From a virus, in IMG/VR virus record IMGVR_UViG_3300020443_000001, positions 1 through 46,619 of that record: a DNA stretch of 46,619 nt. One strand, 5' to 3'. This document shows, piece after piece, positions 1 to 46,619 of this stretch (its first letter is position 1; the number at the start of each line of letters is the position of its first letter). The notes under the pieces are model-generated. The model made no database searches. It saw nothing but the letters and a program-made list of their open reading frames with translations, and was not told the DNA's origin. The translations under genes were made by a program, and so were the position numbers.

Positions 1-77
1 GAAGAATCCACACCAATTTTAAGCATTGTAAGAAAGTCCATGCTGGGCGTTACCTTTTCGATGCGAGACGGAAGACC
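1..77. repeat. terminal direct repeat, left copy (contig circularity)
   Basis: Bases 1-77 are identical to bases 46543-46619. The exact length of 77 is a common assembler k-mer size, so this is most simply the overlap of a circularly assembled contig and not a biological terminal repeat. Bases 1-41 hold a second copy of the tape-measure gene start (ATG at 41-39, minus strand), which shows that the tail chaperone gene ending at 50 lies directly upstream of the tape measure. Confidence 0.95.
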
Positions 78-801
78 GATTTTATGTCTTTGACCAGAGC
101 TTTCTGTTCAAATCCCTTCGGCCAAGGAACTGGATGTTCCTTATCGTTCAAGACACTAACAAATCCGAGAGACGCTTTTAGGATTGTCTCTGCTTGTTGT
201 TTGGTGAGGGGCCAGCCCGTGAGTTCGGACCAGTGCTTTATCGTGGTGGGCCTTAGAGCTATGCGGATTTCTCCGGAATACTCGAAGAAGCCAAGAGCCA
301 TTAGGCAGTCCAATAAGTAAGTGTTCTCTACGGGGGGCATCAAAGCTGCGTTCCACCGTAGAGAACTATGTGATCGCCAAGCGTATTGCTTAGCCCACAG
401 AATTACTTGCTCTTGGCGTCTGCGAAAAAATTGGCGCGCTTGGCAATGAACGCGTCAAGTTGTGCACGGATCGGGGGGAATTTGGTCAGGAACATGCGCA
501 CATTCTCAGGCGTGAATTCCAGAGGCTTATCGCCCCACGTGATGTTGTCCCAGCCCGTGGTTACTGCAGACAGCAGTTCCACAGCGTTGGCGTCATTGGT
601 GTCCATGGTGGACGGACCCGCCTCGCGCTCGTTCATTTCTGCGATGGCGTTGCGGAATGCACTGCTGTCGCGGCCAAGAACGGTGATAGTGATTTTCTTG
701 CCGTCTTCGGTATACAGCAGAGTGCCGTGAACGGGGTGCTTGAGGTGGCAAGCAGCGCCTTTGTCGGAGGCTTTTTTCAGATCGATTGTGGAGAAATCCA
801 T
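50..801 (-). CDS. tail assembly chaperone, -1 frameshift product (gpGT-like)
   Basis: This is the long product expected if ribosomes slip -1 at 430-424 near the end of the 403-801 gene. After the slip the reading frame is open without a stop from 424 down to the TAA at 52-50, adding 124 residues, so the fusion is about 250 residues (lambda gpGT is similar in size). The downstream part has no good start of its own: the first ATG (340) lacks a Shine-Dalgarno. In siphoviruses the G/GT pair binds the tape measure and recruits tail tube subunits. Its place between the tail tube gene and the tape measure (start at 41/46583) is the standard one. The frameshift is inferred from sequence, not shown. 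Confidence 0.8.
403..801 (-). CDS. tail assembly chaperone (gpG-like)
   Basis: A 132-residue protein whose N-terminal half (KKASDKGAACHLKHPVHGT, then TVLGRDSSAFRNAI) has the look of siphovirus tail assembly chaperones, followed by a helical C-terminal part. The start at 801 has AAGGAAC upstream. It lies downstream of the tail tube gene and upstream of the tape measure. The TTTTTTC run six to eight codons before its stop is a slippery heptamer in the right phase, giving a second, longer product. It acts transiently in tail assembly in the host cytoplasm. Assignment rests on position, size and frameshift architecture more than on any motif. Confidence 0.8.
   Translation of the reverse strand: MDFSTIDLKKASDKGAACHLKHPVHGTLLYTEDGKKITITVLGRDSSAFRNAIAEMNEREAGPSTMDTNDANAVELLSAVTTGWDNITWGDKPLEFTPENVRMFLTKFPPIRAQLDAFIAKRANFFADAKSK
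424..430 (-). promoter_or_regulatory. programmed -1 ribosomal frameshift slippery site
   Basis: Read on the minus strand, the zero-frame codons are AAT TTT TTC GCA, so the heptamer T TTT TTC fits the X XXY YYZ rule exactly. After a -1 slip translation continues CGC AGA CGC CAA without a stop into the downstream open frame. This is the classical arrangement of the lambda-type G/GT tail chaperones. Confidence 0.8.
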
Positions 802-846
802 AACATAGTTCCTTGTGCTTATGTTTACATTGGTGCTTAGGTAGGT

Positions 847-878
847 GTTGGGGCAGCCAGCACGAAAACTGCCCCAAC
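847..878 (-). terminator. hairpin between tail tube and tail chaperone genes
   Basis: GTTGGGGCAG (847-856) pairs with CTGCCCCAAC (869-878): a perfect 10-bp stem with a 12-nt loop, in the 116-bp gap after the tail tube gene. There is no U-tract on the minus strand, so it may be a partial attenuator or RNA-processing/stability element that raises tail tube message over the genes downstream. Confidence 0.45.
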
Positions 879-917
879 ATATCCAGTCTGGCCCCCAGAC
901 ATCAAGGGCCGACCGAA

Positions 918-1367
918 TTAGGCGGCGACTTCGATGACCTCGGTCTCGATTTCGAATTTCACGGTGGCCTGAACAACGCCGTTGATGGACGCGCCACGCT
1001 TGAAGCCCATGACCTTGCCTTGGAAGAAGTCAGCAGAGCCATCGGCGTACGTGACTTTCATCGTGATACGGGCTTTGGACGCCAGAGCCGTTTTCAGAGC
1101 GATTTGGCCAGCATCAGTGGTTGCAAGACCCATCGGCAGCGAAAGCGAGCCATAGTTCAGAGCGCCATGGTACTTCGCAGTGATGCCCGATTTCAGCGGG
1201 GTGTGGGTCACGGTGTCGTGTTCGGGGCCGTACTCAGGAACCTCGGTCAGTTCACCAACTTCGGCCAGACCAGTCAGGGCTGCATAACCTGCAGAGTCTT
1301 CGGTCGCAGGGGCTTCTGCAACGATTTCAATAAATGTGCCAAGGCCTGGCTTGAGTTCTTCGGACAT
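918..1367 (-). CDS. major tail tube protein
   Basis: A 149-residue protein with the beta-rich, small-residue pattern of siphovirus tail tube subunits: an acidic N-terminus, an ALTGLAEVGEL segment, a middle HTPLKSGITAKYHG loop, and a C-terminal part with KVMGFKRGASINGVVQATVKFEIE. It polymerises in hexameric rings around the tape measure to form the non-contractile tail tube. Its position after the tail terminator gene and before the frameshifted chaperones supports the call. The upstream ribosome site is only GAAAG-like. A hairpin follows the gene, which suits a product needed in many copies. Confidence 0.8.
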   Translation of the reverse strand: MSEELKPGLGTFIEIVAEAPATEDSAGYAALTGLAEVGELTEVPEYGPEHDTVTHTPLKSGITAKYHGALNYGSLSLPMGLATTDAGQIALKTALASKARITMKVTYADGSADFFQGKVMGFKRGASINGVVQATVKFEIETEVIEVAA

Positions 1368-1412
1368 GTCGTTTTCTTTCAGTTTAGGCCCTTACGAGGT
1401 GCCTGTTTAAGT

Positions 1413-1811
1413 TTACTTGCCCGTTACAATGTAGTGAAACTGCAGGGGCAAGCACCAAGAAGCCTCCGTGGGGAACCCACTAAGAGGCAAGGGTTCTTTG
1501 TAAATACGCAAAACCCTATCACCTATCGGGAATGAGGACCCGAAAGAATACAGGGGGAGCACCAGTTCCGCTAAATCCGAAGCGGGGTTGGTAAACACCG
1601 ATTTGTCAGTAATGACCTTTACGATCCATATACCTTTTTGTATTTTACCTCCCGCCCGTAGGCCGGGGTTGGTACGGCTTACAATCTCGTGCTCACACAT
1701 TAAGCGTGGTTTGTCTGTTACTACCGGACCATTGGGGAATTGGATCGGTGCTATGTTGGCGTCGTGCAGGATTTTGCCCAGTTTCTTTTCGATGTCTTTT
1801 GAGGAAATCAT
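1413..1811 (-). CDS. tail terminator / tail completion protein (gpU-like, DUF4128 type)
   Basis: A 132-residue protein located between a connector-type gene and the tail tube gene, where siphoviruses carry the tail terminator, which caps the tube and joins it to the head. N-terminal helix (SSKDIEKKLGKILHDANIA) then PIQFPNGPVV and a beta-rich remainder fit the DUF4128/gpU fold class. Its ATG overlaps the upstream stop by four bases (ATGA), showing translational coupling. Function is inferred from position and fold pattern. Confidence 0.6.
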   Translation of the reverse strand: MISSKDIEKKLGKILHDANIAPIQFPNGPVVTDKPRLMCEHEIVSRTNPGLRAGGKIQKGIWIVKVITDKSVFTNPASDLAELVLPLYSFGSSFPIGDRVLRIYKEPLPLSGFPTEASWCLPLQFHYIVTGK

Positions 1812-2236
1812 GCTGTCGTGCGCCTGTTTCTAATCCGACGAGCGTTGGCTAGAACAATGTCAGGCCACTTCGCGGCGTTGGTACTGATTGGGTGCCACCC
1901 CGCGAACTTATCGTCGCCGTACTCGATGTACGCCATGTAAGGCTGGTTCCAGTAAAATTCAACCTCGTCGCCTAATTGGTACGTGTCCATCGATTCGCCG
2001 TACGCAAATTGACCAACGAAGACCCTAGTACCGACTTCCACGGTCAAGCTGGTAACCAAATTCGTGGTTACGTAGGGCATTTTGCCCATCACGAGGGTGC
2101 CACCAGCCGTAACGCCTAAGCTCTTCTCTTGCATGGCGCTAACGAGGTCCTTCACGGACTCAACAACTACACGCTGCAACCGCTCGTCTGTCATGGCCCA
2201 AAAGCGCTTTAGACTAACTTCTTGCAGCACGGCCAT
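1808..2236 (-). CDS. HK97 gp10-like neck/minor tail protein
   Basis: A 142-residue protein of the head-tail connector region. It begins with a helical section (DERLQRVVVESVKDLVSAMQ), passes through a GKMPYVTTNLVTSL segment, and has a QPYMAYIEYGD motif. Such a Y-A-x-x-x-E-Y-G element after a strand-rich part is typical of HK97 gp10/minor tail proteins that sit at the neck. It overlaps its upstream neighbour by one base (TAATG) and the downstream gene by four. Confidence is for the family placement; its exact structural role is not certain. Confidence 0.6.
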   Translation of the reverse strand: MAVLQEVSLKRFWAMTDERLQRVVVESVKDLVSAMQEKSLGVTAGGTLVMGKMPYVTTNLVTSLTVEVGTRVFVGQFAYGESMDTYQLGDEVEFYWNQPYMAYIEYGDDKFAGWHPISTNAAKWPDIVLANARRIRNRRTTA

Positions 2237-2589
2237 TAGTCGATCAACCCTACTTTATACATCAAACTCTCACCGACGGGCGAAAGAGGCTCTACACTCT
2301 CAATCTTAAACTCGCGACCGTCCAGCGTTGTTGAGTCGCCTATCTTGGGCACGTAACTACCAGTAGCGGGGAGCAGTAACATCCTCATAGACATTTCTGT
2401 CGTCGACCCGCGAGGCATAATCCGTTTGTTGCCGCGATCAAAAGCCGGTACTTCACCTTGTGGCCCGTCGCCCGCTGGTGCCCAAGGCGTAGCGCCCGTG
2501 GCCCGCGTAAACGACACCATGAAAGCGCTACCTTTTAGGTCTTGGCCGACCTCGATCAGCGCCGCCTCTATTTCCTGTGCGATGCTCAC
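2236..2589 (-). CDS. head-tail joining / head closure protein
   Basis: A 117-residue protein translated from GTG at 2589, which overlaps the preceding stop as GTGA. It has an N-terminal helix, a Gly/Pro-rich middle (APAGDGPQGEVPAFDRG) and a C-terminal beta part ending DSTTLDGREFKIESVEPLSP, which resembles small head closure proteins. These proteins cap the connector after DNA packaging. The call rests on size, fold pattern and position between adaptor and neck protein; no diagnostic motif is visible. Confidence 0.5.
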   Translation of the reverse strand: MSIAQEIEAALIEVGQDLKGSAFMVSFTRATGATPWAPAGDGPQGEVPAFDRGNKRIMPRGSTTEMSMRMLLLPATGSYVPKIGDSTTLDGREFKIESVEPLSPVGESLMYKVGLID

Positions 2590-3008
2590 CGTCTCGGTCC
2601 TACTGACATCAGACCCACTGAGGAATTGAAACGCATGTAAGGGCGCAAGTACATCTCAATCTTGGTGCTGATGGGGACCAGTTGTGAATTGTCGGGCGTG
2701 TCAAGGCGATTTGCCGACACCTTCTCCCAACGAATGCTGTCCACTGCAATCAGTACTTTGGCTTCTGAGGGATTTAGCGTCCGCTCAAAGAAGCCATTCG
2801 TTGTATTCTCAAGGCATGCCGCCTCATACGTAGCAAGCTCGACTTCTGGCACGTTCTCGTCAAAACCACGCCGGAAGTTGGCCACGTAATGGTATTTGAT
2901 ATAATCAGATGCACGGACCAGCGCGGGGAGGTTCGCGCTGGTGATATCCTGATCGGTAATCCCACGTTCTTCAACGTAGTTGGCCCATCCGTCAATTGTA
3001 CCGTACAT
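2586..3008 (-). CDS. head-tail adaptor (DnaT-like / gp6-type connector)
   Basis: A 140-residue helical protein starting MYGTIDGWANYVEERG. The pattern Y-G-T-x-x-x-A-x-x-Y-x-x-x-R-G, then LVRASDYIKYHY and a later TYEAACLENTTNG, is that of the phage adaptor family often labelled DnaT-like ssDNA-binding protein in databases. Despite that label, members lie right after the capsid and act as the ring between portal and head closure protein. It is the first connector gene downstream of the capsid and is translationally coupled to the next gene. Confidence 0.65.
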   Translation of the reverse strand: MYGTIDGWANYVEERGITDQDITSANLPALVRASDYIKYHYVANFRRGFDENVPEVELATYEAACLENTTNGFFERTLNPSEAKVLIAVDSIRWEKVSANRLDTPDNSQLVPISTKIEMYLRPYMRFNSSVGLMSVGPRR

Positions 3009-3026
3009 CTGATTAACCTTCTGAGC

Positions 3027-3242
3027 TTACTTGGCGGGGGCTGTGTTTTTGCCCGCCTCGTTGGACCCGCCGGATTTCTCCGCAGGTGCGTCTGGCTCTT
3101 TTTCTTCCACGTCACCGACGCGCTCTACTTTGTTGACCATGTGGGCAGGGACTTTGTCGCCCTTGATCATCAGGGTTTTGCCCACTTCAATCGGCTCGTT
3201 CTTGTCGTTAACGAGGCCTTTCCGTGTAACTTTAACTTTCAT
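3027..3242 (-). CDS. small structural-region protein of unknown function
   Basis: A 71-residue protein. Residues 1-45 look like a small SH3-like beta domain (KGLVNDKNEPIEVGKTLMIK followed by VPAHMVNKVERVG). The remainder is a low-complexity charged tail rich in E, K, A, P and G. It lies between the major capsid and the adaptor gene. Similar short genes occur at this place in many siphophages, but no function is established that I can name. Downstream of the capsid hairpin, it heads the connector part of the operon. Confidence 0.6.
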   Translation of the reverse strand: MKVKVTRKGLVNDKNEPIEVGKTLMIKGDKVPAHMVNKVERVGDVEEKEPDAPAEKSGGSNEAGKNTAPAK

Positions 3243-3275
3243 GATGCTTCATCCAATCTAAAATCGAAAGAGAGA

Positions 3276-3300
3276 CCTAGGGACCCTAACAGCCCCTAGG
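3276..3300 (-). terminator. terminator-like hairpin after the major capsid gene
   Basis: On the minus strand CCTAGGG (3300-3294) and CCCTAGG (3282-3276) pair as a 7-bp stem with an 11-nt loop, followed by the pyrimidine run TCTCTCTTTCG. It sits in the 66-bp gap after the capsid stop and could partly stop transcription so that capsid message exceeds connector message. Confidence 0.5.
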
Positions 3301-3308
3301 CTAGTTAT

Positions 3309-4295
3309 TTAGCTGGATACAGCAATCCCGCACTGGCCTTCGGCGTCGAACTTGATTTCGAGGGCAGCGGCGGCGATGACAGTGAAGTCATAGTCGTCTT
3401 CGGGGTTGGCGCGGAATTTGGCACGTGTCACGACAGGCATCGCATTCAGCATTTGGTACACACGGCGGTCTTTTACCAGGGCAACAACGTTGTTTGCGGG
3501 CAGGCGCATGACGGGCTTGATTTCCTTGATACCAGCGATTTCGCTGATGCGCTGCAGGATTGTCTTGGGGTAGCCCGCAGTGAACTCAGCAGTCGAGGCG
3601 TAGAACCAATCGTCCCAGTTCAGGTAAACAGTCGCTGGAACCTTGTAGTTTGCCGAGTGAAGCAGCTTCAAGGTGGCGACCATTTCCGCAACCCATTCTG
3701 CGCCGGAGGCACCGTTCAGGGTAACGCCAGTGGCGCGGGAGTTGCGGTTCGGGTGGTTCAGAACGCCGTAGGACTTGGCCTCACCAACAACGATGGTCGG
3801 GAAACCATACATCGCGGCGTCTTCCAGCTTCTCGGCAACACGACGGTTGGAGTTGTCGCGACCAGCCGCATCCAGTTGGTAGCCCTCGGTAGAAGCCGCT
3901 TCCATCTGACGCCACGAGTACGTGTAACCCGAATCGATCAACGGAACGGGTGTACCGTGGTATTCGATGGTGGGTTGGTCAGTCCGCGCTTTGCCACGGC
4001 CATCAAGCGACACGTTCACTTCACCGGAGTCGCCAACGGTCTGGAAGTGGTGCACCAGCTTGCCGATGGGCAGCGCCATCTGCGAAGAAGCAGCCAGATC
4101 GTCGAAAAGCGTCAGGGTGTCGCGCTGGATTTGAACAGCCTCACGATCCCATTGACCCCAGACATCACGAGGCAGAGCCGAAGCGTTGCCGATGAACTGG
4201 GGGCCGTTTTCATTGGTAATCCGTTCTTGGCGGTGGTTGAACGAGCGGCGGTTGCTAAGAATAACAGCCTGCTGTTGTGGTGTGAAAGTCAGCAT
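3309..4295 (-). CDS. major capsid protein
   Basis: A 328-residue protein placed after the decoration protein gene and before the connectors. It has a typical HK97-fold layout: N-terminal region with repeated aromatic/Asn elements, an E-loop-like part, ALPIGKLVHHFQTVGDSGEVNVSLDG, a spine-helix-like segment with MVATLKLLHSANYKVPATVYLN, and a C-terminal beta region ending EIKFDAEGQCGIAVSS. There is no long N-terminal delta domain, which agrees with a separate nested scaffold in the protease gene. The start at 4295 is preceded by AAGGGGAAC. Family assignment to the siphovirus/encapsulin-like capsids is by pattern and synteny. Confidence 0.85.
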   Translation of the reverse strand: MLTFTPQQQAVILSNRRSFNHRQERITNENGPQFIGNASALPRDVWGQWDREAVQIQRDTLTLFDDLAASSQMALPIGKLVHHFQTVGDSGEVNVSLDGRGKARTDQPTIEYHGTPVPLIDSGYTYSWRQMEAASTEGYQLDAAGRDNSNRRVAEKLEDAAMYGFPTIVVGEAKSYGVLNHPNRNSRATGVTLNGASGAEWVAEMVATLKLLHSANYKVPATVYLNWDDWFYASTAEFTAGYPKTILQRISEIAGIKEIKPVMRLPANNVVALVKDRRVYQMLNAMPVVTRAKFRANPEDDYDFTVIAAAALEIKFDAEGQCGIAVSS

Positions 4296-4309
4296 TGGTG
4301 TTGTTCCCC

Positions 4310-4750
4310 TTATGCCTGTACAACATAGGAGTTGGCGATGGTGACATCGACCAGATCGCCAGCGCTTTTAGCACCCGCGACTCCCGTGAAATGGGCGACA
4401 ACAACGTCACCAGCGGCGGCGGCTTTCAGATAGCCATTTGCGCCGATGGTGAGCGGATCGTTGATCGCGTAGGTTGCGGCGGCGACGCGGGCCAGAAAAT
4501 CGAAAGTTGGCTCGATCTTGTAGCCCAGTCCGGTGTCACCGTCGGTGTATGCGTCTTCAACGGTCTGGCCGTAAAAGTCGCGGTTTGTCAACAGGCGCGG
4601 GTTCTTGCCGTTGGCGGTGGTCAGAACAACCAGTTCTGTGGCCGTCGCCTCGACAAATACGCCTGGCTTCAATGCACCGCTAACGGGCAGAGAAATCGTG
4701 TGGGGCTGACGTTCGGTCGGCCCACGGAAAATGACGTTCGCAGGTGCCAT
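4310..4750 (-). CDS. head decoration protein (DUF2190-like)
   Basis: A 146-residue beta-rich protein immediately upstream of the capsid gene. The sequence runs through SGALKPGVFVEAT, GYKIEPTFDF, a YAINDPLTIGANGYLKAAAAGD stretch and a GDLVDVTIANSYVV end. The P-L-x-I-G-x-x-G-Y-L/V-x-x-A-x-A-G-D pattern is that of capsid decoration or cement proteins such as the DUF2190 group. It would bind outside the expanded capsid and stabilise it. Its ATG overlaps the stop of the protease/scaffold gene by one base. Confidence 0.7.
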   Translation of the reverse strand: MAPANVIFRGPTERQPHTISLPVSGALKPGVFVEATATELVVLTTANGKNPRLLTNRDFYGQTVEDAYTDGDTGLGYKIEPTFDFLARVAAATYAINDPLTIGANGYLKAAAAGDVVVAHFTGVAGAKSAGDLVDVTIANSYVVQA

Positions 4751-5136
4751 TATTCTTTGCCCCCGTTAACCACATTCAGGTCGTAACCCGAAAATTCATC
4801 TTTGCCATCACCATCGTCGGCGTTCAGAACACCGGACTTGGCATTGGCGGCGGACTTGGGTTCTGCTTTGTTGGCCAGTTCGGTCAACGCGGTCAGGTCC
4901 AAGTTTTTGGCGGTTTCTTCGGTCAGAATGCCCGCAGTCACGACCTTGTTGACAAGACCGGCTTTGACTTCTTCGTCTTTGGCCTTCATGGAATTGCCCA
5001 GCTGGGTCATGGTTTCGGCCATTGGAGCGATTGCTTCTTTCAAAGCGTTCGCGATGATGTCACCCAGACCGTCAATCTTGGTCTCGATGCCAGTAACACG
5101 GTTGTTCAGGTCCGTGAATTCCTTTTCGTTTGCCAT
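4750..5136 (-). CDS. nested scaffold protein (internal start in the protease gene)
   Basis: Inside the protease gene an ATG at 5136 (MANEKEFTDLNNR) is preceded by GAGGAG with a 9-base spacer, a strong ribosome site in mid-gene. It gives a 128-residue product that is helical and coiled-coil-like (NNRVTGIETKIDGLGDIIANALKE) with an acidic C-terminus, as scaffolds are. This is the same in-frame arrangement as lambda C/Nu3, where the protease C-terminal part is also made as a free scaffold. The separate product is an inference from the ribosome site. Confidence 0.65.
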   Translation of the reverse strand: MANEKEFTDLNNRVTGIETKIDGLGDIIANALKEAIAPMAETMTQLGNSMKAKDEEVKAGLVNKVVTAGILTEETAKNLDLTALTELANKAEPKSAANAKSGVLNADDGDGKDEFSGYDLNVVNGGKE

Positions 5137-5883
5137 TTCGGCGTTCTCCTCAGGTTCAGGGTTGTCGCTAGCCACCGAGAACGCCTCGATGATTGCTTCT
5201 TTCACGCGCTGCATCACGGGAACTTGACGTTTCCGCTCCAAAGCGCGCATCATGGACTGAATGGCCCAATCGATTTCTTGATCACTCTCTTCGTCGAGAC
5301 GGGAGTTAATGATCATGGAATGTTCGCCATTAACGAGCATCCCCACACCTTGTTCGGGTGTTGCTGCACCAGCTTCGCCAATCAGGATGGCGTCGTGGTC
5401 AAAAATGAGGTCGTGAGCGGTGAACTGCGCTTCCTCATCATTCTCAAGGTTGGTCAAAGCGGCGACCAAACCCGTGGACGTGTGGATTGGCTCTTCCTTC
5501 TCCACAGCGTTCAAAACTTTTTTACCATTCTCAGAACGGTTGGCAACCTCAACGTCGATCACCTTATCCAAAAGAACCTTACCGTTTTCTTGACGGGGGT
5601 TCTCGTTCCACGCGCCAATATAGTGGGCGTTGATGGCTTCGGGGTCGCTGGCGCTTGTCCATTTCCCGTTGATCATCGGGTGGCCGAAAGGAGCCTGAGT
5701 GCGGTCCAACGACTTGTAGGACTTGGCAATCTCTTCCGCTGGGTAGCGGATGCCGTTCATTACCACGTTATCGGGGAGGGTCACCGAAGGAATGATGATA
5801 ACATCACGGCCCCCGCGCTTTTCCTTCCGGATTTTAGACTTGTTCACCAGCGTAGTGACGTTTACGCAGACTGTTTTGTTCAT
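4750..5883 (-). CDS. prohead protease-scaffold fusion (DUF2213)
   Basis: A 377-residue protein. Residues 1-220 match the DUF2213 protease style: VTLPDNVVMNGIRYPAEEI, AHYIGAWNENPR, an EPIHTSTGL element with candidate catalytic Ser, and FDHDAILIGEAGAATPEQGVGM. Residues 240-350 are a helical scaffold domain. The protease would cleave the scaffold and capsid parts during head maturation. The gene lies between portal and decoration/capsid genes, with four-base or smaller overlaps on both sides. An internal ribosome site at the domain boundary suggests that the scaffold is also made alone. Confidence 0.8.
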   Translation of the reverse strand: MNKTVCVNVTTLVNKSKIRKEKRGGRDVIIIPSVTLPDNVVMNGIRYPAEEIAKSYKSLDRTQAPFGHPMINGKWTSASDPEAINAHYIGAWNENPRQENGKVLLDKVIDVEVANRSENGKKVLNAVEKEEPIHTSTGLVAALTNLENDEEAQFTAHDLIFDHDAILIGEAGAATPEQGVGMLVNGEHSMIINSRLDEESDQEIDWAIQSMMRALERKRQVPVMQRVKEAIIEAFSVASDNPEPEENAEMANEKEFTDLNNRVTGIETKIDGLGDIIANALKEAIAPMAETMTQLGNSMKAKDEEVKAGLVNKVVTAGILTEETAKNLDLTALTELANKAEPKSAANAKSGVLNADDGDGKDEFSGYDLNVVNGGKE

Positions 5884-7313
5884 CGCACGGCCCTCAATTC
5901 TGGGGAGGGAGGCGGCAGCGCTTCGGGCGGGCCTTCTTCCTCTTGTTCATCTTCCTTCTGCCCTTCTGGCGCAGGAGGTGGCAACGCTTGCAGCTGACCG
6001 ACTTTTGGAGTTTCCTCGTAGTCGACGGCTTGGCGGATTTCAGCGTTGGAGAACACCTTCTCGCCAGTCTTAAGCGTGTCGGACTTGGAGTTGATGTTCG
6101 CCATCTTCGCGGCTAGTTCCAACTTGTCCTGCAGCGTCGCCTTGGTAAGGTCGGTCCACGTTACGGACCATTCGCCAACCAAAACCCTGAACTGAGTGAG
6201 GCGGTCAACCAGTTCATCGAGCAGCGGAAAAATCTTGTCGCTGCGTCGGGCGTTCATTGTCTGGGACCACTCTTTAGCGTCCTCAGTGGAAGCCCGTTCG
6301 CCGTCTTGCGACCCCACCAGAATTTTCATCGGCACCTCAACGGAGGCGCTGTAGCTCATTGCGGCTACCATGAAATAGGACTCAGGGATCGAAAGCTGCA
6401 CGTTCATCGGTTTGGACTGGATGCCCTGCAACATCAACAGGTTGTCGAAGCCCTTCGAGTAGCTCTCGACCTGTTCATTCATGGCCTCCAGCATGCCCTC
6501 TTCTTCGACGCCCATCATGTTCGCCATTTCGCGAAGAGACGCGTCTTTATCAACTTCCAGCACCGGAGCAGCTTTTGCGTTCTTCCAGAACCCTTCGCCG
6601 CCCGCGCCCTTAATCTTCTCCATGTCCAACAGGTCGTTGTAACCCGCTTCTAGGAGTGAAGGCGCATGTACTGTGCCGTCGCTGGACCAAATCAGAACTC
6701 GGTCGGGGTGGATGGTGAAAGAGCGGGTCTTGGGAAGGGCGTTAGCACTGTCCTCAATAACCGCAGTCTCATTGAAAGTGTACTCAGTAGGCTCCCCGTA
6801 AGTCTCGGACAAGGTGTCTTGGTCCCATCCGGTAACTTGCAGCTGAGGTGCCCAAGCAACAATCACGCCAGCCAACCCTGCGGGTCCTGCAACGTCTCCA
6901 ACGGGCTGGTCAAACGTACGGCCATCCGCGAAGCGCAGGATAAGCGCTGAGTAACCACCAACAAGTGCGCGTCGATCGGCTTCTGCCAACTTCTGCCACA
7001 CCCGCAATTTGCGGAAGCGCTTTGCAATGGCTTTCTCAACCGAGTTTTGGCCATTGCTGTCGTCGTTGGTCAGAACTGGGTTATCTTCCCACGTCTTCGT
7101 AACTGTCTTCGAGACGGCTGCTTTCGCCATGCCGTTCCGACGATACATCTTGTAGAACTGATTAAAACCTACGTGGGTCGGCCAGCCAAAGTCCTTGGCG
7201 TAGTTGTGCTTGGTCTGCGTGTCACCATAATAACCTGGAAACATTTTGTCCAGACGACGCGCATGGTTCATAACTAATTGGTTAATCACCTCCCGCTGCA
7301 TTGTCTCGGCCAT
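5880..7313 (-). CDS. portal protein (DUF1073 type)
   Basis: A 477-residue protein directly after the large terminase, sharing one base with it (TAATG). The N-terminal part (NHARRLDKMFPGYYGD, YRRNGMAKAAVSKTVTKTWEDNP) is the DUF1073 portal pattern, and the central GGYSALILRFADG strand and the later TMNARRSDKIFPLLDELVDRLTQF stem/crown helices agree. The C-terminus is low-complexity Pro/Glu/Gln-rich. Twelve copies form the DNA entry ring of the capsid vertex and dock the terminase. The arrangement terS-terL-portal-protease is canonical. Confidence 0.9.
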   Translation of the reverse strand: MAETMQREVINQLVMNHARRLDKMFPGYYGDTQTKHNYAKDFGWPTHVGFNQFYKMYRRNGMAKAAVSKTVTKTWEDNPVLTNDDSNGQNSVEKAIAKRFRKLRVWQKLAEADRRALVGGYSALILRFADGRTFDQPVGDVAGPAGLAGVIVAWAPQLQVTGWDQDTLSETYGEPTEYTFNETAVIEDSANALPKTRSFTIHPDRVLIWSSDGTVHAPSLLEAGYNDLLDMEKIKGAGGEGFWKNAKAAPVLEVDKDASLREMANMMGVEEEGMLEAMNEQVESYSKGFDNLLMLQGIQSKPMNVQLSIPESYFMVAAMSYSASVEVPMKILVGSQDGERASTEDAKEWSQTMNARRSDKIFPLLDELVDRLTQFRVLVGEWSVTWTDLTKATLQDKLELAAKMANINSKSDTLKTGEKVFSNAEIRQAVDYEETPKVGQLQALPPPAPEGQKEDEQEEEGPPEALPPPSPELRAVR

Positions 7314-8686
7314 TACGATGTCTTTCTCAGGAACAGCCGTGCTTTAGAGCGTGGCTTTGTAAGGTGGTTGTATGCTCGGCTTGTCGCGTCAACAGGGTCA
7401 TCGTGCTTCATTTCTGGGAAGCCCTCAAGGTACGTGTACCAAGTGTCGTTCCATGCACCGCGAACCACGTAAACGTTCCCAGCCTCCGCTTGCGCCGAGA
7501 ACGGCGAGAAGCGTGTGATTTTGTCACCCGTTTCTGGGCTTGACCGTATCTCGTACTCCGAAAGCAACCCAGCGTACGACTGGATTTGGGACTTACCCGC
7601 TTGGCCTGGGTCTTGCGCCAGATCGACGGTGGTGTCGTGCCCATCGTCGTCGGCTAGGCGAAGCACTTTCTTCTCCACGTTCTTTGGAGACAAGTGGTCG
7701 AGTGTACAGTCCAGAATGATAATCTTACCATCCGGCGTCTTACCGATTTTTACCGACGATGTTCCGTCGGGGTCGTTAGTTCCATCGAGAGGCGTTGCCG
7801 CCAAATCCCATGCGCGAACTTTAACCATATCGTGAGGCGCAATGTCGATTTCCTTGACCCAATCGCGCTGGAAGTACATCCCAGACGAAGGCCGGATTTT
7901 CCAGTTGCCCCCTAGGAGGCGTTCCCGTTCTACCAAGGGCAGGGACATCAAGTTAGCCATGTAACCCGGATCGGCTTCCATCAGCACCTTGTTGTCAGTC
8001 AGCTTGGACGAAATGAACGTCACTGACTTCGGCGGGATTGGAACCATGTCGCCGTTGCCGTTGGGCATTTTGTAGTCTTCCAGTTCCTCTGGGGTGTCGG
8101 CCCAAATGATTTTGGAACCCACTCGGACGAAGTACCGAATAGCGCCTGAACGCTCAGGAATTGCATAGCCCGTGTCTTGGTCGATCCACCAAGCGATAAA
8201 ATTCGCTACCCAACTATCCGCATCGGGGTTGCAAGTCGCCCGAACGTAGGGCCGAACACCGCAAGTAGAACGGTTACGCGACAACATGTAGAAGAACTGG
8301 GCCTCGGAGAAGTGCGTCAGCTCGTCGAAAAGCTCCAGAGCAATTTGCGAACCTTGGTAGTTCGCCACGCTCTTTTCGTGTTCTAGGTGCGACATCGAAA
8401 CAGACGCGCCAGAGGGGAATTTCCACTCCAACGTCATTTCTTTCGGCTTGCCGCCAATCGAGGGGTAGATATTGTTGCTTTCGTCCCAGAGCGAACCCTC
8501 GTTTCGGATTTGGGTCGTCGTCCTACGGAAAATCACGGCCCCGAATTTCGGGTTTTTGATGTGCCGGATTGGTTCTGCTAGCAGCGCCCACGACTTCCCG
8601 CCGCCCGCTGCCCCTCCGTAAATTGCGATGTCCGCTGCCGTGCTAAGGAACGTAGTCTGTGGACCCTCTTGGGGCCGAATTTCCAC
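7313..8686 (-). CDS. terL: terminase large subunit
   Basis: A 457-residue packaging motor. Residues 24-32 are a Walker A element (GGAAGGGKS), LELFDELTHF near residue 120 is Walker B with the catalytic Glu, and ATCNPD is the coupling motif III. The C-terminal nuclease domain starts at VRAWDLAATP with its metal-binding Asp; DLAQDPGQAGKS and KHDDPVDATSRA carry the remaining acidic ligands. The start is GTG at 8686 with GGAGGAAT six bases upstream; no ATG fits as well. Length is typical. It cuts concatemers and pumps DNA into the prohead with ATP. Confidence 0.95.
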   Translation of the reverse strand: MEIRPQEGPQTTFLSTAADIAIYGGAAGGGKSWALLAEPIRHIKNPKFGAVIFRRTTTQIRNEGSLWDESNNIYPSIGGKPKEMTLEWKFPSGASVSMSHLEHEKSVANYQGSQIALELFDELTHFSEAQFFYMLSRNRSTCGVRPYVRATCNPDADSWVANFIAWWIDQDTGYAIPERSGAIRYFVRVGSKIIWADTPEELEDYKMPNGNGDMVPIPPKSVTFISSKLTDNKVLMEADPGYMANLMSLPLVERERLLGGNWKIRPSSGMYFQRDWVKEIDIAPHDMVKVRAWDLAATPLDGTNDPDGTSSVKIGKTPDGKIIILDCTLDHLSPKNVEKKVLRLADDDGHDTTVDLAQDPGQAGKSQIQSYAGLLSEYEIRSSPETGDKITRFSPFSAQAEAGNVYVVRGAWNDTWYTYLEGFPEMKHDDPVDATSRAYNHLTKPRSKARLFLRKTS

Positions 8687-8688
8687 CG

Positions 8689-9153
8689 TTATTCCTCCGC
8701 GCTGTCTGTTTCTTTAGGCAGGTCCCGACCATTCTCAGGCAGGTAGAACTGCACCTCCAGCGCGTTTCCGTCTTTGCCAGTCGTCTCTTGGCGTGTGACG
8801 TACCCTCGATCGCGCCCTTGTGTACCCAGCAGGAATTTCACCATGCCACGGTCACCAGCTTTCGCGATCTTCCGCGCCTCGTCTTCTACAGCGTCGATGA
8901 ACTCCGCCATAATGTCTTCTTGCAGGTCGCCCAGATTGATGTTCCGAGAAATCATGGAACTGATCAAACGGCGGCTGCGCCCCAAAGCCGAAGCAGTACG
9001 GGAGATGTTTCCCTCGAACCGGATCAGCGCTGCGGCAACGTCGAGGTCATACACTGGACCTTCAAGATCGCGCCGCGTTGGGCAGTTTAGGAAGTCATAG
9101 TCTTGCACGTAATCAGCATCGCACAAGTCTGGGTATTCTTTAAAGATCGACAT
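8689..9153 (-). CDS. terS: terminase small subunit
   Basis: A 154-residue protein just upstream of the large subunit. It carries a helix-turn-helix segment (FEGNISRTASALGRSRRLIS) near residues 48-68 that would bind the packaging site, an oligomerisation helix (EDIMAEFIDAVEDEARKIAKAGD) and a short GMVKFLLGTQGRDRGYV motif common in small terminases. The ATG at 9153 is preferred to the GTG at 9162 because CCGGAG lies eight bases before the ATG. It selects viral DNA and delivers it to the large subunit. The motif and synteny make the call firm. Confidence 0.85.
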   Translation of the reverse strand: MSIFKEYPDLCDADYVQDYDFLNCPTRRDLEGPVYDLDVAAALIRFEGNISRTASALGRSRRLISSMISRNINLGDLQEDIMAEFIDAVEDEARKIAKAGDRGMVKFLLGTQGRDRGYVTRQETTGKDGNALEVQFYLPENGRDLPKETDSAEE

Positions 9154-9221
9154 GCGTTGCACTCCGGCTTAACCAGTTATACCGCAACTTCTGAGGCAGC
9201 GACCAAACGGCCCCCCTCGAG

Positions 9222-9734
9222 TCAAGCTGCTACTACGGAACTCCGGTCCACGACCAGACGTAGTTTTGAGTCAACAGTCTCCGTGAGGAGCTTGTCACCC
9301 ATAAATTTCTTGATCCGTGCAATCACTGGGTTCTCTTGGAGCATGACAACAACCATGTCCATGATTTCCAACTTTGTCGTATCCAATGCGTCGAAAGGAG
9401 GACGGGCGTCCACGATTTTCGAACAAAACTGTTTCTCTGTTTCGCGAAGCTGGTTGAACGCCTGAGCCGAAAGTCGGGCAGGTGATCGGTCGCCGTTTCG
9501 CAGGAACCCAATGCGGTTTTTGTTGGGCACGGCCTTAAAATCTGCTGGCTCTGCGATGTTGATAAACACAAAGCCCGTCAGAAGTGGTGTGTAATAGACT
9601 ACATTTTTCCGGAGCCTCCTGTTGAAGCGTTGTTTCCGCTGGCGTGGAACATATGCTGGATAACCGCACTCAGACGCAACCTGCGCCTCAGTACCCGAAA
9701 CTACTCGGAGAATATGCCACTGCGAATCGTCCAT
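9222..9734 (-). CDS. NusG-like transcription elongation/antitermination factor
   Basis: A 170-residue protein. The N-terminal NGN-type domain is visible as QWHILRVVSGTEAQVASECGYPAYVPRQRK followed by PLLTGFVFINI, the same order as NusG's W-Y/H-V-V...A-Y-VP...PGYVFV. The C-terminal part from about residue 125 (LEIMDMVVVMLQENPVIARI) is where the KOW domain lies. It is the first gene of the long minus-strand late operon and so is well placed to stop premature termination across more than 20 kb. Its ATG coincides with the predicted transcription start of the promoter upstream, so the message may be leaderless. Confidence 0.85.
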   Translation of the reverse strand: MDDSQWHILRVVSGTEAQVASECGYPAYVPRQRKQRFNRRLRKNVVYYTPLLTGFVFINIAEPADFKAVPNKNRIGFLRNGDRSPARLSAQAFNQLRETEKQFCSKIVDARPPFDALDTTKLEIMDMVVVMLQENPVIARIKKFMGDKLLTETVDSKLRLVVDRSSVVAA

Positions 9735-9740
9735 GCTTTC

Positions 9741-9769
9741 ACACTAGCACACCCGTGGCCCTGTGTCAA
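9741..9769 (-). promoter_or_regulatory. late operon promoter (sigma70-type)
   Basis: On the minus strand TTGACA (9769-9764), a 17-base spacer and TAGTGT (9746-9741). The -10 ends seven bases before the A of the NusG-like ATG at 9734, so transcription would start at or next to the start codon. Confidence 0.75.
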
Positions 9770-10092
9770 GCAGTTGTGAATTGTCGCGGGTGAGGCGGTG
9801 CACCTGTACCACACACGCATGTAGGGGCGGGGGCGCACGTACGCGGGGGCGCGACGGGGCGGCCACGGGGCGGCCACGGGGGCGCATAGGCGGCATGGCG
9901 GGCGGGGGTAGTAGCCCAGACGGCGGCGCATGCAGGGACGGGCCACGGGGAGGCCGTGGGAGTTGACGCGTTGACACTGGGGTGGGCGTTTTTTTGGCTC
10001 AAGGTGACGGTTGGCTCCGAATCATACGTATGCTTAGGCACGCTTGGGTCCCCCTGTCAAGTATCTGCGTGTGTGCGCGGGCGCAGATTCGT

Positions 10093-10114
10093 GTGCGCTT
10101 GTGCACAAGCGCAC
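10093..10114. promoter_or_regulatory. 22-bp perfect palindrome, operator-like
   Basis: A perfect 22-bp palindrome centred on GTGCAC, with outer arms GTGCGCTT and AAGCGCAC. It ends 22 bases before the -35 of the first early promoter, a usual place for a dimeric regulator to bind. The binding protein is unknown. Confidence 0.6.
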
Positions 10115-10136
10115 GACACCGGGTGTTCGCGGGGGC

Positions 10137-10165
10137 TTGCGCGAATCGCCGCCGCGTGATATTCT
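10137..10165 (+). promoter_or_regulatory. early promoter P1
   Basis: TTGCGC (10137-10142), 17-base spacer, TATTCT (10160-10165), followed by the leader CGAATCAGGAGACAGACATG shared with other early genes. It drives the Ala-rich gene at 10206. Confidence 0.65.
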
Positions 10166-10205
10166 GGTTGTACGGGGAATCAGCCCCACGAATCAGGAGA
10201 CAGAC

Positions 10206-10433
10206 ATGCCGAATCGCCGCCTAGCCGCCGCCCACGACGCCGCCGCCCAAGCCCACGCGGACGCAATCCCCGCCGCCGCCGCCGAAGACCGCGAGGCGCA
10301 CCAGCGGGCCAGCGAGGCCCACACCAACGCCGCCGCCGCCCAGCGGGAAGCGCCCAAGAGCCGCGCCGCCGCCGAATACGCCGCCAAGGCCAGCGCCGAG
10401 GCAGACGCCCTGAGCGCCGCCGTGGGCCTCTGA
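10206..10433 (+). CDS. Ala-rich small protein, unknown function
   Basis: A 75-residue protein of extreme composition, about half Ala, with regularly spaced Arg, Glu, His and Asp. It should form one long amphipathic helix or coiled coil (AAAHDAAAQAHADAI, then AAAEYAAKASAEADALSAA). The ATG at 10206 follows AGGAGACAGAC, the early leader of this phage. It is the first gene of the rightward block, with its own promoter and a hairpin directly after it, so it may be made strongly and early. Such Ala-rich helical proteins can be DNA-condensing or scaffolding, but nothing here proves a role. Confidence 0.7.
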   Translation: MPNRRLAAAHDAAAQAHADAIPAAAAEDREAHQRASEAHTNAAAAQREAPKSRAAAEYAAKASAEADALSAAVGL

Positions 10434-10436
10434 GTC

Positions 10437-10455
10437 GGGGGGCTTCGGCCCCTCC
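10437..10455 (+). terminator. UUCG tetraloop hairpin
   Basis: GGGGC (10439-10443), TTCG loop, GCCCC (10448-10452): a very stable UUCG hairpin just behind the stop of the Ala-rich gene. There is no U-tract, so it may protect the 3' end or attenuate, not fully terminate. Confidence 0.5.
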
Positions 10456-10537
10456 CCTCCCCCTGCCGTGTGTTTCGGCCTATCCCTCTGGATACGTCTA
10501 CGAGGAATAGCCCCCAACACAACCAAGGAGAATACCT

Positions 10538-10753
10538 ATGACTCACGCAACAACACCCCTGACCGTACACATCCTGAGCGCACACCCCGTGGGCGAAGAT
10601 AGCTCGGTCGTCTGGGTCGCGGCAGCACGGACGCAAAAGGAAGCAGAAGAAAAGCTGCTGGCGCAAATCGCGGAAGGCTGGGACGAAGTGACGAAAGACG
10701 AACTGCACGACGAGAGCCAATGGGCCGTCGTCGCCGTAGAAGAAACCGTGTAA
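10538..10753 (+). CDS. small acidic protein, unknown function
   Basis: A 71-residue protein with a strong ribosome site (CCAAGGAGAATACCT then ATG). The pattern is strand-strand-helix-strand: LTVHILSAHP, SSVVWVAAARTQKEAEEKLLAQIAEGW, then QWAVVAVEE. It is compact and soluble-looking, with no cysteine and no known motif. It lies between the Ala-rich gene and the promoter P2, in a block of small early genes that in phages often act on host functions. No function can be named. Confidence 0.7.
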   Translation: MTHATTPLTVHILSAHPVGEDSSVVWVAAARTQKEAEEKLLAQIAEGWDEVTKDELHDESQWAVVAVEETV

Positions 10754-10807
10754 GGAGAAAACAAAACTCAGCTCAGACGTCCTAGCAGACCACGGCTAAC
10801 GCCACTA

Positions 10808-10836
10808 TTGACAACACCACCGCCCCGTGCTAAGAT
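10808..10836 (+). promoter_or_regulatory. early promoter P2
   Basis: TTGACA (10808-10813), 17-base spacer, TAAGAT (10831-10836), followed by the ATCAGGAGAACAAACATG leader. It drives the 247-residue gene at 10886. Confidence 0.75.
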
Positions 10837-10885
10837 GGGGTACAGCAACGGGCCAATGATTCGCCCACCAATCAGGAGAACAAAC

Positions 10886-11629
10886 ATGACTAATGCAACA
10901 GAAAACACCGTAACGATGCACCACGCAACCCGCGCTAAGATGGACAAGCTGGTCGCCCTTCTGGCGGCGGAATACCCAGCACTGCACATCACTCCAGCAG
11001 CAGACGAAATCGGCAAGCTGACCCACTTCGAAACGACGCACACCACGCCTGAAAGCGACGAGGAGACGGAACACACCGTCGTCGTCCTGACCACCAAGAA
11101 AGTCCCAGAACTGGCGGACATCTTTGCCGCCTGTGAAGACGCCAATCTAGACCCAGAAGCGGGCGCAGACGAACCCGACGACAAGCCGACATCCAGCATC
11201 GTCCCAGAAACCTACCGCCGCATGTACCGCGAGAACAGCAGCACGGGCCGTAGCAACGGCGACTGGTTGGCCGAACGCCTCGCCGTGGATTGCCTGAATG
11301 CTGATGGCAAGCTGGTGATCGAGGACTTCACGACCATTCTGGAGAAGAACGGCGTGGATATGAGCGGGAAATGGGCGCAAGCCCGCCACAACCCTGAGAA
11401 CGGGGGTTCTGGCCGCTACCGGATGAACGGACGCCAAGTGCTGGAGAAGGTCCTTGCCAAATCCGGCATCTACATCGGCCACGACGGCAGCGAGCACCAG
11501 CCAGACGCAGAGTTTCTTGCGGATATCCGCACCAAGCACGCCAAGTGGCTGGCCAAGGAGGCCAAGCGTGACGAGGCCACCGCCGCCTCGATCAAGGAGG
11601 CCGTAGAGGGGACAGACGCGGAAGAATAA
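10886..11629 (+). CDS. early protein of unknown function, paralog of the 20252 gene
   Basis: A 247-residue protein starting at the ATG (10886) that follows AGGAGAACAAAC. The N-terminal 100 residues are acidic and may form a small domain. From about residue 105 (SIVPETYRRMYRE) it matches the protein at 20252-20806: SIIDPKYAAAYKD, then a D-W-L step, a central helix, and the shared GRxRM motif followed by L-x-x-x-L/A-x-A/K-x-G and G-x-E-H/W-H. The C-terminus is a charged helix. Both copies have their own early promoters and a hairpin after the gene. The repeated domain looks like a compact helical DNA- or protein-binding unit; the function is unknown. Confidence 0.75.
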   Translation: MTNATENTVTMHHATRAKMDKLVALLAAEYPALHITPAADEIGKLTHFETTHTTPESDEETEHTVVVLTTKKVPELADIFAACEDANLDPEAGADEPDDKPTSSIVPETYRRMYRENSSTGRSNGDWLAERLAVDCLNADGKLVIEDFTTILEKNGVDMSGKWAQARHNPENGGSGRYRMNGRQVLEKVLAKSGIYIGHDGSEHQPDAEFLADIRTKHAKWLAKEAKRDEATAASIKEAVEGTDAEE

Positions 11630-11641
11630 GGCCGCATCGGT

Positions 11642-11664
11642 GAGGGGGCTTCGCCGCCCCCGAT
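11642..11664 (+). terminator. GC-rich hairpin after the 10886 gene
   Basis: GGGGGC (11644-11649) pairs with GCCCCC (11656-11661) around a TTCGCC loop, starting 15 bases after the stop codon. No U-tract follows, so it may attenuate or stabilise the message. Confidence 0.5.
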
Positions 11665-11698
11665 CCCGTGCGACTTTGCACCGAACAAGGAGACAAAC

Positions 11699-11905
11699 AT
11701 GAACATCCAGCGCGTGACAATCGCCCATCCAGACGACCCAGAGCGGACACTAGCATTTCACACGACATTGCTGTCCACGCACCGCGCCATCAAGAAGGCG
11801 ATGGAGAAGAAGGGGTACCTCGTGATCGACACAAATGATGAGATAGCCGACATCAGCAGCGCCAAGGAAGCGCTAGACATCGCCGCCACGATCTTGCCAC
11901 TCTAA
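11699..11905 (+). CDS. small protein of unknown function
   Basis: A 68-residue protein with AAGGAGACAAAC before the ATG. It has an N-terminal strand (NIQRVTIAHPDDPERTLAFHT), an amphipathic helix (HRAIKKAMEKKGYLVI) and a C-terminal helix (SAKEALDIAATILPL), consistent with a compact alpha/beta fold. It is in the early small-gene block and is followed after 14 bases by another short gene with its own AGGAG site. No family is recognised. Confidence 0.65.
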   Translation: MNIQRVTIAHPDDPERTLAFHTTLLSTHRAIKKAMEKKGYLVIDTNDEIADISSAKEALDIAATILPL

Positions 11906-11919
11906 CAGGAGAATTTCCC

Positions 11920-12096
11920 ATGACAGACAAACCCACCAACCTGCAGCGCCTCAACACGCTACGCAACACCCTGATCAAGGAGGTGAAGGGCTTCCGCGAC
12001 ATGCCGACGTTTGACTACAAGTGGCCTTGCTACCAGCGCGCCTTGGGGATGCTTGAGGGAACGGAACTCTGCATCGCGGCTATTGACTGGGATTGA
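11920..12096 (+). CDS. 58-residue protein of unknown function
   Basis: A short gene with a good ribosome site (ACAGGAGAATTTCCC then ATG); the same leader string is repeated before the gene at 12411. The product is a helical, mildly basic protein with two Cys and several Trp/Tyr (LQRLNTLRNTLIKEVKGFRDMP, then YKWPCYQRALGMLEGTELC). The -35 of promoter P3 lies inside its last codons. Codon choice resembles the neighbours, which supports a real gene. Confidence 0.65.
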   Translation: MTDKPTNLQRLNTLRNTLIKEVKGFRDMPTFDYKWPCYQRALGMLEGTELCIAAIDWD

Positions 12097-12112
12097 GTTC
12101 CCGTGTTAAGAT
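12083..12112 (+). promoter_or_regulatory. early promoter P3
   Basis: TTGACT (12083-12088), 18-base spacer, TAAGAT (12107-12112) preceded by TGT, followed by the leader AAATCAGGAGAAAACCAATG. It overlaps the end of the 11920 gene. Confidence 0.65.
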
Positions 12113-12140
12113 GGTGGTACATCAAATCAGGAGAAAACCA

Positions 12141-12350
12141 ATGATTCGTTCCCGCCTTCTTTCCGCCCGCCGTGTTGTCGGCCTCTATATCCTCTGTTCC
12201 CGCATTTGGGTGGTTGCGCCCCGCTGTGGTCGCCCTTCCGTCGGGCTTCGCGCTGGCCGTCCCCTCCGCTTCGGGTATTGGGGCGTCTATTCCGACCTTG
12301 GCCCTCTTGGCCGCGCCCTCGTGCGTTTGGGTTTCTGGCTTTCTCGCTAG
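12141..12350 (+). CDS. Arg/Trp-rich 69-residue peptide, unknown function
   Basis: The ATG at 12141 has AGGAG and stands directly behind promoter P3, which has no other gene to serve before the next ribosome site. The product is strongly cationic with many Arg spaced among Leu, Val and aromatic residues (IRSRLLSARRVVGLYILC, then FGYWGVYSDLGPLGRALVRL). It could insert in membranes or bind nucleic acid. Codon use, with many TCC, CTT and CGC codons, differs from the neighbours, which are rich in GAC/GAA/AAG codons. That composition makes it possible that the transcript, not the peptide, is the product. Confidence 0.45.
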   Translation: MIRSRLLSARRVVGLYILCSRIWVVAPRCGRPSVGLRAGRPLRFGYWGVYSDLGPLGRALVRLGFWLSR

Positions 12351-12410
12351 CGCCTTCGGGCTGTCGCGGCAACGCGGCGGTCCCCCCTTCCCTTAACAGG
12401 AGAATTTCCC

Positions 12411-12713
12411 ATGGATAACAACGAACCGCTTCCCGCCCACAACGTGCTGCGACACAACAGCACTTACATGAATCTGGTAGCCAGCGACCCGAAAGAGCAG
12501 GAGCTGCGGGTTCTCTGGTACAAGACGCTTCGCGCAAAGGAGGACGGCGAAGAGGGCGCGGCGCTAGAACACGACCGCGTAAACGACAGACTGGCGAAGT
12601 ACCTGTGGGACCGCACCGAGGCAGAAATCGCCGCAGACCGAGCCAAGCACCCCAAAGCCAAACGCAACCAAGTACACAATGGCCCGATGGGCCTAGGAAG
12701 GAACTTGCCATGA
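12411..12713 (+). CDS. protein of unknown function
   Basis: A 100-residue protein with the ACAGGAGAATTTCCC leader before its ATG. It is hydrophilic and largely helical (SDPKEQELRVLWYKTLRAKE, ALEHDRVNDRLAKYLWDRTE). Its stop overlaps the ATG of the next gene (CCATGA), so the two are translationally coupled. No family is recognised and the function is unknown. Confidence 0.7.
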   Translation: MDNNEPLPAHNVLRHNSTYMNLVASDPKEQELRVLWYKTLRAKEDGEEGAALEHDRVNDRLAKYLWDRTEAEIAADRAKHPKAKRNQVHNGPMGLGRNLP

Positions 12714-13072
12714 GCACGATAACAGGGCGCTTCACGCGCACCACGCCGAATTTCACAGAACAAGCCAAGGGTCAGCGTTTCATAGACCCCGACGACCCAC
12801 GGCCCCTTCGCGACCAGATAGGGGAACACTGCGACTTCGGGCGCTGGATTTCAATGGACGGATGGGAATGGCGCTTCCAAGGCCACGACGCATTTGGCAA
12901 CACTGACGGCGAAAAGCAGACATCCCACATCGCCGCCGTCTACGGACCTGATGTTATGTTGGAACTAAGCCGCGTGACGCGGGGGCTGGAAATGCTGGTG
13001 TTCCTGCAGTGGGGCTGGGTGCTTCACAAGGACTCCCACGGCGTAACAGTGTCAAGACTAGCGAGGAACTGA
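12710..13072 (+). CDS. protein of unknown function
   Basis: A 120-residue protein starting at the ATG (12710) that overlaps the previous stop, with AAGGAA upstream. It contains several Trp (DFGRWISMDGWEWRFQGHD) and a hydrophobic C-terminal helix (VTRGLEMLVFLQWGWVLH) that may pack a core or a partner. It is followed immediately by the gene at 13075. No known domain is visible. Confidence 0.7.
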   Translation: MSTITGRFTRTTPNFTEQAKGQRFIDPDDPRPLRDQIGEHCDFGRWISMDGWEWRFQGHDAFGNTDGEKQTSHIAAVYGPDVMLELSRVTRGLEMLVFLQWGWVLHKDSHGVTVSRLARN

Positions 13073-13074
13073 AA

Positions 13075-13395
13075 ATGGCGACGAACTCGAAAGAGCAGTG
13101 GGGACCGTGGATTTCCCCGATACAGAAACCCGAGACGGGCGAATACGTGCAGCTAGAGCTTCAAGGCCACGGTGAAACGTACCTCCACGAGTGCTTGGTG
13201 CTGGGTTTCTTTGGCGAGGGAACAAAAACACTTGTCAAGGCAATGCCACCATTTCCTAAGGGTACGAGGGGCGTGCTTCGGTGGCGTCGACGGATCGAGA
13301 CGACGGGTATCGAGGTGGAGAGGACCATCCGACGCAAGGCACCTCTGGCGAGGAACACGAAAGAGCGGGCTGTAAGAACACCATGCCACACCTGA
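13075..13395 (+). CDS. basic protein of unknown function
   Basis: A 106-residue protein with GAGGAA and ATG two bases after the preceding stop. The N-terminal half looks like a small beta barrel (PWISPIQKPETGEYVQLEL, then ECLVLGFFGEG), and the C-terminal third is Arg/Lys-rich (GVLRWRRRIETTG, RTIRRKAPLARNTKE), suggesting nucleic acid contact. It is the last gene before the non-coding inverted-repeat region. No family is recognised. Confidence 0.6.
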   Translation: MATNSKEQWGPWISPIQKPETGEYVQLELQGHGETYLHECLVLGFFGEGTKTLVKAMPPFPKGTRGVLRWRRRIETTGIEVERTIRRKAPLARNTKERAVRTPCHT

Positions 13396-13448
13396 CGAGG
13401 TATGACTCAGACGCAACGAAAGGCGTCGCAGATTACCAAAAGCAATGC

Positions 13449-13462
13449 GCAGGTGTCTCACC
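13449..13462 (+). repeat. inverted repeat arm a (partner 13780-13793)
   Basis: GCAGGTGTCTCACC, a perfect 14-base inverse match of GGTGAGACACCTGC at 13780-13793. Confidence 0.9.
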
Positions 13463-13479
13463 GGCACTACCGTCTCACC
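13463..13479 (+). repeat. inverted repeat arm b (partner 13566-13582)
   Basis: GGCACTACCGTCTCACC, a perfect 17-base inverse match of GGTGAGACGGTAGTGCC at 13566-13582. It adjoins arm a without a gap. Confidence 0.9.
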
Positions 13480-13565
13480 TGCGGGGGTACATACGGCCCC
13501 CAGAGTGCTGTACGGTCTCTAAGGGTCCTCTCCTACCCCCTTTTTTGCATAGAGATAGAGAGAGA

Positions 13566-13582
13566 GGTGAGACGGTAGTGCC
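13566..13582 (-). repeat. inverted repeat partner of arm b
   Basis: GGTGAGACGGTAGTGCC. Pairing with 13463-13479 encloses about 86 bases that contain a GGGGG/CCCCC hairpin and a T6 run. Confidence 0.9.
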
Positions 13583-13779
13583 ATGCACCTCTCGGCCCGT
13601 CCCCGTCGTGCTCTCGTGCGTCCCATCTCGGTGTCCCATCCTCATTCGGCCCCTGTGCCATCCCTACCTGACATACCCGCCGTCAACGCCCCTGCGCCTC
13701 GCTGCCACACCTCCTCTGTGCCGTAATACCTCTATGGCACGGCCCCGACACTACCTGTGCACCACCTAGACATTGCAGA

Positions 13780-13793
13780 GGTGAGACACCTGC
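13780..13793 (-). repeat. inverted repeat partner of arm a
   Basis: GGTGAGACACCTGC. Pairing with 13449-13462 would close a structure of about 345 bases. Confidence 0.9.
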
Positions 13794-13840
13794 TACTACT
13801 GGAGATTGTAACCTAATACCCCCTCACAAGCGAGTCATAC

Positions 13841-13869
13841 TAGACACACCTGCGCGGGTGTGCTATGGT
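13841..13869 (+). promoter_or_regulatory. early promoter P4 with internal inverted repeat
   Basis: TAGACA (13841-13846), 17-base spacer, TATGGT (13864-13869) with an extended -10 TGC. The spacer holds CACACC TGCGCG GGTGTG (13845-13862), an inverted repeat that could be an operator. Confidence 0.6.
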
Positions 13870-13906
13870 GGTGGGGCACCGATTCGTGATCAATATGGAG
13901 ACAGCC

Positions 13907-14512
13907 ATGACAGACATCAACAATTCAGTCACGTGGGAACGAGAGATAGCCGACGCTACGAAGAGCGTTCGTGCGGCCATCAGCGTTTATACATCGCTGG
14001 ACAACGCGCACAAAGAAAATCAGTACCGCCACAACTATCGCGCTTTCCCGTCAGAGATACTGCAGGAGATGTTTGATCAGTCAGGTATTGACGGTCTTAC
14101 TGATGCTGATTTCGATGGTAGTGGCGCGAAGATTTCGGACGCGAAGTTACATGCCTTGGTTGCGGTTCATCAATGGCGCAGGGACAACCAGATGCGAACA
14201 CACGGTCTGGCCCAAGTGTTCTCCGGCCCTAAGAACCCGCCGCGTCCCGTAGTCGCAGAACAGCCGCCTTACAACCCCGCAGCGCGGTTTTTTGAACGTT
14301 TTCTTTCGAGCAGGGTAGAGGGTCTTCCGAAACATACCGACCCGACCCTGCTTAAAGAGGCCGTGCGGAAGATCAAAGCTCAGGCTTTGGAAATCGAGGC
14401 GTTCGAGGCGGAAGAAGCCTACGCTAAGGGCTACAACGACGGGTTTAACGCAGCAATGGGCACGGGCATAATGGAAACCGAAGAGGAGACTAAGGATGAA
14501 AACGCCACGTAA
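13907..14512 (+). CDS. protein of unknown function
   Basis: A 201-residue protein starting at ATG 13907 behind GGAGACAGCC. The N-terminal part is helical (VTWEREIADATKSVRAAISVY). A middle region (FPSEILQEMFDQSGIDGLTDAD, then DAKLHALVAVHQWRRDNQ) looks like a small globular domain, and a Pro-rich linker leads to a C-terminal charged helix (LLKEAVRKIKAQALEIEAFE) with a GYNDGFNAAMG element. It leads an operon of tightly packed genes running to the PrimPol-helicase. No family is recognised. Confidence 0.7.
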   Translation: MTDINNSVTWEREIADATKSVRAAISVYTSLDNAHKENQYRHNYRAFPSEILQEMFDQSGIDGLTDADFDGSGAKISDAKLHALVAVHQWRRDNQMRTHGLAQVFSGPKNPPRPVVAEQPPYNPAARFFERFLSSRVEGLPKHTDPTLLKEAVRKIKAQALEIEAFEAEEAYAKGYNDGFNAAMGTGIMETEEETKDENAT

Positions 14513-14903
14513 CGCGGGTAAGACAATAAGAGTGAGTCAGACGAAATCGATGCCTGTACACGACATTGATTTTGGAGCCATCACTCTTACTGAGAATTGG
14601 GGCCGTCTTTTCATAAATTGGGGCGGAAACACAGTTATCCTACACCGCCATGCCTACAAGGAAATGGCGGAGGCTATATCCCAGTTCATAGAACCTGAGG
14701 AAAAATCCGCCACAGATAAGACCATGTTGAGTTTTGATTTCGACCTTAGCAACGCAGTTGAACAGGCCAATCGCCTCAACGCGGCATTGGAGAAGGTTTT
14801 GGAAAATCTCCACGTGTTGGGCGACGGATCGCACGGCAACCTCAAGATCACGGCGGCGGGTGAAGTCATGGTCGCTACGCTGACGCTAAAAGAAAAGGAA
14901 TAA
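14496..14903 (+). CDS. protein of unknown function
   Basis: A 135-residue protein overlapping the previous gene by 17 bases, with GGAGACTAAGG before its ATG. A basic N-terminus leads into a beta region (DFGAITLTENWGRLFINWGGNTVILHRHAYKE) and a helical part (LSNAVEQANRLNAALEKVLENL), ending in a further beta hairpin. The fold pattern suggests a small soluble protein. It is in the operon ahead of the PrimPol-helicase. Function unknown. Confidence 0.65.
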   Translation: MKTPRNAGKTIRVSQTKSMPVHDIDFGAITLTENWGRLFINWGGNTVILHRHAYKEMAEAISQFIEPEEKSATDKTMLSFDFDLSNAVEQANRLNAALEKVLENLHVLGDGSHGNLKITAAGEVMVATLTLKEKE

Positions 14904-14905
14904 AA

Positions 14906-15277
14906 ATGAGCAACCAATTCACGAACCCCACGCCACCCGAAATCTACGAGGAAGCGCTTAACCGTGACCTCTGGAAAGAGCGGATGGAATCGATAGACGA
15001 GCTGATCGCCAAGGACCCGCAAAAATGCGTCGTGTGGCCCGCGTCTAATCCGTCGATCCTGCAAATCCGTGATGATGAAGGCGATCGGTTCACAATCCAC
15101 ATGCGCCGCTTGTTCTGGCTGTATAAGTTCAAGACACAGCCTTCTTTCGGCCCTACGACTTGCGGAACCAAGGGTTGCGTAAACCCCTCGCACCAGCGCG
15201 TCCATGTCAATGGTGGTCCAGTGGCGATCGAGCCAGCGAAGGCCCCCGACGTAACATACGCGGGAGACACGGCGTGA
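14906..15277 (+). CDS. degenerate HNH-like zinc-binding protein (paralog of 15866)
   Basis: A 123-residue protein that begins NQFTNPTP, like the gene at 15866. Near residues 86-98 it has CGTKGCVNPSHQ, the C-x4-C-x-N-P-x-H end of phage HNH endonucleases, and before it RRLFWLYKFKTQPSFG, which fits the helix that precedes the HNH core. The catalytic D-H pair expected just before the first Cys is T-T here, so nuclease activity is doubtful, while the metal site may remain. It may be an inactivated homing endonuclease reused for DNA or protein binding. Confidence 0.65.
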   Translation: MSNQFTNPTPPEIYEEALNRDLWKERMESIDELIAKDPQKCVVWPASNPSILQIRDDEGDRFTIHMRRLFWLYKFKTQPSFGPTTCGTKGCVNPSHQRVHVNGGPVAIEPAKAPDVTYAGDTA

Positions 15278-15492
15278 CTGATTACGACAAACACGACGAG
15301 CCGGAAGACATCGTAAAACGCATGGTCGAACTGGCCACGGCGAAAGGGTGGACCGTCAATCAGGTGGAAATATCCCGCCAAGAGGGCGACAGTCTTACGG
15401 TTTCGAGCATCAAGGGTCGGGTTGTTCCGCACAGCGGCGGCGCTTTGGTAGCGGATCGCGTGGCGCAACAACAGAAGGAGACTGAACAATGA
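15274..15492 (+). CDS. small protein, paralog-like to the 19069 gene
   Basis: A 72-residue protein from GTG 15274, overlapping the previous stop as GTGA and preceded by GGGAGACAC. Its helix-strand pattern (EDIVKRMVELATAKGWTVNQVEISRQEGDSLTV) matches the 57-residue protein at 19069 (DELAQEVLKLAKANNMALKELELVSKSG) in length and hydrophobic spacing, so the two are probably paralogs. No function is recognised. Confidence 0.65.
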   Translation: MTDYDKHDEPEDIVKRMVELATAKGWTVNQVEISRQEGDSLTVSSIKGRVVPHSGGALVADRVAQQQKETEQ

Positions 15493-15869
15493 TTTGGCTG
15501 ACACTTTCGGACGAGAGCCACCAAAGCCCTGATTTCCTAATCGACCCCTCAGCCATTGACTGCGCCTTGCGCTCTAGTCTCCGTGGCGCGAAGTCTGTCG
15601 TGTTCGTTGGCGGGTCGCAGTTTAGCGTTAAACAGACGCTGGAGCAGATCGATGAATTGGCGGCTGAGCGTATGGGGTACACCAGCAAAGTCGAACAGGA
15701 GAAGAACCAGCCTCATGACCCTTTTAGTGGAGAACTGGTAAGGATGACCCAAACCCTGTCGCAGGAACTCAAGCAGCCTATGGAAATTGGGGACCACGTC
15801 AAAGGAACGCCGATGCCTCGCACCTTGCTGGGCTGGGTCGGAAAAGGCAAGAAACGGGGCAAGAAATGA
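15489..15869 (+). CDS. protein of unknown function
   Basis: A 126-residue protein whose ATG overlaps the upstream stop by four bases. The first half looks like a small alpha/beta domain (MIWLTLSDESHQSP, ALRSSLRGAKSVVFVGGSQFSVKQTLEQIDELAAERMG). The second half is a linker with Gln/Glu and a basic end (GWVGKGKKRGKK). The next gene starts inside its last codons. No family is recognised. Confidence 0.65.
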   Translation: MIWLTLSDESHQSPDFLIDPSAIDCALRSSLRGAKSVVFVGGSQFSVKQTLEQIDELAAERMGYTSKVEQEKNQPHDPFSGELVRMTQTLSQELKQPMEIGDHVKGTPMPRTLLGWVGKGKKRGKK

Positions 15870-16192
15870 GCGCACCAAACCAGTTCACAAACCCGACGCC
15901 TGATTGCGTCTTCGCAGCGTACATGGTCAAGGGGTCCCACAACGCCACGCTGATAAAACTCCACGCAACGCACAAACAAAACCCCACGATGTGCCTATAC
16001 CACGGCGAGTTGACGCAAGTGTGGATGCGGCACCTGAACAAGCGCTGGCGACTAACGGTGCGGGCCATCATGTTCTATCTGGAACACGGGCGCTCTGCGC
16101 GGTTTGCGAAGCCAACGTGCGGACAGGTCGAGTGCACAAACCCACTGCACCAAAAAGAAATCGGTAATTCGAACAAAACGGGGCAAGAATGA
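15866..16192 (+). CDS. degenerate HNH-like zinc-binding protein (paralog of 14906)
   Basis: A 108-residue protein sharing the NQFTNPTP start with the 14906 gene and the C-terminal C-x4-C-x-N-P-x-H element (CGQVECTNPLHQ). The preceding helix (VRAIMFYLEHGRSARFAKPT) again lacks the D-H catalytic pair of active HNH enzymes. Its ATG overlaps the previous stop and its stop overlaps the PrimPol-helicase start, placing it in the replication operon. It is likely a metal-binding accessory protein, though its role is not known. Confidence 0.65.
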   Translation: MSAPNQFTNPTPDCVFAAYMVKGSHNATLIKLHATHKQNPTMCLYHGELTQVWMRHLNKRWRLTVRAIMFYLEHGRSARFAKPTCGQVECTNPLHQKEIGNSNKTGQE

Positions 16193-18576
16193 CAACTGAC
16201 AATCAAAAGGGCAACGTATCGGACTTCCATCGCGACGTCTCGATAATGTTCCTCAAGAACACGACGGGATACGCTGTACGGACGCCAAAGGGGCAGAAAG
16301 ACCCTGGAACCATTCAGTGGGACCCCAAGACCAACAACAAAGAAAAGTCCGACCAGACCATCACCATCCTTGAACAGACCACGGACAACCTAGGCATCCA
16401 CCTGTTTGGTTCGCTAGTGGACGTTGACATCGACACGGACAATCCCTTGATGATCGCCGCGCTCGATCGATTTTTGCCGCACACCGCGCACGTTTGGGGC
16501 CGTCCCTCGCGAAAACGTACCCACCGCCTTTACGAACTGGCTGGCCTCACGTCCAATTTCGACCCATCTGCGTGGAAGTTCCTAGAGCGGATCAAGGCGA
16601 GGAAAGACCTGAGCGTTGAGGTTCGGGGTGGCGAGTTGCACAGTGCGCGTTACTCACTACTTCCAGGTTCTGTTCACCCCAGCGGCGAAAACTACGAGTG
16701 GGAAAGTCCTAAGTCGGCCCGCGTGTCGGTAAGCAGCGTCAGCGAAGCGCGACTAATGCAGGGTCTCCGGTTCGCTTGCGTCGCGGCTCTGATCGCCGCC
16801 TATTGGCAAGAGGGCGTGAGGAACGATCTATGCAAGGCCTTTGCAGGGTTTATGCACCGCGCCGCTGCATACAGTGAAGAACTGAACTCCGACCTGATGT
16901 TTACCCGCGAGGACGCGTGGGAACTAATGAAGGGCGTGATGGAACTGGCGGATGATGACGAAGCCGACGCTGCTATGCGCAAGAAGACGTTCGACCAGAC
17001 GTGGGATAAAGGCGACGAAGGCGCACCCATCGTGGGCGCAACGCGGATCATGGAAATCACGGACGACGAAGAAATCGTTGGTCTGCTGTACTCCCTTCTA
17101 GCCAACACGCCTGACCTCCAAGCTTTGGACGAGATATTTGAGCAGTACGCGGTTGTGCGGAACACCACCAACCTGATCGACCTCAAGCTAGGGCGCAAGG
17201 GTAACTACGTGATGAACCGTGACTCTTTCGTCTTCACTCTGGCGGGTAAATACCTAAATACCCCTAAGGGACGGGTGCCAGTATCCGCAGTTTTCCTCAA
17301 CTCGCCGCGACGAACTGTCGTGGATCGCATGGCGATTAACCCACAGCGCGAAAAAATCTACGAGAACAAAGACGGAATGAAGGTCGCCAACACGTGGACT
17401 GGCTGGGAAATCCTGCCCTGCGACGAAGACACGCACGAGTCCGAGGTCGAGTGGTTCACGGACTACCTGCTGCGGGTGGTTTGCAACAGCGATCAGAAAC
17501 TGTACAATTGGACGCTGCAATGGATTGCCGACATCTTCCAGAACCCTAACGAAAAAGCGGGCACGGCACTAGTTCTAGTAGGGAAGCCTGGATCGGGGAA
17601 ATCACTACTCATGGAGAACATTCTCCGCCCCATCATCGGAACGGCGCATTCCACCAAGGTCGGTACACTCGACAAGCTGACGTCCAAATTTAACTCGCAT
17701 ATGGCTGGGCAGTTGCTCATTCAGGGCGAGGAAGTTATGAACACCAACCGTCGGGCCGACGCCGATATGCTCAAGGACGCGATCACGTCGAAGCTGCGAA
17801 TGATCGAAATGAAGGGTCGCGACGCCTTTGAAATGGAAGACGTGGCGCGGTACACGTTCACATCCAACCACATCGACAAGTCTGTTAACGTGGAGGCGGG
17901 CGATCGACGGTACACAATCTCTCACGTGTCTGAGCAGTTTGCTTTCGATGGTGGGCGCAACAAAGAGGCGCGGGACGAGTATTTTGGTAAGCTGTTTAAG
18001 CACCTGCTAGACCGGAATGACCACGGCGAAGAAGTGCCTAACGAGGTGGAACTGGCCAAGCTGCACCGTTACCTCCTGAAAGTGCCCATCGATAAGTCCC
18101 TGATCATGGTGTCTTGTGAGACGTCGGCCAAACGGGTCACGCAGCAGAACTCGTCGAAGGGCATGGACGCATGGTTGCTTTCTATGGTGGATCGTATTAA
18201 TCCATTTGAGGACATGCGCCTATCAGACAAAGGCGAGGTACACTCGTTCGTTGTGAAGGGGAAGACCCTGAAAACCACAGATTCGTGGCCTGAGTATGTT
18301 CAGTATAGTCGCCTTGAAGTGTCCATGCGCCTCTTCACCGCCCGCGACTACGGTGAGGCCAAATCTGCTCAACAAATCGCCAAGTATTTTAAGGATCACG
18401 GCTTGGTTGGCTCGACTGAGGATCGCCAGACACGAGCTTACGGTGAGCGGGTGCGGGTGCGCCCATTCCCGACACGCGAGAGCCTCTCTTCTTACCTGCG
18501 CTACCGTGGTTACGAGGTCATGGACGTCAAAGAGGATATCTCCGAAGACGACAACGACGAAGGGCCTAAGTTTTGA
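16189..18576 (+). CDS. PrimPol-type primase fused to SF3/D5-like helicase
   Basis: A 795-residue replication protein. The N-terminal domain (about residues 1-190) has archaeo-eukaryotic primase features: a D-x-D motif in LVDVDIDTDNP near residues 77-86, GRPSRKRTHRLYEL, and ARYSLLPGSVHPSGENYEW, the strand-loop typical of Prim-Pol domains. The C-terminal half holds an SF3-type ATPase: Walker A GKPGSGKS near residue 463, Walker B-like LLIQGEEVMN, and a sensor TFTSNH. It would unwind and prime the phage DNA. It is read from an ATG overlapping the upstream stop. In the Z-phage S-2L a PrimPol is the replicative enzyme, so its coexistence here with a family A polymerase is notable. Confidence 0.85.
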   Translation: MTTDNQKGNVSDFHRDVSIMFLKNTTGYAVRTPKGQKDPGTIQWDPKTNNKEKSDQTITILEQTTDNLGIHLFGSLVDVDIDTDNPLMIAALDRFLPHTAHVWGRPSRKRTHRLYELAGLTSNFDPSAWKFLERIKARKDLSVEVRGGELHSARYSLLPGSVHPSGENYEWESPKSARVSVSSVSEARLMQGLRFACVAALIAAYWQEGVRNDLCKAFAGFMHRAAAYSEELNSDLMFTREDAWELMKGVMELADDDEADAAMRKKTFDQTWDKGDEGAPIVGATRIMEITDDEEIVGLLYSLLANTPDLQALDEIFEQYAVVRNTTNLIDLKLGRKGNYVMNRDSFVFTLAGKYLNTPKGRVPVSAVFLNSPRRTVVDRMAINPQREKIYENKDGMKVANTWTGWEILPCDEDTHESEVEWFTDYLLRVVCNSDQKLYNWTLQWIADIFQNPNEKAGTALVLVGKPGSGKSLLMENILRPIIGTAHSTKVGTLDKLTSKFNSHMAGQLLIQGEEVMNTNRRADADMLKDAITSKLRMIEMKGRDAFEMEDVARYTFTSNHIDKSVNVEAGDRRYTISHVSEQFAFDGGRNKEARDEYFGKLFKHLLDRNDHGEEVPNEVELAKLHRYLLKVPIDKSLIMVSCETSAKRVTQQNSSKGMDAWLLSMVDRINPFEDMRLSDKGEVHSFVVKGKTLKTTDSWPEYVQYSRLEVSMRLFTARDYGEAKSAQQIAKYFKDHGLVGSTEDRQTRAYGERVRVRPFPTRESLSSYLRYRGYEVMDVKEDISEDDNDEGPKF

Positions 18577-19031
18577 AACGGCCCCCGTGGGTGAAGTCGT
18601 ACGCTCAGGTCGCGGGCGTGGAGCGCATTAAACAGGCTCGACTGCCTAAGAAGAAAAAAGAAAAGCAGCAGCGCAGGACTTCCACGCCACCTGCGGTGCT
18701 GCTAGACAGGTGGTACGTCGACGTGTGCTGCATGGGGAAACTATGTGTAGAGGGCCTCGACCAAGGGAGGCATTGGGACGGGCTGGACGCAGCTTCTGTG
18801 GAGTGGCTGTCGGTGGACGCCATTAGGATGCTGGTGGCCCGCGACTCCGGAAAAGTGGTATCTATTTCGTCCATTGGAGGGTGGGCCTTAGACCGCAAGT
18901 TCGAGGTGAAAACAGCTCGGTACAAAGTAGAGTTACGGCGCAGGGGTGGTCGGCACGAGAAGACGTCGCGCATGTACCGTTTACGGCCCCTTGTCAATGA
19001 GGAGATTGCGCAGGGTCCTATCGTGTGGTAG
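18573..19031 (+). CDS. basic protein of unknown function
   Basis: A 152-residue protein most simply read from TTG 18573, which overlaps the PrimPol-helicase stop (TTGA). It starts with a very basic stretch (LPKKKKEKQQRR) and has a C-terminal domain of about 85 residues (VEWLSVDAIRMLVARDSGKVVSISSIGGWALDRKFEV, then YKVELRRRGG). The second part could be a DNA-binding wing-like fold. An ATG start is not available near the 5' end. Promoter P5 begins inside its last codons. Function unknown. Confidence 0.6.
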   Translation: MKRPPWVKSYAQVAGVERIKQARLPKKKKEKQQRRTSTPPAVLLDRWYVDVCCMGKLCVEGLDQGRHWDGLDAASVEWLSVDAIRMLVARDSGKVVSISSIGGWALDRKFEVKTARYKVELRRRGGRHEKTSRMYRLRPLVNEEIAQGPIVW

Positions 19032-19034
19032 AGT
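19006..19034 (+). promoter_or_regulatory. early promoter P5
   Basis: TTGCGC (19006-19011), 17-base spacer, TAGAGT (19029-19034), then the leader CGAATCATCAGGAGACAGAC before ATG 19069. Its weak -35 has the same TTGCGC as P1. Confidence 0.6.
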
Positions 19035-19068
19035 GGTGATACGACCCACGAATCATCAGGAGACAGAC

Positions 19069-19242
19069 ATGACACCCGACGAACTGGCGCAAGAAGTTTT
19101 GAAACTGGCTAAAGCCAACAACATGGCTCTTAAGGAGCTAGAGCTTGTGAGCAAATCAGGGCTTCACACTTACACGACCGTCATGGGCCACAGTCTGTCA
19201 AGCTCTGTACCCGTGGCTTCGTTCACAACTTCAAAATTTTAG
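19069..19242 (+). CDS. 57-residue protein, paralog-like to the 15274 gene
   Basis: A short gene with the conserved CATCAGGAGACAGAC leader. The product has an N-terminal helix (PDELAQEVLKLAKANNMALKELEL) followed by a Ser-rich strand region. Its helix pattern matches that of the 15274 protein. It sits directly behind promoter P5 and is followed by a gene with the same AGGAGACAGAC site. Function unknown. Confidence 0.65.
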   Translation: MTPDELAQEVLKLAKANNMALKELELVSKSGLHTYTTVMGHSLSSSVPVASFTTSKF

Positions 19243-19251
19243 GAGACAGAC

Positions 19252-19845
19252 ATGACTAAACAACTCCCAAAGCCTCGCAAGATGATGCAGGTGCACAAGA
19301 CGTTTCTAGCGAAAGACTACGCGCCTGAGGCGCTGTTGAACACGTACACCGAGCAGAATAAAACTCTGCAGGCCACCAAAGAGGCAATCGGCCAATGCAT
19401 CGTTGCATCGCCAGAATTTAAGACGCTTGTTCAGCCGAGTGTTCTGAGCGTAACCAACGTACACGGTGCTTTAGCTTTCGAGACCCAACACAAGATTGAA
19501 ACAAGCGACGACGTGCAACGCAAAAGCGCGTCCACGTCGAAGTACATCGAGCCGTCCACGATGAATCTGCTGATGAACACCAAGATTCTGACGCAGCAAG
19601 AAAAACGAGCACTGCTGAAAGAACACGGCATGCTGCCCAAGGTGGCCGAAGAACCCGCTAAGATGCCAGAAGAAGACGAGGGCCACAACGACGACGGTGT
19701 TCCAATGCACGGTGGTGCAGCGATGATCCAAGGCTGGGATGACACGGCGAACCCCCACAAGGGTCAGAACGTCGAAGCATCGCTGCGCTGGTTGCGTGAT
19801 TGGCACACTGCAAACCATGACGCCTTTGTTGGCGGGATGGAGTAA
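19252..19845 (+). CDS. protein of unknown function
   Basis: A 197-residue protein with AGGAGACAGAC before its ATG. The N-terminal region is basic and helical, with a repeated-helix section (LNTYTEQNKTLQATKEAIGQCIV). The middle (SKYIEPSTMNLLMNTKILTQQEKRALLKEHGMLP) may form helical hairpins. An acidic His/Asp-rich linker leads to a C-terminal helix (ASLRWLRDWHTANHDAF). No domain family is recognised. It is the second gene of the P5 transcript. Confidence 0.7.
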   Translation: MTKQLPKPRKMMQVHKTFLAKDYAPEALLNTYTEQNKTLQATKEAIGQCIVASPEFKTLVQPSVLSVTNVHGALAFETQHKIETSDDVQRKSASTSKYIEPSTMNLLMNTKILTQQEKRALLKEHGMLPKVAEEPAKMPEEDEGHNDDGVPMHGGAAMIQGWDDTANPHKGQNVEASLRWLRDWHTANHDAFVGGME

Positions 19846-19849
19846 GCAC

Positions 19850-20173
19850 GTGAAGTATGTGTTGATAGAAAGCGACAAGGGCCAGAAACAGGCTCTTATT
19901 TTCCACGACGGTTTGACGCACTCAGTTGTGGGGCACGGCGTGTGCCGCGAACACCGTAGAGAGGGGGAATTTTGGAAACCTATTAGCGCAGGGTTCACGG
20001 ATTGCCAGACCCAGACTTATGGACGGAGCGAGTCGCTCGAAATGGAAAGCGATCGAACCGACATCGCTTACGTGGTTATGGGTAATTCTGTGGCCCTACA
20101 AAACCGTGGTACGGCCATGAACCTTTTTAGGGCGTACCTAGCCGCAAAGGGCGTTTCACACGGGACCCCTTGA
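19850..20173 (+). CDS. protein of unknown function
   Basis: A 107-residue protein read from GTG 19850, which has GGAG seven bases before it and follows the preceding stop closely. No ATG fits as well. It is a beta-rich protein (KYVLIESDKGQKQALIFHDGLTHSVVGHGV, then TDIAYVVMGNSVALQNRG) ending in a short helix. Promoter P6 begins within its last codons. Function unknown. Confidence 0.6.
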   Translation: MKYVLIESDKGQKQALIFHDGLTHSVVGHGVCREHRREGEFWKPISAGFTDCQTQTYGRSESLEMESDRTDIAYVVMGNSVALQNRGTAMNLFRAYLAAKGVSHGTP

Positions 20174-20198
20174 CGGGGGTCCTTACGCGTGTTATAGT
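20170..20198 (+). promoter_or_regulatory. early promoter P6
   Basis: TTGACG (20170-20175), 17-base spacer, TATAGT (20193-20198), one of the best matches to consensus. The leader to ATG 20252 is longer than in the other cassettes (59 bases from the -10). Confidence 0.75.
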
Positions 20199-20251
20199 AG
20201 GATACGACACGATTCGCAGCACCGCAAAAAATTCAAGCACTGGAGACTATC

Positions 20252-20806
20252 ATGGACAATGAGAACCAAGAAGCAACGACCGAAACCAAGTCGATCATCG
20301 ACCCCAAGTACGCTGCCGCTTACAAGGACAAGCCGAAAGACTGGCTGTCGACGTTCGTAGACGAGAACGCGACCGACGAAGCGACCAAAGAAAAGAAAAC
20401 CAAAGTCGAAGAAACTGACGAAAACGGCGACGTTGTGAACGACAAAGACGGCAACCCCGTCATGGTCGACGGCCCTGTTGAAACAGTCAAAACTGGCAAG
20501 CGCTCCGTCAATTTGGACAAGCTGTTCGCTCTGGCGAAAGCAAACCACATCGACACCGCCAAATATGAAGAACAAGCGGACCGCCCAAATGCACCTGGCC
20601 GCCTTCGCATGACGATCGGCAACATGCTGCGCGCCCGCGCAAAAGCCCGCCATGGTCTGTTCGACGTTGAAGGCGAATGGCACGAAGCCAGCGAAGAATT
20701 CTTGGACGGCGCTGAGCGCACCCAAGAACGCGATGGCACCAAGATCGCCAAGGCGAAGCCCGCCGAGGCCGAGGCCGAAGCCAGCGAAGAAGCTGCCGAA
20801 GAATAA
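20252..20806 (+). CDS. early protein of unknown function, paralog of the 10886 gene
   Basis: A 184-residue acidic protein with its own strong promoter and terminator, hence probably abundant. It shares a domain with the 247-residue protein at 10886: SIIDPKYAAAYKD, DWLSTFVDEN, a helix LDKLFALAKANHID, then GRLRMTIGNMLRARAKARHG and a G-x-W/E-H-x-A-x-x-E-F-L ending. An insertion of acidic/hydrophilic residues (TDEATKEKKTKVEET) separates the first two parts, and the C-terminus is Ala/Glu-rich. The basic-helix core with acidic tails resembles small nucleoid or mimic proteins, but this is inference only. Confidence 0.75.
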   Translation: MDNENQEATTETKSIIDPKYAAAYKDKPKDWLSTFVDENATDEATKEKKTKVEETDENGDVVNDKDGNPVMVDGPVETVKTGKRSVNLDKLFALAKANHIDTAKYEEQADRPNAPGRLRMTIGNMLRARAKARHGLFDVEGEWHEASEEFLDGAERTQERDGTKIAKAKPAEAEAEASEEAAEE

Positions 20807-20837
20807 GCGTACCGGACTGTCTGCCGTTACGCTTTAA

Positions 20838-20873
20838 AAACGCCCCTGAGTTTTCCTGAGCTTGGGGGCGTTT
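20838..20873 (+). terminator. rho-independent terminator candidate
   Basis: AAACGCCCCTGAG (20838-20850) pairs over 13 bp, including two G-T pairs, with CTTGGGGGCGTTT (20861-20873), with a 10-base loop. It lies 31 bases after the 20252 gene and before promoter P7. Confidence 0.7.
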
Positions 20874-20906
20874 CCGTATCTGGGGTGCGTTTACGCATGA
20901 GACGGG

Positions 20907-20935
20907 TTGACGCATGAATCGCGATGTGGTATTAT
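20907..20935 (+). promoter_or_regulatory. early promoter P7
   Basis: TTGACG (20907-20912), 17-base spacer, TATTAT (20930-20935), then the CGAATCATCAGGAGACAGAC leader. It stands just after the terminator of the preceding unit. Confidence 0.8.
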
Positions 20936-20970
20936 GGTGTATAGACATCGAATCATCAGGAGACAGACTA

Positions 20971-21435
20971 ATGACCAGCTGCATCGATTGCCAGCACCCC
21001 GCCACAAGATGGATTGGATTTGAGGGTCGTATTGAGGGGCCGTACCCCGCTTGCGATATGTGCACCCACCACACTGTTAAAAATCGAGGTGGGGTGGACA
21101 TTGGGGCGTACGACGAGGAATCCGTGCCTGTAACAGGCGTACATGGAACATGGCGCATGCCGAACGAGGTCGACCACCATTTCACCTTTGGTACAGACCA
21201 TTGTTGCGACCATCCCAATATGCGTGGCCCGATAGCGGATTACTGGGTCACGGTCCGTCTCCCAAAGGGTCACCCCGTGTCTCACCGCCACGTGTTCGTA
21301 GAAGAATTCATGAAGAAGTTCTGCGACCCCATGAACCCATACCGGTTTGCTTTCGAGTACCGCGACGAATATCACAAACCTCAATTTTTTCCACGTGGAC
21401 AATTGGTCTGCATTAAAGTAGGAGTAGAGCCATGA
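20971..21435 (+). CDS. zinc-ribbon-containing protein of unknown function
   Basis: A 154-residue protein starting at ATG 20971 behind AGGAGACAGACTA. The N-terminus carries two Cys pairs, C-x2-C at residues 4-7 (SCIDCQ) and about 28-31 (CDMCTHH), a typical zinc knuckle or ribbon. The rest is rich in His, Phe and Tyr, with a strand-loop part (DYWVTVRLPKGHPVSHRHV) and a C-terminal RGQLVCIKVGVEP. It may bind nucleic acid or a host protein. The family is not recognised. Confidence 0.65.
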   Translation: MTSCIDCQHPATRWIGFEGRIEGPYPACDMCTHHTVKNRGGVDIGAYDEESVPVTGVHGTWRMPNEVDHHFTFGTDHCCDHPNMRGPIADYWVTVRLPKGHPVSHRHVFVEEFMKKFCDPMNPYRFAFEYRDEYHKPQFFPRGQLVCIKVGVEP

Positions 21436-21656
21436 GCATCACTAAAACAGAATCGTATAAAGCAACAGACGGCTCGTTGCATAGGTCGTTGCAGGACGCC
21501 GTAAACCACGAGCTTTCAGGGGTACTATTCGAAGCGATGAAAGAATGGGGCGATAGAAGTCTGGTGGACGAGCGCGAAAGAGACATCCTCGCTCAGATGA
21601 TGGCAAGCCAGCCCTACCGGAGCCAGATCGCGGCTCTTTTCAACCAACTGGGATAA
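21432..21656 (+). CDS. small protein of unknown function
   Basis: A 74-residue protein whose ATG overlaps the previous stop (ATGA), with GGAGTAGAGCC upstream. The start TESYKATDGSLHRSLQDAVNHEL resembles a short motif seen in small phage proteins in which an expected Y-x-x-x-D-G-x-x-F/H-x-x-x-x-x-A pattern precedes a helix. The remainder is helical. No function can be assigned. Confidence 0.65.
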   Translation: MSITKTESYKATDGSLHRSLQDAVNHELSGVLFEAMKEWGDRSLVDERERDILAQMMASQPYRSQIAALFNQLG

Positions 21657-21667
21657 GGAACCTGAAA

Positions 21668-21880
21668 ATGGAAGTTGTTTTTATTCTCGTGCTGATGTCG
21701 TCGGGCGTCGCAATGTGGGCGTCAACCATGGGTCGCAAGCCCGTTGTTTTCTTCATGGTGTCGTTGGTTTTCAGCCCTGTCGTCGGGTTGATCGCTCTTC
21801 TGATCGCGGGTAAGACCCTCGAACAAAAGGCGCAGGACCAAGTTGACATGGAACGCCTGATGGCAGATCGGAAGCTGTGA
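21668..21880 (+). CDS. small membrane protein
   Basis: A 70-residue protein with two predicted membrane segments, residues 3-18 (VVFILVLMSSGVAMWA) and 24-47 (PVVFFMVSLVFSPVVGLIALLIAG), and a charged cytoplasmic C-terminus. AAGGAA precedes the ATG. Found among early genes and far from the lysis cassette, it may modify the host membrane, for example in superinfection exclusion. That role is only a suggestion. Confidence 0.7.
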   Translation: MEVVFILVLMSSGVAMWASTMGRKPVVFFMVSLVFSPVVGLIALLIAGKTLEQKAQDQVDMERLMADRKL

Positions 21881-21882
21881 AC

Positions 21883-22044
21883 ATGGCACAAGAAAAACGC
21901 CTGACCCGCGCACAAAAAATCCTGCTTAGCCAAGTCAAAGAAGGTCGTCGTCTGAAAGAATTTGACCAGAGCGACGCGAAGGAACTTGAAAAGCGCGGGC
22001 TGATTCGTAAGAACCACAGCAAGGGCTGGGAGGTGGTCAAATGA
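21883..22044 (+). CDS. 53-residue small DNA-binding-like protein
   Basis: A short basic protein from ATG 21883. The pattern is helix (TRAQKILLSQVKEGRRL), helix (DQSDAKELEKRGLI), short wing (RKNHSKGWEVVK), as in a minimal winged-helix unit. Its stop overlaps the ATG of the WYL-like gene (AAATGA), and the pairing of a small helical module with a WYL-like module suggests that the two may act together. No family is recognised with certainty. Confidence 0.55.
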   Translation: MAQEKRLTRAQKILLSQVKEGRRLKEFDQSDAKELEKRGLIRKNHSKGWEVVK

Positions 22045-22334
22045 AGCTCGTTTCTGCAAACATGATGGAGGAAGCTAACAAGCAAATTGCCCTCCAGACC
22101 AACACCACCATAGAAGTGGACTACACGAACTGGCGGGGCGTCAAGTCCAAGCGCAGAATCCACGCCATCCGGTTTGAAAGAAAATCGACGGAGTGGCATC
22201 CGGAGGAATGCGTCATGCTGTTGGCTTTCGACTTCGATAAGGACGCCTACAGGGATTTTAAAATCGTGGACTTTGACCGCGGCACACTTTCGTCTCGCCG
22301 TATGACGTCAGAAGAGGCGCTGCAGCTGCTATGA
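22041..22334 (+). CDS. stand-alone WYL-like domain protein
   Basis: A 97-residue protein. The order IEVDYTNWRGVKSKRRIHAIRFE, then STEWHPEECVMLLAFDFDK, then YRDFKIVDF follows the WYL sensor domain pattern (I-x-Y-x-N-x-x-G...R-x-I/V-x-P/A-x-R...W-H-P-E-x-x-x-L-L-A-x-D-x-D-K...R-D-F). The W-H-P-E form is common in alphaproteobacteria. WYL domains bind nucleotides or nucleic acid and often control transcription factors. Here no DNA-binding domain is fused; the 53-residue gene upstream is coupled to it. It may be a regulator responding to nucleotides, which is of interest beside a Z-nucleotide pathway. Confidence 0.65.
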   Translation: MKLVSANMMEEANKQIALQTNTTIEVDYTNWRGVKSKRRIHAIRFERKSTEWHPEECVMLLAFDFDKDAYRDFKIVDFDRGTLSSRRMTSEEALQLL

Positions 22335-22618
22335 GCGACCTCGAAAAGGAATTCCCACTGCACCCCATGAAAGAATTTACGGGTAACCGACACCTTAAGC
22401 TGGGGGGCCGCAGGTTCATTGTAAAGTTCCGGAGGGGTCAAGCGATGTCCGTGAGGGAGCGCGTTCTTGAGAACGAGGGCGAGCCATGGGAAGCCTTTGC
22501 CGAGAAGTCACGGTGGCACCATTCAAAGCCCCTAGGCGGGCCTAACACGCTGTATCGGCGCGTCATAAGGATGGTGCGGAAGAGAGACGGCATACCAGAC
22601 AATGGAGAGGACAACTAG
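22331..22618 (+). CDS. basic protein of unknown function
   Basis: A 95-residue protein whose ATG overlaps the WYL-like gene stop. It is rich in Arg and Lys (FIVKFRRGQAMSVRERVLENE, TLYRRVIRMVRKRDG), with a short acidic C-terminus. Basic character and coupling to a regulator-like gene fit a nucleic acid binder. No family is recognised. Confidence 0.6.
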   Translation: MSDLEKEFPLHPMKEFTGNRHLKLGGRRFIVKFRRGQAMSVRERVLENEGEPWEAFAEKSRWHHSKPLGGPNTLYRRVIRMVRKRDGIPDNGEDN

Positions 22619-22700
22619 ATGTTAGTATTCCAAACACTTTGTTTTTCGGGTATGTACCCAACAAAAACCAGCGTAGACGCGCTTCAAAGAGGAGACAGAA

Positions 22701-23072
22701 ATGAGGTTGTATTTGATCAGGAGGGTTTCGGACGCCAAGTTCCTCAGAAAGATCGAGGGCCACTATTCCGCCCACACGGGTCAAGACAAGAACTGTTGGT
22801 CAGATATACCCGCGTATATGCTTAGGACGCCCGATGGTGTGGCAGCAAATCTGCGCAAGCTGTGTTCTACGCCTTATTACGAGGGGGACTATGTCAATTA
22901 TGGTCGCGAGTTGCAGTGGAAAGATTTTGACGCCAACAAAATGGGCGACCTAGAAATTGTATGTATGAACGTGGACATCGTGTCAATGATAGCCACGCCA
23001 GCAAAAGAATTTATACAAATTGATGCTGTGGAGAACTACCCCCTGACGCGGCTTGAACGACAAGGACATTGA
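22701..23072 (+). CDS. protein of unknown function
   Basis: A 123-residue protein with GAGGAGACAGAA before its ATG. It opens with a strand (MRLYLIRRVSDAKFLRKIEG) and continues with KNCWSDIPAYMLRTPDGVAANLRKLC, a pattern suggesting a compact alpha/beta fold, then ends with MGDLEIVCMNVDIVSM. No catalytic motif is seen. Promoter P8 begins inside its last codons. Confidence 0.65.
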   Translation: MRLYLIRRVSDAKFLRKIEGHYSAHTGQDKNCWSDIPAYMLRTPDGVAANLRKLCSTPYYEGDYVNYGRELQWKDFDANKMGDLEIVCMNVDIVSMIATPAKEFIQIDAVENYPLTRLERQGH

Positions 23073-23097
23073 CACGCCGCTAACGACGTGATATCAT
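23069..23097 (+). promoter_or_regulatory. early promoter P8
   Basis: TTGACA (23069-23074), 17-base spacer, TATCAT (23092-23097), then the CGAATCATAGGAGACAGAT leader for the gene at 23130. Confidence 0.8.
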
Positions 23098-23129
23098 GGT
23101 ATTAGACAGACGAATCATAGGAGACAGAT

Positions 23130-24191
23130 ATGCTAGTATTCCATACGCCCACTTTGATACCCATCGAGGGCTTTACGACGTTCGGTCTGAACGCAAAGCC
23201 TAACGTGAAAACGCCCATCGGGTTCTTTGGCACAGGCCTTAAGTACGCCGTGGCCATCACTTTAAGACTAGGTGGTACCTTTTATTTGTACATCGGATCA
23301 GATTTGTACGAGTTCTACACCAGCAAGGGCGAGTTCCGAGGCAAGGAGTTCAGTTTCGTAAGAATGCGGAAGCAAACGCGCCTAGGTAAGTGGGGCCGCA
23401 GTGTCAAACTGCCCTTCACTTTGGAACTCGGCAAGAACTGGGAACCTTGGATGGCCGTGCGGGAATTGGAGTCCAACACGAGAGACGAAAATGGGGCGAG
23501 TTGCGTGACTATAGACGGGATGGATCGAGTTACGGACCACTACGTAAGCAGCAAATCTACAACCATTCTGATCGACTGCCCCGACATGGAAGACGCCTAC
23601 GACGATGGCAGCATATTCTTGGAGACCGAAGGGCGCAAGCCACTTGAGACCGAGAGCAAGTACGTCGAAATCTACGAGGGCGAGTCTCCTTACGTGTACA
23701 TGAACGGCATCCGCGTGTTCACGCCGAACAAGCCCTGCGCTATGACGTACAACATCACCCAGCCTCTAGAACTGACCGAGGATCGCACCCCGAAGCACAC
23801 GTTCATGATGAACTACTACATCCTAGACGCGCTGCGTCGTATGAACAACGAGAAGGCACTAAAAGGCCTTTTCAAGCTGGAGGATGGTAAGAGGTTCGAA
23901 ACATCACTAGACTTCGACGACGAGGCTTCCGAAAGGCCTAGTTCAACGTTCGTGAGCGTGTTGAGTGAAACAATAGACGGCGGTGAGGGGGTGTTCTCTC
24001 GTGCGGCGACGTATCATAAGGAGTCGGGCAAAATAAATATGGACGCTTCTCAGTCCGTAGTTTTAACTGTTCAAGACTGGGTGGACATAGCCAACTCCCG
24101 ACAGATTTCGGAAGTCCACCGAGAGGCCATTGTGCAAAAACTGGAAGAAAAGTACGACGACTTGACGTCGATCGGCTTAGTGCTTAGATAA
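23130..24191 (+). CDS. candidate GHKL-type ATP-binding protein
   Basis: A 353-residue protein, the largest of the unknown early genes. Near residues 29-45 it has TPIGFFGTGLKYAVAIT, resembling the G-x-x-G-x-G-L-K motif of GHKL ATPases (Hsp90, MutL, histidine kinases), where it forms the ATP lid. An N-box is not clear. Later parts include a SSKSTTILIDCPDMED strand, VYMNGIRVF and a helical region. It has its own promoter and is followed by a DNA-binding-like gene. The ATPase call is tentative; it could also be an unrelated fold. Confidence 0.5.
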   Translation: MLVFHTPTLIPIEGFTTFGLNAKPNVKTPIGFFGTGLKYAVAITLRLGGTFYLYIGSDLYEFYTSKGEFRGKEFSFVRMRKQTRLGKWGRSVKLPFTLELGKNWEPWMAVRELESNTRDENGASCVTIDGMDRVTDHYVSSKSTTILIDCPDMEDAYDDGSIFLETEGRKPLETESKYVEIYEGESPYVYMNGIRVFTPNKPCAMTYNITQPLELTEDRTPKHTFMMNYYILDALRRMNNEKALKGLFKLEDGKRFETSLDFDDEASERPSSTFVSVLSETIDGGEGVFSRAATYHKESGKINMDASQSVVLTVQDWVDIANSRQISEVHREAIVQKLEEKYDDLTSIGLVLR

Positions 24192-24201
24192 GGAGACAAG
24201 C

Positions 24202-24561
24202 ATGGCGAGACAATTGATGAGAGTGAGAGTTCGCGGAGTGGTGTACGAAAGCGCCAAAGTAGCGGCGCAAGAACTGGGTGTAAACGAAAGCACCCTGCGC
24301 GTAAAAATTTGGAACGGGACCGAGGACGAAATCGGCCTGCGCGAAAAACCTGGTTTCATCCCTAAGCCGCGCAACCGTAAGCGGCTGGAGATAGCTGGCG
24401 TGACGTATTTTAGCCATCAGGACGCTAGCGCTGCCCTTGGCCGCAGTAAACACTACGTGTCGGGAGCGTACCGCCTGAAAGACGAGCGCCCAAAGCGTTG
24501 GGAACATGTGGTAAAACAGTTCCAAGAACTCCACGCAAGCACAGGCCATATTGACACGTGA
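24202..24561 (+). CDS. tandem NUMOD-like DNA-binding protein
   Basis: A 119-residue protein built from two copies of one module: VRGVVYESAKVAAQELGVNE (about residues 9-30) and IAGVTYFSHQDASAALGRSK (about 62-84). The pattern V-x-G-V-x-Y-x-S-x-x-x-A-A-x-x-L-G-x-S/N is that of NUMOD-type or intron-endonuclease-associated helix-turn-helix modules. Here no nuclease is attached, so it is more likely a sequence-specific DNA-binding protein, perhaps a regulator. AAGGAGACAAGC precedes the ATG. The -35 of promoter P9 overlaps its end. Confidence 0.65.
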   Translation: MARQLMRVRVRGVVYESAKVAAQELGVNESTLRVKIWNGTEDEIGLREKPGFIPKPRNRKRLEIAGVTYFSHQDASAALGRSKHYVSGAYRLKDERPKRWEHVVKQFQELHASTGHIDT

Positions 24562-24579
24562 TTCACGGCGTGGTATAGT
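24551..24579 (+). promoter_or_regulatory. early promoter P9
   Basis: TTGACA (24551-24556), 17-base spacer, TATAGT (24574-24579), then ACACACCATCAGGAGACAGAC before ATG 24612. It is the last cassette before the replication and Z genes, which have no promoter that I can see of their own. Confidence 0.8.
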
Positions 24580-24611
24580 ACGAATCGCAGACACACCATC
24601 AGGAGACAGAC

Positions 24612-25145
24612 ATGACTAGCACGTTAAGCCCGACAATCCAACAACAATTTGCGGACCTCGAAGCCGCCATCGAACAGCTGTCAATCGCCGTGGGCGCGGT
24701 GGAACAGACTGGCTCTAAAATGAGCGACAAGAAGTCCGAACCCCTCAGCAACCTCGCAGAGTTCTACTTCACCGTGGTCGGCCTCCATGAAAAGGCGGAT
24801 AAGGCGGTAAAACGCGCTTACCACCTCAAAGAGCGCTACAACAAAGGCGTGATCCCGCAGCGTATGGTGGAAGACAACGTGGACGGTCTTCGGGTCCCCA
24901 GCATCGCCCGCAGCTTCTCCGTCGTGAAGAAGACGTCGGCGTCTTTCGTCGACAAAGAAAAGGGCTTCAAATGGTTGCGCGAGACGGGCCAAGGTGATAT
25001 GATCCAAGAGACCGTGAACGCGGGTACCCTCGCTTCGTTCTGCCGCAATATGCTGCTGGACCAAGGCATGGAGCCGCCGGAAGACATCATCAAGATGAAC
25101 ACCTACGACACCACGTCGATGGTCAAGTATCGGCCCAAGGACTAA
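24612..25145 (+). CDS. replication-region protein of unknown function
   Basis: A 177-residue protein. N-terminal helices (IQQQFADLEAAIEQLSIAVG, LSNLAEFYFTVVGLHEKADKAVKRAYHLK) lead to a C-terminal domain with VPSIARSFSVVKKTSASFVDK, GFKWLRETGQGDMIQETVNAGTLASFC and MEPPEDIIKMNTYDTTSMVKYRPK. Proteins of this form are common next to phage ssDNA-binding proteins and polymerases. Promoter P9 and the adjacent candidate SSB suggest a replication or recombination accessory role, but no activity can be named. Confidence 0.65.
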   Translation: MTSTLSPTIQQQFADLEAAIEQLSIAVGAVEQTGSKMSDKKSEPLSNLAEFYFTVVGLHEKADKAVKRAYHLKERYNKGVIPQRMVEDNVDGLRVPSIARSFSVVKKTSASFVDKEKGFKWLRETGQGDMIQETVNAGTLASFCRNMLLDQGMEPPEDIIKMNTYDTTSMVKYRPKD

Positions 25146-25214
25146 GCAATTCTGGTGTGGGCATTCCAGCAGTGCCCCATCCAGAGTCGCTAATGGCTCT
25201 TAATGGAGAAAATC

Positions 25215-26060
25215 ATGACAAAAGACTTACCAGCTGAAATCAGCACACCAAAGAACGACGACCTGCCAGCATACCTGCAGGGCAACACTTACGATGTCCA
25301 AGACGACAACTTTGACTCGTCTGATGTGGTGCTGCCGCGCATTAAGCTGCTACAGGGTATTAGCCCCGAGATTGAGCAGTTTGAAGCCGCAAAAATCGGC
25401 TGTTTCTGGCACTCTGGCGCGGATAAAAACCTTGGCGACGAAATCGAATTCGTCATCGCGGACCGCCGCAAAAAGTATCTCCTTTCGGCCCCTCTGGAAG
25501 ATGGTCAAGGCATCCTTGCCCGTGCGGACGACGCGAAAAAATGGGACCAGACTGGCGAGTGGCAAGTCAAGCTGAAAGGCGTCAAAAAACCTGTTACGTG
25601 GAAGATCACGGACCTCGAAGTCGCAAAATCCGGCGTCGTGGACTGGGGCAGCAGCAACCCCGAAGACGAAGACAGCAGCCCCGCCGCCACTTTGTTCTAC
25701 GATTATCTGGTGTTCTTGCCTGAGCACCTCGATCTGGGTCCTGCGATCATTTCGTTGTCCCGTTCCTCCATTCGCAAGGCCAAAAAGGGCCTGAATGACA
25801 AGATCGAAATGCACCGCTCTAACGGTCGCCCGATGCAAGCCGCCAAGTTCAAGGCGTCTTCGGTAAGCGAAAGCTCCCCAAGCGGTGACTTCAAGAACTG
25901 GCAATTCATGTCGGCGGGCTTCAACACCGACGAAGACCTGTTCAACACTGCGCGTGAACACATCGGCGCACTGCAGACTGTCCGGATTGGCGACGAAGCA
26001 GACACAGACGACGGTTCTGCTGCTGGTGGCACCGTGGACGACGGTAAGGGCGACTTCTAA
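25215..26060 (+). CDS. candidate single-stranded DNA-binding protein
   Basis: A 281-residue protein started at ATG 25215, which has GGAG six bases upstream; the ATG at 25203 overlaps that site and is less likely. The body is beta-rich and the last residues, VDDGKGDF, are acidic and end in Phe, as in bacterial and phage SSB tails that recruit partners. The gene lies between a replication accessory gene and the DNA polymerase. It has no classical OB-fold motif that I can identify by eye, so the call depends on tail, size and position. Confidence 0.5.
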   Translation: MTKDLPAEISTPKNDDLPAYLQGNTYDVQDDNFDSSDVVLPRIKLLQGISPEIEQFEAAKIGCFWHSGADKNLGDEIEFVIADRRKKYLLSAPLEDGQGILARADDAKKWDQTGEWQVKLKGVKKPVTWKITDLEVAKSGVVDWGSSNPEDEDSSPAATLFYDYLVFLPEHLDLGPAIISLSRSSIRKAKKGLNDKIEMHRSNGRPMQAAKFKASSVSESSPSGDFKNWQFMSAGFNTDEDLFNTAREHIGALQTVRIGDEADTDDGSAAGGTVDDGKGDF

Positions 26061-26197
26061 GCCCCTTCGATGCAGCGGGACCACTTTCTGTAGGGTAGCG
26101 TTTAATTACCGCCCCTTGGTCATATAAGTGGGAACACACCTGAGCAAACGGCCAAAGCCAGTGTCAAAACTGCTCACGTAATTAAGAGGGTAAAGCG

Positions 26198-26413
26198 ATG
26201 CGCCGAGTTGAATACGTGGGGCCACTGGAGCCATTGAGGGGCAAAAGGGCCATAGCCCAAGACGGCCCTTTTAGAGTTCAGTTTGATGGGTATGAAGACG
26301 AATGGCGATCACCTGCCGAGCACCGACTTCGCCACCCTGAAACAGGCGCGTATCTGGGCCTGAACTGGCACGTGATGCCCGAAGGACACTTCAAGGCCTT
26401 AGAGGATAACTAA
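26198..26413 (+). CDS. small SH3/KOW-like protein of unknown function
   Basis: A 71-residue protein of strand pattern VEYVGPLEPLRGKRAIAQDGPFRVQFDGYEDEWRSPAEHRL, like a small SH3-like barrel with a conserved G-x-R/K-x-x-A-x-x-x-x-P-x-x-V-x-F/D arrangement. Its stop (TAA) overlaps the ATG of the DNA polymerase by one base, and similar small barrel proteins often accompany phage polymerases. No function is established. Confidence 0.55.
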   Translation: MRRVEYVGPLEPLRGKRAIAQDGPFRVQFDGYEDEWRSPAEHRLRHPETGAYLGLNWHVMPEGHFKALEDN

Positions 26414-28287
26414 TGGATCATACTGAAATCGACGTGGCGGAAAACGCCGAACGAGCGCTGCGAATGGTGCGCGAGGCCAAGGAGGTCACGTACGACACCG
26501 AGACGACTGGTCTGGACTGGCGGGTACACTCCCCCGTGGGGTACGTGGTGGGCGCGCCGTCCCGTGAGCTATATATATCCCCCGCAGATGTGGTGTATGT
26601 ACCCGTACGCCACGGGGGCGGCGGGAATCTACTAGGCGGGCGTCCCATGACCAGCGCCACCGAGGGATTCCAGCAGCACGAGTTTGAGGTGCAACTGGCG
26701 CGGGCTTTCGATTACCGGAACCAGCAGCCTCAGTTGGGCCGCACTGTTGGTCACCACATGAAATTTGACGTCCACATGTCCCGCAATGCAGGGATTAACA
26801 TGGGCCGCAAACTGGCCTGTTCTCAAAATATGGCCGCGATGGCCGACGAATATGCCCGCAAGTACGGGCTGGAGGTGACAGCCGACAGGCTTGGAGTTAC
26901 GGCCAAGAAAGCCCAACCAATGTACGACCACCTAGCGGCTACTTTCGGCGGAGTGGCAACACACAAAATCATGTCGCGTTTCTGGGAACTGAGCGGGACT
27001 GATCCGGTGGCGTATGACTATGCCACGGGCGACGGCGTTTCCACTATGGAGGTTTATTGGAAGCTAGACCAACAGCTGCGCGAAGAGAATATGGAAGTCG
27101 TGCGCGACCTCGAAAACGACCTGATCTGGACTGTGTTTCGGATGGAGCGCCGTGGCATCAAGGTTGACATGGACGAGATTGAGGCGCTGCGGTTCGCTAC
27201 CGAGGGCAAGATTTCCCGACTAATGGGGGAACTGCCCGTGGGCTTTAACCCTAGGTCACCGCTGCAAATGCGGGCCTTGATGGAAGAACACGGCCACACG
27301 GACTGGCCCCTAACTGACAAAGGGTCGCCTTCGTTCACCGAACGCTTCTTGAAGACCAACGAAATTGGCCGGACTGTCATTGAAATCCGACAGATGGGCA
27401 ACTTGATCAACTCGTTCATCAACCCGTTGGCCGAGCGCCACATCCACAAGGGCCGAGTTCACGCTACGTTGAACCAGCTTAAGAGCGACGACAAGGGCAC
27501 AATCTCTGGCCGTTTCTCGTGTTCTGACCCCAACCTGCAGCAGGTCCCTAAGCGCAATAAGGAACTGGCTAAGCCCTTCCGTCGCCTTTTCGTTGTGGAC
27601 GGCCCTGAATGGGTGTTCTGGGAGCGCGACTACTCCCAATGTGAGCCGCGCCTTTTCGCCCACTACGCTCAAGACGAGAACTTGCTCAAGGGTTACAACG
27701 CTACGCCCTTCCGCGACGCTCACCAAGTTGTTGCTGACCTGCTGGACGTAGAACGCGACCCTACGGCGAAGCGAATGAACATGGGCATCTTTACGGGGAT
27801 GCAACCTAAGTCGTTTGCGGGCCACATGGGTTGGAGCGTCGAAAAAGCCACAGTAGCGCACCGGAAGTGGTTCAGTGAGTTCCCCGCCATTCGGGAGTTC
27901 CAAGATCGAGCGAAAGCGCGGCTAAAGAACAAAGGGTTCGTGTACACCCTTCTCGGTCGCCGTTGCCGATTAGAACACCCTCGCTTCGCGTACCGTGGCA
28001 CGTCCAAGGTCATTCAGGGGGGTAACGCCGACATCGTTAAGTACAAGCTGTTGCAGGCAGACCGACTGTGCGAAGACAACGGGGATATCGTGCAGGTCAA
28101 TATGACGGTACACGATTCCTTCAATGGCCAGTACCAGAACACGCCGGAAGCCAAGGCACTGTTCGACAGAATGGTGGCCGAAATGGAGGATGTGGTGTCC
28201 GAGCCGTTTAATCTGTCGGTCCCCTTCTTGCTGGAGGGCACTGAAGGCAAGAACTGGTCCGAGGCAACCTACGGGGTGGATGAATAA
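26413..28287 (+). CDS. dpoZ: family A DNA polymerase with 3'-5' exonuclease (DpoZ type)
   Basis: A 624-residue polymerase. The exonuclease domain has D-x-E (YDTETTGL, residues 27-33), HHMKFDVH as Exo II and YDYATGDGVST as Exo III. The polymerase domain has motif A DYSQCEPR (Asp 406, Glu retained), motif B RDPTAKRMNMGIFTG (residues 448-462) and motif C VHDS (residues 566-569). Motif B differs from T7/Klenow: the position of Klenow F762 is Met and of Y766 is Thr. Motif C has Ser where Glu is standard. DpoZ enzymes are known to work with 2-aminoadenine and are neighbours of purZ in Z-siphophages. It copies the genome with dZTP in place of dATP. Confidence 0.85.
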   Translation: MDHTEIDVAENAERALRMVREAKEVTYDTETTGLDWRVHSPVGYVVGAPSRELYISPADVVYVPVRHGGGGNLLGGRPMTSATEGFQQHEFEVQLARAFDYRNQQPQLGRTVGHHMKFDVHMSRNAGINMGRKLACSQNMAAMADEYARKYGLEVTADRLGVTAKKAQPMYDHLAATFGGVATHKIMSRFWELSGTDPVAYDYATGDGVSTMEVYWKLDQQLREENMEVVRDLENDLIWTVFRMERRGIKVDMDEIEALRFATEGKISRLMGELPVGFNPRSPLQMRALMEEHGHTDWPLTDKGSPSFTERFLKTNEIGRTVIEIRQMGNLINSFINPLAERHIHKGRVHATLNQLKSDDKGTISGRFSCSDPNLQQVPKRNKELAKPFRRLFVVDGPEWVFWERDYSQCEPRLFAHYAQDENLLKGYNATPFRDAHQVVADLLDVERDPTAKRMNMGIFTGMQPKSFAGHMGWSVEKATVAHRKWFSEFPAIREFQDRAKARLKNKGFVYTLLGRRCRLEHPRFAYRGTSKVIQGGNADIVKYKLLQADRLCEDNGDIVQVNMTVHDSFNGQYQNTPEAKALFDRMVAEMEDVVSEPFNLSVPFLLEGTEGKNWSEATYGVDE

Positions 28288-28521
28288 ATGGCCACTTTCG
28301 AGGGACGCATTCAAATGACGGGGGGCGCAGCGCTGCTGTTTGAGGGCCACTATTGGCACGGCAGCGTTTGGTTCCCTCTGTCGCAAGTCCGCATCGAGGA
28401 CGACAACCTAGACACAGGCACCGTGGTTATACACATCGCGGATTGGTTGTGTAAAAAGCGCGGTCTGTTGGAATTCACGCAGTACCAAAGCGACGAACTG
28501 GAGGCGATGAACGGGATATGA
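28288..28521 (+). CDS. small protein of unknown function
   Basis: A 77-residue beta-rich protein that starts immediately after the polymerase stop. The order GGAALLFEGHYWHGSVWFPLSQVRIE, then TGTVVIHIADWLCKKRGL resembles small OB- or SH3-like proteins seen next to replication genes in related phages. The tryptophan-rich barrel could bind nucleic acid. Its stop overlaps the following nuclease start by four bases. No activity is known to me. Confidence 0.6.
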   Translation: MATFEGRIQMTGGAALLFEGHYWHGSVWFPLSQVRIEDDNLDTGTVVIHIADWLCKKRGLLEFTQYQSDELEAMNGI

Positions 28522-28949
28522 AGAAGAGCAAGCAAAAGGAACTATTGTTCCAAAAACACATCATCGACAGCTACGTGAATTGCGGGGGATACGCACACAA
28601 ATGGGCCACGGAGTTGTCCGTGGGCAACCCCGACCTTGTGGCGTCACTGCCCAATTTTGGGTGTCACCTTGTGGAGGTGAAGCACAGACCCGACTGGACG
28701 GAGCGCAAGTACAAGAACCCGCTCAACGACAAGCAGGTTCAGCAAGCCCGCCGTTACATCGAAGCGGGTGGCATCGCCCTATCAATGGTGGTGGTAGGGA
28801 AAGGGTCGCGGGCGATCGATAGCAAGCTGTACATTTTCAGCTCCTTGGAAGAGCAGATTGATCTTTCGCTGGCGATGCACGTGGATTATGTCCCGTCCAA
28901 AAAGTTTAACGTAGACGCTCTTATGCGCAACAGAGGATTCCGAGTATGA
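28518..28949 (+). CDS. VRR-NUC type nuclease
   Basis: A 143-residue nuclease of the PD-(D/E)xK superfamily. The active site is VGNPDLVASLP with Asp, then the strand HLVEVKH with Glu and Lys, and KNPLNDKQVQQARRYIEAGG with the conserved Gln. This is the layout of VRR-NUC proteins, which cut branched or flap DNA and serve as junction resolvases in phages. It starts with an ATGA overlap and lies between polymerase and purZ, so it likely resolves replication or packaging intermediates. Confidence 0.75.
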   Translation: MKKSKQKELLFQKHIIDSYVNCGGYAHKWATELSVGNPDLVASLPNFGCHLVEVKHRPDWTERKYKNPLNDKQVQQARRYIEAGGIALSMVVVGKGSRAIDSKLYIFSSLEEQIDLSLAMHVDYVPSKKFNVDALMRNRGFRV

Positions 28950-29272
28950 CCAGAAACGTAGATAATATCGTTGAAGAGCGCGGGTCGCGCTACGGCGACT
29001 TCGCAGATCAAGCCCTGCTGATCGAGCGGCTCAACGGGCTTCAACACGCTGAAATGGTGGGCAACCCTCAGTACGATGAACTGGACGAGAAAGAACAGGC
29101 CATCGTCTCGTACACCCTCACGATGGTGAACATGAAAATAGCCCGCATTGTTCAAGGCGACCCGACGTACGACGACAATTGGGTTGATATCGAGGGTTAC
29201 GTTAAGCGCGCTCGCGAGAAACTCGAAGAACACGCAGAAATGAGAAACAACAAACTAGGAGCAGCATCGTGA
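28946..29272 (+). CDS. DUF6378-like helical protein
   Basis: A 108-residue all-helical protein. Its RGSRYGDFADQA start, the KEQAIVSYTLTMVNMKIARIVQGDPTYDDNWVDIEGY core with K-x-A-R-I and D-x-W-x-D-I-x-G-Y, follow the DUF6378 pattern common in phages near nucleotide genes and loosely related to MazG-type proteins. It overlaps the upstream stop by four bases and its stop overlaps the purZ GTG. A role in nucleotide pools is likely by context, but no reaction is established. Confidence 0.65.
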   Translation: MTRNVDNIVEERGSRYGDFADQALLIERLNGLQHAEMVGNPQYDELDEKEQAIVSYTLTMVNMKIARIVQGDPTYDDNWVDIEGYVKRAREKLEEHAEMRNNKLGAAS

Positions 29273-30372
29273 GCAAATTGGTACCAGTAGAACAAGGCGT
29301 CGCAAAGGCCCTACTTGACACGTCTTTTATGAAAAAAGCGGGCATGTACTCAATCGTGGACGGCCAATTCGGTTCCACGGGCAAAGGCTTGCTGGCAGCG
29401 GTGATGGGTGAGGTTTTCAGCCGCCATAACGCGCTGGACTGCGTGACCAGCAACGCGGGGCCAAACAGTGGTCACACCTTTTACTACCGTGACGAAAAAA
29501 TCGTCCTGCGTCAGTTGCCGTCAGCAGCAGTCTGGAAGGCATGCGCGGGACTTCAAACCTACGTACACCTGAACGCGGGGTCCATTATCATTCCCAATCT
29601 CCTCATAGAAGAAATCCGGATGTATGGGGGGCCAAACCTAATGGTGACCATCGACCCAATGGCGGCAGTTGTAACCAGTGACGCAGTGGCTCAGGAAAAA
29701 GAACTGGTCGGTGCAGTCGGTTCCACCGGTAAAGGCACGGGGGCAGCTTTGGCTAACAAGATCATGCGCAAAGAAGGTGCGGTGATGATGGACGTGTTTT
29801 ACGACTACGAATGGCCCGAAAACACGTGGCTCAAGGCCGTCAATCTGGGTGACGGGATCGACCAAGACGAAGCCCGTATCCTCATGGAAGTATCACAAGG
29901 GTTCAGTCTGAGCCTCAACGCGTCGGGGTTTTACCCTTACTGTACGTCACGCGATTGCACCGTTGCGGCGGCTATGTCGGATGCGGGTGTACACCCTTCA
30001 CTGCATCGCGGGTGCGCCATGGTGGTGCGGACATTCCCGATCCGTGTGGCCGGAAACTCTGGCAGTGGCTACCCCGACCAACACGAACTCTCGTGGGAAC
30101 AAGTGGGTCAAACTCCCGAACTGACCACCGTGACGCAAAAGGAGCGTCGCATTTTCAGTTGGTCCAAGATGCAATACGTGGAGGCTTTGAAAGCCAACCG
30201 CCCCGAAATCATCATGTCCAATTTCATGAATTACCTTCCTGAGGGCGTGGACCATTACGCTTGGGTACGCAAGAACATCGTGCACCCCTACGAAGCGATT
30301 TTCGGCAAGCCCCCCGAATTGGTTCTGTTGGGCTACGGCCCCGAAAACGCAGATGTGGAGGTGTACCAATGA
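29269..30372 (+). CDS. purZ: PurZ, N6-succino-2-amino-2'-deoxyadenylate synthase
   Basis: A 367-residue member of the PurA superfamily, read from GTG 29269 (GTGA overlap). PurA's QWGDEGKGK is QFGSTGKG here (residues 33-40): the catalytic Asp is Ser 36, the known mark of PurZ, which uses dGMP in place of IMP. The catalytic His is kept in NAGPNSGHT (His 69). GSTGKGTGAALANKIMRKEG corresponds to PurA's GTTGRGIGPAY loop. PurZ joins Asp to dGMP with ATP, and host PurB then yields dZMP. It is shorter than PurA, as PurZ proteins are. The neighbours dpoZ, mazZ and datZ candidates make the assignment strong. Confidence 0.93.
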   Translation: MSKLVPVEQGVAKALLDTSFMKKAGMYSIVDGQFGSTGKGLLAAVMGEVFSRHNALDCVTSNAGPNSGHTFYYRDEKIVLRQLPSAAVWKACAGLQTYVHLNAGSIIIPNLLIEEIRMYGGPNLMVTIDPMAAVVTSDAVAQEKELVGAVGSTGKGTGAALANKIMRKEGAVMMDVFYDYEWPENTWLKAVNLGDGIDQDEARILMEVSQGFSLSLNASGFYPYCTSRDCTVAAAMSDAGVHPSLHRGCAMVVRTFPIRVAGNSGSGYPDQHELSWEQVGQTPELTTVTQKERRIFSWSKMQYVEALKANRPEIIMSNFMNYLPEGVDHYAWVRKNIVHPYEAIFGKPPELVLLGYGPENADVEVYQ

Positions 30373-30704
30373 ACCTGAGCATCAACATTCCCGACGAAAT
30401 GGCCCCCTACGCTGACGACATCGAGTTTTTCGTCACGCTGATGGTGCGGAAACTGCACACCAACCGCCACAAGGGCACAGGTAAGCAACTGAACCTCAAG
30501 TCCATGGCGCACTTTGCACGGGGCGAACTGGCCGAAGTAGAACAGGCTCTCGCAGAACAGGGCCAATTCGAGGTCGCGGTGGAATGCGCAGACGTAGCGA
30601 ACTTTGCGTTCCTAATGGCTCGTTCTGCCCTGAACATGACACGGGAAGAATTTGTACAGTCTAAGTCTGTAAAGGCTCTTCCTGATGTGAAAGGGGGTAA
30701 GTGA
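30369..30704 (+). CDS. mazZ: MazG-like nucleotide pyrophosphohydrolase (MazZ candidate)
   Basis: A 111-residue all-helical protein. It has the MazG metal-binding pattern: E53-x-x-E56 (GELAEVEQAL) and E72-x-x-D75 (VECADVANF), after an RHKGTGKQLNL segment as in small MazG-like phosphohydrolases. In Z-phages MazZ hydrolyses dGTP to dGMP, the substrate of PurZ. The gene overlaps purZ by four bases, which supports linked function. The substrate is inferred from context. Confidence 0.8.
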   Translation: MNLSINIPDEMAPYADDIEFFVTLMVRKLHTNRHKGTGKQLNLKSMAHFARGELAEVEQALAEQGQFEVAVECADVANFAFLMARSALNMTREEFVQSKSVKALPDVKGGK

Positions 30705-31360
30705 TGGCTATCGAGGACATGGTTAAGCGTCACACCAATTTTGACGACACTAAAGATTTCATCCCAACACCCCCTTGGGCGACTCGAGTCCTGTATGAAG
30801 AGGTGGTGCCTCACATGAAGCGCAACGCTTCTAACTTCTCCGTGTGGGACCCCGCAATGGGCGCGGGCCACATGGTAAAAGTCTTTGCGGAATACGGACA
30901 TCCGGACGTACGGGGATCGGATTTGTACTCGCACCCCCGCGTTCCCGACTTGCCAAAGGACGTTCGCAGCTGGACTGAGGACTTTGTAAAGTGCCCGCCC
31001 ACGGACAAAATCGATATAATCGTGACCAACCCCCCATACAAGCACCTTGGGGCGTTCATTAAGCGTTCGCTGGGACAGGCTCAATTCGGCGTTGGGATGT
31101 TGGTGCGGGTTCAGGCCCTCGAAAGCGAAAAACGGTATAACGAAATCTTCCGTGACATGCCGCCCACCCAAATTGCATTTTTTGCCAACCGCATACCTTT
31201 CAAAACGGGCGAGGTCAAACAGAAAGCGCCTAAGATGTACTTCCACGTGTGGCTATGGTGGCAAAAGCTCCGCACGGGCGAGCTTTACCCTCCGCAACCT
31301 CCGATGTGGATTCCGTTCGACGCGCAACAGAAGTATGAGAAGGAGAGCGATTATGAATGA
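30704..31360 (+). CDS. N6-adenine methyltransferase-like protein
   Basis: A 218-residue protein (ATG 30704, or GTG 30701 one codon earlier). It has the SAM-binding motif I DPAMGAGH (about residues 48-55) and the amino-methyltransferase motif IV NPPY (residues 109-112), as in adenine-N6 or cytosine-N4 methyltransferases. The downstream part is short, with no evident target recognition domain. It lies between mazZ and datZ candidates, with overlaps on both sides. It could act on Z, on residual adenine, on a nucleotide or on RNA, or be a non-methylating relative. The enzyme class is likely; the substrate is open. Confidence 0.65.
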   Translation: MAIEDMVKRHTNFDDTKDFIPTPPWATRVLYEEVVPHMKRNASNFSVWDPAMGAGHMVKVFAEYGHPDVRGSDLYSHPRVPDLPKDVRSWTEDFVKCPPTDKIDIIVTNPPYKHLGAFIKRSLGQAQFGVGMLVRVQALESEKRYNEIFRDMPPTQIAFFANRIPFKTGEVKQKAPKMYFHVWLWWQKLRTGELYPPQPPMWIPFDAQQKYEKESDYE

Positions 31361-31895
31361 TTTGCACGAAATTCACAGACAGCTTCGTTGGTCACGTCGG
31401 TTGTCGCATGTGCCTCGTTGGGCAGTAGCGCCAATACTACAACAACAGAGTGTTGCAGAGCACTGTTTCCACTCCGCCCGTATAGCGCAGTGGCTCATGG
31501 GTATGTGCGCCACTGAGCACCAGAAACACTACCCTGTAGAAACTGAGCTGGCTATCATTAAATTAGCGCTGGACCACGACGATTCCGAAGCAGCCGATGG
31601 CGACACTCCAAGCCCGTCTAAGCCTAAAAAGGACTATAGCACTTGGAGTGAGGTGGAAGTTTTCGTTAAGGTGTGCGACCTTCTGGAAGCGGCCCTGCAT
31701 TTGCGCGAAGAACAGCTATTCGGCAACCGAAGAGTGCAAGAGCTAGTTGAAGACATCGACGAGCGGCTAGAAGAGGTGTGGCCTTTTTTCAAGTACGTGG
31801 GGGAACCCATGAGGTTTAAATCTTGGGCCTTGAAGGAACGGCTCATAGAAGTTGCTTTTTTGTCGCACCCCGCATTGGAGGCCAAGCATGACTAA
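31353..31895 (+). CDS. datZ: HD-domain phosphohydrolase (DatZ candidate)
   Basis: A 180-residue HD protein starting within the end of the methyltransferase-like gene, with AGGAGAG before the ATG. The metal ligands are visible: His 37 (VAEHCFHSA), His 75-Asp 76 (LDHDDSEA) and Asp 109 (KVCDLLEA). The N-terminal RRLSHVPRW with Arg 22-Trp 23 corresponds to the substrate pocket of YfbR/DatZ enzymes. DatZ removes triphosphate from dATP and so keeps adenine out of DNA. The closest alternative is a 5'-nucleotidase like YfbR; the context favours DatZ. Confidence 0.8.
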   Translation: MNDLHEIHRQLRWSRRLSHVPRWAVAPILQQQSVAEHCFHSARIAQWLMGMCATEHQKHYPVETELAIIKLALDHDDSEAADGDTPSPSKPKKDYSTWSEVEVFVKVCDLLEAALHLREEQLFGNRRVQELVEDIDERLEEVWPFFKYVGEPMRFKSWALKERLIEVAFLSHPALEAKHD

Positions 31896-33432
31896 AGCAC
31901 CCGAAGTAGAATGGCTCATTGGCGGTGACCCTCGCGAAGTGCAACTTGAGGCCCTGCGTCGCTCGTTTTACGGGTATGCCCTGAAAGACCATAAAGACGA
32001 CGAGGGAAACATGCGCGTCCTGCGCGAGGGGTTTATACCTACGCGGGGATGGGGCCACTACATGGAAATGCGGCTGGGCAAGACGCCCACGGCACTGAAT
32101 GAGTTCATGTTATTTCGTCAAGGGTACGATTTCGAACGCATGATCGTTTTGGGTCCCAACCAATACAAGGAAGATTGGGCGCTGGAGAACGAAAAGTACG
32201 GAGTGGATGTTCCCATGATCCCGTATTACCAGCAAAAACTGTCTAAGATGGAGAAGGCTTTTAAGGACGCCAAGGGCGCTCTGAGTTTTTCAGTCAACTA
32301 TGAAGCGTTGCAATACGACAAAACGCTCGACTTCTTAGAAAGCATTATGACGAAACGCACCCTTTTGGTTGCCGACGAGTCTATTTTCATCAAGAACCGC
32401 GAATCCCTCTTCACTAAGGGTGCTATGCAAATCCGAGACAAAGTGGCAGTTACCCGTGTCGCGTCGGGTCTGCCTATGACGCAAGGCCCCACCGATTTCT
32501 TCTCGCAAGCCAAATTCATTGGCATGTACGACGGCCTTAGCTATTACGCATTCCGTGGGAAGTATTGCGTGATGGGCGGGTTTAAGGGGCGTAAGGTCAC
32601 GGGGTCCAAGGACGAAGATAAGTTGAATGCTGACATCAACAGCAAGGCTTTCGTGGCCAAGCGCCGTGATTGGGGCACTCAATCCAAGGCCGAACACTAC
32701 CAAATGCGTTTGGATATGGCCCCCGAACAGAAAAAACACTACGACGAAATGAACCAAGAACTCATTACAATCGTGGAGACCGAGAAGGGTGAGGAAGAAG
32801 CTATCATTGCTGAGCAGGTGATGGGCAAGCTGATGAAGATGCAGCAGATTTCGTCAGGTTTCGTATATACCGAAGCGGGCGAAGCTGTGGAAATCATGGA
32901 CCCTAAGAAGACGCCAAAAATGAAAGCGCTTCTAATGTTGCTGGAGAACGAAATCAAGGGTAAGGTGGTTATTCCTTACCATTACGCCCAATCCGGCGAG
33001 TTGCTGGAGGAGGTTCTGGCCAAGTATAACCCAGCGTTCATCCTAAGCACAGGTCGCATGAAGAAGAAGGGGCTAGACTACGTATCCGAGAAGAAGAAAT
33101 TTAACAACGACCCGTCTTGTCGCGTGGTGATTGGTAACTTGGTCACCATGAAATACGGCCACGACCTAACTGGGTCGCCCGAAGATCGTTGCGCCACGAT
33201 GTTCTTCTTTGAGAACAACTTCTCACTCGATAACCGTACCCAAGTCGAGGCGCGGAACACCACGGCTTTTCAGGATTGGGCCAACCTCTACCTTGATCCC
33301 TACTGCAGCCAGACCGAATTGAACGCGATTTCTGCGCTGGTGGAGAAGCGCAACTTGGTCGAAGGGGTTCTAGGGCCGTACAGGCTCGATCGACGCGACG
33401 GCGTTGAGTGGACCGGAAGACAACAGTCCTAA
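31888..33432 (+). CDS. SNF2-type DNA helicase/ATPase
   Basis: A 514-residue protein from ATG 31888, eight bases inside the datZ end. It shows superfamily 2 motifs: motif I as GHYMEMRLGKTPTAL (Walker A variant with GKT), motif II as VADESIFIKN near residues 160-169 (D-E-S-x-x-x-K-N, the SNF2 form), motif III as ASGLPMTQGP, and C-terminal motifs around KGKVVIPYHYAQSG and LDNRTQVEAR. Such phage enzymes remodel or unwind DNA in replication. It closes the rightward block, with a bidirectional terminator just after. Confidence 0.85.
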   Translation: MTKAPEVEWLIGGDPREVQLEALRRSFYGYALKDHKDDEGNMRVLREGFIPTRGWGHYMEMRLGKTPTALNEFMLFRQGYDFERMIVLGPNQYKEDWALENEKYGVDVPMIPYYQQKLSKMEKAFKDAKGALSFSVNYEALQYDKTLDFLESIMTKRTLLVADESIFIKNRESLFTKGAMQIRDKVAVTRVASGLPMTQGPTDFFSQAKFIGMYDGLSYYAFRGKYCVMGGFKGRKVTGSKDEDKLNADINSKAFVAKRRDWGTQSKAEHYQMRLDMAPEQKKHYDEMNQELITIVETEKGEEEAIIAEQVMGKLMKMQQISSGFVYTEAGEAVEIMDPKKTPKMKALLMLLENEIKGKVVIPYHYAQSGELLEEVLAKYNPAFILSTGRMKKKGLDYVSEKKKFNNDPSCRVVIGNLVTMKYGHDLTGSPEDRCATMFFFENNFSLDNRTQVEARNTTAFQDWANLYLDPYCSQTELNAISALVEKRNLVEGVLGPYRLDRRDGVEWTGRQQS

Positions 33433-33438
33433 ATACAG

Positions 33439-33469
33439 AGAAGCCCGCGTTGTTAAGACGCGGGCTTCT
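33439..33469. terminator. bidirectional rho-independent terminator
   Basis: AGAAGCCCGCG (33439-33449) and CGCGGGCTTCT (33459-33469): an 11-bp perfect stem, 9-base loop. It lies between the convergent ends of the helicase gene (33432) and the o-spanin gene (33472) and can stop both transcripts. T-rich sequence flanks both sides. Confidence 0.85.
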
Positions 33470-33471
33470 GC

Positions 33472-33711
33472 TTATTGATCGTCGAGGATCGTTTTAATCG
33501 CCGCCTTGTCAGCGTTGGCTTGTTGAGCGCTATTCAGGTGCTCTGTCGCCAGAACCGCTAGGTCTCTGTAAGTTGTCACTTCCCGATCCGAAATCGGCGT
33601 TGGCTCCAGAAGCGTCGGGGGCACTTCCACTTTCAGGGTCCGGTACTCGATCCGTGGGTCGCAAGCCCCTGCGGCTAAGAATAACGGCAATATCAGGATC
33701 AATATTCGCAT
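33472..33711 (-). CDS. o-spanin (Rz1-like outer membrane lipoprotein)
   Basis: A 79-residue lipoprotein. The signal peptide is MRILILILPLFLAAGAC with lipobox A-A-G-A-C (Cys 17 would be lipidated), followed by a Pro-containing periplasmic part (VEVPPTLLEPTPIS) and a helix. Its first two-thirds (33530-33711) overlap the C-terminal end of the i-spanin in another frame, the same embedded Rz/Rz1 layout as in lambda. It sits in the outer membrane and fuses it to the inner membrane at lysis, showing a Gram-negative host. Confidence 0.85.
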   Translation of the reverse strand: MRILILILPLFLAAGACDPRIEYRTLKVEVPPTLLEPTPISDREVTTYRDLAVLATEHLNSAQQANADKAAIKTILDDQ

Positions 33712-33982
33712 CTAGGCATTCTCCTTGTGCTTGTAGGATTTTGTGAATGTCCTCCGCCGCCGAAATATTCAGGGCCTCAGACTGTTTAATGCGGTTAGTG
33801 AGGACATGCTCAGAAAATTTCGCCTTAGCTATCGCTGTCTCCAGAGAACTCTTGCTTTCTTTCAGGAGGTCGATTTCGTCCTCCAGTTCCGCCGCCTCAT
33901 ATACTTTCCACGCCGTCAGCGTACCCATGGCTATACACGCCACTAGCGCCGCGATGGCTATGGAAAGTGCCACTCTAGACAT
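33530..33982 (-). CDS. i-spanin (Rz-like)
   Basis: A 150-residue type II membrane protein started at ATG 33982, with GAGGAA upstream; longer versions lack this site. One N-terminal membrane segment (LSIAIAALVACIAMGTLTAW) precedes a coiled coil (LEDEIDLLKESKSSLETAI, then HVLTNRIKQSEALN). The C-terminal part is rich in Pro, Gly and Ser, which reflects the overlap with the o-spanin frame. With the o-spanin it spans the periplasm and disrupts the outer membrane. Confidence 0.85.
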   Translation of the reverse strand: MSRVALSIAIAALVACIAMGTLTAWKVYEAAELEDEIDLLKESKSSLETAIAKAKFSEHVLTNRIKQSEALNISAAEDIHKILQAQGECLDANIDPDIAVILSRRGLRPTDRVPDPESGSAPDASGANADFGSGSDNLQRPSGSGDRAPE

Positions 33983-33983
33983 G

Positions 33984-34292
33984 TCACCGTTCCTCCATTT
34001 CACGTACCACGTTGTAGTTATGGCGGACCACAAGAAGATAAACTACGTTAGCCAACCAGATTGCCCAAATAAGGCCCTCCTGCCAGAAAGTATAAACACC
34101 GTAGCCCGCGATAGCGAGTTTGACGAAGGGCCACAGCGGGCCGAAGAACTCAATGATCTTCGCCATGATACCATTGGCCTCTGTCGCGCCCATCCGTAGT
34201 CCTTTAAGCGTCAGGTACACGTCGGCCAGCTGTAAAAGCGCGTAGACCGTGATGGCCGCAAGTATTTGGTGGTCGTTCAAAAGTTCATTCAT
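33984..34292 (-). CDS. membrane protein, holin candidate
   Basis: A 102-residue protein with two or three membrane segments (ILAAITVYALLQLADVYLTL, then PLWPFVKLAIAGYGVYTFW and LIWAIWLANVVYLLVV) and a charged C-terminus (NYNVVREMEER). It lies between endolysin and spanin genes, where holins are usual. The loop residues LKGLRMGATEANGIM resemble a small family of membrane proteins of unknown role. It is one of three membrane proteins here that could be the holin or antiholin. Confidence 0.6.
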   Translation of the reverse strand: MNELLNDHQILAAITVYALLQLADVYLTLKGLRMGATEANGIMAKIIEFFGPLWPFVKLAIAGYGVYTFWQEGLIWAIWLANVVYLLVVRHNYNVVREMEER

Positions 34293-34954
34293 GCCGCTAA
34301 TCCTAAGTCTTCATATTTCTCACGGGTCATGCCACGGAGACGGTCGCCCACTTCAACTGCGCCGCCTACTGCTTTCATGTCAGGCAACCAGCGAATGTCC
34401 CATTTCCAGCGCTGTTTGATGCCAAGGGTTGGCTCAATTTCTGCGTGGGTGAGGGTGGAGTATCTCGAAACTGGTATGTCGTATGCGAAACAAAGCTCAG
34501 CAGTCCACTCACACATTTCCCACAGCTGGTCCATTGTAAGTGGCGCAGAACCCGCAGAAAAGGGCCGTTCTTTCGCACCCGCCATCGCGTCACATGAAAG
34601 GCCAATAGCACCCGTGTTGGCGTTCAGCGTGTGGCTTGCAGCGCGCCCAACACGGTAGGTCGCTTGCGCCTCGAAACGAAAATCGCCATCGTGGCGGTTG
34701 CCGTGTTGGTCGATCAGCCCATTGTAGGCGCGGCGTTCCATTGCTATGGTACCGTAAGCACCCGCTGTCCAGTGCCAATGGACACGGTGCAAGCCAGAGG
34801 GGTGAAAGAGGTCATGAACGTTTCGACCGCCTCGGTCGCCTAAGGCCCGTTGAAGTGCGCCCCGTGTCGCGGGACCCTTAAGCCCGTCGATCGGCCCCGC
34901 GTCGTACCCTAGGGCGTGAAGGCGCGCTTGTTGGTCGCGTGTTGTGTAGCTCAT
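34289..34954 (-). CDS. endolysin, N-acetylmuramoyl-L-alanine amidase
   Basis: A 221-residue endolysin. Residues 5-40 are a peptidoglycan-binding repeat (DQQARLHALGYDAGPIDGLKG, then PATRGALQRAL). The catalytic part is an amidase_2 domain: VHWHWTAG with zinc ligand His 61, HTLNANTGAIGLSC, and a C-terminal HAEIEPTLG. It cuts the amide bond between muramic acid and the stem peptide. No signal peptide is present, so release depends on a holin. It overlaps both neighbours by four bases (ATGA). Confidence 0.85.
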   Translation of the reverse strand: MSYTTRDQQARLHALGYDAGPIDGLKGPATRGALQRALGDRGGRNVHDLFHPSGLHRVHWHWTAGAYGTIAMERRAYNGLIDQHGNRHDGDFRFEAQATYRVGRAASHTLNANTGAIGLSCDAMAGAKERPFSAGSAPLTMDQLWEMCEWTAELCFAYDIPVSRYSTLTHAEIEPTLGIKQRWKWDIRWLPDMKAVGGAVEVGDRLRGMTREKYEDLGLAA

Positions 34955-35331
34955 TCTATATCGTCCTTGCGCTTAAGTGTTATACGGACCTTGCGAGGAA
35001 AACGGACGCAAGTGATGATGTTGTAGTTGTCGCGGTACTTCTTGGGGATCATCATAAGCCTTGCTTTCAGCGCAAGGTATTCAGAAACGACGATCGCAAC
35101 GTTCAAAACGCCGTTCACATAGGGGTTGCTGATGTTGCCCCCCGACAAGTACCAATAGATGTCCCAGTGGGCGGTTCTGCTAAGGTGCGCCACCAGAGCA
35201 ATGCCCATAGCCATAGCAATGTAATCGGCCTGTGTGGGGGTTTTCCAGCGAATATGAGGCGCGTACGCCCTAAGGACAAGGAGGCCCCCTATGGCGCAAA
35301 CGATGGCAAGGAGGAAATTCACTTCAATCAT
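34951..35331 (-). CDS. membrane protein of the lysis region
   Basis: A 126-residue protein with three likely membrane segments (FLLAIVCAIGGLLVLRAYA, ADYIAMAMGIALVAHL and NGVLNVAIVVSEYLALKARL) and a basic cytoplasmic C-terminus (RFPRKVRITLKRKDD). It sits just upstream of the endolysin and is the right size for a class I holin, though the internal Trp/Tyr loop is unusual. A holin or antiholin role is inferred from position and topology. Confidence 0.6.
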   Translation of the reverse strand: MIEVNFLLAIVCAIGGLLVLRAYAPHIRWKTPTQADYIAMAMGIALVAHLSRTAHWDIYWYLSGGNISNPYVNGVLNVAIVVSEYLALKARLMMIPKKYRDNYNIITCVRFPRKVRITLKRKDDIE

Positions 35332-35515
35332 GAGGAGTACCTTTAACAGCTAACATAGACTCGAAAGCTCCACGTACTCTTTCGCGGTCCTCCGATACTA
35401 ATTTTGACAAGTCGTCTTGTGCACGGGCAACGGCTCTTTGCGCCGCCTGAACACGAGTTTTACGGTGATTGGGGCGTTCACACCCCGTGAAGAAACTTTT
35501 TATCCACATAATCAT
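35324..35515 (-). CDS. small coiled-coil lysis-region protein
   Basis: A 63-residue protein. A short hydrophobic N-terminus (MIMWIKSFFTGC) may anchor at the membrane and could carry a lipid on Cys, though no proper lipobox is present. The rest is a charged helix (VQAAQRAVARAQDDLSKLVSEDRERVRGAFE). Its ATG overlaps the upstream stop by four bases. It may assist the spanins or the holin. Function unknown. Confidence 0.55.
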   Translation of the reverse strand: MIMWIKSFFTGCERPNHRKTRVQAAQRAVARAQDDLSKLVSEDRERVRGAFESMLAVKGTPHD

Positions 35516-35703
35516 GGCCGCTTTTCCCGAATTGCAGCGGCCATGTCTGAAAGGGCCTTCTGCGTCGACAGCGCAAGGTCGATGTACCGTTCGTCCTTAG
35601 CTGCCAGTTGGTTATCTTTGCGGTACACAGTGAAAGCCAGCGCCGCGATTACGACAGCCGAAAGACCTCCACCCATTTGATCAATAATGTTGCCCCAGTC
35701 CAT
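35512..35703 (-). CDS. small membrane protein, holin-like
   Basis: A 63-residue protein from ATG 35703, with AGAGGAG six to seven bases upstream. It has one membrane segment (GGGLSAVVIAALAFTVY) after a short Met/Asp/Trp-rich start and then a charged helix (KDERYIDLALSTQKALSDMAAA). The form, one membrane helix and a soluble helix, is that of small class III holins or holin partners. Role inferred from place in the cassette. Confidence 0.6.
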   Translation of the reverse strand: MDWGNIIDQMGGGLSAVVIAALAFTVYRKDNQLAAKDERYIDLALSTQKALSDMAAAIREKRP

Positions 35704-35714
35704 CGAGACTCCTC

Positions 35715-36065
35715 TCACTGGTATTTGAAAAACATAACAGTGACGGACATTATCGCACGTTCTGTTTTCGACACACCCTCTGCCTTGAGGGCTTCATGGA
35801 ACACGGCCCCTGCACTGAACCGGTCCCAACCAAGGCGCAACAAGTAGTCGTGCAGCAAGAACGCCTTTAAGTACTTGGGATTATGGGGGCTGAAAAAAGC
35901 ACGCGCCCACCAAGGTATCGTCCCATCGAAAATCTCGCCTGATGGGACTTCAACAACGTAGCCTGACCCCAAGAAGCCAACGTGCCAAACTATGGGACGG
36001 GTGGACCTGTACTTAATGCCCTCAACGTAGTCGTACCACGCTTCTAGGTTGGTGTAAGCGCTCAT
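35715..36065 (-). CDS. DUF1353 protein
   Basis: A 116-residue protein matching DUF1353: VEVPSGEIFDGTIPWWARAFF with the P-x-G-x-x-x-D-G/x-x-x-I/P-x-W start, then AFLLHDYLLRLG with the conserved H-D, and a helix in AGAVFHEALKAEG. This family is frequent beside lysis genes in phages and in gene-transfer-agent-like loci of Rhodobacterales, but its reaction is not established. The conserved H-D suggests a hydrolase, which is unproven. ATGA overlap with the upstream gene. Confidence 0.75.
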   Translation of the reverse strand: MSAYTNLEAWYDYVEGIKYRSTRPIVWHVGFLGSGYVVEVPSGEIFDGTIPWWARAFFSPHNPKYLKAFLLHDYLLRLGWDRFSAGAVFHEALKAEGVSKTERAIMSVTVMFFKYQ

Positions 36066-36676
36066 GTTACGGCGATGAAAAAATCCGTCAGTTTATTTGG
36101 TTCTTCGGGATAAATGCAGGGGATTGCGTGGATTTGAGGTGGCACCTCGTCCAGAACACGCTGAGCGTTGGCACGTTCAAATTCGTCGCGTTCGATTTCA
36201 GGGTTCGGTACCACAACAACGCGTTCCGTTCCGTCCTCGTCAAATTCAGGCACGTCAATCGTAGGGGGCAAAGGAGGGATTTCTCCTGATATCGTCACGG
36301 TTTCAGTATGCGGCGACCCGTCTGGATTGAACTTACCCGTCTCGATTTCTTCCGTTGTTTCAGGACGGCCTTCGGACAAAACGTGGCGCGTAAGACGCTG
36401 TTCAGCAGTTTTGTACTCCTGCAGTAACGCGTTGAAAGCATTGATCTGCATTGTCCAGACCAAGGCGTTCTCGAAAGAAGCTAACGCAGGAAGAATTCGG
36501 TCGAAATTCGGCGTCTCCGACATCCAGCCGCGCCGGGCGAAATTATCCTCCGACATCGCGTCGTCGCGCATGGCTGCCGTCCAGCCCCTTGCGCTCATAT
36601 AAGCCTCTTTGGCTGTCTCGATCACCCTTTGCGTGACCGGCGCACTGCCAAGCTTTACGTTGATGATAGGCTCCAT
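36062..36676 (-). CDS. tail-fibre-associated protein of unknown function
   Basis: A 204-residue protein from ATG 36676 (TTGGAGCC upstream). The first half is helical (VIETAKEAYMSARGWTAAMRDDA, ASFENALVWTMQINAFNALLQEYKTAEQRL). The second half is Pro/Glu-rich (ISGEIPPLPPTIDVPEFDEDG), ending QIHAIPCIYPEEPNKLTDFFI. It follows the CBM-like tail protein. It could be a fibre chaperone or attachment protein. No family is recognised. Confidence 0.55.
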   Translation of the reverse strand: MEPIINVKLGSAPVTQRVIETAKEAYMSARGWTAAMRDDAMSEDNFARRGWMSETPNFDRILPALASFENALVWTMQINAFNALLQEYKTAEQRLTRHVLSEGRPETTEEIETGKFNPDGSPHTETVTISGEIPPLPPTIDVPEFDEDGTERVVVVPNPEIERDEFERANAQRVLDEVPPQIHAIPCIYPEEPNKLTDFFIAVT

Positions 36677-36678
36677 GG

Positions 36679-37347
36679 TCAGGCTCCAATTCCGCAATAG
36701 ACTTCGAACTCAGTGTTCACGCCGGGGGCCACCAGCGGCTTAATGAACGCTTGGTCGCCTTGAAAGATTTCCTCGTACTCGTTCGACATGAGGCGCGGCC
36801 CGTCGCGGAAGATGAACCCACGCTTGCCGACCCTTTGACCGTAGGGAAGACGAAGCCACGGCGCGTTGTCTGATGGGTCAACCTCCCAGATGGACACGTT
36901 GTCCACAGACCCTACGAAACTGTCACTTGCCACAAAGTAGAGTGACTTGTCGTCGCCATATGCTCGCGTCGGGATAGCAAAAGACCCCCCGGATGTTTGC
37001 TGGGGAACTATGTTCCCTGAACTGGTGCTTACGCCAAGACGAGGGTTCACACCTCCGCCAGAAACAGTCAAGTCGTATGAAACAAGGTATTTCCGCTCGT
37101 AGGTTAGAGGTAAACCCGATTGAGACAAGGCAGACAAAGCCCCTGACGCCTTGTTCGCCTGACCACCGCTGATCGTCCAGCCCATGCCTTTCGACCAAAC
37201 CGTGTCGCTGTCAAACCCACCGTTGGTCACAAGGTTCTTGAACATCGGTGCGCGAACAATGTCAGGCGTCTTGCGGCGCATGAAGTCGCGGATTTCGGCC
37301 AGTTCAGCGCGGAGAAAGCGCTCTTTATCTGTAGCTCTTACAACCAT
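36679..37347 (-). CDS. tail protein with carbohydrate-binding-like domain
   Basis: A 222-residue protein with GGAG seven bases before its ATG. After an N-terminal helix, residues 40-155 follow a carbohydrate-binding module of jelly-roll type: NLVTNGGFDSDTVWSKGMGWTI, YLVSYDLTVSGGG and SFVGSVDNVSIWE. The C-terminal part is a beta region. Located after the large fibre gene, it probably takes part in host surface binding. Confidence 0.7.
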   Translation of the reverse strand: MVVRATDKERFLRAELAEIRDFMRRKTPDIVRAPMFKNLVTNGGFDSDTVWSKGMGWTISGGQANKASGALSALSQSGLPLTYERKYLVSYDLTVSGGGVNPRLGVSTSSGNIVPQQTSGGSFAIPTRAYGDDKSLYFVASDSFVGSVDNVSIWEVDPSDNAPWLRLPYGQRVGKRGFIFRDGPRLMSNEYEEIFQGDQAFIKPLVAPGVNTEFEVYCGIGA

Positions 37348-37348
37348 C

Positions 37349-39940
37349 TTATTTCTCCAAAATCATGCCGTCATGCGCGACGATCTTTGTGGTAATTGGG
37401 GTATCGGTTTGCCCGACGCGAACAAGGCCTGCGAAGTCAGAGCGCCCGTCAGATGTACCCACGTACACAAGGCCCGTTGTCTCGTCGCAGTCCATTGCTC
37501 TCACCACGTCGGAAGTGCCGTTCAAAGTAACCTTGGCGTCAGGGTAAAACACGGCTCGTTCGTCGTAATATATTTTCGCGAGCTGTTCTGTCGTGGGTGC
37601 GGTTGCCCCGATACGCCACAACGCCATGGACATATCATTTGAGGACACGTTATCGCGGCCTATAACAACGGGAGCAGCGTCCGTAGCCGAAATGTCTCCG
37701 TCACTTTCAAGAAGGTGGATTATTTCGCCGTTGAATATATAGAACACTTCTCCGTTTTGGCGCGCTAAACCCACAAGGCACCACGCACCCTTTGCCATTA
37801 TTGTGTCGGGCAATCCTTGCGCCCATTGATGGTTTTTTGTGCTAGTAACCAAGCCCAATTTTAAGCTGTTTACATGAGTTGCGCCCCCCGAAGTAGTTCG
37901 TTCGATATTAAAGCCCACGCCTGAGCTATCTAGGCGCTTCAGGAGGGCTTGAGTTGACCCGCCGGTTGTGTCGCTTCGTACCCACCCCATCGCACAGAAA
38001 TCGCCCGTCCCAAAATCGAGGTCAGGGTTATACGGCTGTTCAAGGTAATTCTCACCACTAAAACCGCTATACCCTATTAGTTCAGCGCCAGCAGCAACGG
38101 GAGCGAGAGAAACCGCGCCGTTAATGATCAGGCCCTTTTTGTTCTTGGAGCGGTCGCGCTCTGCCCGTCTAACAGACATCTTAAAAGTGGCTGAACTACC
38201 GTCTGTGCCCGAGAACACGGTGAGCGTGTCTCTTCCCGTCCCCGTGATGTAAGCCACGTATTTCCCCACACCGACAGAATTGAATATGTTCTCTGAGGAC
38301 ACACTTGAGTTTTGGGCGTGAGACTCGCGAATGGAGATGCCCGCACCTTGGGCACCGGAAAAGGCCGAAACGTCCAAAGTCACGACATAATGCTGACCTT
38401 CTTCGATGATACCATCCTCTGAGGCAACAACAGCGGGCACCGGATCGTTTCCGTCCAGTCGCCAGTACCCATCTGCCAGTGAGGTAAGCGTACCTCTGGC
38501 GAGATAGTTAGAGCCAGCGGGGCCAATGCTCGTGTCGATCAATTCCCCGCCTGTCAGTTGCTCGGCGTCTGTAGACGACAGCCACGCTCCTTTGATGTCG
38601 CCTACCATCCAACCCGTCGCATAGTCGTGGGTGGTGTATGCAACCATACCTTTTTCGGGCTGGACCAAATCACGTGATAGTGTACTCAAGCCACCATAAT
38701 TCCCAATGCGCAGATTGTGCCCATCCTCGGCAATTTTAAGCGGCCAAGCCGTACCAGGAGCGTCCGAGCCTATGGTTTCCAAGTCCCCTGTTTGCGAGAC
38801 ATTTGTGGATTTGTTGCTCTCGTACCATTCAAGCGCAGAACCTTTTGTGTAATGCAGCGGTTGTGAAACGTCAGCAGTCGGGATGTCGAAAATCCGATAG
38901 CCTCTGGAGTCGTCGTAAAGCTGACATGCAATACGACCGTCGCGCAGGAAGAAAACCGACCGTGCGTCGCTGGTGTCAGAATTGAAGATGTCAAAGACTT
39001 CGCCGCTGCTCAGAATAACGCTGACGCCCGCAGTGGTTGCCACTGCGATGGTTGGGATTTGAAGACCTGACGCTGGATCAATAGGTGCGTCTGCTAGGAC
39101 AGTCATGGCAACATCATGGACCTCGTTGCTGCGGAGGCTATTCCCAGATATCGTTGCCCTGCTCAGTAGGGTGTTCCTCTGAGAGAAAGGCCGTGTGTAG
39201 ATAAACCTTCCACCTGTCCAGAAACCCTCCGCTGTTTCCGCTGCGAAATTCAGGACGAGAACAGCATTAGCTGTCGTGCCCACAGCGAGCCAACCGTTTC
39301 GAGATACCACACTAGAAACACTGCCACTCTCAAGAATGTGGTAGGTAGAGCCTGTTGTGCCTCTGTCAAAAACCATCCACATAGGCAGTGCTGGATCGTC
39401 ACCATCAAAGATCGTGACCTTGTTCGCCTCTGCAATCACAACTTTGCGCGTCGGAATATCTCGACGGGTTCCCCGCGTGGCGGTCCCAAGCGTTTCGTTA
39501 TACCAGCTTGTGCGGCGCTGCACCGCAAGCGACGGGTTGGGCGACGTGTCAATGCACCCGTCAACCATTGTGATGTTCTTGGAAAGAGCTGTAGACGCGA
39601 GGTCTTGGTAAACCACGGCACTCGCAACGTCTTGAGCGTGTCGGTACGCCTTGGCCTCTGCCGCCTCCGCAGACTCCTTGTACGATTTGGCCGTGTCACG
39701 ATACCCCAGCGCCTGCAAAGCCGCAGCCACCGCATTATTCATCAGCGGCACGTTATTCTGCACATAGAGCCGGTGACTTTCCACAGAAAGCGCCGTCGTG
39801 TTCATCCATGACCCAAGCTCGTTGGATTTCACCACCCAGTTGGGAAAAGCCGCAAGCAGGGCGTCGGACTTTGCCGAAAAATTGGATGGGTCCTGACGGC
39901 TTGGTGCCGGAGGAAGGGTAGGAATGATAGGCGCAGCCAT
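37349..39940 (-). CDS. tail fibre / receptor-binding protein with LamG-like domain
   Basis: An 863-residue protein. The N-terminus (RQDPSNFSAKSDALLAAFPNWV, then helical AKSYKESAEAAEAKAYRHAQDV) is the virion-attachment part common in tail fibres. Residues about 150-450 look like a beta-propeller-type repeat region. A domain near 620-790 (DFGTGDFCAMGWVRSD, YIFNGEIIHLLESDG) is a concanavalin/LamG-like fold, which binds sugars. The C-terminus returns to propeller-like repeats (LVYVGTSDGRSDFAG). It most likely decides host range. The ATG overlaps the upstream stop by one base. Confidence 0.8.
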   Translation of the reverse strand: MAAPIIPTLPPAPSRQDPSNFSAKSDALLAAFPNWVVKSNELGSWMNTTALSVESHRLYVQNNVPLMNNAVAAALQALGYRDTAKSYKESAEAAEAKAYRHAQDVASAVVYQDLASTALSKNITMVDGCIDTSPNPSLAVQRRTSWYNETLGTATRGTRRDIPTRKVVIAEANKVTIFDGDDPALPMWMVFDRGTTGSTYHILESGSVSSVVSRNGWLAVGTTANAVLVLNFAAETAEGFWTGGRFIYTRPFSQRNTLLSRATISGNSLRSNEVHDVAMTVLADAPIDPASGLQIPTIAVATTAGVSVILSSGEVFDIFNSDTSDARSVFFLRDGRIACQLYDDSRGYRIFDIPTADVSQPLHYTKGSALEWYESNKSTNVSQTGDLETIGSDAPGTAWPLKIAEDGHNLRIGNYGGLSTLSRDLVQPEKGMVAYTTHDYATGWMVGDIKGAWLSSTDAEQLTGGELIDTSIGPAGSNYLARGTLTSLADGYWRLDGNDPVPAVVASEDGIIEEGQHYVVTLDVSAFSGAQGAGISIRESHAQNSSVSSENIFNSVGVGKYVAYITGTGRDTLTVFSGTDGSSATFKMSVRRAERDRSKNKKGLIINGAVSLAPVAAGAELIGYSGFSGENYLEQPYNPDLDFGTGDFCAMGWVRSDTTGGSTQALLKRLDSSGVGFNIERTTSGGATHVNSLKLGLVTSTKNHQWAQGLPDTIMAKGAWCLVGLARQNGEVFYIFNGEIIHLLESDGDISATDAAPVVIGRDNVSSNDMSMALWRIGATAPTTEQLAKIYYDERAVFYPDAKVTLNGTSDVVRAMDCDETTGLVYVGTSDGRSDFAGLVRVGQTDTPITTKIVAHDGMILEK

Positions 39941-40836
39941 TAGGTAAGTCCTTCTACTTCAATTGTGGCCTCAGAAATCGTAGGGGAGGGCAACAAAATG
40001 TCAAATCTGTTAAAATACCCGTACACAATAGTGCCAAGGCTTTCATCTGTATCACCGATCCAAACCACGGGCTTAGCACGGTATGCCGCAAGGGTGTTCT
40101 GTAGTCGGCGGGTCGCATTGGTAGGAAACACCACGGGATAATCCACGTTTTGGGCGAAAGCCCTCTCCACGATGATTGCGTTGCCAAAAGCGTCCCGTTC
40201 TTTTCGACTGTAGTCCTTGAGCGAAAGCCCCACCCCGTAAGTGGCAACGCCGATGTCTAAAAGACGGCCAATAACAATCTGCCCTAACTCGGCGCTTCCA
40301 CTGATACCCGTGACCGTTATTGTCGTTTCCGCGTTGAGGTATGGAGGGATTTCGATTTCGATTACTTCCTGCCGTTGCACCCCAATAGGGGAGAAGAAAT
40401 AAGTGCTCCAGTCCACGACGCCTGTTTCATCCAGAAGAGTATACGTCTCGGAGAAGACGGTGCCCGCGTCAGGGTCCACTGTTTCCACTTCCAGCGTAGA
40501 ACCCGCAAGTCCAAACACCGCCAAGGCACTGACGAACTCGCCGTTGTGTGCAATGGTGTAAGTGATGGACCCTGCGTTCACAACACGGTCCGTAAGGTGC
40601 TGGTCGAAAGCTTTGTAAAGGTTGGTAGCCCCAAGGCGTAGCCAACTAGTAGAAACAGTAGGCGGGTTTTGCCCAACGTTACCATCTACCAAGCTTTCGT
40701 ACACGGAGTGTTCAAAGATCACCGTGTCGCCTTCCGCATATGTGGTTGCAGCACTGTAAACCGGAGCATCGTCTTCGACAACGTTGGATGAAACCAAAAC
40801 CGCATCGTTGACCGCCATGGGTGGAATAATGTACAT
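39940..40836 (-). CDS. tail tip protein with chitin-binding-like module
   Basis: A 298-residue protein from ATG 40836, two bases after the tape-measure stop. Residues about 25-70 (VYSAATTYAEGDTVIFEHSVYESL, then PPTVSTSWLRLG) follow the CBM5/12-like module (Y-x-x-G-D-x-V-x-x-x-x-x-x-Y-x-x...W). The following part is beta-rich, with EIEIPPYLNAETTITVTG and IVERAFAQNVDYPVVFPTN. Its place directly after the tape measure is that of distal tail or tip proteins. Specific role uncertain. Confidence 0.65.
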   Translation of the reverse strand: MYIIPPMAVNDAVLVSSNVVEDDAPVYSAATTYAEGDTVIFEHSVYESLVDGNVGQNPPTVSTSWLRLGATNLYKAFDQHLTDRVVNAGSITYTIAHNGEFVSALAVFGLAGSTLEVETVDPDAGTVFSETYTLLDETGVVDWSTYFFSPIGVQRQEVIEIEIPPYLNAETTITVTGISGSAELGQIVIGRLLDIGVATYGVGLSLKDYSRKERDAFGNAIIVERAFAQNVDYPVVFPTNATRRLQNTLAAYRAKPVVWIGDTDESLGTIVYGYFNRFDILLPSPTISEATIEVEGLT

Positions 40837-40838
40837 TT

Positions 40839-43800
40839 TTAAACCCTTGTGTCCGGAAGGCCAACGTTGTCCCAAGCGTCAACTCGATCGCTTACACGCT
40901 TGGTGTGCTTAATCACGGCCAAGAGAGCGCGGCGAATTTCTGAGAGACCCTGTTCGAGGTTGGACGTGTCTGTCCCTGCGCTGAGGATGTCTTGCGTCTT
41001 CTTAGCGTTCGATATCTGGCTCGGCCCCGTCTTCTCTAGCTCAGGACCATTCTCACCTACAATGCGGTACCCACCCATGTGGGAACCACCATCCATGAAC
41101 GCGGGAACACCACCTAGGTCGATGATTTCTTGGCGACGGGCTTCAATCGTTTCTGCTAAAGCCCTAAGCTCACCCGCTTGTCCATAGGTCTGGCTGTACA
41201 AACCGCCGTCGCCATAAAACTCGTTTTTGAAGTCACGAGCTTTGCTGGAACTGCCCGAATAACTAATTTGGTTGTACTTGCCCTCGAAAAGACCTTGATC
41301 GTTCACGCCGAAAGAAGCCGTCTGGGACATTTGGACGGGGCCGGATTTGGCATTCAGGTACACGCCGTATTTCTGCGCCAAACCGATGATCGAGCCAGAA
41401 GCTTGATTGACCTGTTCAATCAGCTGGCTTTGTGTACCAACGCTAGACTCAAGAGCCGCTTGCGCCTCGCGAAGAGCAGACTGACGGTTTGCCTCGGCTT
41501 CTGCTGCTGCTAGTTGGGCTTCTTGCGCTGCAACAATGCGACCAACAAGGCTGGATAGCTGGTCAAGACCCGCAACCATACCCGACACGCCCGAAACGTT
41601 GATACCCACGTTCATCCGCGTCAAGAGCGCAGATGTGAGTGTTTCGTTGCCCGCGACTGCGCGTTCAACCAACTCAGTGATGCTTACTGTTTCGCCCTGC
41701 AAGTTTTTAACGTCGCTAAGCTGGTCATTGGTCAGGCTCTGTGTGTTCGTTATGCTACCTGTTTGCCCTGTGATAGCATTACCAAAGACCGCGTTTTGGT
41801 TGGCCAAAGCAGTGATCTGTTGCAGGGTGCCTTGGCTAATCGTGGTCAGCATCCTCGCTGCAGCAACTTCTTCCGCTGTAATCACGCCATCCTTGTTACG
41901 ATCAACCGCGTTGATTACAGCCTCGATCGCCGCGTTGGATGCCTTGCCTGCAAGGGACTCGCGGATTTGTTGAGCAGTCATCTGACCATTGTTATTGATA
42001 GCTGTCTCAAGGGCGAACACCGTGCTTTCGTACGCGCTCACGATCGAAGCGGCTTGAGCCTCTTGTGCCGAAACAACCCCATCCATGTTAGCGTCAAGTG
42101 CGTCAAGCACCTGAGTTGCCAAGTTCAAGGAAGCCGAAAGATATGCAGTGGTAGTCGCTGCAGTTTGCTCGCGCAAAGCCGCAATCTGCTGTAGCGTCGT
42201 CTGGTCCATATTGGACAACAGACGGGACGCCATTAATTCTTCGGCGGACACGACACCATCTTTGTTACGATCAACTGCCCCTACAACGGCGTTAATTGCA
42301 GCATCCGATGCTTTACCCTGTAGTGAGTCGCGGATTTGCTGAACAGTAGTGCGTCCATTCGAGTCCACGGATGCACTTACACCCGCTAGAGCTTCTACGT
42401 AACCACTGAGCAACAGCGCAGCCTGCGCCTCTTGTGACGAAAGCAACCCGTCATTGTTTGCGTCGAGTGCTTCTACAATTTGTGTTGCCATCCCGTAGGA
42501 TGAAGTAAGGTAAGAAGTGGTGGTTGCCGCAGTTTGTTCGCGCAGAGCCGCGATAGCAAGAGCACCCTCGGATGAAAGAGCACCTATGACCTGACCATTG
42601 CCGTCAAGCAACGCTGCAACAGTGGTGCCAGTGTTGTCAATAGCCTTAGCGATTTGTAGCTGTGTACTTGCAACGATCTGATCCTTAAGAGAATTCAGAA
42701 CAGTCACTTGTTCGTTAAGCAACTCCTCGGTCGCATTACCAGTCTCCAGCATGTCGCGCAGTTCTTCAAGCGCAGCAGTCTGCACCTCAAACAACATTGC
42801 TTGGTAGTCAGCACCAAGGCCGAGAGATTCGGCAACCGCCGCGCTCTGACGCAGCTGATTGGCAATAGTGCCCTCGATCCGCAGAAGATCAACACTAGTG
42901 GACGCGAAATCAGCGCTGTCTGTTGCAAGGGACTGGCCCGAAGCGCCAAGGCTACTTAGTGCATCTACGTCGCCTGAAAGAGCAGCAGACAGCTGAGACG
43001 CGTACTTCGCACCCGCCGACGCTAGGTCCGACGCGTCCCGTACGCCACCGATGCCATCTGCAGCACTTCGCAGGCTCTCCGCCAGACGGAAGAACTCTGT
43101 CGCGGACTGGCTGGCCTCAGTCGCCGCTTGGTTCGAGGCAGCAATTTGGTCCGTCAGTGGGTCGAACACGTCGGAAACAGCCTGTGCCACGAGAGCGCCA
43201 AGCTTTTCTGTCAGACTATCGAATGCGGGGAGAACCGTGTCCATTTGTGCGGCAAGGGCCACCAACGCAGTGAACATCTCACGGCCCGCTACAGTTGTGA
43301 GGTCTTGCGCGTCCACCATTGCACGGTATTGTGCGCGAGTTTCGGGCATTGCGTAACCCAATTCACCCATGACTTCGGCAAGTTGCTCAGCAGTTTTGGC
43401 CACACGCTCTTGTTCGCTATACACAGTTTGGTAGTACAGGGACGTCGCAGTGTTGAAAGCCTCCAGACCGCCCGCGAGGTCAGCCAAATCACTGGCCATG
43501 GACGCCCCTTGCAGGGACACTTCCAGCAGTTCGTTACCGAACGTGTCCAGCACAGTGTTGACCAGCGTGATGCTGTTCACGAGACGGGAAAGGGCGTCGT
43601 AGGAACCCTCGCCTTCTTTCTTGAGGGCCTCAAACTCTTCGTTCACGTGAGACACTTTTTGCCCAGCCGAATATAACAGATCAGCGGGGATGCCGAACAG
43701 CTTCTCAAGGCCCGTCTGCACTGCGTATTGGTTGGACTGCACCACTTCTTCAAAGTTGCCAACAATCGCGTCAGCAAACACGTCACCGATACGAGTCATT

Positions 43801-46583
43801 TCTTCGGTGATCGCTTCTTCGATTTCTTCGTCAGAAAGGCCCTTAGTACTGATTTTAACAGTGAGTTTGGCACGATCAATGTTCGCTGCAGCAAAGCCAA
43901 AAGTCTCGCCCATGGTCATCACGCTATTGGCGATGTCCTCGATAGTTGAAACAATCGGAGACGCAGCTTCATCCGCCAGAGCGGAGTAATGGGTTTTAAC
44001 CTTCTTACTGAGGCCCCAGAAGCGCTTAGTCTGAATAACTTGGAACGACTCAATTAGGCTGTCCATGCCGTTTACAGTAATGCGAAGACCCGCATCAAGC
44101 TCTTTAGTCTTCTTCTTAAAGAAGCTGAACACCGCCCCGACAGCAGCCAAGGGCAACGCGACCGCGCCCAAAGCAGCACCGAAAGCACCGACACTAGCAG
44201 TTGCAGCGCCCAACTGTGTACCAATGACGCTTGTCATGCCACCGATGCCGCCAGACATAAGACCGCCCAAGGACATGCTCAGGCCAGCGCCAATACCACT
44301 AGTCAGAGCGCTGAATCCCGCGCCTAGGCTACCTAGTATGCCGCCGCCCGCCGCGCCGCCCCCGCCGCCAGTCAGGGTACCGAGTAGACCACCCCCGCTA
44401 CTACCCCCCGTCAGCTGGCCAGCCGCCCCCGCGACGCCCCCGCCCGTGAGGCCCGCAGTGATTGGGATGAAGATTCGGTTACGCGCCACAGTGATCAACA
44501 TTTCGCGAATCATGTTTTTGAGCGAGTTGAGGATCAAGTCCTTAGCAGACTCAAAGTCTTGGAACATGGACATCGCCCAGTCCGCAAAAGCCTCAGCCGC
44601 GTCATTTACGATTGGCACACTGTCCAACAGCTCACTGTTCAGCTCTTCCACGGCATGCTTGTAAGCCCCGTCGCTAAGGCCATTAGCGGCAAGTTTCTGT
44701 AGGTTTTCAAGCTCGTGGTTGTATTTCTTGAGGGGGTCAGCATCAAATTCGAGGTTTTGGATTTCGTCCGCGAGTTCACGCGCCTCTTTTGCAGCAGCTT
44801 TAGCCGCCTTGCTTGCAGCGCTGGATGCCTTTGTCCCTGCCGCCTTGGACGCACGGATACCCTCTTCGATCTTGTCGCCTGTCGTGAGAAGGCCTGAGAG
44901 CTCGTCGATCTGGTCGCGAACTACTTGAGTTTTCTGAACAGCCAAGTCAATGCTTGCACCGCCCTTAACGAGAGCCGCAGTTTCTTCTTTAGCCTTCTGC
45001 TTAAGGAGCGCGATTTCACCAGCAGTTGCAGCGTTTGTGCCTTCTTGTAGAGCAAGGTTTTTGGCTTTAACAACGGCGATGCGACGCGAAATGTCTACAC
45101 CCATGGACGAAATAGCCGCATCAGCGGCCAACAAAGCCGCTCGGAGGGCGTAAGCCTGACCCACGGCGGTTCCAAGGTTATTTGTAAGGTCAACTGCAGA
45201 AGTGGAAGTCATTGCCGCCGCACGGGCAGCTTCCACGATGGACGATGCGGTTTCCTCGGACACGCCAAGAGCTTGCAACTTGGTGCTGAGTGCTTGTTTC
45301 TCGATTTCCCACTGGGCCGCAAGCATTTCGTAGCTGCCTTCGCCGTGGCGGAGAGTAGCTTCTTTTACAGCGAGTTCCTGTTGGTACGTCAAGAGAAGAG
45401 CCGCAGCCTCCTCGCCAATCTTCTGACCTTCAATTCGGGTCGCTGCCATCCAGCCATATTGCTTGGCCATGGCCGTCAGTTTAGCGTCCTCGGCGTTCTT
45501 GAGGTATTCCTCGCCCTGCACACGTGAGTTGTAATACTGTTCATACCCCTCACGGATTTTCGTGGAGGTGCCAAGACGTTTTTCTTCCAGCTGTTGGAAC
45601 TGGATAAGGCTTTCTAGGGTGGTGCCGATAAGCGTAATGAACTGAGTTTCTTCTTCATTACGGCTTCCGGACGCGTCGGCGGCTGCGGAATACGCCGTGA
45701 GCATGTTCTGGGCCGCTTCAACCTGCGCATCGATACCATCGGCCTTGAGCATTTCCAGCTGGGCGTCCATTACGGCCTGTACGAGGGCGTCAACTTCTTC
45801 ACGGGCTTCACGGGCGCTTTCAGAGAACACCATGAAGGGGCGTTCCAACTCGAAAGTGTCCGCCATCTGGGTCGTTTGAAGGCCCTTAAGCACGGAACTA
45901 TCCGTCAGGGAACCTGCGGCGTCCTCAAAAACTTTGTTTGTCTTTTGTTCCAACGCCAAACGGGCGTTCTCAGCCAGCTGCTCTTGCAACGCACGACCCG
46001 CCGCCGTCGCCTGACCATATTTCTCAGTCAATTCGTCCAGAGGCGCGAGGGACGCTTCAAGGAACCCGTTGTACTCAGAGAACGTGTTACCTAGGTCTTT
46101 TACAGTGTCTTCGAGTTTTTCAGCTTCTTCACCCGCAGCTGTGAACCACTGAACGGCTGCGCCACCAAGGCCGATAACAGCAAAAGTAGCGAGGCTGACT
46201 GGATTTACAATCGTACCGATAGCTGCTTTAAGGCCATGGATGACCCCGCCGCTGCGCGAAAGGTCCCGCATAGCGCCCGCAGTTTGTTCACCCTGTTGCA
46301 TCATCATGATGAAAGGGCTTTGGCCCACGGCCATCATCTGGCCAATGTCAGTCAGCTGGTACGAAAGGTTGTTTACGGCTTGGCGCGACTGGCGCTCAAT
46401 GCGACGACTGCTGTCGTTTACATCAGTGGCGGTTCTACGCATCGTGTCGGTAACGTCCGACATAGACTGCTTCATGCGGGCGCTGGCTTTGGTACCAGCA
46501 TCCGCCATCCCTGCAACATCTTTGGATGCTTTTTTGGCGTCGGAAGAATCCACACCAATTTTAAGCATTGTAAGAAAGTCCAT
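40839..46583 (-). CDS. tail tape measure protein with four EF-hand loops
   Basis: A 1914-residue protein. The N-terminus (MKIGVDSSDAKKASKDV, then helices) is typical of tape measures. The centre has a Gly/Ala-rich hydrophobic stretch (residues about 690-800) of the membrane-inserting type. Long helical parts fill the rest. Residues 1352-1597 are two 123-residue tandem repeats, each with two canonical EF-hand loops: DANNDGLLSSQE (1374), DRNKDGVVSAEE (1438), DANMDGVVSAQE (1497), DRNKDGVITAEE (1561). It fixes tail length and passes into the host envelope at DNA entry. The gene continues across the contig joint; its start is also at 41-39. Confidence 0.95.
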   Translation of the reverse strand: MDFLTMLKIGVDSSDAKKASKDVAGMADAGTKASARMKQSMSDVTDTMRRTATDVNDSSRRIERQSRQAVNNLSYQLTDIGQMMAVGQSPFIMMMQQGEQTAGAMRDLSRSGGVIHGLKAAIGTIVNPVSLATFAVIGLGGAAVQWFTAAGEEAEKLEDTVKDLGNTFSEYNGFLEASLAPLDELTEKYGQATAAGRALQEQLAENARLALEQKTNKVFEDAAGSLTDSSVLKGLQTTQMADTFELERPFMVFSESAREAREEVDALVQAVMDAQLEMLKADGIDAQVEAAQNMLTAYSAAADASGSRNEEETQFITLIGTTLESLIQFQQLEEKRLGTSTKIREGYEQYYNSRVQGEEYLKNAEDAKLTAMAKQYGWMAATRIEGQKIGEEAAALLLTYQQELAVKEATLRHGEGSYEMLAAQWEIEKQALSTKLQALGVSEETASSIVEAARAAAMTSTSAVDLTNNLGTAVGQAYALRAALLAADAAISSMGVDISRRIAVVKAKNLALQEGTNAATAGEIALLKQKAKEETAALVKGGASIDLAVQKTQVVRDQIDELSGLLTTGDKIEEGIRASKAAGTKASSAASKAAKAAAKEARELADEIQNLEFDADPLKKYNHELENLQKLAANGLSDGAYKHAVEELNSELLDSVPIVNDAAEAFADWAMSMFQDFESAKDLILNSLKNMIREMLITVARNRIFIPITAGLTGGGVAGAAGQLTGGSSGGGLLGTLTGGGGGAAGGGILGSLGAGFSALTSGIGAGLSMSLGGLMSGGIGGMTSVIGTQLGAATASVGAFGAALGAVALPLAAVGAVFSFFKKKTKELDAGLRITVNGMDSLIESFQVIQTKRFWGLSKKVKTHYSALADEAASPIVSTIEDIANSVMTMGETFGFAAANIDRAKLTVKISTKGLSDEEIEEAITEEMTRIGDVFADAIVGNFEEVVQSNQYAVQTGLEKLFGIPADLLYSAGQKVSHVNEEFEALKKEGEGSYDALSRLVNSITLVNTVLDTFGNELLEVSLQGASMASDLADLAGGLEAFNTATSLYYQTVYSEQERVAKTAEQLAEVMGELGYAMPETRAQYRAMVDAQDLTTVAGREMFTALVALAAQMDTVLPAFDSLTEKLGALVAQAVSDVFDPLTDQIAASNQAATEASQSATEFFRLAESLRSAADGIGGVRDASDLASAGAKYASQLSAALSGDVDALSSLGASGQSLATDSADFASTSVDLLRIEGTIANQLRQSAAVAESLGLGADYQAMLFEVQTAALEELRDMLETGNATEELLNEQVTVLNSLKDQIVASTQLQIAKAIDNTGTTVAALLDGNGQVIGALSSEGALAIAALREQTAATTTSYLTSSYGMATQIVEALDANNDGLLSSQEAQAALLLSGYVEALAGVSASVDSNGRTTVQQIRDSLQGKASDAAINAVVGAVDRNKDGVVSAEELMASRLLSNMDQTTLQQIAALREQTAATTTAYLSASLNLATQVLDALDANMDGVVSAQEAQAASIVSAYESTVFALETAINNNGQMTAQQIRESLAGKASNAAIEAVINAVDRNKDGVITAEEVAAARMLTTISQGTLQQITALANQNAVFGNAITGQTGSITNTQSLTNDQLSDVKNLQGETVSITELVERAVAGNETLTSALLTRMNVGINVSGVSGMVAGLDQLSSLVGRIVAAQEAQLAAAEAEANRQSALREAQAALESSVGTQSQLIEQVNQASGSIIGLAQKYGVYLNAKSGPVQMSQTASFGVNDQGLFEGKYNQISYSGSSSKARDFKNEFYGDGGLYSQTYGQAGELRALAETIEARRQEIIDLGGVPAFMDGGSHMGGYRIVGENGPELEKTGPSQISNAKKTQDILSAGTDTSNLEQGLSEIRRALLAVIKHTKRVSDRVDAWDNVGLPDTRV
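41793..42530 (-). repeat. tandem 123-codon duplication in the tape measure (EF-hand pairs)
   Basis: Two consecutive units of 123 codons (42530-42162 and 42161-41793), both starting AATTT[S/A]YL and both holding two EF-hand loops (36-base loops at 42429-42464, 42237-42272, 42060-42095, 41868-41903). Similarity is clear over the whole unit, so this is an internal duplication. Confidence 0.85.
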
Positions 46584-46619
46584 GCTGGGCGTTACCTTTT
46601 CGATGCGAGACGGAAGACC
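46543..46619. repeat. terminal direct repeat, right copy
   Basis: Identical to bases 1-77. See the left copy: it marks the joint of a circular assembly. Confidence 0.95.

Follow-up and report, generated by a model that had tools for sequence, protein, structure and literature searches.

Phages in which 2-aminoadenine (Z) takes the place of adenine are already known. Cyanophage S-2L carries purZ, mazZ and datZ in this order, with a MazZ-1 and no PolA, and vibriophage phiVC8 encodes PurZ, MazZ-2, DatZ and a family A polymerase with a Phe gate and insertion 2. PurZ is distinguished from PurA by the replacement of the catalytic Asp by Ser (PMC12884076), and a published criterion for the polymerase DpoZ is a Phe that replaces a helix-O Tyr otherwise strictly conserved in family A polymerases. 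Ochrobactrum phage vB_OspP_OH (NC_070933) was described in 2020 without mention of 2-aminoadenine (PMC7139368), and no Z genes are annotated in Sinorhizobium phage phiM5, which was compared with it there.

The locus reported here lies at 26413-31895 of virus record IMGVR_UViG_3300020443_000001, of which the whole 46,619-nt stretch was analysed (the window), and the host of this uncultivated phage is probably an alphaproteobacterium. Its gene order (polymerase, small ORF, nuclease, DUF6378, purZ, MazG-like gene, one ORF, datZ and helicase; Table 1) is that of vB_OspP_OH and of about 100 IMG/VR loci. The two phages share 43-47% identity in PurZ and 38-42% in the polymerase, but vB_OspP_OH has no methyltransferase and carries a different 90-aa ORF in that slot, and its polymerase gate is Ser where that of the window is Thr. 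With phiVC8 the window shares MazZ-2, DatZ, a family A polymerase and an ATP-type PurZ pocket, the two PurZ being 39% identical; however, its polymerase has Thr and no insertion at the places in question, and it alone of the two has a methyltransferase between mazZ and datZ. The order purZ-mazZ-datZ and the functional residues are also those of S-2L. Thus, the polymerase and the operon methyltransferase are what sets the window apart from known examples. The clade consists of one cultured member, whose description is silent on Z, and at least 100 uncultivated loci; no near relative of the window was found in a phage collection searched at the DNA level, and a scan of viral contigs with one PurZ protein gave no match, whereas alignment queries did recover loci.

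Table 1. Genes of the Z-gene operon and an associated upstream gene, with positions in the window.
Feature	Position	Strand	Basis
Primase-polymerase/primase-helicase, upstream in the same strand block	16189..18576	+	phrog_1156 9e-30
Family A DNA polymerase, 624 aa, 3'-5' exo and pol; Thr461 helix-O gate, HDS motif C	26413..28287	+	PF00476 1.6e-51
Small conserved ORF, function not assigned	28288..28521	+	phrog_8389 2e-4
Putative nuclease (VRR-NUC-like position in relatives)	28518..28949	+	Syntenic with putative nuclease of vB_OspP_OH
DUF6378 protein, just upstream of and overlapping purZ	28946..29272	+	PF19905 8.5e-7
PurZ, 2-aminoadenylosuccinate synthetase (predicted), ATP-type, Ser36	29269..30372	+	GTG start; PDB and PHROG matches, tree, residues
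MazZ-2-like NTP pyrophosphohydrolase (predicted), 111 aa, ExxE...ExxD	30369..30704	+	Alignment, synteny, model
DNA N6-methyltransferase (predicted; NPPY, DPAMGAG), between mazZ and datZ	30701..31360	+	Start GTG 30701 or ATG 30704
DatZ, HD-domain dATP triphosphohydrolase (predicted)	31353..31895	+	phrog_7076 5e-13; PDB 6zpa; residues
Superfamily 2 DNA helicase, last gene of the operon	31888..33432	+	phrog_62 2e-60; same position in vB_OspP_OH

The window combines this gene set and gene order, with the residues and clade placement given below, with a relief of A-containing palindromes from avoidance. We consider it very probable (about 0.9) that the operon remakes the purine deoxynucleotide pool of the host cell so that phage DNA is replicated with Z for adenine. 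With enzyme activities, host steps, polymerase selectivity for Z and extent of substitution all predicted from characterised relatives, MazZ-2 would convert dGTP to dGMP, PurZ would join dGMP and aspartate to succino-2-aminodeoxyadenylate using ATP, and host PurB and nucleotide kinases would complete dZTP. DatZ would remove dATP, replication would fall to a family A polymerase that belongs to a new Z-phage lineage, and Z in the DNA would shield A-containing restriction sites.

The preliminary description had assigned a PurA relative, a MazG-like protein, an HD phosphohydrolase and a family A polymerase to PurZ, MazZ, DatZ and DpoZ. The coordinates of all four proteins were confirmed, the residues named for them were all found (Ser36 in QFGSTGKG, ExxE...ExxD, and His37, His75-Asp76 and Asp109), the ATGA or GTGA overlaps were located at 28946, 29269, 30369 and 30701, and the first three assignments were borne out by the evidence that follows. 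Judged by similarities far above chance, the Z gene set is genuine and goes beyond motif matching. First, the best PDB matches of the PurA relative are PurZ structures (phiVC8, E 2e-55; S-2L, 2e-32), full-length bacterial-type PurA reaches E 2e-11 or worse (E. coli PurA, 2e-6), and the protein matches the PHROG '2-aminooxy adenylosuccinate synthetase' at 4e-58. In the tree, it falls inside the phage ATP-type PurZ clade (SH-aLRT 96), separate from both PurZ0 and E. coli PurA, and not in the canonical PurA clade, where its placement would have spoken against PurZ; E. coli PurA, on a long branch, is the sole PurA in this tree. The PurA catalytic Asp is replaced by Ser36, and this Ser, together with Thr153, Arg167, Gln210, YxYCT, Arg254, Val260, the TTVT loop, Asn318/Phe319/Asn321 and Pro358, agrees with the substrate residues of the dGMP and ATP pocket listed for S-2L PurZ (PMC8342488). 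The one exception is Ser67 in place of Ala50 of S-2L, and the same Ser is found in vB_OspP_OH. The family tests thus support PurZ, for which synthesis of dSMP from dGMP, Asp and ATP is the predicted activity. Second, the MazG-like protein gave no match in a Pfam search, and in its model (pLDDT 92) MazG/HisE chains recur weakly among the top PDB matches (E ~1, TM 0.4-0.5). The assignment, weak by itself and with weak structural support, is made firm as MazZ-2 by family alignment, with the four acidic residues conserved and 39% identity to the vB_OspP_OH counterpart, and by synteny, as the gene adjoins purZ; dGTP to dGMP is its predicted reaction. Third, the HD protein has 6zpa DatZ as its best PDB match and matches the PHROG dATP triphosphohydrolase phrog_7076 at 5e-13. 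All 14 functional positions checked are kept (R22, W23, V25, Q32, A35, H37, H75, D76, E79, G83, P88, K90, K106 and D109, aligned in this order with R19, W20, I22, Q29, A32, H34, H66, D67, E70, G74, P79, K81, K116 and D119 of S-2L DatZ; PMC8065100). The change at S-2L position I22, which is I, L or M in other DatZ and V in the window, is conservative, and dATP-specific triphosphohydrolase activity is predicted.

The restriction-site pattern suggests that the window DNA is really built with 2-aminoadenine. GC-only 6-bp palindromes are depleted ten-fold in the window (10 seen against 107.6 expected), whereas palindromes with one A:T pair are not depleted in this way (275 against 342) and GC-only non-palindromic 6-mers occur about as expected (1049 against 1017), and the pattern is alike in each of three thirds. 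Low GC-only counts are not diagnostic in themselves, since lambda also avoids GC-only palindromes, and the step from zero to one A:T pair is the only contrast that separates Z-phages from controls; the contrast of GC-only with all A-containing palindromes separated Z-phages from temperate alphaproteobacterial phages but failed against T7-like phages. Among phages avoiding GC-only palindromes, the test splits Z-gene from unmodified phages with an AUC of 0.985, and 2 of 53 controls (T7-, T1- and N4-like phages and lambda, with control loci verified to be without PurZ) fall within the Z range. The pattern holds in tens of Z-gene loci, which are related to one another, and is unchanged in loci without recognisable datZ; S-2L, a true Z-phage, shows no palindrome avoidance whatever. 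Our search of a literature library found no palindrome test of Z-phages, and the test can be a sequence-only way to judge adenine protection in uncultivated phages under restriction pressure.

The proposal of Z-substituted DNA in the preliminary description thus gains independent support from site avoidance, but its DpoZ component is not supported. The polymerase, which matches the phiVC8 DpoZ structure 7pbk at E 1e-44, was classed by motif alignment, tree and a census of 89 polymerases of the clade. The Phe common to both DpoZ subfamilies (phiVC8-like and Wayne-like) corresponds to Thr461, and Thr occupies this gate in 78 of the 89 polymerases. In the alignment, insertion 2 of phiVC8-like DpoZ in helix O (A442-P448) is absent, and Met stands at the place of the phiVC8-like Leu455. 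One phiVC8-like trait, Ser after HD in motif C, is present (HDS at 567; 82/89 in the clade). By these sequence features, the polymerase is a separate, third Z-phage PolA lineage and not DpoZ by published criteria, and its dZTP preference is putative, since the Phe gate and insertion 2 seen in the studied DpoZ are both missing from it. Those same two traits favour partial or local Z, with A and Z mixed and DatZ alone setting the ratio as in S-2L, whose PrimPol does not discriminate between A and Z and leaves exclusion to DatZ (PMC8065100). However, within the sample the lineage is confined to PurZ phages (L150, at first presumed to be a non-Z exception, turned out to encode PurZ) and the palindrome pattern is the same in loci without recognisable datZ, and we regard mixed DNA as possible but well short of an even chance. 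A Thr at a position described as strictly conserved across family A polymerases would offer a test of the role of Phe in the choice of Z.

The palindrome evidence is statistical, and another protective adenine modification would produce an equal pattern; for example, the phage methyltransferase, whose gene is present, could relieve A-containing palindromes by broad N6-methylation. This is very unlikely, as the pattern extends over tens of Z-gene loci, among which only the window and the relative L023 carry this methyltransferase family in the census, and the studied homologue is GANTC-specific, not broad. Hardly credible at all is a role of the PurA relative as an adenylosuccinate synthetase, ordinary or host-derived, that raises adenine supply beside general nucleotide salvage genes, for although vB_OspP_OH was so annotated in 2020 (PMC7139368) and PF00709 matches the family as a whole, the Asp to Ser replacement, the PurZ-clade placement, the dGMP and ATP pocket residues and the palindrome pattern all contradict it. 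The methyltransferase matches phrog_799 (1e-37), L023 (70%) and PhiLM21_p027 of Sinorhizobium phage phiLM21 (33% over 97%), which is GANTC-specific (PMC5537653), and has NPPY and a SAM motif; NPPY/F and an N-terminal PTxPWATR motif are common to it and PhiLM21_p027. It thus has a proven GANTC (CcrM-like) enzyme among its relatives and is predicted to methylate GANTC, but it sits inside a Z-cluster, whereas no PurZ was found in the phiLM21 stretch searched. Ghobes gp58 also matches the methyltransferase but is without a clear SAM motif. GANTC, an A-containing site, is depleted in the window, which speaks against the Z reading. The clade avoids it irrespective of the methyltransferase, so that GANTC counts indicate a CcrM host only and were dropped as evidence on the enzyme. 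A Z-cluster methyltransferase was not found in the literature library searched. We tentatively suggest, as a doubtful possibility, that the enzyme acts on Z-DNA to give virions a doubly modified base, N6-methyl-2-aminoadenine, at GZNTC and would restore a host-like CcrM mark, Z-DNA being a presumably poor substrate for the enzymes of the host, and that the Thr-gate polymerase would be a third, separate solution for copying Z. A CcrM-type methyltransferase in a Z operon makes natural N6-methyl-2-aminoadenine testable.

Three conserved genes of the interval were absent from the preliminary description, namely the VRR-NUC-like, DUF6378 and NPPY methyltransferase genes (Table 1). The clade comprised about 109 loci for this comparison; the putative nuclease gene was found in 97 of them, and the primase-polymerase/primase-helicase is kept with the cluster in 47 loci, many of the loci being incomplete. 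DUF6378 has an all-helical model (pLDDT 94.8) that gave no match in the PDB, and its profile matches neither the MazZ-2 nor the DUF5664 (PF18909) set, and it was not retained as a MazG-like enzyme. It occupies the slot before purZ in 80 of 97 loci, where a PF18909 dATP/dGTP diphosphohydrolase stands instead in 5 of the 97, and DUF6378 is a candidate nucleotide-pool enzyme.

Judged from its sequence, the nine-gene tight cluster of the window is a predicted Z-DNA phage operon (Z, 2-aminoadenine) whose polymerase represents a third lineage and which has a CcrM-type methyltransferase embedded among its genes; in these two features it differs from the known Z-DNA phage operons. In this 46,619-base IMG/VR virus record, the cluster runs in the order family A polymerase, small ORF, nuclease-like gene, DUF6378, purZ, MazG-like gene, NPPY methyltransferase, HD phosphohydrolase and helicase, with overlaps of a few bases between most neighbours. 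The identities of the polymerase, PurZ and HD protein were backed by Pfam, PHROG and PDB searches, and that of the helicase by PHROG search; the structural genes (terminase, portal and head protein) lie on the - strand. The coordinates and residues in the preliminary description of the gene set were correct.

Coordinates of the cluster, its methyltransferase and other genes discussed
Feature	Record	Position	Strand	Remark
Nine-gene cluster	window	26413-33432	+	
Methyltransferase, METHYLTRANSFERASE	window	30701-31360	+	33% identity over 97% to PhiLM21_p027
Very large ORF	window	37349-39940	-	863 aa; no PHROG match
Very large ORF	window	40839-46583	-	1914 aa
Divergent PurZ	L388 (IMGVR_UViG_3300032893_000058)	~22.7-23.9 kb		
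Ghobes gp58	L012	11661-12248		

The same description had called the polymerase DpoZ, a label that the published criteria do not support, as the protein matches no published DpoZ type. Phe459 of phiVC8, in place of a strictly conserved Tyr, is the sole characteristic change common to both DpoZ subfamilies (PMC8599892); the window polymerase has Thr461 at this place and lacks insertion 2. Among 89 polymerases of PurZ loci, the residue is Thr in 78 and Ser, Tyr and Phe in three each. The locus L150, presumed non-Z, grouped within the window polymerase clade and carried Thr; when its full contig was searched, PurZ was present and the gene set complete, and the polymerase lineage therefore tracks PurZ.

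The top PDB matches of the window PurZ were the PurZ of phiVC8 (E 2e-55) and S-2L (2e-32), followed by a short archaeal-type PurA (9e-22) and E. coli PurA (2e-6). The S-2L substrate residues checked (described in PMC8342488) are kept except Ala50, which is Ser67 here and also Ser in the cultured Ochrobactrum phage vB_OspP_OH, and Asn318, Phe319, Asn321 and Pro358 agree with an ATP-type pocket, unlike the PurZ0 type. In a 40-row tree with a single, long-branched PurA, this PurA relative paired with the IMG/VR relative L023 and fell within the ATP-type PurZ clade; vB_OspP_OH is the sole cultured member of its sub-clade. The divergent PurZ of L388, a possible intermediate that may bind GTP, carries LTFCDYP together with QWGSEGKG, a motif that retains the Ser but has the Glu of PurA/PurZ0; its phage also encodes MazZ-2, DatZ and a Thr-gate polymerase. 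L132, L133, L134, L136, L139 and three more loci hold PurZ relatives on what are probably phage contigs, although these had been assigned to bacterial MAGs, among them those of an alphaproteobacterium and of a Gottesmanbacteria bin.

The window DatZ retains the functional residues of S-2L DatZ (PMC8065100), with the 2-amino-excluding Ile replaced by Val. The MazG-like protein had no match in the Pfam search and its confident structure model matched MazG/HisE structures weakly; it can be aligned to MazZ-2 of vB_OspP_OH, phiVC8 and ZP6, including four acidic residues mostly retained across the clade. The position of mazZ has been stated to be always between datZ and purZ; in 36 IMG/VR loci (e.g. 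L130, L096, L099 and L110), a helicase gene follows mazZ-2 almost directly and no datZ is recognisable, and the palindrome pattern is unchanged in the tested loci of this kind. Directly upstream of purZ stands DUF6378 (80/97 loci) or PF18909 (5/97), and the two were not found together within one locus. Since PF18909 (DUF5664), a family with demonstrated dATP and dGTP hydrolysis (PMC12884076), replaces DUF6378 there, a nucleotide-pool role of DUF6378 is suggested; fold and profile comparisons gave it no support.

Were A-containing sites protected by Z, avoidance under restriction pressure should be confined to GC-only palindromes. Against maximal-order Markov expectations, the window has 10 GC-only 6-bp palindromes vs 107.6 expected, and observed/expected ratios of 0.80, 0.72 and 0.79 for one, two and three A:T pairs; GC-only non-palindromes gave 1.03, and each third of the window repeats the GC-only depletion and the one-A:T ratio.

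Median observed/expected ratios of 6-bp palindromes by number of A:T pairs
Set	0	1	2	3
Z-gene IMG/VR loci	0.36	0.81	0.84	0.87
T7-like phages	0.17	0.33	0.70	0.95
T1-like phages	0.42	0.54	0.81	1.02
Alphaproteobacterial methyltransferase phages	0.87	0.71	0.76	0.93

Among loci with a GC-only ratio <0.5, the one-A:T ratio distinguished the 46 Z loci from the 53 non-Z loci (AUC 0.985), the p-values being descriptive because the loci are related; L150, a member of the methyltransferase control set, is absent from this contrast. Palindrome avoidance was little or none in S-2L, Ghobes and L150. In the window, CCNGG (17 vs ~205 expected) and CCGG (66 vs 170) are strongly avoided, which suggests host enzymes cutting GC-only sites.

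PhiLM21_p027, from the Sinorhizobium phage phiLM21, was demonstrated to methylate GANTC like the host CcrM (PMC5537653). In the census, a methyltransferase of this type between mazZ and datZ occurs only in the window and L023, the two being 70% identical. In L024, the closest long relative, mazZ directly overlaps datZ, and no methyltransferase gene of the window type was found in its 47.6-kb record. The L150 homologue adjoins a PrimPol gene, and PurZ was found in 0/44 other contigs bearing this type. E. coli methyltransferases are stated to be at least ten times poorer on Z-containing sites in vitro, and 6-methyl-2-aminoadenine to confer endonuclease resistance (PMC8342488); together with the methyltransferase in the Z operon, these data make N6-methyl-Z possible in vivo. 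A distant homologue, gp58 of the PurZ0 Gordonia phage Ghobes, has NPPYKH and lacks a clear SAM-binding motif.

The window, vB_OspP_OH and further members of the clade are depleted in GANTC, whereas phiVC8 lacks GATC instead (2/82), which is also near-absent in PMBT28 (1/78). These motif counts cover the window, L002, L024, L028, L003, L007 and L009. From the GANTC depletion and the kinship with vB_OspP_OH and phiLM21, we infer a CcrM-bearing alphaproteobacterial host. Sites of host orphan methyltransferases, though A-containing, are still avoided by Z-phages; GATC is less depleted in K300, whose annotation includes a different DNA methyltransferase, than in phiVC8 and PMBT28.
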